A stretch of DNA of 57,323 nucleotides from a virus. The notes beneath the pieces were generated by a model that made no database searches, was not told the origin of the DNA, and saw only the letters and a list, made by a program, of their open reading frames with translations. A program made the translations under genes and the position numbers. Below are positions 1 through 57,323 of this stretch, one piece after another (the stretch's first letter is position 1; each line of letters opens with the position of its first letter). The DNA is taken from positions 1 through 57,323 of the IMG/VR virus record IMGVR_UViG_3300042295_002426. One strand, written 5' to 3'.

Positions 1-1002
1 ATGGAAGAACTGGAGTTGGCGGTTGATTGCTGTCCTGACCAGAAGGCGCAGAAGCGTCTTAACACGATTCATTTGCTGCTATGCGGCGCCACCTTCGAAC
101 TCGCCCTCAAGCATGCCCGGGTCTCCGAGCGATGCCTGCAGAAGTGGATCTCCCGGTTCAACGAAGCTGGGATCAACGCGATCACTTACAGGCCGGTTCC
201 GGGTCGTCCCAGGTTGATGGAAAAGGAAGCCGTGGAGAGCGATATCCTCGCGGTGGTGGACAACCCAAGCCAAGCCAACCAGCATCATTGGACGGCGACG
301 AAACTGTGCGGTTGGCTGCGTGAGGAGAAGGGCCTCGACCTCTCGTATCGGACGCTGGTCCGCTACCTTCACGAACACGACTACGCCCGTCGCATCCCGC
401 GACCGTTCCCATTGCCATCCAAGCCCGAGGAGTGGGAGGAGCAGCGGGAAGTCTTCGTGGACAGGCTCTTCCCGCTGCTGGAAGATCCGAACTCGGAAGT
501 CTACTTCAGTGACGAGTGCGGCTTCGAGGGGGATCCGAGACCTCGCCAGAAATGGGTGAAGCGGGGATCGCGTCCGCGCATCGGCTACTACGGTGGCCAT
601 GTCAGGACTAACGTGATCGGAGCGGTGTCACCACGGTCGGGGCAACTCGTCAGTCTGATCGTGCCTTACTGCGACCGCTTCGTGTTCCAGCAGTTCCTCG
701 ACACGATGGCAGCGGAGGTTCCACGCCGGAAGGGCAAGACAGTCTACCTCGTTCTCGACAACGCGAGTTGGCACAAAGTGAAGTCACTCAACTGGCACCA
801 CATCACGCCACTCTACCTACCGCCCTACAGTCCTGATCTAAATCCGATCGAACGGCTCTGGCAGCATCTCAAGAGCTACTATCTTGCCGGTTTCCTCACC
901 AACGAGCACGAGGCACTCGACGCAAAGGTCGAGGAATCGATCCGGACACTCCTAGAAAAGCCCGAAACTCTCCGCTCGGTCTGCAAAACACACTCCGAAT
1001 AG
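1..1002 (+). CDS. IS630-family transposase
   Basis: A 333-residue DDE transposase that would cut and paste its own element. The N-terminal ~120 residues are helix-turn-helix and winged-helix DNA-binding regions (RCLQKWISRFNEAG at about 44-57, then a GRPR stretch at 68-71). The catalytic triad is visible as D171 in YFSDECGF, D253 in LVLDNASWH and E284 in the family hallmark PPYSPDLNPIERLW. Length and motifs match complete IS630 transposases. The start at base 1 could be the true ATG or an internal one, because upstream sequence is missing. No frameshift is seen, so the copy may be active. Confidence 0.93.
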   Translation: MEELELAVDCCPDQKAQKRLNTIHLLLCGATFELALKHARVSERCLQKWISRFNEAGINAITYRPVPGRPRLMEKEAVESDILAVVDNPSQANQHHWTATKLCGWLREEKGLDLSYRTLVRYLHEHDYARRIPRPFPLPSKPEEWEEQREVFVDRLFPLLEDPNSEVYFSDECGFEGDPRPRQKWVKRGSRPRIGYYGGHVRTNVIGAVSPRSGQLVSLIVPYCDRFVFQQFLDTMAAEVPRRKGKTVYLVLDNASWHKVKSLNWHHITPLYLPPYSPDLNPIERLWQHLKSYYLAGFLTNEHEALDAKVEESIRTLLEKPETLRSVCKTHSE

Positions 1003-1028
1003 CCGCACACATTTTTGGCAAACAGTAT
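1..1028 (+). mobile_element. IS630-family insertion sequence (left end outside window)
   Basis: The transposase gene opens at the first base, so the left terminal repeat is not visible. To the right of the gene, about 25 bases ending near 1028 separate its stop codon from the resumed reading frame of the interrupted caspase-like gene. The junction contains TA dinucleotides, consistent with the TA target preference known for IS630/Tc1-mariner elements. The exact right boundary is uncertain by several bases. Confidence 0.75.
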
Positions 1029-1036
1029 AAAGCAAG

Positions 1037-1516
1037 CTCACGGCAACAATCGAGGAAGAAGAGGCTGACCCGTGGCTTCCGGGCGGCAATCTGCTCGATG
1101 ACCGATGCGATCGGAACGATCGTGTTCGACGTCAGCTTTTCATCCGAAACGGATGCGTCGATGCCAAGAAGACAAGGTTCCTTTTCAACTTGAAACCCGT
1201 GGCCCGAGAAGAAGAAGGCAGCTTCCGCGTTGATCGGTAGTTTCGCGGAGAAATTTCGAACCGAATCCTGGATTTCCTCCGCAGTGCAATCGGTGACGGA
1301 GACGACGCTGTAACCTGCCTTTTTGAGCGCACTGCCGAGTAGTTCCGCATCGCTGATCGCATTCTGAAGGGTGGGAAACGAGTCATCTTCCCGGTAGTTC
1401 GAATTTCCGATGATCAGGGCGAAGCGGTCGTCGGCAAGGGCGAATGAAGCGTCGGTCAGGACGACTAATGCAACAACAATCAGCCACTGAAAAAGCGATA
1501 TGGGTCGAACAAGCAT
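1037..1516 (-). pseudogene. Caspase-like (peptidase C14) secreted protein, 3' truncated by IS630
   Basis: The first 160 residues of a C14 caspase-like protein remain. A signal peptide (residues 1-28, hydrophobic WLIVVALVVL, cleavage after a FALA-type site) leads into a p20-like domain with RFALIIGNSNY, the catalytic histidine in SGHG (H106) and the catalytic cysteine in FLDCCRE (C157 or C158). Immediately after the catalytic cysteine the frame runs into the IS630 end and reads about 46 foreign residues antisense to the transposase. The p10-like part and any C-terminal domain are lost. The gene was probably a chromosomal or exported caspase homologue; it is now broken. Confidence 0.85.
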
Positions 1517-1795
1517 GACATCACCGGGAGAAGCTCCATATCCGAGTCCTCCGTAGTCCCTTCCGTCGTAGGTACGGCGCCGAAGGGAGTCAGGGGGCGA
1601 TTAGGGACACCACTGGCAAGTTTCGTGTCATGGGGGATGGAGAGTCAACCGTTTTCACGCATCTCTGGACCGTTTCAAGGACAGTCGCGGCTTTATATCA
1701 GCAATGCCCGCACATGGCGGGTGGAAAGGCGGCGGTGGAAGCGCGGCCCGTCGAAGCCGGACTCCTTCGCGACAGCGCCCGGATAGGCGGTTTGC

Positions 1796-2632
1796 TCATT
1801 GGGAAAAGATTTCAGAAGGACTCTGTAACTCACGTAGTCTGCCTTGTACTTCTTCAAGGTTGCGTAGCACAGATGACTTTTGCAGTTCGATTGCTACATT
1901 TAGGGCAACCGCTACGCCGAGAAAGACGAAAGCTGAAGCAAGGCCACCAAATATGTAATTCTTGACGCCGAACTTGCTGCGGTAATACAAATAAGCGGGA
2001 AATGCGACAATCCAGAATCCGATGCCGCAGATGAACCAACCGGCGGGTCCCATGGAGAGGAATCCGCCGCGCTTGCTGCTCATTCCGAGTTTGCTTGCCT
2101 CGACCGCCATTAAAGTGGATGTAGCTAATACGGTTACTATGGTAATGCCCATCAGAGTCGATCCGGGACTCTGGAGGAGGTTCATGCTGCTAATCCAAAA
2201 CCACATGAGCGCTGCGGATGCGACCGGAAGCAACATGATGACCATACCAATTGCGTCCGATGGCTCTTTTGTGGGGTTAGCGGCAGCGCGAGTTGTCGCG
2301 TCAAGAAGCTCGCCACAATGCTTACACTTCTTTGCGGCAATCAAAATCTCCTCTCCGCACATCGGGCAAGCCTTGGTGACTGTCCAGTTGGAGTTGGTAG
2401 GACTTGATGAGCGCACGGTCTGTCTCTGGATGTTTTCTGGGGCTATCGCGGTCTGTGCCGGGCGAGCTGGACCAGTGGCAATGACCGTCGAAAGCGGTTG
2501 CCATACCTGTGCACCCTCCTGACAGACTTGTGCTGTATTCGGAATCATACCCAATTCGAAATAGCTGGTCAGTTCACTGAGGGTGCAGGGGCCGTCGACC
2601 GCGGTTCCGTCGATTGAGTAGTAGAAGTTCAT
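1796..2632 (-). CDS. GYF_2-domain, zinc-ribbon membrane protein
   Basis: 278 residues starting at the ATG of MNFYYSIDG. A longer in-frame extension to 2794 lacks family-like sequence and is rejected. Residues 1-50 are a GYF_2-type domain (DGPCTLSEL, then a VWQPL-type end), usually a protein-interaction module. Residues about 88-105 form a zinc ribbon with CPMCGEE and CKHCGE. The C-terminal half holds about four hydrophobic segments (IGMVIMLLPVASAALMWFWI; GITIVTVLATSTLMAV; GWFICGIGFWIVAFPAYLYY; FGGLASAFVFLGVAVALNVA), so it is an inner-membrane protein. Such proteins are common in Verrucomicrobiota and Planctomycetota. Function unknown; probably host chromosome rather than phage. Confidence 0.8.
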   Translation of the reverse strand: MNFYYSIDGTAVDGPCTLSELTSYFELGMIPNTAQVCQEGAQVWQPLSTVIATGPARPAQTAIAPENIQRQTVRSSSPTNSNWTVTKACPMCGEEILIAAKKCKHCGELLDATTRAAANPTKEPSDAIGMVIMLLPVASAALMWFWISSMNLLQSPGSTLMGITIVTVLATSTLMAVEASKLGMSSKRGGFLSMGPAGWFICGIGFWIVAFPAYLYYRSKFGVKNYIFGGLASAFVFLGVAVALNVAIELQKSSVLRNLEEVQGRLRELQSPSEIFSQ

Positions 2633-2877
2633 GGCTGATTGCGGGCGAAAGGGTGTAGAAACAGAATTAGTCCAACTTGCTATCTTGCGGAAAACTTCCG
2701 AGTGAAGAAATCGGCGATCATTGGCGCTGACCGACGAAGGCGTAAAAGACTTACAAGTCCATCGAATAATCGCAAGACAAATTCGCGAAACCAATTTAGC
2801 GCATGATTTTCACATAAATTATGAAAATTTATCGCTTTAAAACAGGTGAGTAGTGATCCCAGTTCAAGGCTTTGAAG

Positions 2878-3414
2878 ATTCCAAAAACGGCCATTGAAAC
2901 AAAGGAAACTTCACCTCCTAGCGGGTGAAGGTGGCAGCACCCAATGACCGGTTGTCTCTTCAGCGGCACAAACCTTGAGGAGTTCGCCGCCTGCGTTCAG
3001 CGCGCCCTGCTCGATCTGGGCGAGGACCCGTCCCTCGCAAGGGACCAGATCCACGAGACGACTGCGAAGAGCCTGTTTGAGCGAGGCCATCATGACCTCG
3101 TCCAGACCGTGAAGAAAGTCCCCCGGGCGCCCGGCCAATACGCCTCCGGCGCCAAGGCTGACTTCCTCAAGTGGTGGCGCGAGAGCCCCGTTTACGGACT
3201 CATCCACGGCAAGGCGAGCCGGGGCGAGGCCGTGTTCGTCGAGCAGGCGGAAGGGGATCGCCGAGCGGCGATCTGCGTGAACTGTCCCCACAACGTCATC
3301 CCGGCCGGGAACGGGTGGCTGCAAAACTGGACCGACGGCCAGATGCTGAAGTCGGTCGAGGGCCGCACTACCGCGAGCCAGGATCGCCTCGGGTTTTCCT
3401 CCGTAACCCCTTGA
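2878..3414 (+). pseudogene. Decayed, 3'-truncated copy of the prophage two-CxxC protein (51404-52063)
   Basis: From about 2905 the translation aligns with the intact gene at 51404-52063: ETSPPSG, then RWQHPMTG, and later nearly identical stretches such as ADFLKWWRESPVYGL and VIPAGNGWLQNWTDGQMLKS. Two lesions show decay. An in-frame TGA at 2926-2928 replaces the Trp codon of the intact copy (GGW versus GG-stop). The frame also diverges after SQDRLG and ends SSVTP, losing the second CxxC pair. Translation could restart at ATG 2944, giving 156 residues. It lies just outside the attachment site, so it is a relic of a related element at the same tRNA. Confidence 0.75.
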
Positions 3415-3425
3415 TTAAGAAGGGA

Positions 3426-3467
3426 AGCCAACTGTCGGACTCGAACCGACGACCGGCTGATTACAAA
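3426..3467 (-). other. attL: displaced 3' half of tRNA-Thr(UGU)
   Basis: On the minus strand the sequence reads as the 3' half of a tRNA: anticodon loop TTTGTAA (3467-3461, anticodon TGT), anticodon-stem 3' arm TCAGC, T-arm GTCGG-TTCGAGT-CCGAC and acceptor 3' arm AGTTGGC plus discriminator T. The bases on the 5' side of the loop do not pair with TCAGC, so the 5' half is absent. Tyrosine integrases commonly recombine in the anticodon or T loop of tRNA genes and leave such a fragment at the distal end. Given its orientation, the intact tRNA-Thr should lie beyond the right edge next to the integrase. Confidence 0.8.
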
Positions 3468-3514
3468 GCACACGTTTCGGTATTAAGATCCCTATTTGGC
3501 GGGCTTTGCGGGCC

Positions 3515-3539
3515 GTGATGCCACATTTGATGCCATTTT
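3515..3539 (+). repeat. GTGATGCCAC-type repeat near attL (possible integrase arm sites)
   Basis: GTGATGCCAC followed by TTGATGCCATTTT gives two close copies of TGATGCCA spaced 11 bases, about 50 bases inside the attachment site. A 25-base version with 21 matches occurs at 19457-19481, and single TGATGCCAC copies are at 3581 and 22874. The position beside attL suggests arm-type integrase sites; this is inference only. Confidence 0.35.
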
Positions 3540-3560
3540 GAAATTTCTGCTGTTTTTAAA

Positions 3561-3854
3561 TCAGCAGTCGCTGGCGACCGGTGATGCCACCGTTGCACCC
3601 ACTCTTACACCGTTCTCGAAGGAGCGTTTTACGGAGAGGTTGGCGAAGGTCCGGTCTTTCGAGGCGTAGCAGTTTGCCCCGGTCGTCGTGTTGGCCGCGT
3701 CGAAGATTTCCAGCTCGCGGGAGCCGAGCCAGACCTCGGTCGGCTGGATGCCCTGGCGAACGGCCTCGGCGATGAGGCGGTGGATCTCGGCCGTGAGGGA
3801 TGCAAACTCGGCCGCGGACCTATGGGTGCGGTACGGGACGATGGTTTCGCTCAT
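3561..3854 (-). CDS. Hypothetical phage protein, 97 aa
   Basis: The start chosen is the ATG of MSETIVPYRTH; the longer frame to 3899 runs into the regulatory repeat upstream. The protein is soluble, with an N-terminal helical part (AAEFASLTAEIHRLIAEAVR) followed by a mixed section (PTEVWLGSRELEIF). No family recognised. It is the first gene inside attL and is transcribed toward attL, opposite to its neighbour at 3923. It could belong to the lysogeny and integration control group. Confidence 0.6.
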   Translation of the reverse strand: MSETIVPYRTHRSAAEFASLTAEIHRLIAEAVRQGIQPTEVWLGSRELEIFDAANTTTGANCYASKDRTFANLSVKRSFENGVRVGATVASPVASDC

Positions 3855-3863
3855 CGGGCGGGA

Positions 3864-3911
3864 GCATTTTGAGTTGTCATCGGTAAGGAGTCTGGGCAAA
3901 AACGTGCTAAG
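3864..3911 (+). repeat. Regulatory direct repeat, copy 1
   Basis: GCATTTTGAGTTGTCATCGG, then TAAGGAGTCTGGGCAAAAACGTGC. It matches copy 2 at 4252-4297 at roughly nine of ten positions. It contains an AAGGAG ribosome-binding-site-like core and lies upstream of the rightward gene at 3923. It may be a duplicated promoter or leader, or an operator read by one of the small regulators here. Confidence 0.6.
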
Positions 3912-3922
3912 CTTCGTGAAAG

Positions 3923-4243
3923 ATGAGCGATCATGACTTCAACCGTCCCTTCCTCGATTTGGATTCGATGGAACTGTTTACGGCGATTCGCCTGAAGGAT
4001 GCGCGGAGGTTCGGGCGGACCGTCAGGGCTTTCCATCTCTCCAATCGGGAGTACCAGCACCGCTTCAACGAGCTTGGAGCGAAGAATAATATGAAGCCGC
4101 CTCCAAGCAGCTACATTCACATCATGCCGGGCTATCTGGTGGTGCGGAACCTGGGGACCGCGCGACAATACGAGACTTGGATGCCGAGTGATGTGTTCGA
4201 GGAATTGTATGAGAAGAAGAAGAACTCGGGGACAAGCTCGTGA
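3923..4243 (+). CDS. Hypothetical phage protein, 106 aa
   Basis: Starts at the first ATG of ATGAGCGATCATG, giving MSDHDFNRP; a start at the second ATG, 9 bases later, is also possible. The protein is basic and charged, without membrane segments. It contains AFHLSNREYQHRFNELG and MPGYLVVRNLGTARQYETWM and ends in a lysine-rich EKKKNSG tail. No family recognised. It lies directly downstream of the first copy of the duplicated regulatory sequence and is followed by the second copy and another small gene, so the two are probably co-regulated. Confidence 0.6.
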   Translation: MSDHDFNRPFLDLDSMELFTAIRLKDARRFGRTVRAFHLSNREYQHRFNELGAKNNMKPPPSSYIHIMPGYLVVRNLGTARQYETWMPSDVFEELYEKKKNSGTSS

Positions 4244-4251
4244 GCCACGAG

Positions 4252-4297
4252 CGTTTTGAGTTGTCATCGGGAAGGAGTCGGGGCAAAACGTAGCATG
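4252..4297 (+). repeat. Regulatory direct repeat, copy 2, overlapping a start codon
   Basis: Reads CGTTTTGAGTTGTCATCGGG, then AAGGAGTCGGGGCAAAACGTAGC and ATG. It is the near copy of 3864-3911. Its last bases include the ATG at 4295, so the repeat supplies the leader of that gene. The AAGGAG core lies 17 bases upstream of the ATG, long for a functional Shine-Dalgarno, which favours an operator or promoter role. Confidence 0.6.
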
Positions 4298-4648
4298 CGT
4301 AGTCGCAACCGCTCTGTGAAACTTCCCAACGCCCTGATGGATGCCGGTGAACGCCGGGCCGAGGGACTGGGTTATGGATCGTTCAACGCCTACATCGCGG
4401 CGCTGATCCGCTATGACCTGATGGTGCGCGGCGCACACCACGTGACGCTGCCGGTGGCGCGGATGAAGCTGGAGGACCAGGATGCGATCGACGACGAGCT
4501 GCTGAGGATCGAGGAGTCGGGCGAAGGGGCCCGCGGGGTCTTCCTGGAGCACCTGATGGAGCGGGTCCTGGAGCGGGGCGGAAAGCTCGACGGAGAGGCA
4601 ATCGCCAACGAGGCAAAGCGAAAGCAGGCAAAACCTAAGGGCAGTTAA
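4295..4648 (+). CDS. Ribbon-helix-helix-like small regulator, 117 aa
   Basis: Start is the ATG inside the duplicated leader; a TTG further upstream would translate the repeat itself and is rejected. Residues 1-40 (RSVKLPNALMDAGERRAEGLGYGSFNAYIAALIRYDL region) resemble a ribbon-helix-helix fold: a short beta strand with alternating basic residues, then two helices. The rest is acidic and helical (DAIDDELLRIEESGE) with a lysine-rich end. Members of this fold dimerise on short DNA repeats, so it may bind the duplicated 3864/4252 sequence or the tandem decamer just downstream. Family assignment is moderate. Confidence 0.6.
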   Translation: MRSRNRSVKLPNALMDAGERRAEGLGYGSFNAYIAALIRYDLMVRGAHHVTLPVARMKLEDQDAIDDELLRIEESGEGARGVFLEHLMERVLERGGKLDGEAIANEAKRKQAKPKGS

Positions 4649-4652
4649 AAAT

Positions 4653-4672
4653 CGGTGTTACCCGGTGTTACC
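4653..4672 (+). repeat. Perfect tandem decamer CGGTGTTACC x2
   Basis: Two exactly adjacent copies of CGGTGTTACC (4653-4662 and 4663-4672), immediately after the stop codon of the ribbon-helix-helix-like gene. Direct decamers of this kind are typical targets for small dimeric regulators, but no binding protein can be assigned. Confidence 0.45.
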
Positions 4673-4773
4673 GGATCGTGCTGGACACTGTTCGCCTGGG
4701 CAGTATGATGCTCACGACACAAGACGCGACATGGACACAAGACTCGAATTCACCGCCCCCCTTTCCGCCCGGC

Positions 4774-4977
4774 TTATTCCGAGGCGTTGTTCTTTGACTT
4801 GGGGCGTGGGTCTTGGCTGAGCTTCTCGCTGAGGAGCATCTCGAGCCAGTTCGACAGGCTGCGATTCTCCTCCCCGGCCGCCTTCTTCGCGGCGGCGAGA
4901 AGATCCCCCCGAAGGGAGATACTCGTCTGGGTCTTCCCTTCAGCACGGACTCCGTGGCGGGTGGTTTTCTTCTTCAT
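4774..4977 (-). CDS. Ribbon-helix-helix protein, 67 aa, probably leaderless
   Basis: MKKKTTRHG at 4977 is the chosen start. TQTSISLRGDLLAAAKKAAGEENRSLSNWLEMLLSEKL is a ribbon-helix-helix core (beta strand TSISL, two helices, NWLE turn), as in small phage and antitoxin repressors; a charged tail follows. A GTG at 4992 would add five residues. A good promoter (4984-5011) places the transcription start at about the ATG itself, so the message would have no leader. It diverges from a second ribbon-helix-helix gene at 5073, a common layout for mutually repressing regulators. Confidence 0.75.
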   Translation of the reverse strand: MKKKTTRHGVRAEGKTQTSISLRGDLLAAAKKAAGEENRSLSNWLEMLLSEKLSQDPRPKSKNNASE

Positions 4978-4983
4978 CAGAAA

Positions 4984-5011
4984 ATAATACACCCTGATAC
5001 ATTTTGTTCAA
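4984..5011 (-). promoter_or_regulatory. Sigma70-like promoter for the 4774-4977 gene
   Basis: On the minus strand, -35 TTGAAC (5011-5006), a 16-base spacer and -10 TATTAT (4989-4984). The expected start point, six to seven bases downstream, coincides with the ATG at 4977. The spacer contains TGTATCA, which recurs on the plus strand at 5051-5057, making a candidate shared operator half-site. Confidence 0.6.
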
Positions 5012-5019
5012 TCAAATTC

Positions 5020-5053
5020 TTGCCCTGCAAACAATCACACCATACGATGGTGT
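5020..5053 (+). promoter_or_regulatory. Promoter plus palindromic operator for the 5073 gene
   Basis: -35-like TTGCCC (5020-5025), a 17-base spacer and -10-like TACGAT (5043-5048). The perfect palindrome ACACCAT-ACG-ATGGTGT (5037-5053) overlaps the -10 box. A repressor bound there would block RNA polymerase. A ribbon-helix-helix dimer from either flanking gene is the obvious candidate, implying autoregulation. Confidence 0.6.
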
Positions 5054-5072
5054 ATCACACCAAAGGATAACG

Positions 5073-5330
5073 ATGAAAATCAGCACCACGGTCAGTCTGG
5101 ATGGAGAGCTCCTGGAGGGGGCTCGGGCCTTCGCCCGATCCGAGAGGCGATCGCTGTCAGCGCAGATCGAAACTTGGATCGAGGAAAAGCTGACGGGCGA
5201 TGAGCCGGCCCCGGTCGAAGGGCGGGCGGAAGTCCCGCATCACCTGACCCCGGACCCGGAAGCGGACCTCGCGAAGCGGACCGTGGTGCGGGTCTCCGAT
5301 CAACCTCTCACGAAAGGAATGAAACAATGA
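5073..5330 (+). CDS. Ribbon-helix-helix protein (antitoxin- or repressor-like), 85 aa
   Basis: The start is the ATG preceded by AAAGGATAACG, one of the few clear Shine-Dalgarno sites here; an ORF extension to 5004 would read through the operator. Residues 1-40 (MKISTTVSLDGELLEGARA, then SERRSLSAQIETWIEEKL) fit the ribbon-helix-helix fold of ParD- or Arc-like proteins. The C-terminus is acidic and proline-rich and could contact a partner. No toxin gene follows; the next gene is excisionase-like and overlaps by four bases (ATGA), so the two are translated together. A phage repressor or integration regulator is the likeliest role. Confidence 0.72.
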   Translation: MKISTTVSLDGELLEGARAFARSERRSLSAQIETWIEEKLTGDEPAPVEGRAEVPHHLTPDPEADLAKRTVVRVSDQPLTKGMKQ

Positions 5331-5524
5331 ACACGGCAATGACGCACCTGCTCACCCCCGAACAACTGGCGGAACGCTGGCAGGTCTCGAAGAAGACAAT
5401 CCTCAACTGGTGCTACGCGGGCCGTCTGCCCTTTGCGACGCATCTCGGCAACAAATGGCGCTTCCACGAGGCCGACGTGGAGAAGCACGAGCGCAATCTG
5501 CGCGTCGGCAAGGTCGCCAAGTGA
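5327..5524 (+). CDS. Excisionase-like helix-turn-helix protein, 65 aa
   Basis: Starts with an ATG overlapping the previous stop (ATGA). The sequence LLTPEQLAERWQVSKKTILNWCYAGRLPF, then NKWRF, is the HTH_17/MerR-type excisionase fold: helix, turn, recognition helix, then a wing with the conserved arginine and a basic tail (EKHERNLRVGK). Such proteins bend DNA at attachment sites to promote prophage excision, or act as transcription regulators. It sits about 1.9 kb inside attL in the early operon. A role with the tyrosine integrase at the right end is plausible. Confidence 0.8.
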   Translation: MNTAMTHLLTPEQLAERWQVSKKTILNWCYAGRLPFATHLGNKWRFHEADVEKHERNLRVGKVAK

Positions 5525-5556
5525 ACCACCTCTTTTTTTACAACGAACCCACTAAC

Positions 5557-6573
5557 ATGAATACCCTGCTCGATACCATGAAAGGCGGCCTCAAGCCGCG
5601 TCCCCAGCGAGTCGTGATCTACGCGCCCGAAGGGCTCGGGAAGACGACGCTCGCGAGTCAGTTCCCCGCCCCCTTGTTCTTCGACTTCGAGGGCGGGACG
5701 CACCACATCGATGCCGTCCGCGTCGAACCGAAGACGCTCGAGGAAACTGAGGCCGCCCTGGTCGCGATCTCGAAGAAGGATCCGGCGGCTTTCGGCGTCA
5801 GGACGGTGGTGATCGACACGATCGACTGGCTCGAAAGTCTCATGATCGAGGCGGTCTGCCGGGAAGGGAAGAAGGACTCGATCGAGGACTTCGGCTACGG
5901 CAAGGGCTACACGTATCTGGCCGAGCGGATGCTGAAGTTCCTCGGGATCCTCGATGCGGTGAAGAACGCGGGATTCCATGTCGTGCTGCTCGCGCACAGC
6001 GAGATCAAGAAGTTCGAGCTGCCGGACGCGGCGGGCCAATTCGACCGCTACAAGCTGAAGCTGGTGAAGCAGAACGAGCCGCTCGTGAAGGAGTGGGCGG
6101 ATGCGCTGCTCTTCGGCAACTGGAAGACGCAGGTGGCGGAGAAGGACAACGGGAAAGAGCGTCTCGTGGGCGGCAAGACCCGCGTCCTCTTCTGCAACCG
6201 CAGCGCGGCGTATGACGCGAAGAACCGCTACGGGCTCAAGGACGAGGAGGGATGGAACATTGCGACGATCTCCAAGGGGTTCGCCGCGATCGGAGCGCCC
6301 TGGGAAATGGCCGCCCCCGAGGCTGCGGCGAAGGTCCGTCGAGACGAGGAGCCGGATGCCGATGTGATCCCGGGGTTCCCTGAACCGGATGTGGCGGAAC
6401 TGGAGAAGCTCCTCGGCAAGCACGAGGTGGTGGTCAATGCCTTCCTCGTGACGCGCGGGGAGATTCGGGAGGGGCAGACCTTCCGTGAAGTGACGGCGGC
6501 CTACCGGAAACGGATCCTGACGCAGCCGGTGAAATTCCTCAACGCCGCAACGGCCCGACTGGTGGCCGCCTGA
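5557..6573 (+). CDS. RecA-like AAA ATPase (AAA_24 / Sak4-like recombination protein)
   Basis: 338 residues from MNTLLDTMKGG. Walker A is APEGLGKTT (23-31), Walker B-like RTVVIDTIDWLE has the acidic D87, and FFDFEGG near 41-47 matches the sensor-like segment of phage AAA_24 ATPases. Proteins of this type next to a single-strand binding protein and a nuclease act as single-strand annealing or strand-exchange proteins (Sak4 group) during phage replication. The C-terminal 100 residues (PDVAELEKLLG, EIREGQTFREV) look helical. The start lacks a Shine-Dalgarno; a GTG at 5521 overlapping the previous stop is an alternative. First of a compact replication cluster. Confidence 0.82.
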   Translation: MNTLLDTMKGGLKPRPQRVVIYAPEGLGKTTLASQFPAPLFFDFEGGTHHIDAVRVEPKTLEETEAALVAISKKDPAAFGVRTVVIDTIDWLESLMIEAVCREGKKDSIEDFGYGKGYTYLAERMLKFLGILDAVKNAGFHVVLLAHSEIKKFELPDAAGQFDRYKLKLVKQNEPLVKEWADALLFGNWKTQVAEKDNGKERLVGGKTRVLFCNRSAAYDAKNRYGLKDEEGWNIATISKGFAAIGAPWEMAAPEAAAKVRRDEEPDADVIPGFPEPDVAELEKLLGKHEVVVNAFLVTRGEIREGQTFREVTAAYRKRILTQPVKFLNAATARLVAA

Positions 6574-6580
6574 TTCCTGG

Positions 6581-6613
6581 CCGGGATCGTCCTCCCCGCA
6601 GGGACGACCCCGG
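6581..6613 (+). terminator. Intergenic hairpin (attenuator or processing site)
   Basis: CCGGGATCGTCC (6581-6592) pairs with GGACGACCCCGG (6602-6613) with one mismatch around a nine-base loop. It lies eight bases after the ATPase stop codon. No U-tract follows; instead a C/A-rich leader runs to the next ATG. A similar hairpin plus leader occurs at 25031-25067, so it may set message levels between genes rather than end transcription fully. Confidence 0.55.
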
Positions 6614-6634
6614 ACCCACCCTTTCCAAACCATC

Positions 6635-7645
6635 ATGGACATCAGACCTTCCCTACTCCCCCGGATCGCGGCGTGCGCTTGCTTCGATCCCGAGCCGAAT
6701 CCCGGCGCCGCCGCCAACCGAGGCAGCGAGATCGACTTCCACTTCCGCGCCATCCTTTCGACGGAGGGTCCGGCGCGAGCCGAAGCGGTCGGGACGGCGG
6801 CTTTCAGCCTGGACGAGGACTCGGCCGAATCGCTGGCGTGGGCCTGTGAAATGGCCGGACTGCTCGCCGGGGACTACAAGCTGCTCGCCCGCGACGAGGA
6901 TCTCCGCATCGAGGCTTGCGGCATGACGGGCACGGCTGACCTGGCTTGTCCGGCGGGCCAGTGGAGTGCGGATCTCAAGACCGGTCAGATCCACAACTAC
7001 CGAGAACAGCAGGCGGCCTACGCGCTGGGGTTCATGGACAAATACTTCGAGGACGAGTGGACGGTCTACCTCCTCTACTGCGACCAACGCGAGTATGTCC
7101 GGCTCTCCTTCACGCGGGAGGAGGCCGAGCGGGTGGTGCGCGAGCAGATCGCGCGCCGCGCCAATCCGGAGCGGGTGCCGACGCCCTGCGACTACTGCGG
7201 GTGGTGCGAGAACCGGTTCCGCTGCATCCCGCGCCTGGAGCAGGCGATGCCGTTGGTCCCGGTCGTGGACGCGGAAGTCCCGGAGCAGGCTTTCGAGGCG
7301 GTGCTCGCGGACAATGCGAAGGCGGTCGCCTTTCTCCATGCGTGCCGGACCGTCCGGGATCTGGAGGAGAAGGCACGGGAAACGATCAAGGACCGTCTCC
7401 TCGCCGGAAAGGGCGAGGGGCTCAAGATCCCCGGCGTTTCACTCGTTTCGAAGAAGGGCAGCGAGGTGCTGCCGACGGAGGAACTGCTCGAGGTGGCCAA
7501 GAAGATCGGGCCGAAAAAACTCCTCGCCGCACTCGGATCGATCTCCAAGGCGAAGGCCGAAAAACTGTTCGCGGAGGCGGAGCTGGAACTGCCCGCCGAC
7601 AAGCTCATCGAGACCGCAGGATCGGTCTACATCCAGGTCCGCTGA
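6635..7645 (+). CDS. PD-(D/E)XK nuclease with four-cysteine motif
   Basis: 336 residues. The nuclease signature is GTADLA with D102, then DLKTG (D113, K115), then REQQAAYALG (Q125/Q126, Y129), the arrangement of RecB/AddB/Cas4-type exonucleases. Four cysteines in CDYCGWCENRFRC (C185, C188, C191, C197) resemble the zinc or iron-sulfur clusters of that superfamily. The C-terminal half (LEEKARETIKDRLLAGKGEGLKI region) is helical. In phages such enzymes resect DNA ends for annealing proteins, and here it lies between the RecA-like ATPase and a single-strand DNA-binding protein, so a recombination-dependent replication role is likely. Confidence 0.82.
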   Translation: MDIRPSLLPRIAACACFDPEPNPGAAANRGSEIDFHFRAILSTEGPARAEAVGTAAFSLDEDSAESLAWACEMAGLLAGDYKLLARDEDLRIEACGMTGTADLACPAGQWSADLKTGQIHNYREQQAAYALGFMDKYFEDEWTVYLLYCDQREYVRLSFTREEAERVVREQIARRANPERVPTPCDYCGWCENRFRCIPRLEQAMPLVPVVDAEVPEQAFEAVLADNAKAVAFLHACRTVRDLEEKARETIKDRLLAGKGEGLKIPGVSLVSKKGSEVLPTEELLEVAKKIGPKKLLAALGSISKAKAEKLFAEAELELPADKLIETAGSVYIQVR

Positions 7646-7681
7646 TTTTTTCCAACCCCAACCTCAACCCCAAATCAAATC

Positions 7682-8080
7682 ATGGCTATCACCTACACTA
7701 CTGGCTCCCCGACTGAGGGAGGAATCGAATCGGTCCTTGCACCAGGGCGCTACCCGTTCCGGGTCGTCGAAGCGAAGGAGAAGAAGTCCTCCGCCGGAAA
7801 TCCGATGATCGAGTTCAAGGCTCGCGTCATCAAGGAGGATGGGACGACGGGACGCGCTGTCTACGGGAATCTCGTCTTCACGGCGAAGGCTCTCTGGAAG
7901 GTGGACCAGTTCGTCGCGGCATGCGGCAGGCACCCGGGCGAGGGGCAGGACTGCGAGCTCGACCCGGACGAAATGATCGGATGGGAATTCGATGCGGACA
8001 TCGTCCTGGAGCAAGACCCGAAGGGCCGGGACCGCAACGAGTTCGCGAACTTCATCACCCCAAACGAAACGGCATTCTGA
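7682..8080 (+). CDS. DUF669-like single-strand DNA-binding protein
   Basis: 132 residues. GRYPFRVVEAKEKKSSAGNP, then MIEFKARV, then NLVFTAKALWKVDQFVAACG and ELDPDEMIGWEFDADIV, is the characteristic pattern of the DUF669 family, which is generally regarded as an OB-fold single-strand DNA-binding protein in phage replication cassettes. The acidic residues near the end (DPDEMIGWEFDADIVLEQD) and neighbours support this. The leader is C/A-rich (CCAACCTCAACCCC) with no Shine-Dalgarno. It probably coats single strands made by the nuclease at 6635-7645. Confidence 0.85.
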   Translation: MAITYTTGSPTEGGIESVLAPGRYPFRVVEAKEKKSSAGNPMIEFKARVIKEDGTTGRAVYGNLVFTAKALWKVDQFVAACGRHPGEGQDCELDPDEMIGWEFDADIVLEQDPKGRDRNEFANFITPNETAF

Positions 8081-8082
8081 TC

Positions 8083-8250
8083 ATGGGCCGGATCTGCCTC
8101 GTGCTGCTGATCTACGGAGCGACTGCCACGGTGGCGTGGCTCTGCGCCCTGAACGATCTGTTCGACGAACGGCGCGAATCGCGTCAGGCGTGGGAGCAAG
8201 TCCAGGAACTCCGCGCCTCGGTTGCGGCAGGGGTGCCAGTGCGATTCTGA
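8083..8250 (+). CDS. Small membrane protein, 55 aa
   Basis: MGRICLVLLIYGATATVAWL forms a single N-terminal transmembrane helix; the rest (NDLFDERRESRQAWEQVQEL) is a charged helix probably facing the cytoplasm. It begins two bases after the stop of the single-strand-binding gene and ends two bases before the next start, so the tight spacing supports a real gene. Function unknown. Confidence 0.6.
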   Translation: MGRICLVLLIYGATATVAWLCALNDLFDERRESRQAWEQVQELRASVAAGVPVRF

Positions 8251-8252
8251 CG

Positions 8253-8612
8253 ATGACCAATCAGGACCAACTGCTCCTCATCATGAAGGAGGTCTTCGGT
8301 CCTGACGAGGTCGAGACGGAATGGCGTTTCCACCCGGTGCGTCGGTGGCGCTTCGACTACGCGGTGCCATCGAAAAAGGTCGCGGTCGAATACCAAGGGC
8401 ACGGAAAGATGGGCGGCGGATCCGGTCACATCGGTGGGCATGCCTCGGTGATGGGACTGACCGGTGACGCGGAGAAGTTCAACGCGGCTGAAATCCTCGG
8501 CTGGCGCGTGATCCTTTTCACGGCGCTGCATTTCCGCGAAAGGGACCGCAAGAGGCACAATCTGACCGCGCCCCTGGAAACCCTCCAATCCCTCGCCTCG
8601 GAGATTGCCTGA
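8253..8612 (+). CDS. Small PD-(D/E)XK-type endonuclease
   Basis: 119 residues. WRFDYAVPSKKVAVEYQG carries the nuclease pattern D35...E46-Y-Q48, in which the catalytic lysine is replaced by glutamine, as known in some DUF559-, Vsr- or phage nuclease-type members. GHIGGHASVMGLTGDAEKFN, then GWRVILFT, is typical of small phage endonucleases that need a glycine/histidine loop. It may resolve recombination junctions or act as a replication-repair nuclease. Start ATG is close behind the previous stop. Fold assignment is fairly secure; the exact substrate is unknown. Confidence 0.7.
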   Translation: MTNQDQLLLIMKEVFGPDEVETEWRFHPVRRWRFDYAVPSKKVAVEYQGHGKMGGGSGHIGGHASVMGLTGDAEKFNAAEILGWRVILFTALHFRERDRKRHNLTAPLETLQSLASEIA

Positions 8613-8673
8613 TGCGCCCCAACCCGGAATTGAAGTGCTTCGCGGGGGCGGCCCCGGGAGGAAGGAGGGCGGC

Positions 8674-10734
8674 GTGAGTGACGAGCTCCTCGTCACGGCC
8701 AAGCGATCCCTGCCGCTGCCGGAACTGCTGCGGAGGCTGGGCGACTACGCGCCGTCCCCGGCGGAGACCGGCAGAGGAGCGTTCCTGATCCGGTCGCCGC
8801 TGCGCGAGGACCGGAACCCCTCCTTCTCGGTCTACCGACGGGACGGGGAATGGAAGTGGAGCGACAAAGCCACCGGCGACGGAGGGGATGCGGTTGACTA
8901 CCTTTGCCACCGGGAAGGGAAGGAGTTCAAGGAGGCGAGGGCCCGGCTCCTCGATCTGGCCGGGATCCAGGATCGGGCGCCGGAAGCGGCAAGAGACCCG
9001 ATGATCCGCGTGACGGTGAAGAAGAAGGTCTCCGACTGGGCGGACTGCACGAAGGCGCTGACCGACGAGCAGGTGCGTGAGATCGCGACCTGGCGAGGTT
9101 ATCCGGTAGACTTCGTCGAATGGTGCCGCGACCAGGGCTGGCTTGGCTGGTTCAAGGGCGGACCGGCCCTGCCCGTGCATGAGGGCGGGAAGGTGATCGG
9201 GATCCATCATCGGCGAATCGATGACCCGACAAGCTGGCGCAACACGGCGGGCAAGGCTGCGCCTCTCGTCTTCGGTGATCCGACGAAGACTCCCCTGACG
9301 ATCCTCATGGAGAGTCAGTGGGACGCCTTTGCCGCTCTCGCGGCGATGGAGGCTCACCGGCGGCCAATTCTTGAGAACCTTACGATCGTCGCGTCGCGTG
9401 GAGCGGACCACGTCGCGGCGCTGGGTGATCTCATCGCGAAGATTCCAGGCCAGAAATGCCGGATCGGTGCGGTCGAGCAGAACGATCCGCCGCGCGAGGA
9501 TGGCAAGCCGACGGGGAACGAGACCTGGCGGAAGAAGGTCGGGAAGCTCGCTCCCGGAATCTGCTTCAACGCGCCGCCAAAGGAGCACAAGGATCTGAAC
9601 GACTGGCTCCGGGCGGGGATGAAGGGCGAGGACTTCCTCGACCTCGTCATGAGCGCCCAACCGAAGCGGACGACGAGCCTCTCGCTGCGGTCGATCTCGG
9701 AGCTCCGCGCCATGCAGTTCGACGACTCGGACTGCTATCTAGGAGACCGGATGCTCGCCGCCGGGCAAGCAACCTCGTTCCTGGGACCGGGCGGGATCGG
9801 GAAGTCGCGGATGGTCCTGCAACTCGCGGCGTGCTGTGCCCTCGGGCGTCCGTTCCTCGACCTGGAAACGCGGGCGGCCGGGAAAAAGTGGCTCATCCTC
9901 CAGACCGAGAACAGCAACCGGCGGATCCGCTCGGACATCGAAAAGCTCATCAATGGCCTCGAGCTGAGTGACGCGGAAGTCCGCGCCCTCGACCGGTCCC
10001 TGATGTTCCATACGATCGAGCGGGAGAACGACGCCTTCCTCGACCTCGGGGAAGCGAAGATCCTCGAGGACGTGGAGGCCGCGATCTTTGACTGCTCACC
10101 GGACTTCGTGGTGCTGGACCCGCTGAACACCTTCACCTCAGGGGATCTGAACTCGGACCGGGATTGCCGAGCGGTGCTGATGGCGATCAGCCAGGCGGTG
10201 AAGAAGGGCAACCCGGCACGGGTTCCGTTCGTGGTTCACCACTCGCTGACGGGGAAGGCCGGCGCGAGCAAGGCGGTGGGATGGGACCGGGGGAGTTACG
10301 GCCGCAACTCGAAGGTGCTCCATGCCTGGGTGCGGAGCCAATGGAACCTCGCCCCTGCGGATCCGGACGATGAATCGAAGCTGATCCTCGCGTGCGGGAA
10401 GAACAACAACGGGAAGCCCTTCGGCGAGATCGGCGTGGTCTACGACGAGGAGGTGGGGGTCTACCGGATCGATGGTGACTTTGATGCGGAACGCTACCGC
10501 GAGGCGATCGGCGCCGACGGGAAGCGAAGGAAACCGGGGCTAGGGCGCCAGTATTCCGCAGATGACATTCTTGAATGCCTGGGAACTGAGTGGATGCGGG
10601 TGAGTGCCTTGCAACGCCGCGTCTACGAAGAGACGGGTATGAGCAAGACCCGCTTCTACGTGATCTGGCCGGAGATCAAGGATGGGCTCCGGGTGGATCG
10701 GAATGAGCGGGGGGAGTATCGGCGGGGGGTGTGA
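8674..10734 (+). CDS. Phage primase-helicase (Toprim plus RecA-like helicase)
   Basis: 686 residues from the GTG at 8674, which has a strong GGAAGGAGG site six to seven bases upstream; the TTG at 8605 would add an unsupported 23-residue extension. The N-terminus (PLREDRNPSFSVYRRDG, GDAVDYLCHREG) is a CHC2-like region that lacks the zinc cysteines. Toprim follows (ILMESQWDAFAAL, E213 and D217; KDLNDWLRAG). A RecA-like AAA_25/RepA-type helicase has Walker A GPGGIGKS (371-378) and Walker B FVVLDPLN (D482). A winged-helix-like C-terminus closes it (EWMRVSALQRRVYEETGMS). It should prime and unwind phage DNA; no polymerase is encoded nearby. Confidence 0.85.
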   Translation: MSDELLVTAKRSLPLPELLRRLGDYAPSPAETGRGAFLIRSPLREDRNPSFSVYRRDGEWKWSDKATGDGGDAVDYLCHREGKEFKEARARLLDLAGIQDRAPEAARDPMIRVTVKKKVSDWADCTKALTDEQVREIATWRGYPVDFVEWCRDQGWLGWFKGGPALPVHEGGKVIGIHHRRIDDPTSWRNTAGKAAPLVFGDPTKTPLTILMESQWDAFAALAAMEAHRRPILENLTIVASRGADHVAALGDLIAKIPGQKCRIGAVEQNDPPREDGKPTGNETWRKKVGKLAPGICFNAPPKEHKDLNDWLRAGMKGEDFLDLVMSAQPKRTTSLSLRSISELRAMQFDDSDCYLGDRMLAAGQATSFLGPGGIGKSRMVLQLAACCALGRPFLDLETRAAGKKWLILQTENSNRRIRSDIEKLINGLELSDAEVRALDRSLMFHTIERENDAFLDLGEAKILEDVEAAIFDCSPDFVVLDPLNTFTSGDLNSDRDCRAVLMAISQAVKKGNPARVPFVVHHSLTGKAGASKAVGWDRGSYGRNSKVLHAWVRSQWNLAPADPDDESKLILACGKNNNGKPFGEIGVVYDEEVGVYRIDGDFDAERYREAIGADGKRRKPGLGRQYSADDILECLGTEWMRVSALQRRVYEETGMSKTRFYVIWPEIKDGLRVDRNERGEYRRGV

Positions 10735-10792
10735 GATCGCGGGGTGCTGAGGATTTACGCCTTGCCCCTCCTCGCTCCTACCCTCGGCTCCG

Positions 10793-10867
10793 TTCCCGCC
10801 GAAGGCCCGGGGTCGGTGGGGGTTCGGCTCCCTTCCCGCCGAAGGCCCGGGGTCGGTGGGGGTTCGG
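10793..10867. repeat. Two-copy GC-rich tandem repeat, 40-base period
   Basis: A 35-base identical unit beginning TTCCCGCCGAAGGCCCGGGG occurs at 10793-10827 and 10833-10867. The unit ends exactly where the methyltransferase remnant loses similarity to its family. Similar CCTTCCCGCCGTAGTCCCGG sequence recurs near 16351, so this is probably a REP-like dispersed element that mediated rearrangement. Confidence 0.7.
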
Positions 10868-10869
10868 TG

Positions 10870-11054
10870 GCGCGCAGGGCGTTGACGAGTTTGCCCTTCC
10901 CGCAGCCGAAATCGAGGACGCTCCGGCAACGGAAGGCCCCGATGAGACCCGTGAGGCGTACGATCGACGTGAGACTGGCTCCGTAGCCGGGGAGGCGTTG
11001 GTGGAGGAGACGGTACTGGGCGATCAGATCGAGACGAGCTGAATTCTGTTTCAT
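10870..11054 (-). pseudogene. 5' fragment of a class I methyltransferase
   Basis: The first ~62 residues match the start of a phage-type methyltransferase: RLLHQRLPGYGASLTSIVRL, then SVLDFGCGKGKLVNAL, the SAM-binding motif I. Family members continue for another 100-150 residues. Here the frame enters the GC-rich repeat at 10868 and reads low-complexity PPPTPGLRREG-type sequence to a stop at 10755. The ATG has a GGAG at suitable spacing. The gene is a remnant truncated by a repeat-associated rearrangement. Confidence 0.7.
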
Positions 11055-11160
11055 GAAGTAAACTCCTTTTTACTCCCCATCTTCATGGAATCCCTCAAAC
11101 GTTTCGATTTTCTTTTGCTCGTGGTTCGTTCCGGATGTTCGTCCCTCATGTGCAAAAGTT

Positions 11161-11583
11161 TTACGGCGAGTTGTCTAAAGAGAAACTTTTCTCGTTCGAA
11201 ACATCCATTAGAATTGCATCCCAGCTGGCGAGATGGCCATCCAAAAAAATGCACAGCGCGGGACTTTTTCGACGATCAAAGGCGATCAATCCAGGCGAGA
11301 AGATTTGAACTCTCAAGTTGTCATATGTATAAATAACATCTCGATTAGATTTCAATCGACTATAATCAGGTTCTTCAAGATAATTCCGAATCTCATCTAA
11401 AGAGGGACCGCGACCGGTGACTGATGTTTCATGGTCGGCTAAATAAGATCGAACCCCTAAGATCAAGGCAATATATAGAGAGTCCTTGCTCTCTCTATCT
11501 GACTTTCGAAAGCAAATCCCGATCAGACCAAACAAAACAATCGTGACTGGCGTTAAAATTAGAAAAGTCAAACGTTTCGTCAT
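11161..11583 (-). CDS. Membrane-anchored protein downstream of Rhs tip 1 (candidate immunity protein)
   Basis: 140 residues. A hydrophobic N-terminus (LTFLILTPVTIVLFGLIGIC, 5-24) could be a membrane anchor or lipoprotein-like signal; the rest is soluble (SLDEIRNYLEEPDYSRL, RVQIFSPGLIAFD). The gene starts 12 bases after the Rhs stop codon in the same orientation, the usual place for an immunity gene of a polymorphic toxin. It is clearly lower in GC than the Rhs core, as often seen for tip-immunity pairs. No family recognised; the immunity role is inferred from context only. Confidence 0.6.
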   Translation of the reverse strand: MTKRLTFLILTPVTIVLFGLIGICFRKSDRESKDSLYIALILGVRSYLADHETSVTGRGPSLDEIRNYLEEPDYSRLKSNRDVIYTYDNLRVQIFSPGLIAFDRRKSPALCIFLDGHLASWDAILMDVSNEKSFSLDNSP

Positions 11584-11595
11584 CTGGCAAGTGCC

Positions 11596-13284
11596 TTACC
11601 CTAGTTTCTTAAGTCCCTTGTCGCATTCCGTGAAGGGACATTTCTTGTTCCGCAATCGCTCTGAAAGGCTGTTCAATTCTCGCGATTTTTCATATTCAAT
11701 ATCTTGAAGTCTTGAAGCTTCGGGAGCGATTGGGTTGTATACTTCTCTGCGGATGCGACCGGCCAACGCTTGCTGCTCTGGGGTTCTTTGACTTGGATGC
11801 GGGAGACCCGCTGCCTGAATCCTCCTTTGAAACTCAGAATCAGCTTTAGATAAAAGTGCTTCTAGTTCATCTTTCGATTGCTTGAATTCATTGCATGCCT
11901 CGTTGTAGATTCTAATCAAATCTGCGCATGGATCAGCGCTGCATCCGGTTAGGAAGAGTCCTAAATAGTCAACGGCGTTCAACCCATTATTTCCAACGAA
12001 ACCGTACAGATTATCCCCACCGCTGTCCGCGATGGGATCCCGATTGATCCACCTGCCGAGCACGGCTACGTAGAACCGATATCCATAGTTGCCCCACCCC
12101 GTCTCCGCGTCCCGGAACTGCCCCTGGAACCCGAAGTCCCACGCGTAGCTTGATGTGGAGCGCGGCGAGAAGTCCGCCGCCATGATCCGCCGAACCCCGA
12201 AGGCGGCGTAGGCGTAGCGCTCCAGGATCGTGCCGGACGTGTTCAGCACCGCCGTGCCATTGAAGTAATCCATCGTCGCGTAGAGCCGCTCGTCCAGCGT
12301 GCCGTTTCCATCGGTATCCCGGTCACGCAGGATCAACTCGTCCCGATGCCCCGGTCGCTCGCCCCACAGATAGGAGCGGGAGGCGGTGGTGGCGGAGCCA
12401 ATCCGTTCTTCCAAAGGCTTCCAGCGGTCGCTCCAGTAGGTGTGGGTCACGACACTCGCGGATTCCGTCGTGATCCGGCGGGAGAGGCCATCAAAGGCGT
12501 TCTTTTGCACGGTCACGCCGTTCTCATCTTTCACTTCGACGAGTCGGTTCCAGGCATCCCAAACAAGGGTGAAGTGTTTGCTCCAGTCGCCTCCGGCTCC
12601 GGGGCGGATCTTGATCGCGTTCCCGGCGCGGTCGTATTCGATGGCCTGGCTGGATCCGTCGATTTGGGTCAATTGATTGTCCCGGTTGTTCGAGCGGGTT
12701 TGATCGAGGACAGGTGAGCCGTTCGCTTTCTTCTGATACGCGAGCCAGTTCCCGACAGGATCGTAGGTGAAGGTCTCGTCTTCCTTCGGCGTTCCGCCGA
12801 TCGCCGTTCGGTTGGTGTTCAGCGTCCCGACCGCATCGCCTTTCACCTGATACAATCCATCGTATTGGTAGGCCTCATCCTGCCCCGTCGCGGCGACGAG
12901 GTTCTTCTTCCACGTCCGGTTCGACGCTTCGTTGAAGCCCCACTGCCAGGCATCGATGGGCGTGCCCGTTGAAACACTCTGCCATCGCATCTCTTGCACC
13001 CGGCTGAAGCGGTCGTAGCCGTCGTAAGGGTCTCCGGAGTCGCCCATGCTGCCTCCGCCCGGCCTGATCATCGACATCTTTACGTTCGGTTGCGGATAGG
13101 CAATCTCGATGAACCTCGCGAGACCCGCCCGGGTGTATTCCACCTTGTTCCCCGGTTCGCCGGAGAGGGCCACGGACTTCACGAGACTGAAGGAATCCTC
13201 GATGCTGTCGCCCGCACCGTAGGCAAGGTTCACGACCCGTCCGTTCGGATAGGTGATCGAGGTGCGTCGTGCTGTGTTGCTCAT
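11596..13284 (-). CDS. Rhs/YD-repeat protein, short form, tip 1
   Basis: 562 residues from MSNTARRT. Residues 1-~415 are YD-repeat and Rhs-core sequence (AGLARFIEIAYPQPN, YQYDGLYQVKGDAVG, EYDRAGNAIKI, YDGLSRR-like segments) ending at the conserved FQGQFRDAETG, NYGYRFY, GRWINRDPI motif. The last ~120 residues form a variable tip (CADLIRIYNEACNEFKQSKD, then a coiled-coil-like region), presumably an effector. Full-length Rhs proteins are over 1000 residues with an N-terminal half; here only the C-terminal core is kept, so it may be a tip donor rather than a stand-alone toxin. The core duplicates that of 13639-15372. Confidence 0.85.
   Translation of the reverse strand: MSNTARRTSITYPNGRVVNLAYGAGDSIEDSFSLVKSVALSGEPGNKVEYTRAGLARFIEIAYPQPNVKMSMIRPGGGSMGDSGDPYDGYDRFSRVQEMRWQSVSTGTPIDAWQWGFNEASNRTWKKNLVAATGQDEAYQYDGLYQVKGDAVGTLNTNRTAIGGTPKEDETFTYDPVGNWLAYQKKANGSPVLDQTRSNNRDNQLTQIDGSSQAIEYDRAGNAIKIRPGAGGDWSKHFTLVWDAWNRLVEVKDENGVTVQKNAFDGLSRRITTESASVVTHTYWSDRWKPLEERIGSATTASRSYLWGERPGHRDELILRDRDTDGNGTLDERLYATMDYFNGTAVLNTSGTILERYAYAAFGVRRIMAADFSPRSTSSYAWDFGFQGQFRDAETGWGNYGYRFYVAVLGRWINRDPIADSGGDNLYGFVGNNGLNAVDYLGLFLTGCSADPCADLIRIYNEACNEFKQSKDELEALLSKADSEFQRRIQAAGLPHPSQRTPEQQALAGRIRREVYNPIAPEASRLQDIEYEKSRELNSLSERLRNKKCPFTECDKGLKKLG
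12028..13284 (-). repeat. Rhs core direct repeat, copy A (copy B 14116-15372)
   Basis: About 1.25 kb of Rhs core is repeated at a constant offset of 2088 bases, without visible indels and with only scattered substitutions. Copy A ends where the reading frame switches from GRWINRDPI to its private tip. A third, short fragment of the same boundary sequence lies at about 16254-16316. These blocks are long enough for homologous recombination to exchange tips. Confidence 0.85.
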
Positions 13285-13344
13285 CGCGTCAGGGAGTTTA
13301 TGAGATGCCGTTAAGGCTGCAATAAAGTGTCTAAAGACGCAAAC

Positions 13345-13620
13345 TTACTCACGCCCTGGTTTTCGAATGAAAACAACGGTGGTTTGTTTTGGCGAATAAT
13401 CGATAGACTTGATTTGAAAATCCCCGTCGGAATGATAAGTGAAAATCACATTCTCTGAAGAGTTTTCCAAAACCCGGTAATACGGTGAAAGAGGATTTCT
13501 TTTTTGTTGAACTCCATTCGGCCACTTCTCGGGAGTAATATCTCTTGTAGTTGCTTTTCCGAGTAGAATTAGACATGCAATAATTGCGACGCACGAAACA
13601 ATAAGAGAAGATATCTTCAT
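13345..13620 (-). CDS. Membrane-anchored protein downstream of Rhs tip 2 (candidate immunity protein)
   Basis: 91 residues. A single N-terminal transmembrane helix (SLIVSCVAIIACLILLG) precedes a small beta-rich domain (ENVIFTYHSDGDFQIKSIDY, TTVVFIRKPGRE). It starts 18 bases after the Rhs2 stop and is AT-rich. Its layout and end pattern resemble the protein at 15491-15808 (VIF...DF.V..I...VQF.R), whose upstream Rhs tip is homologous to this one. The matching pair of tips and partners supports a toxin-immunity reading, but no family is recognised. Confidence 0.6.
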   Translation of the reverse strand: MKISSLIVSCVAIIACLILLGKATTRDITPEKWPNGVQQKRNPLSPYYRVLENSSENVIFTYHSDGDFQIKSIDYSPKQTTVVFIRKPGRE

Positions 13621-13638
13621 AAATCTTTCGTATCTTTA

Positions 13639-15372
13639 CTACGGTGTTCCGCTTCCAACAGGGCAACAGCAAGATGGTGGCTCAGCAGCTTCGGGGCAGG
13701 CGCAGCGGGTGACGCAGGATATTGCAAGCGGATCGCTCAACATTCCCGCCATTTGCCCTTCGATGTTTGCCTTCATATCCTTGAAAGCTTCGTCCCAGCC
13801 ATGTGCTCCAGAAGCCAAGTTTAAAGCTTCATTTACGAGACTTCCTGCCATTGCGAGTGACGGGCTTCTCGCATGAATCAATGTCGATACGCAATTGACA
13901 AAGCAATGCATTTGTTTGTCTCTGACGTAAGTGTCGCCACCGACGCTACAAGGAGGAAACAAAGTCTCTGCGAGCTCCATAATTGCTTTGTGTATCAATC
14001 CTTCGGCGAGGGCGATTAACGCTACAACTAATGTAGGCGACAGCAATCCCAAATAGTCGAGATCGTTTACTCCACTATTCGCCGCGAACAAATAAACATT
14101 CCACCCGCCCGTCTCCCCGATAGGGTCGCGGTTGATCCACCGCCCCATCAGCGGCACGTAGAAGCGGTAGCCGTAGTTATACCAACCCGTCTCCACATCG
14201 CGGAACTGTCCCTGGAACCCGAAGTCCCACGCGTAGCTGGACGACGTCCGCGGCGAGAAGTCCGCCGCCATGATTCGCCGCACTCCGAAGGCCGAGTAGG
14301 CGTAGCGCTCTAGGACGGCTCCCGAGGTGTTCAAGATGGCCGATCCGTTGAAGTAGTCCATCGTCGCATAGAGCCGCTCGTCCAGCGTGCCGTTGCCATC
14401 GGTGTCCCGATCACGCAGGACCAGTTCATCCCGGTGCCCCGGTCGCTCGCCCCACAGGTAGGAGCGGGAGGCGGTGGTCGCGGAATCCACCCGCTCTTCC
14501 AAAGGCCTCCAGCGGTCGCTCCAGTAGGTGTGGGTCACGACACTTGCGGATTCCTTGGTGATCCGGCGGGAGAGGCCGTCGTAGGCGTTTTTTTGCACGG
14601 TCACGCCGTTCTCATCTTTCACTTCGACGAGTCGGTTCCAGGCATCCCAAACAAGGGTGAAGTGTTTGTTCCAGTCGCCTCCGGCTCCGGGGCGGATCTT
14701 GATCGCGTTCCCGGCGCGGTCGTACTCGATGCCCTGGCTCGATCCGTCGATTTGCGTCAATTGATTGTCCCGGTTGTTCGAGCGGGTTTGATCGAGCACG
14801 GCTGAACCGTTCGCGTTCTTCTGATAAGCGAGCCAGTTCCCGACGGGATCGTAGGTGAAGGTCTCGTCTTCCTTCGGCACTCCGCCGATGGCCGTTCGGT
14901 TGGTGTTCAGCGTCCCGACCGCATCGTCTTTCACCTGATACAATCCATCGTATTGGTAGGCCTCATCCTGCCCCGTCGCGGCGACGAGGTTCTTCTTCCA
15001 AGTCCGGTTCGACGCTTCGTTGAAGCCCCACTGCCAGGCATCGATGGGCGTGCCCGTTGAAACACTCTGCCAGCGCATCTCTTGCACCCGGCTGAAGCGG
15101 TCGTAGCCGTCGTAAGGGTCTCCGGAGTCGCCCATGCTGCCCCCGCCAAGGCGGATCATCGACATCTTCACGTTCGGTTGCGGATAGGCTATCTCGACGA
15201 AACGGGCGAGACCCGCCCGGATGTAATCGACCTTGTTCCCCGATTCGCCGGAGATGGCCACGGACTTCACGAGGCCGAAGGAATCCTCGATGCTGTCGCC
15301 CGCACCGTAGGCAAGGTTCACGACCCGGCCGTTCGGGTAGGTGATCGCCGTTCGTCTCGCCGTGTTGCTCAT
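13639..15372 (-). CDS. Rhs/YD-repeat protein, short form, cysteine-rich tip 2
   Basis: 577 residues from MSNTARRTAITYP; a TTG start seven codons upstream is possible. An in-frame TGA about 15 codons further upstream closes the frame, so there is no longer Rhs N-terminus. The core is nearly identical to 11596-13284 up to GRWINRDPIGE. The ~140-residue tip carries a hydrophobic helix (TLVVALIALAEGLIHKAIME), then RDKQMHCFVNCVSTLIHARS and a Cys-rich tail (CVTRCACPEAAEPPSCCCP). The same tip family is present in 15799-16338. The toxic activity, if any, is unknown; conserved His and Cys residues suggest metal binding or disulfides. Confidence 0.85.
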   Translation of the reverse strand: MSNTARRTAITYPNGRVVNLAYGAGDSIEDSFGLVKSVAISGESGNKVDYIRAGLARFVEIAYPQPNVKMSMIRLGGGSMGDSGDPYDGYDRFSRVQEMRWQSVSTGTPIDAWQWGFNEASNRTWKKNLVAATGQDEAYQYDGLYQVKDDAVGTLNTNRTAIGGVPKEDETFTYDPVGNWLAYQKNANGSAVLDQTRSNNRDNQLTQIDGSSQGIEYDRAGNAIKIRPGAGGDWNKHFTLVWDAWNRLVEVKDENGVTVQKNAYDGLSRRITKESASVVTHTYWSDRWRPLEERVDSATTASRSYLWGERPGHRDELVLRDRDTDGNGTLDERLYATMDYFNGSAILNTSGAVLERYAYSAFGVRRIMAADFSPRTSSSYAWDFGFQGQFRDVETGWYNYGYRFYVPLMGRWINRDPIGETGGWNVYLFAANSGVNDLDYLGLLSPTLVVALIALAEGLIHKAIMELAETLFPPCSVGGDTYVRDKQMHCFVNCVSTLIHARSPSLAMAGSLVNEALNLASGAHGWDEAFKDMKANIEGQMAGMLSDPLAISCVTRCACPEAAEPPSCCCPVGSGTP

Positions 15373-15490
15373 GGTGTCTGGTTTCGTGAACAAGGGCGGC
15401 GCTTCCCGTCCTGCGGTATTGTCGATTCAAGATTCTCGGACTTCCTCAGTCTCTTTCATGTTCCGACTTGAAAGATCCTTCGAGGTTTCA

Positions 15491-15808
15491 CTATTTAGAG
15501 GCGGATCCTCGTCTCCGGAACTGAACCATGTAAATGTCACCGGATCGCTCTATTTTTTCCACAACGAAGTCCGGTGGTATGGGGGACGAGAATATCACCA
15601 CCCCGCTTTCCTTCTCAAAGACTGAGAGGGTTTCCGAAAGAGCATTCTCCTTCATTGCAACGCCTGCAGAATCAAACGCCGTCGAATTCATAGGGATGTT
15701 GGTTAAATCGTTGAGGATAAAATTTCCCAACAGAAATAAGGCCAGAGATGCGATTACCGCAATCATGATCACCGTTCCGGTGGCTGCGAAAATCTTTTTC
15801 ACGGACAT
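15491..15808 (-). CDS. Membrane-anchored protein overlapping orphan Rhs tip 3 (candidate immunity protein)
   Basis: 105 residues from MSVKKIFAATG; an upstream ATG at 15844 is less likely. One long hydrophobic segment (TVIMIAVIASLALFLLGNFI) anchors a soluble domain (SETLSVFEKESGVVIFSS, DFVVEKIERSGDIYMVQFRR). Its start overlaps the end of the orphan Rhs tip by 10 bases, so the two are translationally coupled. Similar in plan to the protein at 13345-13620. Immunity to the cysteine-rich tip is the working guess. Confidence 0.6.
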   Translation of the reverse strand: MSVKKIFAATGTVIMIAVIASLALFLLGNFILNDLTNIPMNSTAFDSAGVAMKENALSETLSVFEKESGVVIFSSPIPPDFVVEKIERSGDIYMVQFRRRGSASK

Positions 15809-16338
15809 GGACAGCAGTCTTTCTGGGTGGATCCCAGAGGGCATTCACAACGATCTTTGCAAGTGTCCCAAAATGCAGATCCCTGAACTTGGCCGTATAT
15901 GTTTGAAGCCATGTCTCTCGCTGTGGATTCCCATCCTTCTCCGTCAATTAATAGATCCCAAGCCTCTTTCCCCAAGCTGAATAGCATTGCCATGGCTGAG
16001 TGGAAAATGTGGACTCGAGTAGAAATGCAATTGACGTAGCAATGCCTCTGTTTGTCTTTCCATATATCTTTATCGGGACAATGGGGAAATATCTCTACGG
16101 AGCGACGATAAATCAATTGATGAAGAATTCCTTCAATTATTGCAATGATTCCGAAAGCTGCCATCAGTCGGGGATCGAAAAGTCCGTATCTATCATTAGA
16201 ATTGATTGGATTGTTGGCTAGAAAGCCGTAGAGAGTTGAATCGGCGACCTCGCCGATAGGATCCCGATTGATCCACCTGCCAAGAAGCGGGACGTAGAAT
16301 CGGTAGCCGTAGTTACTGCTAGGGATTTCCTTTTTCAT
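15799..16338 (-). pseudogene. Orphan Rhs C-terminal tip 3
   Basis: Only the last ~22 residues of the Rhs core remain (NYGYRFYVPLLGRWINRDPI), followed by a tip homologous to that of 13639-15372: AAFGIIAIIEGILHQLIYRR, DKQRHCYVNCISTRVH, CKDRCECP, CCPCP. An ATG at 16338 (MKKEIPSSN) could start a 179-residue protein, but the upstream core is replaced by REP-like sequence containing CTTCCCGCCGTAGTCCCGG. I treat it as a displaced tip left by earlier recombination. It might still be expressed or serve as a donor. Confidence 0.7.
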
Positions 16339-16557
16339 CCCCTCGGCCCCCTTCCCGCCGTAGTCCCGGGGGCAGGGAGATGTTGATGGGTCCCGAGGGC
16401 TTTTATTCGTTTTGTCTCGAAGCGTCAAGCATTTCTGATTGGTAAAATCGGACGCTCGTTCCGCACTCATGCCGCCTCTCGCTTCGTTTCGCTCCGAGCG
16501 CGGGCACCCGACCGGCCCCCCCCTTCCCACGCGGCTTCCTTCGGCTCCCCAGACGTC

Positions 16558-16755
16558 CTACGACTCCCGCTCAATCTTCTCCTCCACGGCCTCTCGGATC
16601 CAGGGCGCTAGCTTCATCTTGCGCTTGCGGGAGGCTCTCACCGCTTCGCCCTTGAGGTCGCCGAGGTCGATCACGATCCTGCCCTTGCCGGAGATCTTCT
16701 CCTCGTCGGGCTTCTTGGCGTTGTCGTTCCCTTGTAGTTTCTCGGATCGGCTCAT
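16558..16755 (-). CDS. Hypothetical small basic protein, 65 aa
   Basis: MSRSEKLQGNDNAKKPDEEK, then RIVIDLGDLKGEAVRASRKR and LAPWIREAVEEKIERES. The second half reads like a ribbon-helix-helix: strand IVIDL, helix, turn, helix. A TTG at 16773 overlapping the preceding stop would add six residues. It is the last gene of a leftward operon of five small phage genes, and may regulate it. Confidence 0.5.
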   Translation of the reverse strand: MSRSEKLQGNDNAKKPDEEKISGKGRIVIDLGDLKGEAVRASRKRKMKLAPWIREAVEEKIERES

Positions 16756-16769
16756 CAACCGATTTTTCT

Positions 16770-17087
16770 TCAAATTTCAGACTTTGGCAACTCGTTGATC
16801 GCGCGTTGGGCGGAAACCTTCCAGGAGGCGCGGTAGGTGGCGGCCATTTCAATGGCCCACTGCACGAGGTGTTCGTAGCCTTCGAGGTTTCGCGACGCCA
16901 GAGCAAGGCGCACCGCTGTCTCGGCGCGGAGGGTCCGCGAGCAGATCTGCGCGGCTTCCCACCTGACCTGAGGGTGGTCTTTCCATCGTCCCTCGACTCG
17001 CTGGCGGATGAGCCATCCGGTCCGGACGTTGAGGGGCTTGGTGACGAGACGTTCCGCCTCGGCGATTTCGGGGGCTTCGATTTTCAT
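16770..17087 (-). CDS. Hypothetical phage protein, 105 aa
   Basis: A helical soluble protein (EIAEAERLVTKPLNVRTGWL, RWEAAQICSRTLRAETAVRL, YEHLVQWAIEMAATYRASW). No family recognised. Located in the leftward operon 18605-16558 between unknown genes, with a GC content like the phage rather than the Rhs tips. Confidence 0.6.
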   Translation of the reverse strand: MKIEAPEIAEAERLVTKPLNVRTGWLIRQRVEGRWKDHPQVRWEAAQICSRTLRAETAVRLALASRNLEGYEHLVQWAIEMAATYRASWKVSAQRAINELPKSEI

Positions 17088-17159
17088 GGGTGATGAGGTC
17101 TGGTGCGGGCGTGTCCCGATTGCCGCTCCCTGGGTTCATTCCAAGGGGCGGGCATCGGA

Positions 17160-17570
17160 TCAGGCATCCTGCCACTGGTCGAGGAGGGTCCGGTGGAGTC
17201 GGGTGATGTCGTCGCGGATGAGTCTGTCGATCTCCGCCAGGGTTTCGGGCCGGAGTGGCAGGAATGAATCCCCGCGGAGCATCCCGGGATCGGCAAGCCC
17301 GAGCCCGGTGATGATCGGTTTCTCCTCCGAGGCAAGGGCGGGCGCGTAGCGCAATCCCTCGAGGCAGGGACTGCCTCCGTTGCTGCCGTCGTAGGACCGC
17401 ATCAGGTCGATACGGCGGGCACGGGTGTCCCTCGAGCCGATGGCGATATCCACGACCTGGGGACCGGTGCTGCCGTCGAGGTTGATCTGGTCGGCAAGGG
17501 TGTTGAGTTTGTCGGCCTGGTCGAGCAGGCGGGACAGTGCGTGCAGATGGTTCAGTTGGTTGTAGTTCAT
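17160..17570 (-). CDS. Hypothetical phage protein, 136 aa
   Basis: Start chosen at MNYNQLNHLHALSRLLDQAD; an upstream in-frame extension to 17708 overlaps the preceding gene and is proline-rich noise. Helical N-terminus, then INLDGSTGPQVVDIAIGSRD, RRIDLMRSYDGS and a helical C-terminus (AEIDRLIRDDITRLHRTLLD). It resembles a scaffold of helices with a beta section; function unknown. Separated by about 100 bases from its upstream neighbour in the leftward operon. Confidence 0.6.
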   Translation of the reverse strand: MNYNQLNHLHALSRLLDQADKLNTLADQINLDGSTGPQVVDIAIGSRDTRARRIDLMRSYDGSNGGSPCLEGLRYAPALASEEKPIITGLGLADPGMLRGDSFLPLRPETLAEIDRLIRDDITRLHRTLLDQWQDA

Positions 17571-17670
17571 AAGGCATTCCGGCATCCGGCCGGTCGGGTT
17601 TGGGTTAGGCGGAGATTGACTCCTGGCCGCCCCCTCCCATCGCCGGGAAGGGGCGGGTAAGGGGGCGACG

Positions 17671-18354
17671 TCAACCGAGAGTGGGGGCGCCGTGGGCCGC
17701 CAGGGCATCGCGCAAGACTAGGCAATGCCAGTCCCCCTTGATCTCCTCGATCACTTCGCCGGCGCGGCAGAGAGTGTGGTCCTGTGAATCGGCTGAATAC
17801 CAAAGCCGTCTGGACTCGACCTCGATCCCGGCAATGGCCGCCATCTCCTGCCAGGTCAACCGGCGGAGCTGCACCTCACCGTCGTCCCAGATGATGCGGT
17901 CTCCCTCGATCCGGCCGGTCCTCGCACCGTGGCGGCGCCACCAGGCCGAATAGACCGTGCGTCCGACCCGGTCCATCGGTCCGGGCTCCCCCTTCGGGGT
18001 CTTGAGTTGCCCGGCGATCGCCATGGTCATCACCGAGCTGTTCTCCGCGACTGCGGTGGCAACCGGCCCGGTCATGACGTCCCGATCGAGTCGTTCGATG
18101 GCATCGGGGGCAAGATCGCGACCGTAGATGGGGGACTGGATCGCGAGCGACCACGATCGATCGATGGCGGGACGTTTGTCGATGACGAGGGCATCGGTGT
18201 AGTCTGACTTCGGATCCGGAGTCCAGGTCTCGGGGGAAGCGTAGCCGGAAAGGCACGAGGAGCATCCTGCGACTCTCCGGAGCGGGGTCCGCTCCTCGTG
18301 GTGGCCACCTAGACCGAAACCGAGCAGGGAGACGTGTTCGGTTTTGCCGTTCAT
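17671..18354 (-). CDS. Hypothetical phage protein, 227 aa
   Basis: Overlaps the preceding gene by four bases (ATGA). No family recognised. It contains CSSCLSGYASPETWTPDPKS, then DYTDALVIDKRPAIDRSWSL and AIQSPIYGRDL, and in the C-terminal half WWRRHGARTGRIEGDRI, LRRLTWQEMAAIAGIEVES. A CxxC pair occurs at about 31-34. The alternation of aromatic and charged residues suggests a globular enzyme or DNA-binding protein. Part of the leftward operon controlled from about 18650. Confidence 0.6.
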   Translation of the reverse strand: MNGKTEHVSLLGFGLGGHHEERTPLRRVAGCSSCLSGYASPETWTPDPKSDYTDALVIDKRPAIDRSWSLAIQSPIYGRDLAPDAIERLDRDVMTGPVATAVAENSSVMTMAIAGQLKTPKGEPGPMDRVGRTVYSAWWRRHGARTGRIEGDRIIWDDGEVQLRRLTWQEMAAIAGIEVESRRLWYSADSQDHTLCRAGEVIEEIKGDWHCLVLRDALAAHGAPTLG

Positions 18355-18605
18355 GCCGCACCTCCTTCCAGGTCGGCACCCACGATCTCCAGGAACTCGT
18401 CGAGTTGAGACTCGGCACCGAGTTCCCAGAGATGGGTGGCGATCACGTTCACTGCTTCATGCATCCCCTTACTCCGAAAGACTGCGTCAACGAAGTCGCA
18501 AGCCTGGGCGCGGGGATCGGTCAGGTCGAGGGTTTGGTCTGGGGACTGATCGTGGTTCAGTCGGTATTTCGCCGCCCGAAGGACGGCATCAAGGTAGGTG
18601 TTCAT
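18351..18605 (-). CDS. Hypothetical phage protein, 84 aa, first gene of leftward operon
   Basis: The ATG at 18605 (MNTYLDAVLRAAKYRLNHDQ) lies about 37 bases downstream of the predicted start point of a promoter at 18649-18677; an upstream in-frame ATG at 18677 would read through that promoter and is rejected. Acidic helical protein (ACDFVDAVFRSKGMHEAVNV, LDEFLEIVGADLEGG). Stop overlaps the next start, implying coupled translation. Function unknown; early regulatory role inferred from position. Confidence 0.6.
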   Translation of the reverse strand: MNTYLDAVLRAAKYRLNHDQSPDQTLDLTDPRAQACDFVDAVFRSKGMHEAVNVIATHLWELGAESQLDEFLEIVGADLEGGAA

Positions 18606-18648
18606 GATGTTGGATCCCGGATCCGCCGGGACGGGTTGATTGGACCGT

Positions 18649-18677
18649 TTTTTAAATTGAATACAGTCATCGGTCAA
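18649..18677 (-). promoter_or_regulatory. Predicted promoter of the leftward operon
   Basis: Minus strand -35 TTGACC (18677-18672), a 17-base spacer and -10-like TAAAAA (18654-18649). The surrounding stretch is much more AT-rich than the phage average and contains the repeated ACCGTTTTTTA / ACGGTTTTTTA on the plus strand. Confidence 0.45.
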
Positions 18678-18710
18678 ACGGTTTTTTATAGCGAAAACAA
18701 ATGGGCATTT

Positions 18711-18805
18711 GGTCCCGCGGGACTGGTCCCGTGGTCCCGTGCGGGACTAGGACGGGACTGGTCCCGTGGTCCCGTCGTCCCCTATAGGGGGACGGGACCG
18801 GGACC
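18711..18805. repeat. Iteron-like GGTCCCG / CGGGACC array
   Basis: Five GGTCCCG copies on the plus strand (18711, 18725, 18733, 18760, 18768) and inverted CGGGACC copies at the right end, plus several CGGGACT copies. One 23-base block starting CGGGACTGGTCCCGTGGTCC is repeated exactly at 18718-18740 and 18753-18775. It lies in the gap between the leftward operon and the probable small terminase gene. Such arrays serve as replication origins, repressor operators or terminase recognition sites. Confidence 0.8.
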
Positions 18806-18894
18806 AAACCAGTCCACGGTCGAGACGAGACCAAGAACGGCAGGACGGACAGAGTTGTCTGTTGAAATCGCAGAGAGAAAAGGTAGGCTGAACC

Positions 18895-19416
18895 ATGGCC
18901 ACAGCGATGAGGACACCGGCACAGGACAGGGCAATGCGATTCCTCCCTCAGGCTATCACCGAGGGCTGGACTATCGCCAAGCTCTCCAGGGAGGCCGGGA
19001 TCGGGAAGGACACCGCCCGGAAGCTCCTGCAACAAAGCTCCGAAAGAAATCGCCGCTCCATCGGCTCCGAACTCGACCGGGAAGGTAACCGGGCGGTGGC
19101 GGTGGCACGGCAAGTCAGGGACGGGCAAATCGAGCAGGCCGCGCGAATCGAGGCACTCACCGAAAAGGCCCTCAAATCCCTCGAAGAGAAGGCCGCCCAG
19201 GGTGAGTTGTCGATCCGCGATCTCGGCGATCTCGCCAAGCTCCGCGAGAAACACTGGGCGCACGTCAAAGACATGGCCGGGCTCAACTTGGCGGAGAGGC
19301 TTGCGGTGGCGAAGGCGAAGGGCGATGCCGCCGGTCGTGGCTTCGCCGGAGCCCTCCTCGATGCCACCTCGATCGACCTGGGTGACGGGGTTTTTGATGT
19401 GGTAACTGATGGTTAA
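18895..19416 (+). CDS. Probable terminase small subunit / HTH DNA-binding protein
   Basis: 173 residues. An N-terminal helix-turn-helix (RFLPQAITEGWTIAKLSREA, then GIGKDTARKLLQQ) precedes long helices (VRDGQIEQAARIEALTEKAL, AAQGELSIRDLGDLAKLREK) that could oligomerise, the plan of small terminase subunits. AAGGTAGG lies 8 bases before the ATG. It is adjacent to the iteron-like array, a possible packaging or origin recognition site, and 1.6 kb from the large terminase, though on the opposite strand. A replication initiator or regulator cannot be excluded. Confidence 0.55.
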   Translation: MATAMRTPAQDRAMRFLPQAITEGWTIAKLSREAGIGKDTARKLLQQSSERNRRSIGSELDREGNRAVAVARQVRDGQIEQAARIEALTEKALKSLEEKAAQGELSIRDLGDLAKLREKHWAHVKDMAGLNLAERLAVAKAKGDAAGRGFAGALLDATSIDLGDGVFDVVTDG

Positions 19417-19773
19417 TCACTTGGCCGATCTAGGCAGAACGGGGGATTGATCCGGTGTGATGCCACTTTTGTAGCCACTTCTCCCTGCGAGGATCCCGGC
19501 GCCCGGCATTTTCACCGGCGAGATAGACCGGCCTTGCTCCTGACCTGGGTGGTTGGATCCCTTTCCTTCGAGGGGAGGGGGCAGGCCGGCAGGCGAGCGA
19601 CGCCGGGCTCGAGCGGGCAGGCAGGCAGGCCGGAGGCGCGGGGGGTATGGCGGGGGGTGGGGTGGGGCCGCGCAGCGGCCCACGGCCCTCAGAATGTCAC
19701 CCCCCGTGAAAAATTTCGACTCGCGTGCGAAGAGGGTTACCCTCTCACCAAAGTCATTACCCCAACACTCCGC
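19417..19773. other. Gene-free GC-rich gap
   Basis: No convincing gene. It holds a copy of the GTGATGCCAC-type repeat (19457-19481) and a very G-rich stretch (about 19566-19680) with repeated GGCAGGC units, followed by GTGAAAAATTTCGACTCGCG, which resembles GTGAAACTTTCGGCTCGTGC at 20212. Open frames on both strands here have low-complexity translations and are rejected. Confidence 0.6.
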
Positions 19774-20190
19774 ATGAAGCCAATCATCCTCCTTTTCACC
19801 GTCCTGTTTTTCCAGAATGTGATCTACGCCCAATACGAGACCTTGATCTACCAGGCTGCGGATGGCCCCCTTGAAATCGAGATTCCCGAGGGAAAAGTTC
19901 TCGAAGTTGGGACATTTACCCACAGTGCTCTTGAGCGGGATTGTTTTCTCACATTGGTGAAAAGCGGTCGTGAAATCCCAATTCTCGTTTCTCTCTTCAT
20001 CTCAAACCATCTAAATGATGGAGCCTTGATGCCTTTCGCAGGCCCGGCGGTTTTGAAGGTTTCCTCATCTTTTCCTAATGGGAGAGCTGCCCTCACCTAT
20101 CGAATATTCAAAAACGAGGATCCGGATGCCGAACCGGTGCGCCCCATCATCCAGGTTCAAACGATCTGCCGCTGCAAGAAGGGTCGTTGA
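19774..20190 (+). CDS. Secreted protein of unknown function, 138 aa
   Basis: A clear signal peptide (MKPIILLFTVLFFQNVIYAQ, cleavage after IYA) is followed by a small beta-rich domain (PLEIEIPEGKVLEVGTFTHS, REIPILVSLFISNHL, LTYRIFKNEDPD) and a C-terminal CRCKKGR. The start is the ATG after a C/A-rich leader, and a frame extension upstream is low complexity. It lies between imperfect copies of a ~40-base sequence (19706 and 20212) and has lower GC than its surroundings, so it looks like an inserted cargo gene (moron) in the packaging region. Confidence 0.72.
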   Translation: MKPIILLFTVLFFQNVIYAQYETLIYQAADGPLEIEIPEGKVLEVGTFTHSALERDCFLTLVKSGREIPILVSLFISNHLNDGALMPFAGPAVLKVSSSFPNGRAALTYRIFKNEDPDAEPVRPIIQVQTICRCKKGR

Positions 20191-20248
20191 TTCCCCGCGC
20201 GCGTCACGCGCCGTGAAACTTTCGGCTCGTGCGTGAAAGGCGGTCGGG

Positions 20249-20869
20249 CTACCCCCCGCAGATCCCGCAGGGCCTTCCTTCGTCCGGGCCGCAGGCTCGA
20301 CCGCGTGAGGTCTGCCCATACCACCGGCAGGACGTGTTGTGCCGGACTCCTGAACTGGAGTTGAGCCAGTGCCCGCCAGTGGCCGTCTGGGGCTTCTTCT
20401 TGATGGCACGGTAGTCCCAGGGGGCAATCGGATTAAACCCCGCCCAGAGACCACGGCTTTCAGCTCGGGCCGCACTTTCCGCGGCAGCGAGGTCGGGGTC
20501 GTCTGAGTATTTGACGTAGTGCCAGGCGAAGCCCGCCCGGACCATAGCGAGGTTCACGTTCTGGCCGTCCGCGAAAACGGTCCCGAGAGTGCGCTGGTAG
20601 CGGTCGGTCCCTGAGACTTGCAGCGTGACGGTCTTCCCTGCCGTGAGATCCGAGAGGGCCCGCTTCGAGGCAGCAGAGAACTCCTGCCCGTTCTCCGGGG
20701 CGTCGATACCGTCGAGGCGGACCTTGAGCTGGGTCCGTTCCGGCGTGAGGAGGGTGAGGGTGTCGCCGTCTGCGATCCCCACGACCTTCCCGGTAACCGT
20801 TTGGGCGGAGGCGGGGATGGTGAGAAGTGCGGAAACCAAGAGAAAGACAATTCCTGTAGGGCGATTCAC
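20249..20869 (-). CDS. Secreted thermonuclease (SNase family)
   Basis: 206 residues. Signal peptide 1-22 (IVFLLVSALLTIPASA). SNase core: VVGIADGDTLTLL, RLDGIDAPENGQ with the catalytic Arg and Glu, and DRYQRTLGTVFADGQ with the second Arg; AWHYVKYSDDPDL follows. The C-terminal tail (GVRHNTSCRWYGQTSRGRAC, EGRPCGICGG) has four cysteines and may bind metal or the envelope. The enzyme would cut extracellular or periplasmic DNA and RNA. Its place between terminase genes on the opposite strand marks it as cargo; superinfection exclusion or nutrient scavenging are possible roles. Confidence 0.88.
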   Translation of the reverse strand: MNRPTGIVFLLVSALLTIPASAQTVTGKVVGIADGDTLTLLTPERTQLKVRLDGIDAPENGQEFSAASKRALSDLTAGKTVTLQVSGTDRYQRTLGTVFADGQNVNLAMVRAGFAWHYVKYSDDPDLAAAESAARAESRGLWAGFNPIAPWDYRAIKKKPQTATGGHWLNSSSGVRHNTSCRWYGQTSRGRACGPDEGRPCGICGG

Positions 20870-21044
20870 GCGCTCATGATACGTGAGTTTCGCCTAGCAG
20901 GCGATGGGTTTTCCAACCATGATCGAAACCGACGCTCGCCTGTTCGCGAGAGACAAACATCCGCAGCTTGGTGTAGATCTCGAGCGAGAGTCCTGAACCC
21001 TGCCATCGCCGATATCGCCGCGACCTTGCTCGGGGAACGATTTT

Positions 21045-22829
21045 TTACCTCCCCGCCACCCCCGCCACCCGCCGCATCCGCTCTAGGTAATTGCCCCGCC
21101 TCGCCGTCGGCAGAAAGAAACTCTCCTCCGGCCGCACCGCCGGCATCGCCCGGGCATCGATGTAGGGCCGGATGAGCTTCCGCCGGATCGCCAGCTCCAC
21201 CGCGCAGACCGCAGAGTCGAGGTCGTCTGGCGACCGGTCCTGGTTGCGTGCCTTCCAGTCGTCCTTCTCCTCGGCCTTCATCCGGCCGTTCTGCTTCAGA
21301 GTGCGCCGAGTCGCCACCTGATGGGCGATCGCGTCGGTGATTCCTCGCATCCGGCCCTGTCGCACGATGGCAGCGAAGTTCGCGAGCAGCTCGGTGGCGT
21401 GATCGTTGTAGTGCTGCCGTGCGGTGTGGCCCGAGGCCGAGACCGGACGCTCCGTCGAGGGGCCGGAGAAGAAGACCCGGCACGCGCCGCGCTGCCCCAT
21501 CTCCTGCTCGATGCGGTCGACCTGGGCCCCCTGATTGCCGGTGGCGTCTGCCGCGAAGTCCTTGATCGGGATGCCCCATTCCCGCAGCTTCGTGGCGGTC
21601 TGGGTCGCGATCTGGCCGGAGATGTCGCCCGCGGTGATCTTCACGGTGATGGGATGGACGTTGAGGAGATTCACCCAGGGATGTCCGGACGGGCCGATGC
21701 CGACGCGGATCCGGGTGAGCCGCACGCCGTCCCGGCCGCCCGACGGGTCGAGCCCGGCGAGGTCGGTGGTGGGCTGCCCCAGCAACTCGGGGGCCAGTTG
21801 CCCGCCGGACGAGCGCAGATCCTGGGGCGAGAGGAGCGTCTCGACGATGCCCGAGGGAGGCATGCGCCCGATCCCGTAGGTCCAGAGCTGCATCGAATCC
21901 TCGCCGAAGTTCGCGATGAGGTCCTCAAGGTGCTCCTTCCCGGCGAGGTAGGTGATGGTCGGATCCTCGATCGCCGGGGACTTCCGCCCATCGAGGACGA
22001 GGCAGACGCCGTGCGCCCCGCGCCAGGTGTCGGAGGTCTTCCACTGGTCGGGCTCGTTCTTTTCGACGGTCTCGATGTCGAGCGGGCCGCCGTCGAGGAG
22101 GCAGTGGGGGATGGAGTGCTTGCCCAGCGGGGAGAACCAGGAGTCGGGGTTGCCGAAGAAGATCTCTTTGTATTCACCCGAGGCTCCGAAGTTCGCCTTC
22201 ACCGAGAGGATGGATTCCGAGCACTTCTGCGGCTCATCGACGGCGAAGCGGTTGCGTTTCTGGTGGGCCCCGATCTTCGACTTCAGATCCTCGTTCGACT
22301 CGCCATCCTTCGTCGAGATGCAGACGACGCCGGCGGTCTGGCCCTCGCGGTCCACCGTGATCAATCCGGGGGCGGGGGCCTTCACGACATGGCCGACCCG
22401 CAGCTCCGGCGGCAGGTGGGAGTGCCACTTCTTCAGCGATCCGAAACAGCGGTCGTCGTGCATCTTCAGCGGCGAGGTGCAGAGCGAGATCTTCGTCACC
22501 GCCGGGGCCGCCATCAGGTCGAAGAGCAGCACCGCCGCCACCGTGCCGGATTTCCCCGAGGAGGAGGATCCCCAGATCGTGGTGATGTCGTGGTCGCACC
22601 AGAGGTCGATGATCTCGTTCGACCAGCGGTTGAAGCTGAAGACATGGGCCGGGAGCGCGAGCGAGATCGCGGAGCGCAGGTGATCATCCGGCGAGAGGGC
22701 CTTTGGTGCCTTCGCCCGCAGGGTGGGGTTGGCGTAGAGCACCAGGTCGATCAGGGACGGGTGGATGAACTTTTTCGGATCCCAGCGGAGGCCGTATTTC
22801 TCGATCAGATCGGCGGATTTCTGCGACAT
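21045..22829 (-). CDS. terL: Terminase large subunit
   Basis: 594 residues from MSQKSADLIEKYG; the ORF extension to 22901 overlaps a promoter and is rejected. The ATPase has Walker A WGSSSSGKSG (about 86-95) and Walker B-type RFAVDEPQ (acidic pair 198-199). The RNase H-like nuclease shows DLAGLDPSGG (D361), IKDFAADATG (D428) and SPDDLDSAVCAVEL (535-538). Its job is to cut concatemers and pump DNA into the prohead through the portal (52344-54602). Unusually it is on the minus strand, divergent from the capsid operon, and the small subunit candidate is on the plus strand. Confidence 0.9.
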   Translation of the reverse strand: MSQKSADLIEKYGLRWDPKKFIHPSLIDLVLYANPTLRAKAPKALSPDDHLRSAISLALPAHVFSFNRWSNEIIDLWCDHDITTIWGSSSSGKSGTVAAVLLFDLMAAPAVTKISLCTSPLKMHDDRCFGSLKKWHSHLPPELRVGHVVKAPAPGLITVDREGQTAGVVCISTKDGESNEDLKSKIGAHQKRNRFAVDEPQKCSESILSVKANFGASGEYKEIFFGNPDSWFSPLGKHSIPHCLLDGGPLDIETVEKNEPDQWKTSDTWRGAHGVCLVLDGRKSPAIEDPTITYLAGKEHLEDLIANFGEDSMQLWTYGIGRMPPSGIVETLLSPQDLRSSGGQLAPELLGQPTTDLAGLDPSGGRDGVRLTRIRVGIGPSGHPWVNLLNVHPITVKITAGDISGQIATQTATKLREWGIPIKDFAADATGNQGAQVDRIEQEMGQRGACRVFFSGPSTERPVSASGHTARQHYNDHATELLANFAAIVRQGRMRGITDAIAHQVATRRTLKQNGRMKAEEKDDWKARNQDRSPDDLDSAVCAVELAIRRKLIRPYIDARAMPAVRPEESFFLPTARRGNYLERMRRVAGVAGR

Positions 22830-22864
22830 GCTGGCAGGATAGCAGAAAGTCGCGTGAAAAACAG

Positions 22865-22894
22865 TTGACTTTTGATGCCACAAAAGGCGATATT
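22865..22894 (+). promoter_or_regulatory. Predicted promoter of the virion operon
   Basis: -35 TTGACT (22865-22870), an 18-base spacer containing TGATGCCAC, and -10 GATATT (22889-22894). It lies in the 273-base gap between the divergent terminase and capsid genes, about 200 bases upstream of the capsid start. The rest of the gap is GC-rich with GAGGAGGGG and CCGGGAGGACGG tracts and no gene. Confidence 0.5.
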
Positions 22895-23102
22895 CGCGCA
22901 TCGGGAGTTTTTTTCAGCCGGGGTCTCCGCCCGGCATCCAGATCGGGCTGATTTGGGGGACGCCGCCCCACGGGTCTTTAACCTTCTCACTTTGAGGAGG
23001 GGTTCTCCGTGACCGGGAGGACGGAAACGAAGCTGGTAGGCGCCGTCGTTTTTGCGACGCGCGATTTCCCCACTGGCATCACCACGCACCCCTTTTTCAG
23101 CC

Positions 23103-25013
23103 ATGTCCACCATTTCTCTCGGATGTCATCGCGGTCCCGATGCGGAGCCGATGACCGTCATCACCAACATGATCCAGGAACGCGGCCGGATCTCGCAGGT
23201 CATCTACCAGCAGATCGCGGCCTCGCACCCCTTCATCAAGGTCCTCGAACCCTCCAAGGAACTCTTTCCCTCCGGCATGGGCGATGTCCTCAACGAGGTC
23301 GTCCTCGACGTCTCCCGTCCGTCGGAGGGCGACGTCCTCGCGTGGCAGCGCGTCCAGGCCGCCCGGCCCGGCTACAATCCCTGCTGCGTCGAGTTCAAGG
23401 AGATCCCCTACGGATCGCGCAACGTCTCCGCCTGTCTCTACCGCGACGGCTGGAAGTCGCCCGCCTTCTGCAAGACCGATCTCGCTTTCAAATACGAGCG
23501 CGAAAAGCAGATCACCCAGCAGCGCATGATCATGGCGCAGTGGACCAAAGACATCTGGTGCCACTGGTCGGTCGTGGCCTTCCAGCGTTCGGTGATGTGC
23601 GTGAACCTGGCGGGAGCCTACGGTCTGCCCGAGCAGATCGGACGCTACCCCACCTACGCCTCGCCCACCTCGATCGTCACCTTCCACCACCTCGAAGCCC
23701 TCTACGTCCGGATCAAGAGTTCGGGTGGGGAGTTTGGCCGGTCCGTCGAGGGCCACGAGCTGATCTTCATCGGGGCCCAAGAGTTCACCGCCCTCGAGGA
23801 AAACTATCAGAAGGAGCGCGTGAAGCTCGGCTTCCAGAGTGCCGAGGTGATGCTGCCCGAGATCGGCAGCGTCCGGAAGATCGGCAAATACCTGTTCGTC
23901 CTCATGGACACTCCTCGCCGGTTCCGCGAACCGCAGCCCGGTGAATCCTTCGAGGATTGCCTGATCCCGAGCACGCTCCAGCGCGAGTCGGTCCGCGGCA
24001 CCGAGACGGTCCGCAACCCCGACTACCACAATCCGGAGATCGCGAAGTATTCGGAGTTCATCTACTTCAACGCCTCCGCCGCCGCCTGGCTCATCCCTCC
24101 GGCGGCGATGACCGGCGCGAGCCAGATGTATCCGGCCTCAGACTACTCTGGCGAGTTCCTCCTCATCAACCCGCAGACCGACAAGGATCCGTTCCAGGAG
24201 ACGGTCTACTTCGCCGCCCGCTACATGTCCGGGATGATCGGACGTTTTCCGGCGCGTGCCCGGTGCGGTCTCGCCCTCGCCGTCCACGACCGGTTCAAGG
24301 ACGTCTGCGTCGATGGCCAGGTCGGGATCCCGGCGCAACCGGAGCGGTGGTTCGTCCTCGATTGCAGCAAGCCCATCGGCACGGCGCGTCTCCAGCTCCT
24401 CCTCAAAAAGGGGACGCTCCCGGAGATCTGCCCGGACAATCACAGCCTCTTCCTCGTCACGAAGCAGGGGCACAAGTTCCTCATCAACTCCATCATCAGC
24501 CAGGAGTCCTATGCCGGAGACGAGATCCACACCGAAGGCGGCACCATCGTGGTGATCGACTTCCCCGAGGATCTCGAAGAGGTGGCGACCTGCCGCGAGG
24601 ATTGCGACGGGTGGGACTACGTCGCGTGCCTCCCCGCCGCGACCCTGTCTGACCACCCGGTCACGGCGACCTGCGGCAGTTGCTCGCCGACGCAGCCGGA
24701 TACCACGCCCTGCACGCACACCGTGCACTTCAGCAGCGACACGGTCCTCGACCTTGTCGATGCCGAAGGCGCCGGCCTGCTCGGTGCCCGCCCCGGCCCC
24801 GGCTACACCGCGGCGACCTTCCGATCTGCCATCGAGGAACTCCTCGACGGAGAAGGCACCGTGACCGTCACCCAAGGCGAGGCCCCCGAGTATCTCTGGA
24901 CCATCGTCATTACCGGCAACAACAACGCGAACCTCGAAGGTGCCCAGGTCATCTACGAGGACGGCTTCTACGAAAACGGAGCCGCGTTCGTCCGCACCGG
25001 CAACTGCGATTGA
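23103..25013 (+). CDS. Probable major capsid protein with C-terminal extra domain
   Basis: 636 residues from MSTISLGCHRG. No signal or membrane segment. MTVITNMIQERGRISQVIYQ, LNEVVLDVSRPSEGD and PYGSRNVSACLYRDGWKSPA read like the N-arm and body of a podovirus-type capsid protein; position just after the terminase and before the lysis genes supports this. After about residue 496 comes a Cys-rich linker (CREDCDGWDYVAC, CGSCSPTQPDTTPC) and a ~95-residue domain (TVTVTQGEAPEYLWTIVITG) that could decorate the capsid surface. Identification rests on size, context and lack of a better candidate, not on a strong family motif. Confidence 0.65.
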   Translation: MSTISLGCHRGPDAEPMTVITNMIQERGRISQVIYQQIAASHPFIKVLEPSKELFPSGMGDVLNEVVLDVSRPSEGDVLAWQRVQAARPGYNPCCVEFKEIPYGSRNVSACLYRDGWKSPAFCKTDLAFKYEREKQITQQRMIMAQWTKDIWCHWSVVAFQRSVMCVNLAGAYGLPEQIGRYPTYASPTSIVTFHHLEALYVRIKSSGGEFGRSVEGHELIFIGAQEFTALEENYQKERVKLGFQSAEVMLPEIGSVRKIGKYLFVLMDTPRRFREPQPGESFEDCLIPSTLQRESVRGTETVRNPDYHNPEIAKYSEFIYFNASAAAWLIPPAAMTGASQMYPASDYSGEFLLINPQTDKDPFQETVYFAARYMSGMIGRFPARARCGLALAVHDRFKDVCVDGQVGIPAQPERWFVLDCSKPIGTARLQLLLKKGTLPEICPDNHSLFLVTKQGHKFLINSIISQESYAGDEIHTEGGTIVVIDFPEDLEEVATCREDCDGWDYVACLPAATLSDHPVTATCGSCSPTQPDTTPCTHTVHFSSDTVLDLVDAEGAGLLGARPGPGYTAATFRSAIEELLDGEGTVTVTQGEAPEYLWTIVITGNNNANLEGAQVIYEDGFYENGAAFVRTGNCD

Positions 25014-25030
25014 CCCGGCGTCCGACCCAC

Positions 25031-25067
25031 CCGGGCGGGAGGATGAGTGGGTTCTCCTCCTGCCCGG
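25031..25067 (+). terminator. Hairpin after the capsid gene (attenuator)
   Basis: CCGGGCGGGAGGA (25031-25043) pairs with TCCTCCTGCCCGG (25055-25067) with one G-T pair around an 11-base loop. No U-tract follows, so it may reduce rather than end transcription, allowing high capsid and lower lysis expression. It is followed by the C/A-rich leader of the next gene. Confidence 0.6.
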
Positions 25068-25094
25068 ATTCGATTTCCAACCCCACACAAAACC

Positions 25095-25265
25095 ATGAAG
25101 AACAGTCCACTCCTCGGCGTCTTGCGCCACCTCCTCACGTTCGGAGGCGGTTACCTCGTGTCCGGCGGTGTCGTGTCCTCGACTGAGCTTGAAGCCGGGA
25201 TCGGGGCGCTCATCTCCCTCGCGGGTGTCGCCTGGTCGATCTACGAGAAACGCAAGGCCCACTGA
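25095..25265 (+). CDS. Holin-like small membrane protein, 56 aa
   Basis: MKNSPLLGVLRHLLTFGGGY, then VSGGVVSSTELEAGIGALIS and LAGVAWSIYEKRKAH. Two weakly hydrophobic helices with a short polar turn and a basic C-terminus, the plan of many small phage holins. The start has a C/A-rich leader (CCAACCCCACACAAAACC) instead of a Shine-Dalgarno. It directly precedes the endolysin, which it would release to the cell wall. Confidence 0.65.
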   Translation: MKNSPLLGVLRHLLTFGGGYLVSGGVVSSTELEAGIGALISLAGVAWSIYEKRKAH

Positions 25266-25286
25266 CCCGCCCGCCACGATCCGACG

Positions 25287-26132
25287 ATGAATCCCATCCA
25301 CTCAGGCAGCAGGGGCGCGGACGTCCAGGCCGTGCAGCGTTTCCTCATCGATCTCGGTTTTTACCGGAGCGAGGTGGATGGGGATTTCGGTCCGAAGACG
25401 AAGGCCGCGCTCACCGGCTACCAAAAACAGGAGGGGCTCATCCCCGACGGCATCCTCGGCAACGCGACCCTCGCCGCCATGCTTGGCGACGGGTTCAAGC
25501 TCACCGAGACCCCGGACACCGCGAAACCCGGCACCTACCCGCCGGGATTCCCGCCCCGGCCTGCCTACGGACCCATGACGCCCTCGCAGGCGAACGCGGC
25601 GTTCGGCACCTTCAGCTACGCTCCCGCCCCCACCAAGGGGAACCCCGAAGGCATCAAGATCACCGACGCCTGGGAGTCGGAGAACATCGTCCTCCTCAAG
25701 GTGCCGCAACTGGTGACGCTCGGCCTGAGCAAGACCGGCAACGTGCGGGCGCACCGCAAGGTGGTCCCGCAGACCGTGGCGCTCTGGCAGGCGTGGGAAG
25801 AGGCTGGGCTCCTCGACCGGATCCTGTCGTGGGAGGGGATGTTCTTCGCCCGGTTCGTGCGCGGCTCTCGGTCGACCCTTTCGAACCACTCGAAGGGATC
25901 CGCCTTCGACATCAACGCCGGTTACAACGGACTCGGCAGAGTCCCGGCACCGATCGGGGCGACCGGCAGCGTCCGCGAGCTGGTCCCGCTCGCCGTGCGC
26001 TTCGGGTTCTACTGGGGCGGCTGGTTTTCCCGTGGAGACGGCATGCACTTCGAGGTGAAGTCGGTGCTCTCCGAGGAGGCCGTCGCAAAAGTCATCGCCG
26101 AAGTCCAGACCCGCGCCACCACCCCCGGATGA
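25287..26132 (+). CDS. Endolysin: peptidoglycan-binding plus M15 peptidase
   Basis: 281 residues. N-terminal PG_binding_1 domain (GADVQAVQRFLIDLGFY, DGDFGPKTKAALTGYQ, about 8-65), a proline-rich linker (PPGFPPRPAYGPM), then an M15_4-type D-Ala-D-Ala/L-Ala-D-Glu peptidase. Zinc ligands are in SNHSKGSAFDIN (H201, D208) and GDGMHFE (H254). The enzyme cuts peptide cross-links for lysis. It lies between two small holin-like genes. No signal peptide, so it depends on holin pores. Confidence 0.88.
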   Translation: MNPIHSGSRGADVQAVQRFLIDLGFYRSEVDGDFGPKTKAALTGYQKQEGLIPDGILGNATLAAMLGDGFKLTETPDTAKPGTYPPGFPPRPAYGPMTPSQANAAFGTFSYAPAPTKGNPEGIKITDAWESENIVLLKVPQLVTLGLSKTGNVRAHRKVVPQTVALWQAWEEAGLLDRILSWEGMFFARFVRGSRSTLSNHSKGSAFDINAGYNGLGRVPAPIGATGSVRELVPLAVRFGFYWGGWFSRGDGMHFEVKSVLSEEAVAKVIAEVQTRATTPG

Positions 26133-26371
26133 ACCTCGATTTCTTTGCCGATCTCCACCGGGCCACGCCCCTCTGCGACAAGGTCCTCGCTCTCATCGGC
26201 GGGGCGACCGCCGGAGCCCTCACTCTCGGCCCTCTCCAGGCCTGGGTCGGGATCGCCGTCGGCATCGTGACCCTCCTCATCATGATCCCCCGCGCCGTCC
26301 TCGTCTGGCGGGATTTCGTCCGCAAGATCCGGACGGGCGAGGCCGAGAGCAAGGACGAGAACGAACCATGA
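26129..26371 (+). CDS. Second holin- or spanin-like membrane protein, 80 aa
   Basis: Start overlaps the endolysin stop (ATGA). Two hydrophobic segments (VLALIGGATAGALTLGPL; WVGIAVGIVTLLIMIPRAVL) and a charged tail (RKIRTGEAESKDENEP). Likely a holin, antiholin or other lysis-control protein. Paired with 25095-25265 it encloses the endolysin. Confidence 0.6.
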   Translation: MNLDFFADLHRATPLCDKVLALIGGATAGALTLGPLQAWVGIAVGIVTLLIMIPRAVLVWRDFVRKIRTGEAESKDENEP

Positions 26372-27381
26372 TCACCGCCGCGAGAGCACTCCAGCCGTGC
26401 AGCGCCTTTGACGATGAGGCTCTGGCTCGCACAGCCATCGAGGCGCGCGAGGAACGGCTCCGCGACCCGGCCTTTTATCCGCAGACCGACGACCGCCGTG
26501 CGCCCCTCGCCGTCATCACCGCCCATTTCAATTGGTCCGGCTACCGCCGCCCTGTCCTCAATCTCCTCCGCTTCCTCCGCGAGATGGATTACCAAGGCAT
26601 CCCCGTCTACGGCATGGAGCTCCACCTCGAGGGCACCAAACCGCTCATGGCAAGGAATCATCGCTGGCTCTGTCTCGAGGTCGGTCCAGAAAACCTCCTC
26701 TGGCAGAAAGAGCCGATGCTCAATCGCATCGCCCGCGAGGTCCCTCGCCACATCCCGTGCATCGCCGCGATTGATGCCGACGTCCATTTCACCAATCCGC
26801 GCTGGGCCGAGAGAAGCGTTCGCGAGCTGGAAGCGACTCCTGCGATCCAGCCCTTCGCGGAGGCCGTCTGGGGCGACGAGTGGGGCCGCGCCCAGATGAT
26901 CCGTTCGTGCTCCGCCCGCCACGGCCTCAACCTCGACTGGCAATCCCATCCCGGCTTTGCCTGGGTCTTCCGTCGCGAGTTCTTCGAGAACGGTCCCGGG
27001 TTCTACCCGTGGTCGGTCACCGGGGCCGGCGACACCGTCACCGCGACCGGTCTCCTCGATGTCACCCGCTTTTCCTCGACGGAGAAAGCGATTGGCGAGC
27101 TGAACCTCTTCAACGGCGTCGCCGATGACTGGATCGCCCGGGCCAAGCAATTCATGGGAGATAGCCCGGTCGGATGGGTCGAGGGGCAGATCTGGCACGA
27201 GTGGCACGGCGACCGCAAGGACCGCCAGTATGTCAACCGCCACGTCATCATGGAGCAGGTGGATGTGCTCAAACACGTCCGGCTCAACTCGTCCGGGATT
27301 CTTGAATGGACCGACGCCGCCCCTCCAGACGCTCGCGCGGGGATGGCCCACTACTTTGACACGCGAAGGGAGGACGGATGA
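26368..27381 (+). CDS. GT-A-like glycosyltransferase
   Basis: 337 residues, start overlapping the previous stop. APLAVITAHFNWSGYRRPVL is the N-terminal nucleotide-sugar-binding strand, and AIDADVHFTNPRWAE contains the DxD metal-binding motif (D136, D138). The C-terminal WHEWHGDRKDRQYVNR is typical of phage and O-antigen glycosyltransferases that end with a His/Arg-rich segment. The acceptor is unknown; it could glycosylate virion proteins, phage DNA or host surface glycans. A methyltransferase overlaps it downstream, so a two-step modification is likely. Confidence 0.8.
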   Translation: MITAARALQPCSAFDDEALARTAIEAREERLRDPAFYPQTDDRRAPLAVITAHFNWSGYRRPVLNLLRFLREMDYQGIPVYGMELHLEGTKPLMARNHRWLCLEVGPENLLWQKEPMLNRIAREVPRHIPCIAAIDADVHFTNPRWAERSVRELEATPAIQPFAEAVWGDEWGRAQMIRSCSARHGLNLDWQSHPGFAWVFRREFFENGPGFYPWSVTGAGDTVTATGLLDVTRFSSTEKAIGELNLFNGVADDWIARAKQFMGDSPVGWVEGQIWHEWHGDRKDRQYVNRHVIMEQVDVLKHVRLNSSGILEWTDAAPPDARAGMAHYFDTRREDG

Positions 27382-27959
27382 TCGATGACATGACTTTCAC
27401 GACCGATTGGGTCACCAACCAGGAAGGCTCGTGGCGCGAGTTACTCGGCCATCTTGTGGGCACGCCTGCCCGTGGGCTTGAGGCGGGAGTGTTCGAGGGC
27501 CGCTCCTCGCAGTGGTGGCTCAAGAGTATCCTCACGCATCCGGACGCTTCGCTCTATGCGATGGATCCGTGGATCGAGAAGAGCCGCGAGAATGTGGCCC
27601 TGATCAAGGCGGATCCGATTCACGGCCCGAAGTTCACCTTTGACGGACGCCGTGGCCAAGTCGCCATGGCCGATCTCATCGCCCGCGGCCAGTCCGGCAC
27701 TTTCGACTTCGTCTACCTCGACTGCGGCAAGGAAGCGCACAGTGTCCTGGAGCAATCCGTTCTCGCCTGGTTGTTGCTCAAACCGGGCGGCATCGCCATC
27801 TGGGATGATTACCGATGGAAATGGGCCGTGGGCCGCACCGAGCAAAAGCCCGTTCATCCTCCGTCAATCGCCATCGACGCTTTCGTCGCGGCCTACGCAG
27901 GCTTCGCCGAGGAAATCCATCGCGGCTGGCAGCTCGCCATGAAGAAACTCGCCCACTGA
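27378..27959 (+). CDS. Class I SAM-dependent methyltransferase
   Basis: 193 residues, start overlapping the glycosyltransferase stop. Rossmann methyltransferase signature: GLEAGVFEGRSSQWWL (motif I, about 33-48), LYAMDPWIEKS (motif II acid), FDFVYLDCGKEAHSVLEQ (motif IV) and LLKPGGIAIWDDY (motif VI). It resembles the Methyltransf_24 group, whose members often methylate sugars or peptides. Being coupled to the glycosyltransferase suggests methylation of the transferred sugar. Confidence 0.8.
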   Translation: MIDDMTFTTDWVTNQEGSWRELLGHLVGTPARGLEAGVFEGRSSQWWLKSILTHPDASLYAMDPWIEKSRENVALIKADPIHGPKFTFDGRRGQVAMADLIARGQSGTFDFVYLDCGKEAHSVLEQSVLAWLLLKPGGIAIWDDYRWKWAVGRTEQKPVHPPSIAIDAFVAAYAGFAEEIHRGWQLAMKKLAH

Positions 27960-27960
27960 C

Positions 27961-28677
27961 ATGGACATCCGACTCCTTCTTGATAGTGCCGGTCCGCATT
28001 GCAAGCCGCTCAGATGCGATGCGGGGGCTCGCGCCTTCCTTTTCCTCAAGAGCGGTTTCGAGGATCGCACCGCCGACGGTTCCGGCGTGGTCGTCGCCAC
28101 GATCAGTTCGGTGTCGCTTCTGTGCTCGAACGCGGGCGCAGGGAAGTGGGACTATCTCTTTTCGATTGCCCCCGATGAGATCGCACCCACAAAGACCGTC
28201 GCGGCTTCCGATGTCGTCAGCGTGTGTTGTTTGGAATGCGACTCCGAGGCGCTCCTTCGGAAGATCAAGCGAGTCGAAGCCCGGGATTTCACGACCGAAT
28301 CGTTTCGCGTTTTCGGCGATGAGGAGGGGGTCGCGGCCGGGGAGTTCCGGCTTTTCCGAAAGCATACCGACGTCCTCCTGATCGCGATGGAGGTTTCGGT
28401 GGCGCGGATCAACGGAGGCGACGGATACGCCGAGCCTGGAAGACTGACCGTGAGACCGATCTCCACACCGGAGCAAGCTCTCGGTCCCTGGGCCGGAATC
28501 GGTGCTGGGGCCGTGATCGATCCTGCGACATCGACGCCGATGACGGCGCGGTTCGAGTTCGTTCCACCGCTCAAGCTGGATGGCGGGCGGGCCCTCGGCG
28601 TCAACGTTCTTCCGGAAAACGTGGGGGCCTTCTTTGGCCTGGAGGTTCACCTTCAATTCAGCCTCTCTGACGAATGA
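27961..28677 (+). CDS. Hypothetical virion-operon protein, 238 aa
   Basis: Beta-rich protein with no clear family: MDIRLLLDSAGPHCKPLRCD, SGVVVATISSVSLLCSN, RLFRKHTDVLLIAMEVSVAR, LQFSLSDE. It starts one base after the methyltransferase stop and overlaps the tail-fibre gene by four bases. Such proteins before a fibre are often baseplate or fibre adaptors, but this is inference. Confidence 0.6.
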   Translation: MDIRLLLDSAGPHCKPLRCDAGARAFLFLKSGFEDRTADGSGVVVATISSVSLLCSNAGAGKWDYLFSIAPDEIAPTKTVAASDVVSVCCLECDSEALLRKIKRVEARDFTTESFRVFGDEEGVAAGEFRLFRKHTDVLLIAMEVSVARINGGDGYAEPGRLTVRPISTPEQALGPWAGIGAGAVIDPATSTPMTARFEFVPPLKLDGGRALGVNVLPENVGAFFGLEVHLQFSLSDE

Positions 28678-29825
28678 TCCCGCTGAAAGACATCAAGCCT
28701 TTGCCTTTCATCCAAGGTTCGACCGTTGTGGTGGTCGAATCTGGGGATTCGAATCCTGACGCTCCGTCGGGCAACACGACCATCGCCAATGTGGCAGGCC
28801 TGCAATCAGCACTGGATGCGAAGGCGGCAAGCACTGATCCGCGTTTCTCCGACGCCCGAAATCCGACCGCACACAAAGCGAGCCATTCCCTCGGCAGTGC
28901 GGACCCTCTGAGTCCATCGGACATTGGCGCGGTGGCATCGAACTTCGATGCCAGCTTGAAGAGGCTCGCCCTCGCCCCTGATGCACTCGCGGGATCATCG
29001 GCACTCTCCGCGTTGAGCATTTCGCAAACGTGGAACACGACCGGCAATCCGGCCTTGGTGAGAGGCTACGTCACCAACACCACCAGCGGCGCGGGTGCGA
29101 AACTCCTCGACCTGGGGGTTGGCTCGACAACTCGACTGAACCTCGATGTGTCGGGCCATCTCTACACGAATAGCGCCGACGATTACGCCGCCTACGGGTT
29201 CCTCAATTCGGCGCGGGGGATCGGCTACAATGGGGCTTCGGAAAAAATGCTGATGTATGCGAATGCCTCCGGAGTCGTGAACGCTGGAGTCTCCGCCGAT
29301 GGGCTTTTCTTGCCCCAAACCTCCGCCCTTTCATGGTCAAGCTCTGGATGGGCTAGCGCCAGCGATCTCTTTTTATCGCGGGCTGCGGCGGCAACGCTCC
29401 AGCTTGGTGTCAACCATCCCAACATTTCGACCCGTCATACGATCAAGGGGCACAATGTGACCACTGGAACTGCTGGCGAGCTAGTGCTGAGGGCCGGAAC
29501 TGGAACGGGAGGCGCCATCGGAACCGCGGGCGTCTGGCTTGGTAACCCGGCCTCAAGTGCTTTGAAGCAATACGAATTCAACGGGGCCATCTTGGGCGGA
29601 TTCTTCAACGAGGGTCTCCGTGGTTATCTGCGTTTTTGCGGAGGAAGTGGAGGTGAGGTGACTCTCGCGAGCACTTCAAATAACGGAAATTTGGAATTCA
29701 TCCCTCACGGAACCGGGAAGGTGAAGTTCGGGACCTTCGTCGCCAGCGCCTCTCACACCGCCGCCGGTTACATCGAAATTCTCGACGCTTCGGGGACTGC
29801 CAGAAAACTTGCCGTAGTCGCATGA
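28674..29825 (+). CDS. Tail fibre / receptor-binding protein
   Basis: 383 residues. DPRFSDARNPTAHKASHSLG, then SADPLSPSDIGAV, is a motif seen in many phage fibre proteins. The rest is low in charge and rich in Ser, Gly, Ala and Thr, with beta-repeat character (YVTNTTSGAGAKLLDLGVG, TGTAGELVLRAGTGTGGAIG) fitting a trimeric fibre shaft and a C-terminal knob (YIEILDASGTARKLAVVA). It should contact the host receptor; glycosylation by the upstream enzymes is conceivable. Confidence 0.75.
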   Translation: MIPLKDIKPLPFIQGSTVVVVESGDSNPDAPSGNTTIANVAGLQSALDAKAASTDPRFSDARNPTAHKASHSLGSADPLSPSDIGAVASNFDASLKRLALAPDALAGSSALSALSISQTWNTTGNPALVRGYVTNTTSGAGAKLLDLGVGSTTRLNLDVSGHLYTNSADDYAAYGFLNSARGIGYNGASEKMLMYANASGVVNAGVSADGLFLPQTSALSWSSSGWASASDLFLSRAAAATLQLGVNHPNISTRHTIKGHNVTTGTAGELVLRAGTGTGGAIGTAGVWLGNPASSALKQYEFNGAILGGFFNEGLRGYLRFCGGSGGEVTLASTSNNGNLEFIPHGTGKVKFGTFVASASHTAAGYIEILDASGTARKLAVVA

Positions 29826-29828
29826 TTT

Positions 29829-30083
29829 ATGAATCTCTCAATCACGCTCAACACTGAACAAGCCGCAGCTCTCGACGATCTGCTCGCGAGCCATAACGCC
29901 GGCGTGGACGCTCCGGTTTCGGCGGAAGCCTACCTTCAGACGGTCCTGCTTGGGATCATCGACGACAAGGTCTCGCAGCGATTTGAAGCCACGGCGGCCA
30001 ATCTGGTGAACGCCTCACGACAACTTCCTTATGAGTCAAGAATCGCCCTCATCGCCCAAGTCCAAGCAGCCATCGAAGCCTGA
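29829..30083 (+). CDS. Small virion-operon protein, 84 aa
   Basis: MNLSITLNTEQAAALDDLLA, then YLQTVLLGIIDDKVSQRFEA and ASRQLPYESRIALIAQVQAA. Helical, acidic; no family recognised. It follows the fibre gene by three bases and may be a fibre chaperone or scaffold. Confidence 0.6.
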   Translation: MNLSITLNTEQAAALDDLLASHNAGVDAPVSAEAYLQTVLLGIIDDKVSQRFEATAANLVNASRQLPYESRIALIAQVQAAIEA

Positions 30084-30252
30084 GCTCTCTCTGCAACAAG
30101 CGGAGGCCATCCGTGAGCTCGACGCGCTCCTGCACCCGGCCGTTCTGCCTGGCTTTCTGCAAACGGCGAGTCGCGAACAGTGGCGAAAAGTCGCCGACTA
30201 CCTCGATGCGTTGAAGGAACTCCTGCCACCGACCACCCCCACACCATCATGA
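30031..30252 (+). CDS. Small virion-operon protein, 73 aa
   Basis: The gene overlaps the end of its upstream neighbour by 53 bases in another frame, and its stop overlaps the next start. Ser/Pro/Lys-rich N-terminus (SSPKSKQPSKPELSL) and a helical rest (LHPAVLPGFLQTASREQWRK, YLDALKELLPP). The coupled layout favours translation; function unknown. Confidence 0.5.
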   Translation: MSQESPSSPKSKQPSKPELSLQQAEAIRELDALLHPAVLPGFLQTASREQWRKVADYLDALKELLPPTTPTPS

Positions 30253-31256
30253 GCAACGGAAACCACTGCGGCTGCGGATCGACGCCGGTTCAACCAGGCA
30301 ACCAACTCATCGTGCCTCCCGGGACGCTCGTCGTTCAGCAGCCATGCGCCACCACCTCGCCGCAGTCGGTGGGTGTCGCTCCCTCTGCGTTCAACTCTGG
30401 GCAGGCCGTCAACAATCCCACCGGAGAATGCTCGCCGTTCGCCATGCCGACGGTGGCCCGCTCGTTCGTTCCCGCCAGCACCAACCAGACCGGAAACTTT
30501 TTCTCGAACTGTGCGAGCAACTGGGGGCTTCCCGGGATGCTCATCTACTTCCCAGGTCAGGGCCAGCTCGAGATCCTTGGCACCAGCCAGAACTCGATCA
30601 CCTACCGAAACCGCACCGTCGTGCCTGGTGTCGAGATCCTCGAAGGGACCCGCTTCGCGGTGGGGATTCCCATGGCTCCGATCGAGGTCGTCGATACCGG
30701 GGACGATGACGTGGCGACTCCAGTTCCAACTGAAACCATTTATGCGGATGCGTCCCAGCTCTCGAACCTTCGCGGCGTCCTCAACAACACCCCAAGCCGC
30801 ATCGTGCCGGTGAAGAACAACGTCCTCGTTGGGCGTGGCGGTGGCGAGGCCGGGTTGTATTGGGTTCGGCGCCAGCTCGGACAGATGCGCTATCCCGTCA
30901 CTCCGGTTGCACTTTACACGACGGGTTACGTGGCCGCGGCCAATCGCACGGCCGCTCCGACATTGCCCGGGAAGCCGGTCCTACCTAGCGAGGTCGATAC
31001 CTTCGGCGTTGAGCTGTTGTTCTATGTCGCCTCAAACAGAGAGGCGAACGACCCACAAAGTTGCGGCGTGACGCTGCTCGCAGGGGGGCTCGTCGTCGGC
31101 TCCGCCTATTCGAATTATCGGCTCACTCCGGACGTTGCCGGCGCGGTCATCAACCTGCCGAAAGAGGCGACGACACTCCCTCTCTCGATTGTTCACGCGC
31201 CAAACTCGTCCGGCAAGATGGACGTGAGGGTCACCCTCCTTGCTTATCACTACTGA
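30249..31256 (+). CDS. Hypothetical structural protein, 335 aa
   Basis: MSNGNHCGCGSTPVQPGNQL starts after a C/A-rich leader. The N-terminal third is Pro/Ser/Thr/Asn-rich with many cysteines; then NWGLPGMLIYFPGQGQLEIL and RNRTVVPGVEILEGTRFAVG form a beta domain, and a jelly-roll-like C-terminus follows (VDTFGVELLFYVASNREAND, GAVINLPKEATTLPLSIVHA). It could be a head fibre or tail spike component. No family recognised. Confidence 0.6.
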   Translation: MSNGNHCGCGSTPVQPGNQLIVPPGTLVVQQPCATTSPQSVGVAPSAFNSGQAVNNPTGECSPFAMPTVARSFVPASTNQTGNFFSNCASNWGLPGMLIYFPGQGQLEILGTSQNSITYRNRTVVPGVEILEGTRFAVGIPMAPIEVVDTGDDDVATPVPTETIYADASQLSNLRGVLNNTPSRIVPVKNNVLVGRGGGEAGLYWVRRQLGQMRYPVTPVALYTTGYVAAANRTAAPTLPGKPVLPSEVDTFGVELLFYVASNREANDPQSCGVTLLAGGLVVGSAYSNYRLTPDVAGAVINLPKEATTLPLSIVHAPNSSGKMDVRVTLLAYHY

Positions 31257-33055
31257 TGGATGAAGGAAAGGTCACGGATGGATTTACGACTCTGGCCGGT
31301 GGGATGCACTTGGCTGGGGAAAATCCTCATGTGACCGGGGCTGACCAGGCTGAGGTCATGGTCAACGCGACGGTGCGCGATGGATGGGCCGAGCCACGGC
31401 CCCGATTCCGCCAGCTTCAAATCCTCTGGACGCACCGGCTCGCCCAGCAATCCTTCGAGGGCGGCGTCATCCAGGGGTCGGCCCGCTACGAATCGAATCA
31501 GGGCCCGCGCATCGTCTTCGCGGCGGATGGGCGGCTCATCTCGTTCAACCCCGAGACGCGAGAGGCGCACCTCCTCACCCCGGACGGCGTGACGCGGCCG
31601 TTCTTGGCGAACCTCCCGTTCATTCACCTTCAGCAGCGCGGGAAGTGGCTCATCGCCCAAGACGGCTTGAACCCGCCGGTCATCGTCGAGGGAGAGAACG
31701 CGCGCTTCGATCGAGATCCGTTCTCCGGGATTCCCGTTGGGGCGATGATGGCGGACGGTTGGCACCGCCTGATTGTCGTCGCTCCGGATCGCGAGCGGAT
31801 CTATCTATCCGATCACGAGCTCGATCCATCGACGACTCCGCTCTCCTTCACCGACGGCGCCGAGTATTACCTCAACGCCCGATACTTCCGGGTCCCGCGC
31901 GAGTTGGGCAAAATCGTGTCGGTGGCCTTTTCGCCCTCCTTCAATTTCCAGGACGATCTCGGTCCGCTCGTCGTCTTCTGCGAGCGGGGCACGCGGACCT
32001 ACTCGATTCAGTATCCCCGCGAGGAGTGGATCCAGCGCGACATCTCTTCCACGATGCTCCCCACCATAGGGGCCTGTGCCCATGGGGCGGTGGTTTCGCG
32101 GGGGAATGACATGATCTTCTCCGATCACAACGGCCGCATCCAGACCTTCAAGGCGGCGATCTCCCGGCGCGAATCCTCGCGGATCGGACACATCGACCAG
32201 CCCGTCTATGAGCTGTATGAGCGCGAGAATGCCGCTCTCCGCCGGTGGCGACGAGCCGAGAGATTCGACGACCGTATCCTCACCACCGTCTGGCCGGAGC
32301 GAGTCCGACGCCCCGGTGGCTACTCGGTTCGCCATCGGGGTTTCGTCGTCATGGAAGAGAACTTCCTCTCCGAGCGTCCCTTCGTGTGGGCGGGTCTCTG
32401 GACGGGAGTTTACCCGGTCACCATCAACGTGGTCGGGCATCAGAAGTCCCCGAATGATTCGCCCGAGGAGCGTTGTTTTGTCGCGTCCCTCGATGACGAC
32501 GGGATCCATCGGATCTACGAACTCGATCGAGAACCGGGCCCGGATCTCGTGCCGACGCCGCGGCGCGTCCCCATGTGGGTGATCCCGCGTTGGATGGACT
32601 GGAAGAGCGTCTTCGATCAGAAGCGATACCTCAGCGCCTCCGTTCAGCTCGGGGCGATTCGTGGCCGGGTCACGGTCAGGGGATGGTGGCAAACCTCCGA
32701 CCGTCGGGCGCAACGGTGGTTCACTCACGAGGACGCAGGCCCGAAAGGTTTCCAGCTCTGCCCTGGGATCAAGCCGCTCTTCGCTCCCGGCCGCCCGCGC
32801 CTGAACCTGCCCGCTCTCCCGACGAAGGACGCCTTCTACCGAGCTCGTCCCATCCTCCAGGTCATCGGGCAAACCTCCCTTCGCGAGCTCGCCGTCCATG
32901 CGGAGATGACGACCGCATCCCGCACCAATGACACCAAATGCGAACCCCCGGTCGAGGTCGTGACCACCGAGGACTGTGGTCTCAATTTCTGGCGTCACGA
33001 AGGGGACGATCCGGTGATGCCACCCGTGCGAATCTGCCACCCCGACCATCCATGA
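31256..33055 (+). CDS. Podovirus-type tail nozzle protein (T7 gp12-like), probable
   Basis: 599 residues, start ATG overlapping the previous stop (TGATG). Repeated beta blade-like sections: RIVFAADGRLISFNPETREA, GKWLIAQDGLNPPVIVEG, HRLIVVAPDRERIYLSDHEL, GPLVVFCERGTRTYSIQYP, GNDMIFSDHNGRIQTFKAA. This pattern is typical of the beta-propeller nozzle (tail tubular protein B). It lies upstream of the probable adaptor at 33604 and internal virion proteins, the usual podovirus order. Assignment by pattern, not by a single motif. Confidence 0.6.
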   Translation: MDEGKVTDGFTTLAGGMHLAGENPHVTGADQAEVMVNATVRDGWAEPRPRFRQLQILWTHRLAQQSFEGGVIQGSARYESNQGPRIVFAADGRLISFNPETREAHLLTPDGVTRPFLANLPFIHLQQRGKWLIAQDGLNPPVIVEGENARFDRDPFSGIPVGAMMADGWHRLIVVAPDRERIYLSDHELDPSTTPLSFTDGAEYYLNARYFRVPRELGKIVSVAFSPSFNFQDDLGPLVVFCERGTRTYSIQYPREEWIQRDISSTMLPTIGACAHGAVVSRGNDMIFSDHNGRIQTFKAAISRRESSRIGHIDQPVYELYERENAALRRWRRAERFDDRILTTVWPERVRRPGGYSVRHRGFVVMEENFLSERPFVWAGLWTGVYPVTINVVGHQKSPNDSPEERCFVASLDDDGIHRIYELDREPGPDLVPTPRRVPMWVIPRWMDWKSVFDQKRYLSASVQLGAIRGRVTVRGWWQTSDRRAQRWFTHEDAGPKGFQLCPGIKPLFAPGRPRLNLPALPTKDAFYRARPILQVIGQTSLRELAVHAEMTTASRTNDTKCEPPVEVVTTEDCGLNFWRHEGDDPVMPPVRICHPDHP

Positions 33056-33588
33056 GCCATCCTCTCATATCCGGCTTCAAAGCGCCTCCGCCGATCCAGG
33101 CGCGCCTCACGTTGAATTCCCTCCCTGGGGGAGGGTGCTTCGAGTCTGTGGGCGATCTGCAAAAGTGGCTGGAATCCGCGACGATCGAGTTCGTCATGCA
33201 GACCGGCTCGGTGGTCTTCGGCACCGCCGGCACGATCAACGCCGCGACCGTCACGGACCGCGACAAGGTCCGGCTCATGTTTGACGACGATGGCCGGTGT
33301 TTCGGCTTCGCCATCTACTCGACCCAGGCAAAGGCATGGGTGCGCTGCGGCACTCCCGGCGAGCTGCTAACGATCTTCCGCACCGAAGCCACTGTCGATC
33401 GCGACATGGAAACGAAGCTCCTCAAAAACGGCTGGCTCCTCTGCGACGGCAGCCTGACCGGAGCGCCCAATCTCGTGGGCTCGAAACCAGCAGAAAACGC
33501 GGGAGATCCGCCAGTCTACGTGAACAACGAATTCTTCCAGAAGGACGAGGGCGAATGGACGGTCTACACCGTCATCAAGGTTGCCTGA
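33052..33588 (+). CDS. Collar-like domain protein, 178 aa
   Basis: Starts within ATGA overlap with the nozzle gene. LKNGWLLCDGSLTGAPNLVG resembles the short tail-collar motif (GWLLCDG) found in phage fibre and collar proteins. Upstream is SGFKAPPPIQARLTLNSL and a helical piece, RDKVRLMFDDDGRCFGFAIY. Presumably a small tail accessory or fibre-tip protein. Confidence 0.55.
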   Translation: MSHPLISGFKAPPPIQARLTLNSLPGGGCFESVGDLQKWLESATIEFVMQTGSVVFGTAGTINAATVTDRDKVRLMFDDDGRCFGFAIYSTQAKAWVRCGTPGELLTIFRTEATVDRDMETKLLKNGWLLCDGSLTGAPNLVGSKPAENAGDPPVYVNNEFFQKDEGEWTVYTVIKVA

Positions 33589-33603
33589 CAGAGCTACGCG
33601 CGA

Positions 33604-34725
33604 ATGATCTTCCGAGCCTCAGATGCCCTTGCCGAGATCGCTCCCTTCGTGGATGGCGGCGGCGTGGATGTGCGATGCGAGCCCGGCCGGTCTCAGGCTT
33701 TTGCCGTGCTGAACCGGGCCATTCGCCAACTCATGAACGAGGGCGACTGGCACGGCATGACCGCGACGATCTGCATGCCCGTGCGGAGCAGAGGAGTCCT
33801 CGTGCTCGATGAACGGTTTGAGACGATTCGCCTCGCGAAGTGGAAGTCCGGCAGCCCGATCCCGATCTACACCGAAGGATTCAAGTTTCTGGAGGGCGGC
33901 CTCGATCCAGAGGCGTCGGACATTCCTTCTCTTGTCGATCTTGGTGAATCGATTCCGCTGCACCGACAACTTCCCCGCGCGATGGCGATCCTGGCCTACT
34001 CCGAGCAGATCGAGCGGGACGGGATCGTCCTCGAGATCCGGGGCACGGATGAGAGCGGGCGCGAGGCCCTCTCCGCTCTCCCGATTCGGCATTCGTGGAA
34101 GAGCGCCCAGCCTCCGGCATACACCGGGGCAGACTGCGAGCGATGGCTCAGTGGTCGATGGGCGGCGGTGACCGAGTTGCGGAAGCCGGTCACGCAAGGG
34201 CTCGTCTACGTCTTCGGGTTCGACCCTTCGACTGGAGAGTCGGTTTGGTTGACCACCCTGCGACCGGAGACCCTTTCCCCGCAGCATCGCTGCTACGCCG
34301 TGCCGGGGTCGAAGACTGGAAACGGTCACCAAGTCCTCGCGAAGGTCGTGCTGCGTTGGCACCCGATGCACTTTGAGAGCGACGTCCTCCCAGTCCAGAA
34401 CATCGACGCCATCGCTCGGATGGTGCAGGCGCTTCACGCGCTCGATACCGGCGACGCGGCCCGTTACCAGTTCTTCACGAACAGCGCGATGAGCCAGCTC
34501 AACAAGCAGCTCTCCCGGCGCGAGCGTCCTGCCAAGACCGGTCTCCAGGTGAGCATGGTCCGCAGTCCCGCCCGGCTCGGCCGCGGTGGGCGTGGGGGGT
34601 TCTTTTCTCACTGCTCTTCCCCGGCGAGCCCCTCGACGCTTGAGGAAGAGGAAACCGAAACCACAATCCTCTCGGCGTGCCATCAGACACCCGAGGACGA
34701 ACCACCCCAGGGCGTCACTCTCTGA
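33604..34725 (+). CDS. Probable head-tail adaptor (tail tubular protein A-like), 373 aa
   Basis: MIFRASDALAEIAPFVDGGG, then LNRAIRQLMNEGDWHGMTA, is the helical pattern at the start of podovirus adaptor proteins that dock on the portal, followed by beta-rich sequence (RLAKWKSGSPIPIYTEGFKF, ITDE-like RGTDESGREALSALP). The C-terminal ~50 residues are Ser/Glu/Thr-rich and may be disordered. Context between nozzle and internal proteins supports it. Confidence moderate. Confidence 0.5.
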   Translation: MIFRASDALAEIAPFVDGGGVDVRCEPGRSQAFAVLNRAIRQLMNEGDWHGMTATICMPVRSRGVLVLDERFETIRLAKWKSGSPIPIYTEGFKFLEGGLDPEASDIPSLVDLGESIPLHRQLPRAMAILAYSEQIERDGIVLEIRGTDESGREALSALPIRHSWKSAQPPAYTGADCERWLSGRWAAVTELRKPVTQGLVYVFGFDPSTGESVWLTTLRPETLSPQHRCYAVPGSKTGNGHQVLAKVVLRWHPMHFESDVLPVQNIDAIARMVQALHALDTGDAARYQFFTNSAMSQLNKQLSRRERPAKTGLQVSMVRSPARLGRGGRGGFFSHCSSPASPSTLEEEETETTILSACHQTPEDEPPQGVTL

Positions 34726-34730
34726 AGATC

Positions 34731-35609
34731 ATGTCAGCACTCGGACTACTCGGAAGCATCGGCGGTGGGCTCCTCAATTTCGGGGCGGCAAAAGGTCTTG
34801 CCGATGACATCAGCAAGGCCCTCGACGTGCAGGGGCAGGCATGGGGCCTCGGCTACAACCTCCGCGACGTCTACGGCAAAAAGCCGGTGCTGCCGAAGTG
34901 GAAGTTCAACTATGGCGATCTCCAAAAGATGATGGCCGAGATGGGGACGCGAGCGGGAACCGTGGGTGTCGAGAATGCGGCCAAAGTAGCCGAGGGTTCA
35001 AACAAGGCCGCGGTCGAGCAACTTGAGGCCGCGATGCGCGAGATGTTCGGGGGACGCGGTTCCTTCGAACGCCAGCGTGATCTTGCAAGCCGCAACACGG
35101 AGGACATGCTCGCGGGAAAGCTGAGTCGCTCGGCCGAAAACCAACTCGCGCGCCGAGCCGTTTCCTCGGGTGCTGTGGGGCTTGGCGAGGGTGCTGTGAG
35201 CGACGCCTATGCCGGTTATCTCGGGCTCTCCCGGGAGGAAATCGTCACGCGCGGCAACCAGCAATACCAGAGCCTCTATCAGGGCTACCGCCAGGCGCTT
35301 CCGTTCGTCTCGGCTGCGGAGATGATGCCCTACACGACCCTTCAGATGGGACAGGCCGTGGGTGCCCGGATGATGCTGGAGGAGAACAAGTATCGCGCGA
35401 ACTACAACCGTGCGCTGGTGAAGGCGGCTCCAGACCCGATGGCGCAGGGTCACGTCTTTGCCGAAATGCAGCGCGACATGGCGGTCGCGGGAGCCAACTA
35501 CCAAGCCAACAGCCAACTCGGAGGAATGTTCTCCTCGGCGCTGAACGGCCTCGGCGGCCTCATGGGTGGCCAATCGGCGATGAGCTTCAACCCCACAGGA
35601 ATGTTCTGA
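34731..35609 (+). CDS. Internal virion (ejection) protein, 292 aa, probable
   Basis: MSALGLLGSIGGGLLNFGAA is a hydrophobic, glycine-rich N-terminus; then long alanine- and methionine-rich helices (AKVAEGSNKAAVEQLEAAM, LAGKLSRSAENQLARRAVSS, MAQGHVFAEMQRDMAVAGAN) and a glycine-rich end. Such Ala-rich, amphipathic proteins between tail genes and a giant protein are ejected with DNA in podoviruses. Starts five bases after the adaptor stop. Confidence 0.6.
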   Translation: MSALGLLGSIGGGLLNFGAAKGLADDISKALDVQGQAWGLGYNLRDVYGKKPVLPKWKFNYGDLQKMMAEMGTRAGTVGVENAAKVAEGSNKAAVEQLEAAMREMFGGRGSFERQRDLASRNTEDMLAGKLSRSAENQLARRAVSSGAVGLGEGAVSDAYAGYLGLSREEIVTRGNQQYQSLYQGYRQALPFVSAAEMMPYTTLQMGQAVGARMMLEENKYRANYNRALVKAAPDPMAQGHVFAEMQRDMAVAGANYQANSQLGGMFSSALNGLGGLMGGQSAMSFNPTGMF

Positions 35610-35610
35610 C

Positions 35611-36777
35611 ATGGCCCTTCCCGACATCGCAGGATACCTCGCCTCAACCCGACAGCCGATTGATTTCGTCGGTCCGGCGATCCAGGCGTTTCAGTCCATC
35701 TCTTCGGAGATGCGGGCAACGCGAGCCCAGAACCTCGCCGAAGAGGAGAGTGCCCGGGATCTCGGCAAGGGGATCAAAGAGGGGATGCAGAAGGATCGGA
35801 TGTTCCAAGAGGAACTGATCGACATGTCGCAGGAGCGGATGATCCGCGATCAAGACCAGCAGATGAAGATGATGCGCTTCGGCATGGACATGCGCGAGAA
35901 GGAGTTCAGGCATCAGAACCTTCTCCCGCTCGAGGTCCAGAGTCGCCAGCTCGGAATCGCTCGCGATCAGCAGATGTTCGAAGCCAAGGCGATGGAGATG
36001 CAGACCGAGCAGTATCTCCGGACCGTGGGTGTCGAGAATCTCGGCCGCGCCGGAGCCCTCATTGGGGGGAGCCTTCCTGTTCCCGAAGAGGCGATCGATG
36101 TGGCTGCCGGCGAAACCGCGGAGTCTCCCCAGGCGCGAATTCGCGCGGCGGCCAACCAGCTCGGATTGCTGGAGCCGCTGATCAAATCGAGCGGGGACAA
36201 GGGCCTGGCCGCCCAACACCAGAACCTTCAGCGAGTCCTCCAATCCGACCCCATGTATCGCTCCTTGGCGGCGAGCGACGGCCTGCTCTTGCCCGCAGAG
36301 AAGGCGGAACGCAGTAACCGCCGGATCGAACTGTTCCAGTCGATGTTGCCCTTTGATGATGAGGCCAGCGCCGGATTCATCGAGCGGAATTTCAAATCAG
36401 TCCTGACGATGAAAAACGGGACGGACAAGGAGTTTGATGCGATCTCCCGCCGATTGCTGGACCGCGCCGATACGGAGTACCGCGACTCCCAGCAAAATCC
36501 AACGACATCGCCACGCGGCGATTATGTGGGGGATCGAAACCGGTATGATGAGATCGCCAAGGCCAGGGCCGATGTTGCCGCTGCTCAAGCCGTGGTCGGG
36601 CAGAAAGAAGCAGGCGGCTCCACGTTGGGGATGGATGCCGCAATGGGTGCGCTTCGCTCCGCCGAAGCGAGGCTGAATTCCCTCGAGCAATCTTACGGAG
36701 GCTTAATCCCTAACCTTCCTGTGGCACCAGTCGCACCGGGACCAACAGGCTCAAACCCAGCGGATTTTTATCGGTGA
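35611..36777 (+). CDS. Internal virion protein, 388 aa, Met- and Gln-rich
   Basis: A long helical stretch unusually rich in Met, Gln, Glu and Arg (QEERMIRDQDQQMKMMRFGM-type region at about 70-130) suggests a coiled coil. C-terminal part: RADVAAAQAVVGQKEAGG, SAEARLNSLEQSYGGLIP. It lies one base after the previous gene and seven before the giant gene. Probably part of the ejected complex; no family recognised. Confidence 0.6.
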   Translation: MALPDIAGYLASTRQPIDFVGPAIQAFQSISSEMRATRAQNLAEEESARDLGKGIKEGMQKDRMFQEELIDMSQERMIRDQDQQMKMMRFGMDMREKEFRHQNLLPLEVQSRQLGIARDQQMFEAKAMEMQTEQYLRTVGVENLGRAGALIGGSLPVPEEAIDVAAGETAESPQARIRAAANQLGLLEPLIKSSGDKGLAAQHQNLQRVLQSDPMYRSLAASDGLLLPAEKAERSNRRIELFQSMLPFDDEASAGFIERNFKSVLTMKNGTDKEFDAISRRLLDRADTEYRDSQQNPTTSPRGDYVGDRNRYDEIAKARADVAAAQAVVGQKEAGGSTLGMDAAMGALRSAEARLNSLEQSYGGLIPNLPVAPVAPGPTGSNPADFYR

Positions 36778-36784
36778 GCTGACG

Positions 36785-39700
36785 ATGGGCAACTTCTTCG
36801 AAGATTTCATTTTCTCCGCCAAGAACGGGCACATTTACCTCGGCGACTATGGGGAATGGACGCCCGAGGAAATCATCGATGGTTCTTGGCTGAAGCAGTT
36901 TCGGCCTTCTCCGAAACCCTCGGTGGCGCCCGCCCCAAAAGCAAAGCCGGGCGACACCGAATCGGCCAAAGGGGCGCAACCCAGCCCATCGACCCCGGCC
37001 CCGGAAGCGCCGCCGCCGGATCCCAGCCCGGAGCCTGCGGTAGCCACCCCAGCACCGATGCCCACTCTCGATGCGGTGATCGACCACGGCCAGAAAGCGG
37101 GCAAGTCTCCCGAGGAAATCGCGGAAGCCGCCAAGAAGTGGCGCGACAAGGCGAGGACCTGGGGCGAGGAAAACTTTCGCGAAACGGATCCAAACAAGTG
37201 GTTCGCCGGGAACCGCAAACTCGACGCGCGGATCCGCGACGAACTGGCCGCGATCCAAGGCCGCGAGGCTACCGAGCGCATCGCCACCGAGATCCGCGAC
37301 CCGGGCGATCGCCAACGCTTTGCCGAGCAGTATTCCCAGAGCAACGGCGATCTGAATGCCTTTGAAGAAGGGAGCCCGGCTCGATCTCTGGCCGAGATCC
37401 TCAACCAGGAGGTCTTTCAGTCGCCCAAGTTCACGCTGCGAGGCGGCGGATCGGGTCCCATGCCGTTCTCGACCGAGGCCGGTGTGCCACTCGGCGACTT
37501 CGAAACCCAAATCCGCCCCGAAGGTGATCTGGACGTCGTCATCCGCGTCGATGACGAGGAGAAGGGCAGCGTCAGGAAGGCGATCACGATTCCCGAGATC
37601 ACGGACGAAGACATCGAGGCGGCCCGGAGGAAGGCGGAGGAGGAGGCGACGCAGCTTCGCCAAATCGAGAGAACGACGAACCAAGGACTCAGAGACGACC
37701 TCGCGGATGAGCCGGTTCAGCGGGGGTATGACGTTGGCTACCAGGGAAATCTAAAACTCCGAAAGGAGAAGGCCGAAAGAGCAGCCGAGACCGCCCGACT
37801 CAAAGCCGGACAATCCGAGTCCCGCGCCAACGTGCTTGCCGATCCCGGTCGCGGGCGACTTCTCCTTCTCCGCGAGCAAGTCGAGGAACAGATCAAAGCC
37901 GACAAAGATCTCAAGAAGGTGGTGGGTGATGTCGCCCTCGGCGAGGACTTCTGGCGGGGCGTGCAGCAGACCCATCTCGGGGCGCGCATGGCGGTCGCCG
38001 ACGCCACCGGCAACGAAGAGGAGAAGACGAAAGTCCGCGAACTGATCGGCGATCTCAGCCAGATCTATCCCGGCTCGACGAACCTCCAGTTCCGGGGCGG
38101 GGCCGGTGCGTTCGCCAGCGACGCTTCGATGGTGCTCGGAGGGATGCTGCCGACGATGATGGTTTCGCTGGGGACCGGGGGAGCGGCGGCGGTGTCTGGG
38201 GCAGCCGTTGGCGGCCTCACTCGAACCGCGGCCCTTTCGCCTATCGGTTTGAGTGCCTACGGCAACGCCTACGCCACGATGCTGAACGAAGCCGACGCCC
38301 TCGACGAGATAGGGCGGCGCGAGGAGGCCGCGCAACGTCGCAAGGACGCCCGCGTCTACGCATTGGCCCAGGCAGGGGTGGAAGTCGGCACCGAACTGAT
38401 CTTCAAGGAGGAAATGTTCCGAGTCGGAGGCAAAGGGTTCTTCTCGAAAGTGGGTGCCGGAGCCGCGCAGAACACCGTCGAGGAACTCCTCGCGGCGACA
38501 GGCAATGCCGAGCTCGACCGTGAGTTCCGCGATGAGTTGCCGAAAGAGGGTCAGATCGCCAGGGAAACCCTCTTGGGGACCGTGGTGGGCGGGCTGATGC
38601 AAGTGCCCGGAGGGGCGGTGGAAGTGTTTCTCCCGAAACCCCAGCCGGGCACTCCCGCAGGAAACGCGACACCGCCACCCGGGACGTCTCCCGGCGCAAC
38701 ACCCCCGCCTTCCTCCGCGCCACCTCCCGGGGCGACGCCTCCCCCCAGCAGTCCTCCACCTGGAACTGCGCCGCCACCGCCCGCTACGTCATCTCCGCCT
38801 TCGTCTGCGCCCCCGCCCGACACAACCCCGTCTGCCCCGCCACCGGGGACGCAGTTGACGGTGCCGGGCGACGCTGCGCTCTACCAGATCGGTGGCCGTT
38901 CGTTTGCGTGGACGCGCTGGGGATGGTTCGACCGAGACGCCAACAAACTCATCGATCCTCTGGCAGAACTTGGATTGGTCGTGCAACTGGACGAGGCACG
39001 CCGACGCCTCAACTCGGGAGAGCAACCCGTCAGCCCTGAGGTCACCCTCAACCCAGGCGAGACGCCCCGGATTCTCAGCATCGACGGCAACCGGTTTTTC
39101 ATGATCGACCCGGCGGGGAGAGGGTGGCTCGAAGTCTTCCCAGCGACCGGCAAGCCGTCGCAGTTGGTCAACTTCGCCCTCGAAGGCTCCAGCGGCGTCG
39201 AGACGCTCCGCCGTCTCCAGGCGAAGGTGGCGGAGCTGAGAGGAGAGACACCCGCTGATCCAAACGAAACTCCGGACCCGCCGGTCGAGCCCACTCCGCC
39301 GGTCGAGACGCCATCCAACGAAAGCGACCCAGCCCCAGAAATTCCCGAACGCCCAGCCGATGGCACGGTTTCCAGCGGCAAACCCAACGGGGCAAAGGCG
39401 CGGTTTCGGTGGAGGATCGTTTCCCGTTCCGACATCGAGGCGATGGTGGTTCGTGACATCGAGGAGGCTCAGACTCGCCAGCGGAAAGGCAACGTCGCCA
39501 GCGATGAGCAGCGCGAGCGCATGGCTACCGGTCTCGACCCTGATCTGGTTATGGAGTCTCCCGTCTCAAGCATGGGGGCTCCGGCGGTTTTCGAGGGGAA
39601 GGTTCTCGCTGGGAACGGCCGAGCTGATGGGATCTCAGAAGCCTATCGGCGGGGACTCGCCGCCGATTACGAAGCGAGGATCCGAGCATTCGCCACCGAG

Positions 39701-42700
39701 CGCGGGCTCGATGTCCCAGACGAGCCGATCCTGGTTCGCGAAATCATCGACTTCACCCAGGGCGACGCGCGGAGTTTCGTGGTGGAGTCCAATCCGAAGC
39801 GGGGCGGAATGCTCGCGGAGTCCGTTTCCGAACAGGCCCTCCTCGACTCCGAGACCATCGGCGACGAGGTCCTCGCCAATCTCACCTTCACGGCGGATGG
39901 AAACCTTTCGGCCGGATCACTCGCTGCGGTGGCGTCGAAACTGGAAGAGGCGAACCGCGGGATCACGCGCACGCTCTCGGGTCAGTTCGACCGCTCCGAG
40001 GCTGGCCGCCGGGTCATGGCCGCGTTCCTTTCTCGGCTCGTCTCAAAGGCCGGGCGAGACGCCTCCGATGTCGCGTCGATCCTCGAATCCGATGGCGGCA
40101 AGCGCGCGGTGTCGGCGATCGCCCAGGCGGCTCCGCGACTCTCGAAACTCGATAACGATCTCTCGCTCGCATCGCCCATCGTGGAGTCGCTCTTGGAATT
40201 CAAATCCGGTCTCAGTGCGGTTTCAAAGGGAGAGTTTGCCAACGTAAGCGACTGGTTTGAGAACCGGACCAGTGAGCTGCTCGCGGCCAATCTCGATCCC
40301 GTCTCGCGAGAGATCCTCAAGGAAATGGCCGGGTCGGTGACTTCCGGGGCGGCCATGAGAGACCTCCTCGCCGAATATCTCGTGGACGCCGAGGCGGAAC
40401 AAAAGGAGCGTGACAGCGCATCTTCAACAGGTGATATTTTCGGTGATGAGCGAGCCAATCAAGCCCCCGAAGACATCTTCCGAAAGCTCGGTAGGATCAA
40501 AGGCCCGGACCCCGGTGTCGGCTCTGGAACTGTTGAGGCGAGCCAGCGCGAGACTGGAGGCCAAACGGAAGGCAGGCCAACCACCGGCCCAGCTGTAGGC
40601 CCGGAGGCCGAAGGCCAACTCATCCCCGAGGGCGAGATGCCCTTCAACCTCTCCGGCGAGACCATCGTCGAACCGCCGCCGGTCGAGCCCGAGGATACCC
40701 GCACCGATGCCGAGCAGGATGCGGACAGCGGACAGGGCCGCCTCTTTGAGGATCGCATCACCACGCCGCCACTCCGGCCGCGACAGGACCGGCTGGGCCG
40801 GTTGGGCCGGTTGGTCGATGGGTTCTCGGCGCGTCATCCCGAGAAACGCCCCGAGACGCCTCCTGCCCGCAACGAGGCGCAAGAGGAGCACCTGCGTGCC
40901 ATCAAGGCCGGAGTCGAGGAATACTTCGGCGGCGACGTCCCCGCCGGTGTTCGCGTTGTGTGGGATCCCGCGGCGGTTTGGGATGCCCAGTTCCACCGCG
41001 CGATGCGAATCATCGAGGCCAACGCGGCACTGATTAGGCGCGGCGAGATTTCGTTCAAGCTGGACCATGAGATTGGTCACCTCCTTTTCTCGGACAAACA
41101 GTTCGCAGCAGACTTTGAGACGCTCTGGAAGTCGCTCCCGAAAACCGTGCAAGATCGGATCAGCCGCGGCGTCCAGGGTCATGTCGAGCGGGGATACTAC
41201 GCCGAGGACGAGGCCTTTGAGGAAACCCGTGTCAGGGCTCTCGAACACATCCGCAGGGCGGCCTCCAGCGAAAATGCCGACCCTGCGATGAAGCGTGCGT
41301 GGCGCCGGTTTGTCCGCGCCGTGATCCGTGCGTTCAATCGTCTCACCGGCCGCAAGCCGGTCGACCCGCAGCGTCTCGCCGCGGCCATGATCGAGATCGG
41401 TGTCGCGAGGATGCGTGGCGATTCGGGCAGCGCCGGTGTCGGTAGTATGTCTTCCGTTGTCGAGTTCGAGACGTTCAAGGATTGGGCGCTTCGCGAAATC
41501 GCTGACAATCAGTTCCTCCAGGAGGACGCGGGGCGTCTCTGGGTGGCGTCCGATGTGCGGGGCAACGTCAACGAGGTCTTCGGTTCGTTCGCAGATGCCG
41601 ACGAATACTTCCGGACGATGTCAGGGAAAGGCGAGTTTCTCTGGGATGTGACCGAATCCTACGAGCGAATGGTGGGCGGGATCCCTGCTCGAAAGCCGGA
41701 TGGACCGATCAAGGCAAGCGAGGCGAAGCAGGCTTTCTATGGGCTCGAGCCCATGCCTGGCGAAACGCCAAGCGAGGCCGGAAACCTCCCGCAACTCACG
41801 CCGATGGGCAGGCCCGTCACTCCGGCGGTGTTGCCGGACCATGCGCTCCGCTACGGCTTGCCTTCTGATGAGGATTCCGGCCGCGATGCCACCCCCATGC
41901 GTCGCGTCCCGAATCCGGGTAAGCCCTACCGGCCGGGGCAAGCGATCTTCTCGATTCGTGAGGCGGGCGAAGTCGGATGGGAAGACCGGGCGCAACGGTT
42001 GATGCGGCGCATCGATCAGATGTATGCGACCGGCCGGGTCGAAGAGGTCGAAGATCTCGAAGCTGAACTGGAAGCCATCCTTGAGCGAGCGGACACCGAT
42101 CTCGACGGGATGGACGAGGGCGACGACGCCGACCAGGTGAGGGAAATGCAGACCAGCGACCTGTCGGAGTTTGATTCCGCGCCGCCGGATCCCGAGGCGC
42201 AGCTGGTGCAGTTCTGGCTCCAGTGGAACGGTCAAGGCGGGCCGTCGTACATGAGGGAATTGGCGAGGCGAGATAACGCCACCTTCGGCCAATATGTCCG
42301 GAACTCCCTTGGTGATTCCGCCTACGTCCTCAATGATGGAGTCACCGACGAACAGATCGAAGAAGCCGCCGAAGAGGCCTTCGCCAACTACGAGCGAAGG
42401 AGGAACGCGATGCTTCGCGCACTTGAGCGTCGCCGTAGCATCTCATCGATCGCCGCGGATGACCCAGGCCAGACCACGCCTGAACCACCGCTCTCCATCG
42501 ACGGTCCGATCGAATCGGACATCGACGCCGCGGCCGAGGCCCTAGCCAATCTGGAGTCGGCCTTCCGGGTTTCCTTCTTGGTGGGCGACTTCGACGGGGC
42601 GGCATCCGCGATGGACTCCGCGAACGTCGAGACCTTTACGGCCTTTGCCGAGAAGCTGATCCGGTTGGCCGCGGCCGGTGACCCAAGCGCCGAAGGAATG

Positions 42701-45700
42701 CTGGAGTGGATCGAGGCGATCAACTCCGGGACGCGCGTGGACACCGACATCGATCCGGAGCTCGAGGATCTGATCCGCAAGATGCGTGAGCGGTTCCCCA
42801 ATCGACGACGCAGGGGTAGGGCCGACCATCTCCAGAAGTTCCACTCTCCGGACGCATTCGCCGCCGCGTTTGCCGCGTTCGTGGCCGCGGGCGACTTCCA
42901 GAGCGCCTACGAGGCCGTGCGCGACACGGATGACAGCATCCGCATCCCGGTGATGAAGCGGTTCCTCAAGGCGGCCAAGGGCGGTGATCCGGTGGCGAAG
43001 AAGAACTACGAGTGGATGAGTCACATCTTCAATGGCACGACGCCACCTGGAGTCTCTCAGCCCGGTGCCGGAACCTCCGCACCTCCTCCGGGGAGCGCCC
43101 CGCCACCCGGGTCGTCAACCCCGCCACCGGGAGCTTCGGCGCCTCCGCCAAGTGCGCCTCCGCCGGTCGCGCCGAAGACGCCGCCTCCCCGGCCCAGTGG
43201 AGTCGAGAAGCTGAACATTCCCGCCCTGGTGTTCCTCGCCAAGCGCATGGGGACCACGCCGATCGTGAGACGGTTCCGGGCACGGGGGATGTATCAAACG
43301 ACCAACCCACGCGGCCAGCGCCAGGACAATCCGAAGATCTTCGTGAACGAGTTCCTCGCGAAGGAGGACTGGCAACAAGCGGCGCGGACCCTCGCCCACG
43401 AGATCGGTCACTTCATCGACTACATCATCGCCGCTGTCCCAAGCGCAGACATCGTCAAGAGCCTCATCCCGCTGCAAGCCGAGCGGGACCAGTTCATCGA
43501 GGACATCTTCGGTGTCGGGACGGCCTACACTGCGGCGCGGAAATACATGATGGAGGAGGCTGTCGCGCTTTCGAAACGGATGCGCGGAGACTTTTCGCCG
43601 TCGGACTCCTACCGGATGTCGGCGGCTGAGCTCTACGCCGATTTTCTCTCGGCGGTGATGATCGACCCGGATCTGGCGTTCGACGTCGCCCCGCTGATTT
43701 CGCACGCCTGGTTCGCCCACCTCAACCAGAAGCCGGAGGCGGAATCAGCGTGGAACCTGATCCAAAACCTCATCAAGGGGGACGGGCTCCACGATGCGAT
43801 CAGGAGCGGCCGCGTCACCGAGCAACGCGCCGCCATGACCGAAGTGCGGAACCGGGCGGACAGACGCAGCGCCCTCCACGCCGGCTGGAAGAAATTCCGC
43901 AACGGTCTCGCGGGGGCCCTCTGGAGCCGTTACCTCCCGGCTGCCGCCAAGGGCGCGAGCAGTTCCGGTCGATGGGAGTTCACCAACCGGTGGTGGAAGG
44001 CGGTGACCCAACCGAACGAGAACGACTTCCTCGCGCGGATGGAAGGCGCGGAGATCGAAGCCTCCCAGCGGGGGAGCGTCCTGCGGATCAAGATGCAGCG
44101 CGACGTCTACGACCCGCTGATGCGGCACGGCATCGACACGGCGCAACTCGACGAATACCTCACCTTCTTCCAGATCCTCAACGAGGACACCGCGACCCGG
44201 CAATACCTCAACGCGAATCCTGACGAGTTCCGCGAATTCCTCCTCTGGCTCGACGACACCGTCTCGCTGTCGCGCGAGGCAGAGATTCAGGGCGCGGCGG
44301 ATGCTGACTTGGATGAAATCGGAGCGACCATGGTGGGGCACATCCAGCTCCACGATCTGTTCGATACGGTGTATGCGGCGGCGCAGAGTATCGATGCCCC
44401 GGACATCGCGGAGCTGGGCCTCTTTGCCTTCGACATCGCCCGCTACCAGTGGAACCAGGACGGGCACACTCCCGAAACCGCCCAGCAGGGCATGGAATTC
44501 CTCCGCCGCGAACTGGGCGACGAACGCTTCAAGGTGCTTCGCGATGCGTCGAAGGCGTTCCATCAGAACCTTGCCGGGATCGTCCGCGAGGCGAATTCCG
44601 TGGGGCTCTTCAGCGACCGGATCTGGAACGAGAAGATCAAGACCAACCTCGGCAACTACGTGCCCCGAATGGTGCTGGAGTATTTCACCGGCGAGATGTC
44701 GGCCTCGATCAAGCAACGGCGCGGCAGCGTGAAGGCGACCTTGCCCAAGCAACTCGCGGGCGAAGGCCAGGCGATGGTGCTGCTCCACAAGATCGCCAAG
44801 CAGAAGCAGATACTGATGATCCTGGAACAGGCTGCCGACCTCGGGTGGAACAAGGAGATCCGGCGGATCAACATCCCCAAGGGAAAAAATGTCGAGGCGC
44901 TCGCCAAGAAAATGGCGAGGGAGGAAGGCAAGGGACTGCGCGGCTACTGGGTGAAGGGCAAGTGGCGGTGGCTCGAGTTCGATGACATCGACGTGGTGCG
45001 GTGGATGGACTCCGCCTCCCCCACTGATCTGAAGTTTCTCTACGACATCGCCAAGGCGAACGAGAGCTTCTGGCGTCTCTCGACGACCGTGCTCAATGCC
45101 TCCTTCGCGCTCTACAACAACTGGGCGAGGACGGTCGCCGGGTTGCCGATGGACTATGGGCCGAGGGCGGTCGCGCACACGATCCGCCAGATCCCGGAAG
45201 CGGTGAACTGGGCCAAGGCGAGCCTGGGCCGCGCCGCGCCCTCTGACCGTGTCCTCGATCTGGTCGAGCGCGGCGTGCTGCCGGCCTTTGGCCAATACAC
45301 CGCCGGAGACCTGCTGCTCTCGCACGACGACCTCATCGACCAGATCTCCTCCGGCCTCGTCGGCATCGACGCGCTTCGTCGCGGTTCCCGTGCTTTCGGG
45401 CCCCTCGAAAAAGTGGCGAACCTGCCAGGGCTCCGACAGGTCATCGAGTTTCTGGGGATGTTCACCGGCACGGCCGAAGCCCTACCGAAGCTCGCGGTCG
45501 AGTCCCTCCTCGAAAAGCGCGGACTGCCGCAGTGGGAGCGGGATCGTCTCGCCCGGATGGAGGGCATCCCCAACACCGGCCTCTCGGCCGGGAAATACGG
45601 ATCCTATGCCGGACTGCTCTCCCTGTTTTACCGGGTCTGGGCACAGGGCACGCGCCGCATGATGACCTTGCCTTTCAATCCCAGAACGCGGGGAGCCTGG

Positions 45701-46738
45701 TGGATGGGCAACCTCCTCGGCTACGGCGCCATCAAAGCCTTCTACTCGGCAGCCGCGGCGGGGATCCTCGACGCCATGATGGGTGGAGGCGAAGACGAGG
45801 AAAAGCAGGTCGATTGGCAGGAGGCTTACACCCGAGTCTCGCCCTACAAGATCCGCATGGCCGACGCCTTTTTCCTGGGGTGGGTGCTCCCGGACGGATC
45901 CTACGAGCCGCCCTACGGCCACACCTCCATCCCAGGGAACTGGACGCCGATGATGTGGCGAATCCCCTACACGGAATCGGGTCGATTGACGGCCCCCTTG
46001 GCTTCGCTCTGGACGAGTCTGGCGATGCCGAGCAGCCCCTTGCGGCCGCGGAACTGGAGGGAGGGCATGCGCGTGGTCCGCGATGTGGCCCAGAACTCGA
46101 TCCTGCCAAGTGCCAACCCGGTTTTCGAAAACGGCGGATACGCCCTCTCGATCTTTAACCCGAGATCACCCTACGACGCCTATTCCGGCCGCGATGTCGT
46201 GCCGGAGGACGAGTGGGACGCTGGCATCCCTTCGCGTGCCTGGGGCATCACCCGGCACCTCCTCGAAGAGACTCCGGCCCGGAACGTGGTCCCTGCGGTG
46301 AAGCAGGGAATCCGCAACGAAAACGCGCTGCCACCCTGGGCCAGAGCGGTCATGAGCATCCCCGGAGCCTCCGCGGCGATCTCCTTCGACAACAGTCCGA
46401 TGGCCGCCGACTACATGGACCGCATCGAGGAGCGGGACTCCGTGAACCGCGAAGCGCGGCGACTCCGGGGACCGAAGGCGATGGAGGCGGTTTCCCTGCG
46501 ATCCCGGCTCAACCGGATCCCTTCGGAAAAGCGGACGCCGGATGAGCAGGCCAAGATCGAAGTCCTCAACGCCTGGTATCGGGAAGCCTACCTCGGCTCT
46601 GATCTCTATCCCGGCCTCTTCCGGGAACTCCAGGCCGCGGCAAGCGGGATGGAGGGAATTGATGAGAAAGCAGCGAAGAAGGCGCTGGAGGAGACGGCAA
46701 GCGAGGTGCTGCGGGAGATTGGCGGGGTGGGGAGGTGA
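36785..46738 (+). CDS. Giant 3317-aa polyvalent virion protein with ParB-like and two zincin domains
   Basis: One open frame of 9.95 kb, about 17% of the window. Order seen: Pro-rich linker (about 40-95); charged helices; hydrophobic stretch about 442-505 (SDASMVLGGMLPTMMVSLGT); Pro/Gly/Ser linker 618-692; small beta domain; ParB/DdrB-like domain about 869-1205 (PVSSMGAPAVFEGKVLAGNG, REIIDFTQGDARSFV); zinc-protease motif HEIGH at 1428-1432; helical and Asp/Glu-rich part; Pro linker 2084-2140; second zinc-protease motif AHEIGHFIDY (H2205) with a likely third ligand in SAAELYADF (E2282); long helical polyvalent-type region; hydrophobic GYGAIKAFYSAAAAGILDAM near 2980. Such proteins are packaged and injected to cross the envelope and protect DNA. 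Confidence 0.8.
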   Translation: MGNFFEDFIFSAKNGHIYLGDYGEWTPEEIIDGSWLKQFRPSPKPSVAPAPKAKPGDTESAKGAQPSPSTPAPEAPPPDPSPEPAVATPAPMPTLDAVIDHGQKAGKSPEEIAEAAKKWRDKARTWGEENFRETDPNKWFAGNRKLDARIRDELAAIQGREATERIATEIRDPGDRQRFAEQYSQSNGDLNAFEEGSPARSLAEILNQEVFQSPKFTLRGGGSGPMPFSTEAGVPLGDFETQIRPEGDLDVVIRVDDEEKGSVRKAITIPEITDEDIEAARRKAEEEATQLRQIERTTNQGLRDDLADEPVQRGYDVGYQGNLKLRKEKAERAAETARLKAGQSESRANVLADPGRGRLLLLREQVEEQIKADKDLKKVVGDVALGEDFWRGVQQTHLGARMAVADATGNEEEKTKVRELIGDLSQIYPGSTNLQFRGGAGAFASDASMVLGGMLPTMMVSLGTGGAAAVSGAAVGGLTRTAALSPIGLSAYGNAYATMLNEADALDEIGRREEAAQRRKDARVYALAQAGVEVGTELIFKEEMFRVGGKGFFSKVGAGAAQNTVEELLAATGNAELDREFRDELPKEGQIARETLLGTVVGGLMQVPGGAVEVFLPKPQPGTPAGNATPPPGTSPGATPPPSSAPPPGATPPPSSPPPGTAPPPPATSSPPSSAPPPDTTPSAPPPGTQLTVPGDAALYQIGGRSFAWTRWGWFDRDANKLIDPLAELGLVVQLDEARRRLNSGEQPVSPEVTLNPGETPRILSIDGNRFFMIDPAGRGWLEVFPATGKPSQLVNFALEGSSGVETLRRLQAKVAELRGETPADPNETPDPPVEPTPPVETPSNESDPAPEIPERPADGTVSSGKPNGAKARFRWRIVSRSDIEAMVVRDIEEAQTRQRKGNVASDEQRERMATGLDPDLVMESPVSSMGAPAVFEGKVLAGNGRADGISEAYRRGLAADYEARIRAFATERGLDVPDEPILVREIIDFTQGDARSFVVESNPKRGGMLAESVSEQALLDSETIGDEVLANLTFTADGNLSAGSLAAVASKLEEANRGITRTLSGQFDRSEAGRRVMAAFLSRLVSKAGRDASDVASILESDGGKRAVSAIAQAAPRLSKLDNDLSLASPIVESLLEFKSGLSAVSKGEFANVSDWFENRTSELLAANLDPVSREILKEMAGSVTSGAAMRDLLAEYLVDAEAEQKERDSASSTGDIFGDERANQAPEDIFRKLGRIKGPDPGVGSGTVEASQRETGGQTEGRPTTGPAVGPEAEGQLIPEGEMPFNLSGETIVEPPPVEPEDTRTDAEQDADSGQGRLFEDRITTPPLRPRQDRLGRLGRLVDGFSARHPEKRPETPPARNEAQEEHLRAIKAGVEEYFGGDVPAGVRVVWDPAAVWDAQFHRAMRIIEANAALIRRGEISFKLDHEIGHLLFSDKQFAADFETLWKSLPKTVQDRISRGVQGHVERGYYAEDEAFEETRVRALEHIRRAASSENADPAMKRAWRRFVRAVIRAFNRLTGRKPVDPQRLAAAMIEIGVARMRGDSGSAGVGSMSSVVEFETFKDWALREIADNQFLQEDAGRLWVASDVRGNVNEVFGSFADADEYFRTMSGKGEFLWDVTESYERMVGGIPARKPDGPIKASEAKQAFYGLEPMPGETPSEAGNLPQLTPMGRPVTPAVLPDHALRYGLPSDEDSGRDATPMRRVPNPGKPYRPGQAIFSIREAGEVGWEDRAQRLMRRIDQMYATGRVEEVEDLEAELEAILERADTDLDGMDEGDDADQVREMQTSDLSEFDSAPPDPEAQLVQFWLQWNGQGGPSYMRELARRDNATFGQYVRNSLGDSAYVLNDGVTDEQIEEAAEEAFANYERRRNAMLRALERRRSISSIAADDPGQTTPEPPLSIDGPIESDIDAAAEALANLESAFRVSFLVGDFDGAASAMDSANVETFTAFAEKLIRLAAAGDPSAEGMLEWIEAINSGTRVDTDIDPELEDLIRKMRERFPNRRRRGRADHLQKFHSPDAFAAAFAAFVAAGDFQSAYEAVRDTDDSIRIPVMKRFLKAAKGGDPVAKKNYEWMSHIFNGTTPPGVSQPGAGTSAPPPGSAPPPGSSTPPPGASAPPPSAPPPVAPKTPPPRPSGVEKLNIPALVFLAKRMGTTPIVRRFRARGMYQTTNPRGQRQDNPKIFVNEFLAKEDWQQAARTLAHEIGHFIDYIIAAVPSADIVKSLIPLQAERDQFIEDIFGVGTAYTAARKYMMEEAVALSKRMRGDFSPSDSYRMSAAELYADFLSAVMIDPDLAFDVAPLISHAWFAHLNQKPEAESAWNLIQNLIKGDGLHDAIRSGRVTEQRAAMTEVRNRADRRSALHAGWKKFRNGLAGALWSRYLPAAAKGASSSGRWEFTNRWWKAVTQPNENDFLARMEGAEIEASQRGSVLRIKMQRDVYDPLMRHGIDTAQLDEYLTFFQILNEDTATRQYLNANPDEFREFLLWLDDTVSLSREAEIQGAADADLDEIGATMVGHIQLHDLFDTVYAAAQSIDAPDIAELGLFAFDIARYQWNQDGHTPETAQQGMEFLRRELGDERFKVLRDASKAFHQNLAGIVREANSVGLFSDRIWNEKIKTNLGNYVPRMVLEYFTGEMSASIKQRRGSVKATLPKQLAGEGQAMVLLHKIAKQKQILMILEQAADLGWNKEIRRINIPKGKNVEALAKKMAREEGKGLRGYWVKGKWRWLEFDDIDVVRWMDSASPTDLKFLYDIAKANESFWRLSTTVLNASFALYNNWARTVAGLPMDYGPRAVAHTIRQIPEAVNWAKASLGRAAPSDRVLDLVERGVLPAFGQYTAGDLLLSHDDLIDQISSGLVGIDALRRGSRAFGPLEKVANLPGLRQVIEFLGMFTGTAEALPKLAVESLLEKRGLPQWERDRLARMEGIPNTGLSAGKYGSYAGLLSLFYRVWAQGTRRMMTLPFNPRTRGAWWMGNLLGYGAIKAFYSAAAAGILDAMMGGGEDEEKQVDWQEAYTRVSPYKIRMADAFFLGWVLPDGSYEPPYGHTSIPGNWTPMMWRIPYTESGRLTAPLASLWTSLAMPSSPLRPRNWREGMRVVRDVAQNSILPSANPVFENGGYALSIFNPRSPYDAYSGRDVVPEDEWDAGIPSRAWGITRHLLEETPARNVVPAVKQGIRNENALPPWARAVMSIPGASAAISFDNSPMAADYMDRIEERDSVNREARRLRGPKAMEAVSLRSRLNRIPSEKRTPDEQAKIEVLNAWYREAYLGSDLYPGLFRELQAAASGMEGIDEKAAKKALEETASEVLREIGGVGR

Positions 46739-46784
46739 GGGGGTTCCGGGGAGGAAATGGCGCTTGACCTGAAAACCAATTTTT

Positions 46785-46881
46785 ACAGAACGTCAAAGGT
46801 GTGGCACGGCGGAGATTGAACGTCCAGAGCGAAGCGAACGAGAGACGTTGCCCGCCGTTGCCACCACTGTCTTGTTCGGCT
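46785..46881 (-). other. attC-like site 1 (distal end of array)
   Basis: Minus strand: GCCGAACAAGACAGTGGTGG, then CAACGGCGG, a ~38-base loop, CCGCCGTGCCACACCTTTG and ACGTTCTG. The arms CAGTGGTGGCAACGGCGG and CCGCCGTGCCACACC pair with small bulges, the shape of an attC. The loop holds a second AACGTC/GACGTT pair. It lies 46 bases after the giant virion gene and marks the junction with phage DNA. Confidence 0.75.
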
Positions 46882-46887
46882 TATTCA

Positions 46888-47322
46888 TTACCTCGGATCT
46901 GTCCTGTGAATTGATATTTCATTCGACAGGGCTGTTGCCGTCGCTTGTATGTAAATTCTCTTCTTTGATATCGTAATCGGGTGCTTCGAACTGAATTTGA
47001 GCAGATCCCAGTGTGAGAGTTCAAGAGTATAGCTACCTTCTGGGAGATCGAGTTCCAACGAATCTCCAATCTTCAGTTCTTTGGGAGTTCCTCCGTCCAC
47101 CGATATAGTGATTTTGCCACTTAGCGCATGCGTGACGCGACTTGAATTATTGATTACTACAAGATTAGGGCTCTCATAAGGAACTTCAATGACCTTCTGA
47201 GATTCTATGATCTTATTGCCATCGACCTTCGTCGTTGATTTAGAGGATGGCCTGAGGAAGAACGCAATCACGACAAGTGCTATTGCGCAAATGACGATTT
47301 TAGGATTAATGGACTTTTTCAT
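46888..47322 (-). CDS. Cassette gene: membrane-anchored protein, 144 aa
   Basis: One N-terminal transmembrane helix (KIVICAIALVVIAFFLRP) and a beta-rich outer domain (PNLVVINNSSRVTHALSGKI, DSLELDLPEGSYTLELSHWD). No family recognised. Starts 10 bases downstream of the site at 47332-47420 and ends at site 1. AT-rich compared with the phage genes. Confidence 0.65.
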   Translation of the reverse strand: MKKSINPKIVICAIALVVIAFFLRPSSKSTTKVDGNKIIESQKVIEVPYESPNLVVINNSSRVTHALSGKITISVDGGTPKELKIGDSLELDLPEGSYTLELSHWDLLKFSSKHPITISKKRIYIQATATALSNEISIHRTDPR

Positions 47323-47331
47323 AGATTCTTA

Positions 47332-47420
47332 GCCGAACGTCTAGCTCATCCACGGCGGGGAGGGAAGTCCGAAATCAAACGGGAACGTTATCCGCCGTTG
47401 GATGGAGCGTCTTGTTCTGC
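47332..47420 (-). other. attC-like site 2
   Basis: Minus strand: GCAGAACAAGACGCTCCATC, CAACGGCGG, loop, CCGCCGTGGATGAGCTAG, ACGTTCGGCT. Arms (CGCTCCATCCAACGGCGG / CCGCCGTGGATGAGC) pair with a bulge; R'' GCAGAAC and R' GTTCGGC. Confidence 0.75.
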
Positions 47421-47461
47421 TAGAATGTGTTTTCGTATGGTGCAATCGATGGAGAAAAATG

Positions 47462-47923
47462 TTAGATGTCTTGATATGCTCTGAGTTCCGACGCCTTTGC
47501 ACTGAGACCCTCAATTCGCAGGTGCTCCTCATCATAGGACGTGTGTCGGATCGTGTTGAGGATCCACCCGTCAGATCCATTGCAATCATAGAGAACTTCC
47601 TGCAGAATTTCGAGGGCGAAATAGCTTAACGCCGCTTCCCGCAACTTGGGATCTTCTAGAATCTTATCTACGGAGGGCCAATCGCATTCCCTTAAAGCTA
47701 TTTCGAAGTCTAACCCATCATCAGGGAATTTCCTCGCATCTTCGACAAACTCTTCTAACTCCGCGTCTAGAACTCGTCTAAGACACGAATGAGGCAACGT
47801 AAGCTCGTAAGCAAGATCTCGGACACCTGGTGTCCGCCAATGTTGGTCGAAGTTCATGTGGCGAACCGCGACCTTCTGAAGGTCGCGGTTCACGCCGTCA
47901 ATTGTGATCGTCGCACTTGTCAT
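47462..47923 (-). CDS. Cassette gene: soluble protein of unknown function, 153 aa
   Basis: MTSATITIDGVNRDLQKVAV, then GVRDLAYELTLPHSCLRRVL and YFALEILQEVLYDCNGSDGW. Cytosolic, acidic, mostly helical after a short beta start. No family recognised. The ATG lies about six bases from the R' box of site 3, typical of cassette genes, so there is almost no leader. Confidence 0.65.
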   Translation of the reverse strand: MTSATITIDGVNRDLQKVAVRHMNFDQHWRTPGVRDLAYELTLPHSCLRRVLDAELEEFVEDARKFPDDGLDFEIALRECDWPSVDKILEDPKLREAALSYFALEILQEVLYDCNGSDGWILNTIRHTSYDEEHLRIEGLSAKASELRAYQDI

Positions 47924-47928
47924 TTAGA

Positions 47929-48023
47929 GCAGAACGTCTCGGATCAGGCGACGGCGAGCGCAAGACGTTGCTGACACGACAAATCGCCTTCGAGCCGTTG
48001 CCTGCATCCGTTTTGTTCGGCCT
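47929..48023 (-). other. attC-like site 3
   Basis: Minus strand: GGCCGAACAAAACGGATGCA, GGCAACGGC, loop, GCCGTCGCCTGATCCGAG, ACGTTCTGC. CGGATGCAGGCAACGGC pairs with GCCGTCGCCTGATCCG with an extrahelical base, as in attC sites. Confidence 0.8.
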
Positions 48024-48038
48024 TGGTTGAGGCATAGG

Positions 48039-48569
48039 TTAAGTGTGACTGCTGACCAATGCTGCTCGGATAGCTTCTTGCCAAACTAAGTTCTGATTCA
48101 CAACAAACTTGTGAGTCTCGCCAGAGGTCAACGTGATCTGAAGTCCGTTCGGTATCATCCCGAGTGACTTTGTGGCCTCTACTTTGACAATGTCGGAAAG
48201 TAGCGCAGCCCATTCGTGATTCTGAATGTTCAGCTTGTGAGATCGAAAGAAAAGCCTGCCGGTGGTAAGCCAGAGGTAGCCACGAACTCCCTCGGCACCT
48301 TTGAAGTGGTTCGCGAGGCCCTCGTGGGTCACGTCTTCCCCGGCAAAATCAGGGCGATCAATCACGAAGCGCTTGGCCCGACCTTTAGCAAACCTAGCCA
48401 TTAGAACCCCGAAAATCACCCCTGCCAGCAACCCTCCGCTCATGCCCAGAATCCAATTGCCACTCTGGACAGAGAATACCACCCCCATCGGAAAGCCGTA
48501 GAGCAAGGCCGCGAGCCATTTGCTTCTGGCAGTGTTAGCGGGGGTTGAGGATGCTGGCTCGGTTGTCAT
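48039..48569 (-). CDS. Cassette gene: membrane protein with GRAM/PH-like domain, 176 aa
   Basis: From MTTEPASSTPANTARS. Two hydrophobic segments (WLAALLYGFPMGVVFSV; ILGMSGGLLAGVIFGVLMAR) precede a cytoplasmic GRAM-type domain: GYLWLTTGRLFFRSHKLNIQ, IPNGLQITLTSGETHKFVVN, QNLVWQEAIRAAL. GRAM domains fold like PH domains and bind lipids or proteins. The start at 48614 would lie inside attC-like site 4 and is rejected. No operon partner; role unknown. Confidence 0.7.
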   Translation of the reverse strand: MTTEPASSTPANTARSKWLAALLYGFPMGVVFSVQSGNWILGMSGGLLAGVIFGVLMARFAKGRAKRFVIDRPDFAGEDVTHEGLANHFKGAEGVRGYLWLTTGRLFFRSHKLNIQNHEWAALLSDIVKVEATKSLGMIPNGLQITLTSGETHKFVVNQNLVWQEAIRAALVSSHT

Positions 48570-48592
48570 TGGGCGGGTGACTTTGGTGCTTG

Positions 48593-48645
48593 GCCGAACG
48601 TAAAGCGCTGGCACCCGCTACCGGGAGCGCCCCTTCGATTCTGGC
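48593..48645 (-). other. attC-like site 4 (R'' box weak)
   Basis: Minus strand: GGGGCGCTCCCGGTAGCGGG, TGCCAGCGCTTTACGTTCGG. R' ACGTTCGGC and a compact stem (GGCGCTCCCG / CGGGTGCCAGCGC) are clear, but the outer R'' box is poorly conserved. The end of the gene 48618-49190 lies within the site. Confidence 0.6.
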
Positions 48646-49190
48646 TGAGGTTTGTCACTACCGGCCGACTTCGACTCCGGAGCGGTAGCGGGTTGTCCAG
48701 GCGCGGCTTGTTCGGTCAATTTTCTCGCCTGAAGGATCCCGCTCGAAATAGCCTTACGCTGCGCTTCCGTGAATTCAAGCAGCTCTCTTTTGTATCCACC
48801 CTTTACCGGAATTTCCTTCGATACCGATAATTTCGAGAGATCGTCCAGTGAAAAAAAGCAAATATACCCGCCATTCTTTTCGGTCATGAACTCCATATTT
48901 AAGTAAGGATCCCCCTCGTGCCACCAAGCTGCAAACATCCGAATATTTGATTCCTTGGCTTGCGACTTTAGGATTTCTATCAAAAAATCAGGAAACTTGA
49001 AGCTCTGGCCTCCTACCGTAAGAACATACTTTTCCTTGTCAAAATGAGCAGGGTTATATGCATCAGGCAATCCTACCAGGTCTCCATCATTGAGAAATAT
49101 CTCCTTATCGAGGTGCGCTTGAACGTTGCTGGCTCCAAATAGCAATATCGCTGAAAGAAGGGCCAGTTTACTAAAAACTCGTGAATTCAT
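48618..49190 (-). CDS. Cassette gene: secreted protein, 190 aa
   Basis: Signal peptide (LALLSAILLFGASNVQA). Mature part: DGDLVGLPDAYNPAHFDKEK, YVLTVGGQSFKFPDFLIEIL, NGGYICFFSLDDLSKLSVSK, with a hydrophilic Pro/Ser/Lys-rich tail. No family recognised. Exported, probably periplasmic. Starts 23 bases from the R' box of site 5. Confidence 0.65.
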   Translation of the reverse strand: MNSRVFSKLALLSAILLFGASNVQAHLDKEIFLNDGDLVGLPDAYNPAHFDKEKYVLTVGGQSFKFPDFLIEILKSQAKESNIRMFAAWWHEGDPYLNMEFMTEKNGGYICFFSLDDLSKLSVSKEIPVKGGYKRELLEFTEAQRKAISSGILQARKLTEQAAPGQPATAPESKSAGSDKPQPESKGRSR

Positions 49191-49212
49191 GATAATGAGT
49201 GTGCAGTCTTTC

Positions 49213-49292
49213 CCCGAACGTTTGAGTGCTTCTACGGGCGCGGTTGAGTGGAGATTGAAGTGAAATTGAAAAGCTTATGGCCCGTTAGGAGG
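49213..49292 (-). other. attC-like site 5
   Basis: Minus strand: CCTAACGGGCCATAAGC, a long AT-rich loop, then CGCGCCCGTAGAAGCACTCA and AACGTTCGGGG. The R'' box lies inside the last codons of the gene 49275-50327. Short stem (CGGGCC / GCGCCCG); box spacing fits attC, arm pairing is weaker than at the other sites. Confidence 0.65.
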
Positions 49293-50327
49293 CACGACTT
49301 GTTCTGCTTCTTCGTTAGTGCTCGTGAAGAACAAATGCTCGTTGGTTTGGAACCATTTGATTCGCGCATCGCAATCGGCGATCAACTTCCTGATATCCGC
49401 CAACTGCGCCTTCCCAAAAGAACCTTTCTCTGCATTACGATTCTTAAAAAACTCACCTGGATTCAGGGAAACATCTGCTTCCTTCGTGTTGTGATTCGCT
49501 GTCACAGAATATCTCCTACCTTCCTCATCTCCCGAAGTGAATGTATATGCATGACCAGCTTCAACAGCTTCCAACGCTAATGCAATCTTCTGGAGCAGGC
49601 CAGCGACCCAGTCTCCGCCCAGTGTTCCATTCAACTCACCGTCTCCCGAATACAGGCATAGCGTATGTCCGATTGTGTATTGAGGATCTTCTGTGCGTGA
49701 GTACGAGTTGACTGAAACCTCGTAGCCAATTCCCTTGCCTGAAACCGTCCCAATCGACGAATCGAGGTAATATCCTTTAGCTTGTGGAGCTCTCGCCTCT
49801 TCGTTCGGCACAGGCATTGTCTCCTCGACCAACAACTTTCTGAACCATGTCTGCCCGGCTCTCGCCTGGGCAAGCGCGGCCCTGACTTTGGCTGCTTCGC
49901 CCGGCAGGAACTCCGCCTGCTCTTCTCCACGACGGATTCGAATCATCTTCTTTCCATCCACCTCAACGACTTCATAGATGGTCTCCTTCTCGCCTCTGAA
50001 GGTCTTTGTCTTCACCGATTTCCGAAACTCCTTGCCATCCTGTGCCGCATCTCCTGCCGCCATAAATACTTCCAAATCTGTATCTGGAAGCATGCGCTGA
50101 GCGGCTTCGAACTCAAAACAGTTGACCTCAACCGAGGTCGATCCATTTGGTTCCTCAGCACTTCGTGAAACGCTGACCGAGACATGCAGGCGATCTCCTT
50201 CGTTTCTTCTGTCCATCCAATCATTCGTCTCAACGCTGACGTGAAACGCGTTAAATGGAATCAGATCTCCTCCAGACAATGGAAGAGCCAGAAGTAGCGA
50301 TACTAGAAGTGATGGAAGCGTCTTCAT
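49275..50327 (-). CDS. Cassette gene: secreted protein, 350 aa
   Basis: From MKTLPSLLVSLLLALPLSGG (signal peptide); the longer frame to 50363 runs into site 6. The mature part is beta-rich with helical sections: FNAFHVSVETNDWMDRRNEG, KEFRKSVKTKTFRGEKETI, LLQKIALALEAVEAGHAYTF, ADIRKLIADCDARIKWFQTN. No family recognised. It is the largest gene in the array. Exported protein, function unknown. Confidence 0.65.
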   Translation of the reverse strand: MKTLPSLLVSLLLALPLSGGDLIPFNAFHVSVETNDWMDRRNEGDRLHVSVSVSRSAEEPNGSTSVEVNCFEFEAAQRMLPDTDLEVFMAAGDAAQDGKEFRKSVKTKTFRGEKETIYEVVEVDGKKMIRIRRGEEQAEFLPGEAAKVRAALAQARAGQTWFRKLLVEETMPVPNEEARAPQAKGYYLDSSIGTVSGKGIGYEVSVNSYSRTEDPQYTIGHTLCLYSGDGELNGTLGGDWVAGLLQKIALALEAVEAGHAYTFTSGDEEGRRYSVTANHNTKEADVSLNPGEFFKNRNAEKGSFGKAQLADIRKLIADCDARIKWFQTNEHLFFTSTNEEAEQVVPPNGP

Positions 50328-50331
50328 TTTC

Positions 50332-50390
50332 TGCAGAACGTCAAGCGCAGGGGAGGGCTGCAAGCCCTTCCCTGTCGCGATTTGTTAGCT
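50332..50390 (-). other. attC-like site 6 (clearest example)
   Basis: Minus strand: GCTAACAAATCGCGACAGGG, AAGGGCTTGCAGCCCTCCCC, TGCGCTTGACGTTCTGC: 59 bases. Boxes GCTAAC and ACGTTCTGC flank a stem (CAGGGAAGGGC / GCCCTCCCCTG) with a mismatch and a TTGCA loop. Size and shape match a typical integron 59-base element. Confidence 0.85.
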
Positions 50391-50777
50391 TGGTTTGCTG
50401 GTGCGGTTCCGTCGCGCGCCCCTAATGAGCGCGAATACAAATGAGATGCTTCCTGCCAAGACTGCGCCGATCAGGAACATCACGAGCGGGTGTTCGCCGT
50501 TTATTGTGGCGATTGAGAGAAATATCATCGATCCAACGACACATCCACCGAGCGTATAGTTTTTGATCGTTTCCATGCCAAGTTTTCGAAAGATCAGGAA
50601 GGACAACAAGAGCGGAGGCCATGAAAAGGCGTAGGCAACAAGACTGGTCCACCCCAAGTAGTTCCTGAAACTTTCATGACTGAATGAATCGATTCGCATT
50701 GCCGACCCAAGAACGGTCAGGATCAAAGGAGCAATCAGAAAGGCGTAGATGATTCTTGCTGGCTCTGAGATCTTCAA
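50385..50777 (-). CDS. Cassette gene: integral membrane protein, 130 aa
   Basis: Four hydrophobic segments (IYAFLIAPLILTVLGSAM; SLVAYAFSWPPLLLSFLIF; GGCVVGSMIFLSIATI; VMFLIGAVLAGSISFVFALI) with a basic C-terminus (RGARRNRTSK). Unknown family. Starts seven bases from the site-7 R' box and ends inside site 6. Confidence 0.65.
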   Translation of the reverse strand: MKISEPARIIYAFLIAPLILTVLGSAMRIDSFSHESFRNYLGWTSLVAYAFSWPPLLLSFLIFRKLGMETIKNYTLGGCVVGSMIFLSIATINGEHPLVMFLIGAVLAGSISFVFALIRGARRNRTSKPS

Positions 50778-50783
50778 TTTATT

Positions 50784-50844
50784 GAGCTAACGTTGGAGGC
50801 CATCGGACGGGCGTCAGGCCGTTCGATGCGCCGCCTAGTTCGGC
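50784..50844 (-). other. attC-like site 7
   Basis: Minus strand: GCCGAACTAGGCGGCGCATC, GAACGGCCTGACGCCCGTCC, GATGGCCTCCAACGTTAGCT: 61 bases. The R'' box contains the last codon of the gene 50835-51092. Stem GCATCGAACGG / CCGTCCGATG pairs with mismatches. Box AACGTTAGC is very close to the canonical GTTRRRY. Confidence 0.85.
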
Positions 50845-51092
50845 TTTTCGGTTTCAGTCTCTGTGATTGGAGGATACGCGAATCGAATCAGAAACGGAGC
50901 ACCCCGTAGCAGATAAAGCCCAATGACGAAATAGGTGCCTCCCGTGATAAAATATGAGATCAAGTAGCCTGGACTATCCTCTGGAAGGCCGACAATCGTG
51001 GCCACTCCGTAAACAAGATACCAAATCGCATAGATGAACAGGGAGAGCCCGAAGGTCCGGATGATAATTCCAAAAATGTCGCGAGGTTCCAT
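50835..51092 (-). CDS. Cassette gene: small membrane protein, 85 aa
   Basis: From MEPRDIFGIIIRTFGLSLFI; two hydrophobic segments (GIIIRTFGLSLFIYAIWYLV; YLISYFITGGTYFVIGLYLL) and a charged tail (PPITETETEKPN). The longer frame to 51203 would read through the boundary box and palindrome. First gene of the array in the direction of transcription. Unknown function. Confidence 0.6.
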   Translation of the reverse strand: MEPRDIFGIIIRTFGLSLFIYAIWYLVYGVATIVGLPEDSPGYLISYFITGGTYFVIGLYLLRGAPFLIRFAYPPITETETEKPN

Positions 51093-51403
51093 GATTTTGG
51101 TATGAAGCTTCTCTGATTTTTCTGCCGAACGTTGTTTAGCCACAAAAAATTGTGGACTAATCTGATTCGTCCACAATTTCTTGTGGGCGAATCGGATTCT
51201 CAATTACGCCTCCGATTCTTCATAATCGGCCACCGAAGTCAAGCCTCGGGCGCGTCCCTGCTCCCACGATGGAGTGGTCGAACCCGCCGAACCCGTAGGC
51301 GGGCCCCGTTTCGGCTGCCCGGGCCTGCTCCGGGGTAAGTTTCGCACCCCCATCCCAAGTTTTTCCTTGAAAAACAACTGATCCATGATGCCGTTAGAGG
51401 GAG
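51093..51403. other. Proximal array boundary: R'-like box and 47-base palindrome, no gene
   Basis: The R'-like CAACGTTCGGC (minus, 51133-51123) is the last cassette box. Immediately beyond is an imperfect palindrome at 51140-51186 with 22-base arms differing at two positions (CCACAAAAAATTGTGGAC... versus CCACAAGAAATTGTGGAC...) and a TG centre. It is far more AT-rich than the phage DNA. From about 51240 the GC rises and phage sequence resumes up to the start at 51404. No matching R'' box is seen, so the palindrome is not a standard attC. Confidence 0.6.
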
Positions 51404-52063
51404 ATGGAGAACGTGTTTTTTAACGTTTTGAAGGATCGCGAGTCCCCTCCCGGCGGATGGAGGTGGCATCACCCCGTTACCGGCCAAATCTTCTCCCGCG
51501 AAAGCTTCTCCGACCTGCTCGAAAGCGCCCAGCGAACACTGCTCAATCTGGGCCTCGACCCGTCCCTCGCCTCGACCCAGATCCACCAAGCCACGGCGGC
51601 CAACCTCATTCAGCTCGGTCGAAACGACCTCGTCCAGGTCACCAAGGAAGTCCCCCGCTCTGCCGAGCAATACACCGCCGGCGCCAAAGCGACCTTCCTC
51701 AAGTGGTGGCGCGAGAGTCCGATCTTCGGTCTCCTCCAAGGCAAGGCGAGCCGCGGCGAACCCGTCTTTGTCCCTGACGACGTCGCCAACGGTCGCGCCC
51801 TCGTCTGCGCGAAGTGCCCCCACAACGTCATCCCGGCCGGGAAGGGGTGGCTGCAAAACTGGACCGACGGACAGATGCTGAAATCCGTCGAGGGCCGCAC
51901 GACCGCGAGCCAGGACCGTCTCGGCGTCTGCGAGGTCTGCTCGTGCGAGCTGCGGGCAGCGGTCTGGTGGCAACCGGACATCATCGCCACGACCACGCGC
52001 GACGCGAAATTCGCCCGTCGTCTGCCACGGCATTGCTGGAAGCGCAAGATCCTAGAATTATGA
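51404..52063 (+). CDS. Phage protein with two CxxC pairs (zinc-binding?), 219 aa
   Basis: MENVFFNVLKDRESPPGGWR starts with AGGGAG close upstream. N-terminal half helical (FSDLLESAQRTLLNLGLDPS, TAGAKATFLKWWRESPIFGL); the C-terminal half has ALVCAKCPHNV (C135, C138) and GVCEVCSCEL (C176, C179, C181), likely a zinc ribbon, and a basic tail. No family recognised. It precedes the portal genes with coupled starts, so a head-assembly or packaging role is possible. A broken copy lies outside attL at 2878-3414, lacking the second CxxC pair. Confidence 0.75.
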   Translation: MENVFFNVLKDRESPPGGWRWHHPVTGQIFSRESFSDLLESAQRTLLNLGLDPSLASTQIHQATAANLIQLGRNDLVQVTKEVPRSAEQYTAGAKATFLKWWRESPIFGLLQGKASRGEPVFVPDDVANGRALVCAKCPHNVIPAGKGWLQNWTDGQMLKSVEGRTTASQDRLGVCEVCSCELRAAVWWQPDIIATTTRDAKFARRLPRHCWKRKILEL

Positions 52064-52347
52064 TACCCCAACCCACCACCGAAACCGAAGCGCCGGCCCA
52101 GCCGGATAACGTCACCCCCATCGGCATTCCCGCTGACGATGCCGCTCCGACCCCGGAGCAGATTGAAGCCGCCCGGAAGGCAGTCGAGGAAGACATGCGG
52201 GAAGCGCTCCCCTTCAACCGTCTCGCCATCCATGTCGGATTTCAGCGCGCCATCCAGGGGGCGGTGGCGGGAAACAAGCCAGAGAAGGTCGGGCCGCTCT
52301 GCGCTGCCTTCCGCAGCTTCGCTGAAGCCGAATCTCTCCTCAAATGA
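52060..52347 (+). CDS. Small phage protein upstream of portal, 95 aa
   Basis: Start overlaps the previous stop and its stop overlaps the portal start (ATGA both). A Pro/Thr-rich acidic N-terminus (MIPQPTTETEAPAQPDNVTP) and a helical C-terminus (AIHVGFQRAIQGAVAGNKPE, AAFRSFAEAESLLK). Likely a small head-assembly or portal-associated protein; no family recognised. Confidence 0.65.
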   Translation: MIPQPTTETEAPAQPDNVTPIGIPADDAAPTPEQIEAARKAVEEDMREALPFNRLAIHVGFQRAIQGAVAGNKPEKVGPLCAAFRSFAEAESLLK

Positions 52348-54602
52348 CCACAACCCCTCCGGCGGAAGCAGACGCCCTCCGCGCCCCCGATCCGGCGCGT
52401 CCCTCAGCGGGCCGCGTCATCGATGCGCCGCGCGTCCGCGGCCTGATCTCCGCCGGTGCCCGGAACCTCGAACACCGCTTGGAACAATATCGGCTGGTCG
52501 AGGACGCCTACGACCGTGTCCCGCCCGATACCGAGGAGCAACTCCGCGCCGACGGTCTCGGGTGGGCCGCTAACGTCGACTGGGGTGGAATGGAGGCCGG
52601 GATCGATTCGGCGGCATCGCCCTACGTCAATCTCCTGACCGAGCCGGAGCCTTTCGTGAAGTTCTGCTCCTACGCACAGATCCCGAACCTGCACCATGCC
52701 CTCACCGAGCTCGCCCGCGCCGACGCGGAGCTGCTGCGCGACTGGCCGGACTGGATCTACGAGGCCCAGATGATGATCCACAACCGGGTCGCGCATGGGA
52801 TGGGCATCTTCTATTTCCCCCAGCCGCACGGATGGCACTTCCAGTCGCTGCACCCGGCGAACCTGATCACCCCGCCGAAGGCCGGGCTCAATCCCGAGCG
52901 GTGGCCCTGGTGCGCCGTTGTCACGGAGTTCGAGGTGCCGGATCTGCTCGCCAAGCTGACCGACAAGGACGAGGCGCGGAAGCAGGGCTGGAACCCGCCC
53001 GCGGTGCGCGATGCCATCGAAAAATACCGGCGCGGCGACGGCGCCCGGTGGCCCCACAACCTGGACGTCGATCAGGCGGTCCACGGGTTTTCGAACCATT
53101 CCATGATGGGCGTCTTCGACGAGTCGGTCACCATCAAGGGATTCATCTTCTACGTCCGCGAGAGCGACGGGACGATCTCCGAGTATTGGCTGACCAATCA
53201 GGAGGAGGTGGGATTCCTCTACAAACGGCAGAAGCAACAGAGCCGGATGTCGCGGGTGATCAGCGTCTTCCCCCACGGCCTGGGGAGCGGCTACCTCAAC
53301 AAGGTCCGCGGGCACGGCATCAAGAGTCTGCCGTATCACGATCTGGAGAACCGTGCCTTCAACCACTCGATCGATGTGACCTTCCTCGCCTCGAACCTCA
53401 TGCTCCGAGGCAACGGCCAGGATCTGCATCGCCTCCCCGAGATGGTCTTCGGACCGGTGACGGTGATCCCGGAGGAGTTCGCGCTCGAGCAGCAGTCCTT
53501 CCAGAATCCGGCCGGTGGGCTCGTACAGCTCTACCGCGAGATGAACGCGATGCGGGCCAGTCGCAACCAGGTCTTCGGCGGGAACATCGATGTCTCTCCG
53601 AACGTGGACCGCACCGCCTCCGGCGCCCGGATGCGCTACCAGGAACAGACCGGGATCCGAAGCCACGACGTCGCCCGTTTCTATCATCAGGTGCGGATGT
53701 TCCACGCAGCCCGCTGGGAGCGCATGATGGACCCGGAAGCCGCCGAATCCGATCCCGGCATGGCCGAGGCGAAGGAGATGCTGCGACGGGCCATGCTCCG
53801 CGGCTGCCCACCGGAAGCCATCGCGGGCATCTACAAGGTCAACGTGGTGACGGTCTTTGGCGAAGGCGATCCGGTGAACCAGTTTCTCGCCATGATGGAT
53901 GTCCGGGAACTCTACGGCCAACTCACCCCGACGGGCCGGAAGGTCTACGCCCGCGCCACCCTCAACGCCCGCCTCCGCGACCCAGACCTGGTGGATCAGC
54001 TCGTGGGCCGAGAGGATGCCCTCATCGACGAGGCCGACTCCCGGCACCGCCAGATCGCCCAGGGCGAGAATGCCGACTTCCAGAGCAGCGATGTCCGCAT
54101 CGATGTGGCCGAGACCGACAACCACCTCATCCACGCCGGCGAGCACACCGTCTTCACCGAGGACACTCTCGGGCAATTGGGCGAGGGAATCCTGTCGGAG
54201 GAGGATGCGTTCCGGACCGTCTCGCGCGTCCAGGCCCACATGGGCCCCCACCTCGAAATGGTCGCGAGCGATCCTCTGAGCCAGGCCGAGGCCAAGGATC
54301 TCCAGCGACGGTGGGCCGACATCACCAACTCCCTGCGCCAACTCGCTCAGAAGCTCGAAGCGAAGCGACAGCGGATGCAGGAAGAGCAGATGGAGGAGCT
54401 CCGCAACCCGCGCCCATCGGTGAAGGATCAGGAGACCGCGCTGACCGAGGAGGTCAAACGCCAGAGCCTCCTGCGCGAGACTGAAGCAAAGATCACCATT
54501 CTCGAGCGCGAGTCCCGGTTCCGCATGGGGCGAGAAATGGAGACGGCTGCCCAGGAAGGCCGCATCGCCGAGCTCAAACGTCTACCCGTCGAAAACGCAT
54601 GA
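52344..54602 (+). CDS. Portal protein (podovirus-type head-tail connector)
   Basis: 752 residues, acidic and soluble. YVNLLTEPEPFVKFCSYAQI, NRVAHGMGIFYFPQPHGWHF and FGPVTVIPEEFALEQQSFQN with the long stem-like helices near MNAMRASRNQVFGGNIDVSP fit portal proteins of podoviruses, and RTASGARMRYQEQTGIRSHD is a typical wing-crown segment. The C-terminal 150 residues are charged coiled coil (LRQLAQKLEAKRQRMQEEQM). It forms the dodecameric channel that works with the large terminase. It is coupled to small genes on both sides. Confidence 0.82.
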   Translation: MTTTPPAEADALRAPDPARPSAGRVIDAPRVRGLISAGARNLEHRLEQYRLVEDAYDRVPPDTEEQLRADGLGWAANVDWGGMEAGIDSAASPYVNLLTEPEPFVKFCSYAQIPNLHHALTELARADAELLRDWPDWIYEAQMMIHNRVAHGMGIFYFPQPHGWHFQSLHPANLITPPKAGLNPERWPWCAVVTEFEVPDLLAKLTDKDEARKQGWNPPAVRDAIEKYRRGDGARWPHNLDVDQAVHGFSNHSMMGVFDESVTIKGFIFYVRESDGTISEYWLTNQEEVGFLYKRQKQQSRMSRVISVFPHGLGSGYLNKVRGHGIKSLPYHDLENRAFNHSIDVTFLASNLMLRGNGQDLHRLPEMVFGPVTVIPEEFALEQQSFQNPAGGLVQLYREMNAMRASRNQVFGGNIDVSPNVDRTASGARMRYQEQTGIRSHDVARFYHQVRMFHAARWERMMDPEAAESDPGMAEAKEMLRRAMLRGCPPEAIAGIYKVNVVTVFGEGDPVNQFLAMMDVRELYGQLTPTGRKVYARATLNARLRDPDLVDQLVGREDALIDEADSRHRQIAQGENADFQSSDVRIDVAETDNHLIHAGEHTVFTEDTLGQLGEGILSEEDAFRTVSRVQAHMGPHLEMVASDPLSQAEAKDLQRRWADITNSLRQLAQKLEAKRQRMQEEQMEELRNPRPSVKDQETALTEEVKRQSLLRETEAKITILERESRFRMGREMETAAQEGRIAELKRLPVENA

Positions 54603-54934
54603 GAATCGCCCCCTATGTCACGCCCGATGAATTTTGCCGCGACCCGGAAAACGTGGACGCACTCGTCTCCTTCCTGCAATCCGCTCCCGGACAGGCGCTG
54701 CAATCGGTGCTCCTGGGGCTGAACCCGGCCCGTCAATCCCTCCGGGCCCCCACCATGCCGGACTCGCTCCCGGAGCGGGCTGAGCATCTTTTGGGGAAGT
54801 GTCAGGGCTTCGAGTATGCCTTCGAGTTGCTGACCCAGACCCTCACGCAAAAGACCCGCGAGTTTCCCAAGATGTCTTCGAAGGCATCCGGACCGCGGGC
54901 CGAGATCCGGCCGGTGAATCCTCCGGTGCCGTGA
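54599..54934 (+). CDS. Small phage protein between portal and scaffold, 111 aa
   Basis: Overlaps the portal stop by four bases. MRIAPYVTPDEFCRDPENVD, LVSFLQSAPGQALQSVLLGL, YAFELLTQTLTQKTREFPKM; helical, no family recognised. Its place between portal and scaffold suggests a head-assembly accessory. Confidence 0.6.
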   Translation: MRIAPYVTPDEFCRDPENVDALVSFLQSAPGQALQSVLLGLNPARQSLRAPTMPDSLPERAEHLLGKCQGFEYAFELLTQTLTQKTREFPKMSSKASGPRAEIRPVNPPVP

Positions 54935-54940
54935 CCCTTT

Positions 54941-56188
54941 ATGACACCGAACCCACAACCCGCCGCCGAACCGTTGCCCGCCCAGGGCACCGTCCCTGCA
55001 AACCTCATGGCCGATCTTTTTCCGGGATCGGGTGAGCCATTGCCACCCAGCACGCAGACTCCGCCGTCGTCCGACGTTTTCGGCATCGACATCAGTCCCG
55101 CTCCAGTGATGCCCTCCGCTGCCGCGGCTCCTGAGGTCAGTGCCGTCTCGGGACTGTCCCTTGAGGATTTCGTCTCGAAGCACATCGCGGATCCGGACAC
55201 GCTGTTCCAAGGGGACGGTCGGAAGATCTCCCAGTTCCGGGAACTCCGTGGCCTCTTCGAGGGCGCGACCCGCGATCTCGCGGCGGCGCATCTCGAGCTC
55301 TCGCAACTCAGGCAATCCCAGGTCGCCGCCCCGGTTTCGAACGGAGCCCCTCTACCGGAGACGGAGGCGATCCAGAAGCTCACCGCCGAGATCGAGGCGC
55401 TGAAACCCGCCGCGCAACGGTGGCAGGAACAGGAGGCCCGGCAGTCGATTCGACAGACCCCCGCATTCCGCGCCGAGTTCGATGCGCCCCGAGCGGAGAT
55501 CCTCCGCGAGATCGGCGAGGTGTCCGACGAGATCGGCCTCGACCGGGAAGACGTCGAAGAGTTTCTGCGCCTCGACACCGAGCTGAAGCAATCCAAGTGG
55601 ATCCGGGAGAACGTGGACGATTCCGACGCCGCCGACATTTACCGCCAGAAGGGGAAGGCGTTTCTCTCGATGACCAAGCAGGCAACCGCGGTGCTGGAGT
55701 CCGCCGATCCGATTGCCGCTCTGCGCGACTGGGAGGATTACAACAGCGCCTTCGCCACGAAGTTCGCCGCAAAGCTCGAGGAAAGTGCGGCCAAGGAATT
55801 GCAGGGCGCGACGAGTCGCGTTCTCGGGCAACTCTCAGCTGGCGTCGATCCCTTCTTCGCGACCGATTCCGGCAAGGCCGTCCTTTCCGATCTGACTCGA
55901 CGCGCCGCCGAAGGGCGCGGGTTCTCCGCCGACGAAGTTGTGGAAGCGGTGGCGATGTCCCGGTCGGCTACCGCCTACCAAGCGCTCGCTCAGAATCTGC
56001 AGCATCGCGCCCTCGCCGCAGAGAGGGAACTCGCTCGCCTTCGCGGGCTCAATCCGACGCCGATTCCACCCGATCCGCTCCGTGGAGGAGCCGCCCCGGC
56101 ACCGGGAGACCTCTACGGTTTCGGCTCGCATGACGGCAGCGGCATCCGACCGCTCATCCTTGCCGACCAGATCAGGCTTTCTTCCTGA
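54941..56188 (+). CDS. Probable capsid scaffolding protein
   Basis: 415 residues, acidic. A Pro/Ser/Ala-rich N-terminus, then long alanine/glutamate-rich coiled-coil helices (FEGATRDLAAAHLELSQLRQ, LTAEIEALKPAAQRWQEQEA, HRALAAERELARLRGL) and a short C-terminal segment. That composition and the place after the portal match phage scaffolding proteins that guide capsid assembly and then leave. The capsid gene itself is 31 kb away at 23103. The 3' end overlaps the convergent integrase by 17 bases. Confidence 0.72.
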   Translation: MTPNPQPAAEPLPAQGTVPANLMADLFPGSGEPLPPSTQTPPSSDVFGIDISPAPVMPSAAAAPEVSAVSGLSLEDFVSKHIADPDTLFQGDGRKISQFRELRGLFEGATRDLAAAHLELSQLRQSQVAAPVSNGAPLPETEAIQKLTAEIEALKPAAQRWQEQEARQSIRQTPAFRAEFDAPRAEILREIGEVSDEIGLDREDVEEFLRLDTELKQSKWIRENVDDSDAADIYRQKGKAFLSMTKQATAVLESADPIAALRDWEDYNSAFATKFAAKLEESAAKELQGATSRVLGQLSAGVDPFFATDSGKAVLSDLTRRAAEGRGFSADEVVEAVAMSRSATAYQALAQNLQHRALAAERELARLRGLNPTPIPPDPLRGGAAPAPGDLYGFGSHDGSGIRPLILADQIRLSS

Positions 56189-57323
56189 CTGCCTTGGTCT
56201 TCGGCTTCAATAGTCCAAGGTCGTCCAGCGAGAGCGGCTCGGACTGAGTCACAAACGAGAGGTAGTGGAGTTTCGCGGTCTCGATGTCGATGCGCAGGAA
56301 CTCCGCTGCCCGCTCCCAGGAGTTGGTCTTCGTGGCCACCATGGAGCCAGCCCACTTCCGCAGCTCGTGGTTGGTCTTCGTCCTTCCCGGGACCCGAGCC
56401 CGGACCCACTTTGAGTGAATCTTGCAGATGAGGTTGTGACGCTCAGTGGGATGCTTTGCCGGGATGAGGTGGTCATCCGAATGGGACGCGAAGTAGTCGA
56501 GGAGGGCCTGGGGGACGGGGACTTCGCCGTCGCTACGCTTCGGAGCTGCCTCTCCCTCTCGACGGTTGATCACGAGGAACGTTTGGTCGCCTCGCTTTAC
56601 CAACCAGTGTCGTCGGGCTCGCTCGATCTCGGAGTCCCGGAGTCCCATGAGGCGGATCATCAGGTGGATCGCCCAGAGACGCTCGTCCTGCTCCTTCAGC
56701 TTTGGCAGGTCCTTGTTGAGTTTGTCGATCTGCTCTTGGGGGATGGGGTTGTCGGAGTAGCGATGGCTCAGCTCCTTCAGGAACTGCGCCTTGAGAAATC
56801 CGTCCAGTGTCGGCGGCAATGAGATCCCGGCTCGCTCATAAATCCTGAGAGCTGACCTCGAAAAGACGCCGCGCGCCTGGCGAACCACCGAATTGATCCC
56901 CGTGTTCACCGCCATCGGAGTCACGTAGTCGACGCCGCGGCCGGTCTTCTGCTTGAGGACTTGATACTGGCGGACGAAGTCTTCCGTGAGGATACCGAGG
57001 GTTTCCTTCTTGGCTGCCTCGGCTTCCAGGCCGGTCACGTCCTTGATCATGCGGAGGAGGGACAGCTCGTAATGGCGACCGGTCCGGGATCGGACATGCT
57101 GGTCGCCTTCCCGGAAAGCATCGAGGACCTTACCGATCGTCGGGGAGGACTTTCCTCGAGGAACCCGCTCGACCGGCTTGCCGTCGAAGATCTCGGTGAG
57201 CAGCTCCTTGGCCTTGGCCTTCGCGAGAGTGAGGTCGGCATGCCCGGTCGCGAGGATGCGACGCTTCCCTTGGTGCTGGATCCGGAGCGAATAGGATGTC
57301 CCCTCACCCCGCTTGAACAGCAA
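56172..57323 (-). CDS. int: Tyrosine-recombinase integrase (5' end beyond window)
   Basis: The frame is open to the last base, so the N-terminus may lack residues; TTG at the edge is not a convincing start. An SAM-like N-terminal arm-binding part (SYSLRIQHQGKRRILATGHA), a core-binding domain (EDFVRQYQVLKQKTG) and a catalytic domain with R229 (MGLRDSEIE), H319 and R322 (NHELRKW) and Y354 (TAKLHYLS) in the residues visible. It is of phage type; the extra helix of integron integrases is absent. It should recombine attP with tRNA-Thr. It converges on the scaffold gene, overlapping by 17 bases. Confidence 0.9.
   Translation of the reverse strand: MLFKRGEGTSYSLRIQHQGKRRILATGHADLTLAKAKAKELLTEIFDGKPVERVPRGKSSPTIGKVLDAFREGDQHVRSRTGRHYELSLLRMIKDVTGLEAEAAKKETLGILTEDFVRQYQVLKQKTGRGVDYVTPMAVNTGINSVVRQARGVFSRSALRIYERAGISLPPTLDGFLKAQFLKELSHRYSDNPIPQEQIDKLNKDLPKLKEQDERLWAIHLMIRLMGLRDSEIERARRHWLVKRGDQTFLVINRREGEAAPKRSDGEVPVPQALLDYFASHSDDHLIPAKHPTERHNLICKIHSKWVRARVPGRTKTNHELRKWAGSMVATKTNSWERAAEFLRIDIETAKLHYLSFVTQSEPLSLDDLGLLKPKTKAVRKKA

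Follow-up and report, generated by a model that had tools for sequence, protein, structure and literature searches.

The palindromic array and its clustering

The window analysed is the whole of a virus record, 57,323 bases in length. An intergenic gap at 18606-18894 separates a minus-strand ORF, with its ATG at 18605, from a plus-strand ORF that starts at 18895 and codes for an HTH protein of 173 aa (18895-19416). The ORF positions thus agree with the original prediction, in which a dense group of GGTCCCG repeats was placed between divergently oriented ORFs and next to an HTH-protein gene. To the left of the gap, the first and second ORFs of the divergent operon (18351-18605, 84 aa, and 17671-18354, 227 aa, both on the minus strand) gave no family match in scans of PHROGs, Pfam and NCBIfam, and the structural model of the 227-aa product was unusable (mean pLDDT, 31.6). 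On the right, the HTH gene starts 86 bp from the array, and its codon composition is coding-like. Between this gene and the gene for the terminase large subunit (21045-22829, minus strand) are located a staphylococcal-nuclease-like ORF on the minus strand and an ORF (19774-20190) with a signal-peptide-like start, which resembles a small secreted protein.

The array itself (18708-18808, no strand assigned) was delimited by repeat search, hexamer count and fold prediction, and contains ten GTCCCG hexamers, five pointing each way, arranged from left to right in the order + - + + - - + + - -. Two hexamer pairs abut without spacer. At least five copies of GGTCCCG had been claimed, and five were found on the plus strand at 18711, 18725, 18733, 18760 and 18768; the inverted form CGGGACC, also claimed, is present as two full, overlapping copies at 18793 and 18799, in addition to three copies of CGGGACT at 18718, 18742 and 18753. 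The exact repeat of 23 bases, CGGGACTGGTCCCGTGGTCCCGT, was recovered on the plus strand at 18718-18740 and 18753-18775, the two copies being 35 bases apart and 100% identical, and the first contains the perfect palindrome CGGGACTGGTCCCG, which occurs twice and has a two-base centre. The element proposed at 18711-18805 does lie there but is slightly longer, since its outermost 10 bases, TTTGGTCCCG (18708-18717) and CGGGACCAAA (18799-18808), are exact inverted copies that close the array at both ends. The array is directly adjoined on the left by an AT-rich tract (18641-18710, no strand assigned), detected by composition and repeat search, which carries two imperfect 22-base repeats (18644-18665 and 18678-18699) and, with 34% G+C, belongs to the lowest 0.3% of 70-base stretches.

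On both strands of the 57-kb window, the hexamer GTCCCG occurs 66 times against 68.5 expected, and only its clustering is therefore unusual: 10 of the 66 fall within 93 bases (18712-18804). With both strands counted, no 6-mer (10 copies here) or 7-mer (7 copies here) clusters more densely per 95 bases anywhere else in the window. As a control, Markov simulations of order 2, 3 and 5 (30 of each, giving 90 per word length) reached maxima per 95 bases of 9 for 6-mers and 6 for 7-mers. The observed cluster exceeds these controls, in support of the claim that the density is above chance.

The description as iteron-like, in contrast, did not hold. Iterons are regularly spaced direct repeats. Plasmid and phage iterons resemble the array in having many short copies beside an AT-rich tract, but here one half of the hexamers is inverted, neighbouring copies in places touch or overlap, the spacings between copies of the same orientation are irregular (14, 8, 27 and 8), and no helical phasing of the hexamers was detected (R=0.08, P=0.94). 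The array is real, striking and palindromic but, strictly speaking, does not qualify as an iteron array.

Self-pairing and distribution of the array

What distinguishes the element is its self-complementarity: in the predicted fold, one strand closes into a three-way junction. The predicted DNA fold of 141 bases has an energy of -44.4 kcal/mol (z -5.7), and none of 200 shuffled sequences was as stable. With DNA parameters the array gave the lowest energy among 2289 stretches of 110 bases (-43.1; mean -17.0, sd 4.9), and with RNA parameters the lowest among 5722 stretches of the same length (-80.0), the next separate place being at -64.0. After block shuffling that kept hexamers and spacers, however, 128 of 2000 sequences folded at least as well as the array, and so did 35 of 2000 after shuffling with random orientation. 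The fold is thus mostly a by-product of the inverted hexamers, and their arrangement adds only modestly, because the 128 block shuffles were equally stable. That the self-pairing, as a cruciform or an RNA three-way junction, serves as a structure-specific start signal read by the packaging or replication machinery is given little credence; if the fold itself were what is read, such a structural signal would be unusual in a tailed phage.

The array might instead give rise to an RNA, either a small RNA or the HTH-gene leader, that acts through the three-way-junction fold. The RNA fold on the plus strand (211 bases, z -7.1) and its lowest rank in energy are in line with such a structured RNA, but the same fold arises from inverted repeats in DNA, no Rfam family was matched at the gathering score, and scans for promoters and terminators found neither. 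The pRNA of phi29 likewise forms a three-way junction near the packaging genes, and the junction predicted here is similar, but the terminase large subunit is of another type, no Rfam match links the two, and the RNA form of the array is putative. A structured RNA is the least likely of all the readings, and a very improbable one.

Relatives of the array were sought in several collections. Exact scans of viral_contigs gave four loci for GGTCCCGTGGTCCCGT and one each for TTTGGTCCCGCGGGAC and CGGGACTGGTCCCGTGG, and when the surrounding sequence was viewed, none of these six carried a palindromic array. One (L019) is a run of the 8-base unit inside a long transposase-like ORF, two (L026 and L027) consist of one isolated match each within an ORF, and the remaining three (L018, L020 and L021) were judged on the surrounding sequence. 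In genome_contigs, which covers 84,980 species genomes, the 19-base core has a single locus, on a Streptomyces record, and the 700 bases inspected there show no array; that genome has two copies of the 14-base palindrome and three of its reversed control. By blastn, the array region gave no match to plasmids and a wider region none to phages, while at E<=1 two records of one phage matched 37 bases (18805-18841), nearly all to the right of the array. No description of the array was found in the literature searched, which is not proof that it is unpublished.

These searches bear on the possibility that the array is a passive or selfish palindromic repeat, a REP/BIME-like or MITE-like element of the host, which grew by local duplication, came to lie in an intergenic gap that tolerated it and does nothing for the phage. 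Its terminal inverted repeat, nested palindromes and exact duplication at a distance of 35 bases would fit this origin, and GC-rich nested palindromes in an intergenic gap are a feature shared with REP/BIME elements. REP sequences are described as abundant in the Verrucomicrobium O. terrae in PMC3733652, and this is relevant only if the host belongs to that group, which is a guess from protein style. Against a passive repeat, the array carries no GTAG tag, a target-site duplication was not seen by eye, and the single genomic match to the core stands without an array around it. Of the dispersed copies expected of REP, a search of the 57-kb window found none beyond the array. We consider this explanation unlikely.

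Replication genes and other features of the window

An AT-rich tract beside the array is expected of both an origin and a promoter. As an origin of replication, the array would provide either repeats for an initiator, flanked by an AT-rich region that unwinds, or a hairpin for initiation on single-stranded DNA. The tract that abuts the array agrees with this role, and so does the single-strand fold, which no other place in the window surpasses under DNA parameters. The replication-type genes (Sak4-like, exonuclease and primase/helicase), however, are located at 5.4-10.7 kb, 8 kb away from the array, and the cumulative G-C skew, which is weak evidence, shows no turn at 18.7 kb and peaks near 23 kb. 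Besides the lack of helical phasing, no cluster of DnaA boxes was detected at the array. The skew and the gene positions make an origin distinctly unlikely.

For the primase/helicase, 15 distant loci at 28-29% identity and 7 phage records were found, and the transposase at 1-1002 matched 2405 plasmid records, all at less than 60% identity. One minus-strand block of lower GC (11596-16530) carries three successive copies of RHS-core type with differing C-terminal parts, for the first of which an RHS family match was obtained; it represents a polymorphic-toxin-like cargo region within the virus record. The structural region includes a single ORF of 3317 aa (36785-46738), and between this long ORF and the portal-like ORF lies a second lower-GC block of minus-strand ORFs (46888-51203), which is also cargo-like.

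Other repeats were observed along the window. Two copies of one gene stretch (2993-3392 and 51525-51924), 48,532 bases apart, are 74% and 92% identical over two parts. The left copy breaks off near 3392, beside a stretch (about 3430-3470) that by eye looks like the terminal part of a tRNA gene, perhaps marking an attachment site or a prophage remnant; ARAGORN detected no tRNA in the window. The sequence TGATGCCAC occurs six times (0.27 expected), at 3516, 3582, 19458, 22873 and 33015 on the plus strand and at 51463 on the minus strand; the two copies beside the tRNA-like stretch are perhaps integrase arm sites, and the others are scattered. A tandem repeat with a 40-base unit (10784-10867, 2.1 copies) has a diverged third copy at 16343-16382. 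A block of 53 bases is repeated (83%) at 3849-3901 and 4236-4288, before two small ORFs and with TTTTGAGTTGTCATCGG in common, and is a possible regulatory site.

The HTH protein and the candidate packaging site

In the single-sequence AF2 model (mean pLDDT, 72.5), the 173-aa protein consists of an N-terminal HTH of three helices, two long helices forming a helical hairpin, and a tail of low confidence, an architecture resembling that of small terminases, and it is proposed to bind the array. It matched none of the small-terminase profiles of PHROGs, Pfam or NCBIfam, the weak matches being a transcriptional repressor (E 0.043, the best in PHROGs), an IS21 transposase (0.048) and HTH_26 (0.15). 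The structural comparison was dominated by chains with the HTH only or the helical hairpin only. The small terminase of G20C (4xvn) was aligned over both parts of the model (residues 15-144, 120 aligned, Z 4.9, rmsd 14.5), but is one of many rows of middle Z among 50, the top rows being unrelated helical proteins. The modelled structure is therefore compatible with a small terminase and proves nothing. Foldseek searches of two libraries with the model yielded nothing at E<=0.001. In sequence searches, the 11 pattern stretches from viral_contigs were not confirmed as relatives, none were detected in phages at E<=5 or in plasmids at E<=1, and among PDB sequences only three designed proteins appeared at E<=10.

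Since the weak matches of this protein include a repressor, and the gap separates divergent ORFs, the array may possibly serve as an operator, nearly as plausibly as for packaging. The HTH protein, or an unrecognised repressor, would then bind the inverted half-sites and regulate the divergent promoters on either side, the HTH gene being autoregulated. The two perfect palindromes count in favour of this, and a possible minus-strand promoter (TTGACC-17-TAAAAA) was read by eye in the AT-rich tract, but the scan reported no sigma-70-like promoter. Full sites are confined to the array, CGGGACNNGTCCCG being exact only there with one further site in the window at one mismatch, and the ORFs of the left operon match no regulator. 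Most phage operators carry fewer than ten half-sites, which also counts against this tentative assignment.

Of the three functions originally offered, origin, operator and packaging site, the last is somewhat favoured by two observations: the large terminase gene is close by, and the HTH protein resembles a small terminase in architecture. The large subunit was identified by a match to phrog_2 (E 1.5e-6 when the longer ORF 21045-22901 was used; 1.8e-6 in a second scan) and by the motifs GSSSSGKSG, which is Walker-like, and FAVDEPQ. Its gene lies 1.6 kb past the HTH gene, with the near end 2.2 kb from the array, and the array lies near terminase genes, as expected of a cosB or pac site. With this distance of 2.2 kb, against 8 kb for the replication genes, and with the small-terminase-like neighbour, our leading reading, at a probability of roughly 0.38, is that the array is a cosB/pac-like recognition site for packaging, used by the product of the next gene.

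By analogy with lambda cosB or pac in place and use, the array would be the cis-acting site of genome packaging, and the small terminase subunit would be the HTH protein, whose gene starts 86 bp to the right of the array. Several subunits of an oligomer would bind the inverted GGTCCCG half-sites, and the bound oligomer would anchor the large terminase and set the position at which the concatemer is cut. We infer all three elements, the identity of the neighbour, its binding to the array and the cutting nearby. The evidence is positional and points weakly to packaging: an intergenic array directly upstream of the HTH gene, the large terminase beyond it, and the modelled HTH and helical hairpin.

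Lambda cosB adjoins the small terminase gene. According to PMC4669245, the repeated TerS sites R3, R2 and R1 of cosB are bound by the winged HTH of TerS, and PMC7617512 is likewise cited in favour of a packaging site. Both cosB and the array consist of short sites in multiple copies, over about 120 bp in cosB, and the binding by a terminase HTH protein described for lambda (PMC4669245) is proposed here. The three R sites of lambda, however, have an IHF site between them, whereas the array has ten palindromic hexamers, no match to the IHF consensus at one mismatch within 17.5-20 kb, and a large terminase gene on the opposite strand. The nuclease-like gene and the small secreted-protein-like ORF intervene, and this gene order differs from the usual terS-terL. 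Also against a packaging site are the absence of a family match for the HTH protein, the very high rmsd of the G20C alignment, the abutting or overlapping, unphased half-sites, and the fact that no relative shows conservation. In favour of the packaging site, none of ten further ORFs scanned against PHROGs matched a small terminase.

The array is probably a docking site, of a known kind, for the virus's own proteins in a poorly known phage. The portal-like and capsid-like ORFs have no family match and are labelled from gene order and size, and neither they nor the large terminase have relatives in the collections searched. Should the array prove to be a packaging site, a phage with such isolated terminase, capsid-like and portal-like proteins would gain a cis signal that can be tested.

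Follow-up and report, generated by a model that had tools for sequence, protein, structure and literature searches.

A divergent phage giant of the polyvalent class with a ddrB-ParB domain, a predicted zincin and a C-terminal module common to other phage giants

We analysed a single virus record of 57,323 bases (hereafter the window), in which one open reading frame encodes a giant protein of 3317 residues. This giant is a divergent, distant but recognisable member of the described class of phage polyvalent proteins and thus a useful added example, not a new kind of system. Judged from its sequence, membership of the class is very highly probable: several unrelated domains (ddrB-ParB, a second zincin and a C-terminal module) occur in one very long chain, and the first of these is the hub domain of the polyvalent network (Pfam PF18763, E 7.6e-18). 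Overall, the explanation that we somewhat favour is that of a polyvalent protein that would be made late, packaged and ejected, and whose second zincin would cut its own chain.

The giant gene and its ddrB-ParB domain

The features of the giant, all on the plus strand, are the following.

36785..46738 (+), giant polyvalent-type protein, 3317 residues, open reading frame without internal stop
36860..37111 (+), Pro-rich stretch, residues 26-109, by Pro count
38588..38902 (+), Pro-rich linker, residues 602-706, by Pro count
39209..39388 (+), Pro-rich linker, residues 809-868, immediately N-terminal of ddrB-ParB, by Pro count
39377..40504 (+), ddrB-ParB plus conserved extension, residues 865-1240 (Pfam core 868-986), by Pfam and homologue alignment
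40601..40690 (+), Pro-rich linker, residues 1273-1302, by Pro count
40928..41503 (+), region around the first HEIGH motif (HEIGH at 41066-41080, residues 1428-1432)
41735..41845 (+), Pro-rich stretch, residues 1651-1687, by Pro count
43013..43261 (+), Pro-rich linker, residues 2077-2159, immediately N-terminal of the second zincin, by Pro count
43226..43843 (+), predicted second zincin, residues 2148-2353, by HExxH motif and profiles
43397-43411 (+), second HEIGH motif, residues 2205-2209
43628-43630 (+), candidate third zinc ligand, Glu2282, by alignment
43844..46735 (+), C-terminal module, residues 2354-3317, common to the giants of Baldr, L130 and L154 and, by profile, to LPD38-type proteins

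A first-pass annotation of this DNA had proposed a 3317-residue large polyvalent protein with a ParB/DdrB-like domain, two HExxH motifs and Pro-rich linkers, and these elements stand. The frame is intact and its codon-position G+C (0.66/0.49/0.78) is biased as in a real gene; the chance of an open frame this long at this base composition is about 4e-39. Six Pro-rich stretches are found when these are defined by at least 7 Pro per 30 residues. Exactly two HExxH motifs occur in the chain, HEIGH at 1428 and HEIGH at 2205, where 0.022 are expected by chance because the protein has only 30 His; by Poisson arithmetic, two or more would arise with a probability of about 2.5e-4. Polyvalent character is supported by the ddrB-ParB domain, the zincin, the C-terminal module common to other phage giants and the position of the gene as the last of a same-strand run.

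The ddrB-ParB domain (residues 868-986) passes the Pfam gathering score and is the sole part of the giant recognised across Pfam, PHROGs and NCBIfam; the PHROGs match lies there too and is to proteins of unknown function, and NCBIfam gave no match at all. Homology continues past the Pfam core to about residue 1240. According to Iyer et al. (2017; PMC5512222), ddrB-ParB is a domain of phage late genes and has a conserved arginine in its active site, and in an alignment of the window protein with six relatives a G-N-x-R motif is kept throughout (GNGR in the window protein). Relatives were found in nine of 50,697 phage records, at 25-34% identity, all of them only at query residues 857-1232, in proteins of about 950 to 3421 residues. 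Seven of these nine were inspected (Piluca, an Acinetobacter phage contig, TPWB-05, two Manatee Spring podoviruses, vB_Pun_Y3 and phiARM81mr), and in each the matching gene sits among late virion genes: in the epsilon15-like Piluca it is annotated as a 'tail protein' and precedes the 'pilot protein', and in the Manatee Spring podoviruses the giant gene comes after stabilisation/internal virion genes.

Six 8-residue patterns retrieved no close full-length relative of the giant from viral_contigs, and among 87 loci (ddrB-seeded viral_contigs scan, best 80 of 315) the best match outside ddrB reached E 0.27. Two scans of genome_contigs returned no relative, the second carrying little weight because HEIGH was misaligned in its alignment. 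PDB sequence searches with regions of the giant gave nothing relevant.

The zincin-like regions and the C-terminal module

The two HEIGH motifs had been taken to mark two zincin domains. This is supported for the second, whose profile match reaches E 5.9e-10, but not clearly for the first, whose profile matches do not stand clearly above shuffles. No zincin is recognised in the giant by Pfam, PHROGs or NCBIfam at useful thresholds, Peptidase_M78 appearing only at E 0.11. In the second region HExGH and Glu2282 are invariant across four aligned sequences, window protein included; on such sequence features, the combination of HExxH with a downstream Glu that marks zincin-like metallopeptidases is present in the second region only, and this domain is likely to be a working zinc peptidase.

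The pattern AHE[IL]GH[FY][IL]D, searched as a slightly wider DNA pattern, occurs in 64 stretches of 2.9 million viral contigs, mostly in short proteins. One giant, the viral-contig locus L130, is similar to the window zincin outside the motif as well (phmmer E 1.6e-6; third-ligand segment alone, 4.8e-4), the set searched being 913 ORFs of loci chosen beforehand by motif or ddrB. L130 as query retrieved the giant of the Pelagibacter phage Baldr (EXVC032P, 2329 aa, OQ414636.1, annotated as a hypothetical protein) at 27% identity over 87% of the query, and a further scan of viral_contigs added one locus, L154. With LPD38-type proteins added to the profile, the hhalign match to the window protein extends from HEIGH through the third-ligand helix (E 5.9e-10); the best of 40 shuffles reached 8.4e-5, and these shuffles preserve 10-residue blocks, so that the HEIGH motif remains intact in many of them.

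The similarity does not end with the zincin. The window protein, L130 and Baldr align collinearly from the zincin to the C-terminus, and a profile of L130 and Baldr matches the window protein at E 4.1e-7 (C-terminus alone, E 1.6e-3). When L154 is added, three collinear blocks are obtained (E 3.7e-6, 2.5e-5 and 1e-4), with nulls of 0.12 for the reversed sequence and 1.3e-4 for the best of 40 block shuffles; the window C-terminus against these three giants gives E 9.1e-5, slightly below the best whole-segment shuffle (1.3e-4). All three relatives have the second zincin and the C-terminal module as in the window protein. Baldr and L130, unlike the window protein, are without ddrB-ParB, and Baldr has, by eye, a transglycosylase-like stretch near its N-terminus. 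Identity between the window protein and Baldr and the contig relatives is 20-23%, and they differ in that a long helical insertion separates HExxH from the third-ligand helix. The Baldr giant gene lies after tail tubular A and B and before the tail fibre.

More remotely, this group is related to LPD38-type proteins. The group profile matches an LPD38-type profile (phiARM81mr, L054, L094, L128 and L135) at E 7.6e-12 over 580 columns, and in the reverse direction, in which the nulls were run, at E 2.1e-10 (reversed, 0.08; best of 20 block shuffles, 1.1e-3). Pfam LPD38 was detected in phiARM81mr, L128 and L135, the three that were scanned, and for L054 and L094 the label LPD38-type is our own. 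LPD38 itself (PF18857) has no Pfam match in the giant at E up to 1, and when the window C-terminus by itself is set against the unmixed LPD38-type profile, no significant match results (E 0.15), so the link depends on Baldr, L130 and L154. It appears that the module at the C-terminus of the Baldr and viral-contig giants and, more remotely, of LPD38-type proteins is also present in the window protein, as its second zincin and last ~970 residues.

We also considered whether this module is the C-terminal domain of the phage N4 virion RNA polymerase (a zincin, C1, and a helical C2), with the same action. The layout is alike, as the cryo-EM description of N4 vRNAP places HExxH at 2124-2375 and then ~1100 helical residues (PMC12633501), and the LPD38-type profile gave two weak collinear matches to the N4-type C-termini (L155-L167; E 0.03 and 0.04). 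The group profile against the 13 N4-type C-termini, however, gave E 0.15, inside the range of 20 shuffles (0.056-0.63), which leaves sequence homology unsupported and makes the identity improbable.

For the first motif the evidence is mixed. By eye, the sequence around it is similar to the HExxxH zincins of phiARM81mr, L054 and vB_Pun_Y3, and the motif lies behind ddrB, where the Manatee Spring giants ctype202 and ctCJ8213 carry HExGH. Five profiles were used (HExxxH, HExGH, LPD38-type, combined and short-protein zincin), three of them set against shuffles: the HExxxH group gave a marginal E 0.0025 by hhalign, with 2/60 shuffles as good, and two other zincin profiles gave E 0.009 and 0.00063, equalled by 22/60 and 19/60 shuffles, respectively. 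AlphaFold returned an all-helical model of the region at low confidence (mean pLDDT 48.4), both AlphaFold models being unreliable (mean pLDDT 48.4 and 41.9), and the pattern DHE[IL]GH[LF][LF]F from the neighbourhood of the motif had no match in 2.9 million viral contigs. Such results would suit a pentapeptide that arose by chance within a helical or disordered stretch; the second HEIGH would then be the sole zincin and 'two zincins' would be wrong. Against this stand the very low number of HExxH motifs expected in the chain and the two relatives with HExGH soon past ddrB-ParB (at 1137 and 1132), in the same order as in the window protein. A chance origin is a credible minority reading; on balance, we lean towards the first motif sitting in a real zincin.

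A census of ddrB proteins places the pairing in a wider frame. It comprised 167 ddrB loci in 36 clusters, drawn from 7 phage records, 80 loci (the best of 315), 79 of the best 80 of 213, and L135, which is cut at both ends; L168 was dropped, being on the same contig as L054, and the window protein was excluded. As only the best 80 of 315 and of 213 were kept, the census is skewed to seed-like loci. Every cluster above 2400 residues has HExxH or HExxxH (8/8), compared with a single one of the 28 clusters of at most 1340 residues (HExxH in L245, 999 aa). Both motifs occur in three of the eight giant clusters (L174, L054 and L005), and the window protein, outside the census count, is a ninth ddrB giant with two motifs. 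In L054, L005 and L174, an HEW(W/F)HALDN-type motif and HExxxH co-occur, a second kind of two-zincin pair.

The giants of phiARM81mr (3190 aa, in a late-gene context) and L135 have, like the window protein, ddrB-ParB and a zincin-type motif before a C-terminal module; they also carry Pfam LPD38 and a methylase (L135 also RadC), not found in the window protein. The giant of the Pseudoalteromonas phage vB_Pun_Y3 (3421 aa) likewise joins ddrB-ParB to two zincin-type motifs, which are HEWWH and HExxxH, in a chain that also carries ART, methylase, LPD1 and LPD5. In ctype202 and ctCJ8213 (2480 and 2476 aa) the ddrB-ParB is about 28-30% identical and followed by HExGH; there is no second motif, and their C-termini do not align significantly with the window protein.

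Gene context and proposed function

The giant gene ends a plus-strand run (23052-46738) that contains a virion structural PHROG match (E 3.8e-13); the genes downstream are on the minus strand. Within the run lie the following genes.

25287-26132 (+), lysin with peptidoglycan-binding and M15 (D-Ala-D-Ala carboxypeptidase-type) parts, in the late run
34677..35609 (+), 310-aa gene, second upstream of the giant, internal-virion-protein-like by eye, no significant family
35611..36777 (+), 388-aa gene immediately upstream of the giant in the same run, coiled-coil-like by eye, no family

A PHROG scan of 10 window proteins to E 5 gave nothing useful, the direct neighbours of the giant having no family, and among 644 pairings of a window protein (14 in all) with a late protein of a relative (46 in all), none was significant (best E 0.0018). 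Podovirus character, as proposed in the first-pass annotation, is backed by the relatives only. In one of these, phiARM81mr, a gene upstream of the giant, within the late run, is annotated as tail-tip fibre; the polyvalent class may thus not be confined to short-tailed phages.

The tail-tip fibre annotation would suit a long-tailed phage in which the giant is a tape-measure-like tail protein and its enzymatic domains are incidental, and the giant is indeed the longest late gene, no tape measure being recognised elsewhere among the scanned window proteins. The giant, however, ends the plus-strand run and is followed by minus-strand genes where distal tail genes would be expected, and its homologues are podovirus giants in internal-virion-protein position, plus LPD38-type proteins. 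A tape-measure role is very improbable.

Closer parallels are proteins carried in virions. P1 DdrB, detected in the virion head by 39 unique peptides (PMC9024508), has ddrB-ParB and a zincin like the window protein; as described, it has 108.7 kDa, about a third of the size of the window protein, and one zincin. JC1 gp69 (4515 aa, C-terminal LPD38) gave 51 unique peptides in CsCl-purified particles (PMC9144972). Burkholderia JC1 gp69 and Bcep22 gp75 (DarB-like), also compared by description only, are giants encoded last in the morphogenesis module; helicase, methylase and transglycosylase are listed for them besides the C-terminal LPD38, and no ddrB-ParB. By analogy with P1 DdrB and JC1 gp69, the window protein is probably packaged and ejected into the cell.

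Two other ejection proteins, both treated in PMC8954989, were discarded as identities. The epsilon15 gp16-type protein (~950 aa) has ddrB-ParB and a transglycosylase-like segment and is followed by a gp17-type pilot gene; the ddrB-ParB is common to both, but the window protein has 3317 residues and no Pfam transglycosylase, and the next gene is on the opposite strand. T7 gp16 has a transglycosylase domain, of which the Pfam scan of the giant gave no sign, and the window's lysin-type gene lies apart from the giant.

We suggest that the giant would be made late and packed into the head alongside the DNA, reaching the cell by ejection during infection. The conserved core would comprise the second zincin and the long module (the C-terminal ~1170 residues), probably for packaging and passage, and ddrB-ParB would be a passenger that may act on DNA or protect the incoming genome. 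The second zincin would most likely cut its own chain, or its neighbours, at the Pro-rich linkers, in the head or after entry, freeing the modules. Iyer et al. report that about 36% of polyvalent proteins have one to five zincins and about 8% more than one; the roles that they propose are self-processing (which for P1 DdrB would precede packaging) or activity after injection, host targets being another possibility (PMC5512222). Nothing further on zincins came from PMC11440229 or PMC10925440. That self-processing is the main role of the second zincin is a tentative inference, held at a little under even confidence, and that the domain serves only in structure or encapsidation is rather unlikely.

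The first-pass annotation had instead both zincins cut envelope proteins or host defence factors. Host targets are one of the several roles allowed by Iyer et al. (PMC5512222), and two motifs per chain, as in three of the eight giant clusters, could suit two targets. We found no specific support for this proposal, the survey putting self-processing first: no target emerged and neither region is similar to a characterised effector protease; no PDB sequence match fell below E 0.03, most matches being unrelated, and a venom-metalloprotease match (E 0.047) spans just 41 profile positions around HExxH; and the first motif marks only a candidate zincin. We regard attack on host proteins after ejection as unlikely. 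More elaborate, and very doubtful, is a one-chain ejection machine whose two zincins both cut Pro-rich linkers at two stages, the C-terminal one freeing the conserved module in the maturing head or channel and its counterpart behind ddrB-ParB the DNA-acting part once in the cell.

Literature searches found no published account of the lineage of the window protein, nor of the Baldr giant, for which the search term also matched many unrelated words, so that this negative carries little weight. Our findings extend the core made of zincin and C-terminal module, known from polyvalent ejection proteins, to a divergent lineage missed by family libraries, join the Baldr giant to the LPD38-type class and provide a sequence signature by which unannotated phages can be searched for such proteins. 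As all eight clusters of ddrB-ParB giants have zincin motifs, self-processing is directly testable in cultured phages, for instance vB_Pun_Y3 or Baldr.

Other features of the record

Readings by eye of a portal (52344-54602) and an integrase (56172-57323) gained no support from Pfam or PHROGs. Within the late run, a methyltransferase gene (27378-27959, plus strand; PF13578, E 1.5e-11) adjoins a gene that is glycosyltransferase-like by eye, with no family (26368-27381, plus strand). On the minus strand, a staphylococcal-nuclease-type gene (20249-20869; SNase, E 4.5e-23) has, by eye, a signal-peptide-like start. At the very edge of the record (1-1002, plus strand) lies a transposase (DDE_3, E 1.8e-31), presumably IS630-like. 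A direct repeat of ~400 nt (2993-3392 and 51525-51924, 48.5 kb apart) consists of two blocks, 74% and 92% identical, its copies lying inside plus-strand ORFs at 2944-3414 and 51404-52063, the second without a PHROG. Finally, three consecutive RHS-core paralogues on the minus strand (11596-13284, 13639-15393 and 15799-16530) differ in their C-terminal tips, and RHS_repeat (Pfam) was found in the two that were scanned (E 1.1e-6 and 4.2e-7); this layout resembles the tip exchange of polymorphic toxins and is unusual in a virus record.

Follow-up and report, generated by a model that had tools for sequence, protein, structure and literature searches.

The 57,323-base IMG/VR virus record IMGVR_UViG_3300042295_002426, analysed over its whole length and called here the window, raises the question of how a block of leftward genes came to lie among phage genes of the opposite direction. 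Seven minus-strand ORFs (85–350 aa) were located within 46888–51092, between a giant phage gene and the gene beginning at 51404, and a palindromic site was found on the 3' side of each of them. The G+C content of this insert was 50% in comparison with 62–64% in the flanks, and the shift was sharp at both ends. The ORFs, designated cassettes 7 to 1 from left to right, and the flanking phage genes are as follows:

36785..46738, plus strand: giant phage gene (3317 aa) with a ddrB-like ParB domain, directly left of the array
46888..47322, minus strand: cassette 7 ORF, 144 aa; no family above its cut-off
47462..47923, minus strand: cassette 6 ORF, 153 aa; no relative in 240 genomes
48039..48569, minus strand: cassette 5 ORF, 176 aa; GRAM-like domain just below the Pfam cut-off
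48618..49190, minus strand: cassette 4 ORF, 190 aa; 3' end overlaps its attC site; 71% DNA match over ~480 bp in G154
49275..50327, minus strand: cassette 3 ORF, 350 aa; amino acid relatives in G010 (67%) and G133 (61%)
50385..50777, minus strand: cassette 2 ORF, 130 aa; probable membrane protein, hydrophobic stretches seen by eye
50835..51092, minus strand: cassette 1 ORF, 85 aa; probable membrane protein
51365..54602, plus strand: phage block right of the array, comprising gene 51404, a small gene and a probable portal gene; 77% DNA identity to L006, synteny with G014

The element is most probably (about 0.9) a verrucomicrobial integron that was carried into the genome of a temperate phage and lost its integrase gene, keeping attI, the initial 17 or so codons of intI and seven cassettes that run against the surrounding virion genes. 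The attC sites, the attI site, the intI relic and the boundary of cassette 5 exactly at the recombination point are the parts of this reading that are seen in the sequence itself.

To avoid circularity, the attC sites were scored with a covariance model, R2, whose alignment (A2) consisted solely of 17 verrucomicrobial attC sites taken from other, cellular genomes. These sites belong to cassette arrays that mostly adjoin integron integrases detected in genomes of the related order. The model was run unfiltered over the whole 57-kb window. Its top seven matches coincided exactly with the seven sites reported and all fell on the minus strand, with E values from 5e-13 to 0.0015 for six of them and 0.16 for the seventh; the next match in the window had an E value of 0.83. 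The sites, with their R2 scores and their identities to cellular sites, are:

46785..46880, minus strand: attC of cassette 7, the last in the array; 62.2 bits, E 1.1e-11; 91% to a cellular attC in L042
47332..47420, minus strand: attC of cassette 6; E 1.6e-10; 93% to cellular attC in L043 and L046
47929..48021, minus strand: attC of cassette 5; E 4.8e-13; 95–98% to cellular attC in L046, L040, L089 and L094
48593..48716, minus strand: attC of cassette 4; E 2.8e-8; 71–75% to cellular attC in L043, L050 and L102
49213..49307, minus strand: attC of cassette 3; E 5e-4; 75% to L035
50333..50389, minus strand: attC of cassette 2; E 0.0015; 87–90% to cellular attC in L043 and L102
50785..50844, minus strand: attC of cassette 1, the weakest of the seven; rank 7 of all matches, E 0.16

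The earlier note had described seven leftward genes with palindromic sites and one shared direction, which the ORF list and the minus-strand R2 matches confirmed, and its suggestion that the sites would score as attC was borne out by the seven being the best matches of a model derived from cellular verrucomicrobial attC. Sites 2 to 7 also gave BLAST matches to cellular sites at 71–98% identity. In the related order, 135 of 240 genomes matched the array DNA at E ≤1e-10, and attC sites made up most of the matches listed. In the window, the R' box has the sequence GTTCGGC or GTTCTGC and thus deviates from the textbook GTTRRRY, a departure that was also observed in many cellular verrucomicrobial sites. 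In the predicted folds, read by eye, unpaired bases were located on the 5' (L'') side of the stems, which is typical of attC. A loose attC stem descriptor was dropped as evidence, since shuffled DNA yielded as many sites with it as the window itself; the weight of the attC case was therefore placed on the covariance model and on homology. A search with Rfam gave no match anywhere over the window, and of the five viral contigs matched by a first attC DNA pattern, none scored as attC.

Cassettes 1, 2 and 7 were compared with the genomes at the DNA level, through the search with the array. None of the seven cassettes matched the defence-system models, and nothing was found when the array DNA was compared with plasmids. 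A distant relative of cassette 3 was located among attC sites in G172, a genome with a related integron. Cassette 5 was present at 95% DNA identity in two cellular genomes, G199 (L089) and G153 (L095). The homology begins exactly at the crossover point G|TT, after unrelated upstream DNA, with 18–20 of 20 bases matching downstream of this point and 5–8 of 20 in the 60 bases upstream. Directly before the crossover stands attI in G153, attC 4 in the window and another sequence ending in an R'-like ACG in G199, where the attC after the cassette is truncated and belongs to the same type as that of the window. Such a boundary at G|TT, together with the occurrence of the same cassette in other contexts, was demonstrated for one of the seven cassettes. 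The expectation that the cassettes occur in other integrons accordingly holds for at least this one, which is bounded elsewhere by integron sites.

The window encodes phage-type genes for a terminase, an endolysin, a primase/helicase, an exonuclease and a virion protein, most of the other proteins being without a family match. Terminase, lysis and replication genes are thus present, and a homologous prophage exists in a bacterial genome, as expected of a temperate phage or prophage. The gene at the contig end (56172–57323) looks tyrosine-recombinase-like by eye and matched no family, because of which the temperate life style is regarded only as likely. The closest relative of the portal gene was detected in L006, a 3.1-kb contig of a Verrucomicrobiia metagenome genome, which matches the window from 51365 onward. 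Where the window has the array, L006 carries two different leftward genes without attC, one of which (L006:1-1150) resembles formylglycine-generating enzymes by eye. The array position therefore seems, from this comparison of sequences, to accept cargo. In the more distant prophage G014, the terminase lies directly upstream of the homologue of gene 51404, and the terminase, gene 51404, portal and capsid-side genes form one plus-strand run. In the window, the terminase (21045–22829) has an inverted orientation, and 29 kb separate it from the portal block (51404–56188), so the module order is rearranged relative to G014.

These relatives bear on the proposal that the seven genes form a conserved operon of ordinary phage type, with the palindromes acting as terminators. 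Palindromes between co-directional genes would suit such an operon, but the R2 matches identify them as attC in sequence and structure, cassette 5 is present in cellular integron settings, and the same phage block occurs in both L006 and G014 without the array genes at its side, which means that these genes are not part of a conserved phage operon. The finding of such an operon in related phages, which the earlier note named as grounds for giving up the integron interpretation, did not occur, and the chance that the operon explanation is correct is negligible. No empty site between 46738 and 51404 was found, and searches that included IMG/VR gave no relative for the 3' end of the giant gene. 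Scanning IMG/VR with the portal, the terminase and the end of the giant gene revealed no relatives, and nothing was found for the portal DNA and the terminase protein among phage records.

Several other features were observed in the window. The left contig end (1–1002) encodes an IS630-type transposase (DDE_3). A partial second copy of gene 51404–52063, with 77% DNA identity, occupies 2998–3392 and is cut off at about 3393. Upstream of it is a leftward low-G+C gene (1796–2632) with GYF and zinc-ribbon domains, giving the same order of leftward cargo and then 51404 as beside the portal gene; the partial copy and this gene may be what is left of another related prophage. Immediately to the right of the truncated copy, at 3424–3466 (near 3430) on the minus strand, the 3' half of a tRNA-Thr was recognized by eye, although it was not reported by ARAGORN or Rfam, and it is possibly the left attachment site of the prophage. 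A 40-bp direct repeat (3862–3901 and 4249–4288, 92.5% identical) lies near the left prophage end. Two RHS-repeat genes (11596–15393) are 89% identical over 1335 bp with differing C-terminal ends, which looks like a core duplication with changed tips, and a third short fragment lies at 16249–16315.

On the right side of the array, the first cassette adjoins two further features:

51121..51193, minus strand: attI, joined to cassette 1 at G|TT near 51131; 79–92% identical to attI sites in about ten verrucomicrobial integrons of cellular genomes
51202..51254, plus strand: dead 5' intI stub; 78% identical to the L015 intI start over 54 nt, aligned with nine intI starts

In most of the cellular integrons compared, the window attI aligned with the region immediately upstream of an intact intI. 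The motif CGAACGTTGTTTAGCCACA and inverted TTGTGG/CCACAA elements were common to the alignment. The motif at about 51125, previously counted among the attC sites, turned out to be the attI/cassette 1 junction. A 15-base attI pattern retrieved 30 viral contigs, none of which matches the window attI beyond a 22-base stretch. The match of the intI stub to L015 scored above all of 2000 shuffles. The start codon of the stub has been lost, an in-frame TAA is present, the homology ends after about 17 codons, and about 34 bp before the intI start are deleted in comparison with the relatives. With the stub on the right and the array on the left, the two are divergent, as in the normal integron arrangement. 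The cassette promoter often sits in the intI end of integrons, and a promoter-like site facing the cassettes was found in the retained intI end (51242–51215, minus strand), the match being weak. At about 51343–51356, 14 bases match the reverse strand at the 3' end of intI; this match is not clearly beyond chance and could represent an inverted intI remnant.

The array contains more than the two attC sites that define an integron gene-cassette array, with their R''/R' boxes, L stems and structure, and, as stated in the earlier note, no integron integrase is encoded in the record. The description of the element as a cluster of attC sites without integrase (CALIN, at least two attC and no intI in the vicinity) therefore holds in part, and the attI and the truncated intI, which are additional to the usual CALIN, set it apart from a plain cluster. 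As in a complete integron, attI lies beside the first cassette, but a functional integron integrase gene is absent, and since only a dead 5' stub of ~50 bp is left, the element was classed as a relic without integrase rather than a complete integron. Because the stub lies beyond attI, the right end of the element moves from the 51134 given earlier (for 46785–51134) to about 51254.

The attI and the stub also bear on the way in which the array reached the phage. Cassettes inserted by a host IntI at a non-attI (attG-like) phage site would form a plain attC cluster without integrase, in agreement with the absence of an integrase gene from the record and with the position of the last attC, which lies 46 bp away from the giant phage gene's stop codon. 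The first cassette is, however, adjoined by a conserved attI and the start of intI in the usual divergent arrangement, and a secondary-site insertion would not bring these along. This route was rejected as very improbable for the array as a whole and could apply at most to single cassettes added later. It is also improbable that the contig is a chimera in which a host integron fragment was misassembled onto phage sequence. Host genomes contain attC in many copies, repeats of this kind break or misjoin assemblies, and the G+C content jumps at both ends of the insert; nevertheless, the two junctions with the phage do not fall within attC repeats shared with the phage. At the right junction, the intI stub is followed by unrelated DNA and then by the phage from 51365, and L006 switches to its leftward cargo at the same boundary, which argues against misassembly on that side. 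The stub is, moreover, degenerate, as expected of an old relic and not of a live host integron.

The evidence thus favors an integron block that entered the phage genome and lost its integrase gene. The host group is probably Verrucomicrobia, the link being one 3.1-kb contig (L006) in a metagenome bin, connected to the window by sequence similarity. The genome bin holding this contig encodes two integron integrases over the curated cut-off, one of which is preceded by an attI matching that of the window (86% over 51 bp).

Among 10,705 phage genomes, Qi et al. 2023 (PMC9892861) identified 17 attC clusters, 3 complete integrons and one In0, and recombination of phage attC by IntI1 was demonstrated there. 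Those phages, like the window, carry attC arrays mostly without an integrase and cassettes mostly of unknown function. The window differs from them in its probable host group, Verrucomicrobia, in keeping attI with a dead intI stub, in the orientation of its array against the late genes and in having a cassette that was traced, with exact boundaries, to genomes of cells. Cellular verrucomicrobial integrons (L042, L043, L044 and L046; IntI of L015, NCBIfam TIGR02249) have the same attC families (71–98%), attI (79–92%), divergent layout and one cassette in common with the window, but they possess an intact intI and reside in bacterial genomes, whereas the window retains a 50-bp intI relic inside a phage. 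A further phage contig, L088 (IMG/VR contig 3300042560_002198), encodes a terminase and a head-tail connector and carries near the terminase a strong, cassette-5-type attC (69.6 bits) together with a weaker one (855–947 and 1112–1200). It represents a different phage, and no attI was found there. Given this second contig with attC of the same family, the phage-borne verrucomicrobial array of the window may not be unique. Integrons and attC clusters in phages are already published (PMC9892861), and what is new here is the host group, the attI retained with a dead intI and the cellular copies proving the cassette boundary. No paper on integrons in verrucomicrobial phages was found in the literature searched, though such papers may exist.

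The following course of events could account for these data. The cassettes would have been loaded by IntI in a bacterial integron, and a block comprising attI, the array and all or part of intI would then have entered the phage genome by recombination other than that of IntI, since attI and intI came along. The loss of intI would have left a phage copy unable to move cassettes by itself. A host IntI might act in trans on the phage attI and attC sites, and the phage would carry cassettes between cells and hand them to host integrons. Such an action of host IntI is plausible, judged from the presence of IntI and a similar attI in the related lineage. A more general possibility, put forward tentatively and held to be doubtful, is that verrucomicrobial temperate phages maintain integrase-less platforms of attI plus array serviced in trans by host chromosomal IntI, with the phage acting as a recurrent shuttle, taking up cassettes at one host integron and unloading them at the next.

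Integron cassettes in phages were previously documented for a small number of phages. Here, a phage array was linked to the pool of cassettes in the probable host group through an exact recombination boundary, and concrete sites are supplied for testing the host integrase on a phage-borne attI. The phage is a possible carrier of cassettes between cells, and the finding suggests that phages move cassettes among Verrucomicrobia, in which the arrays hold mostly genes of unknown function.
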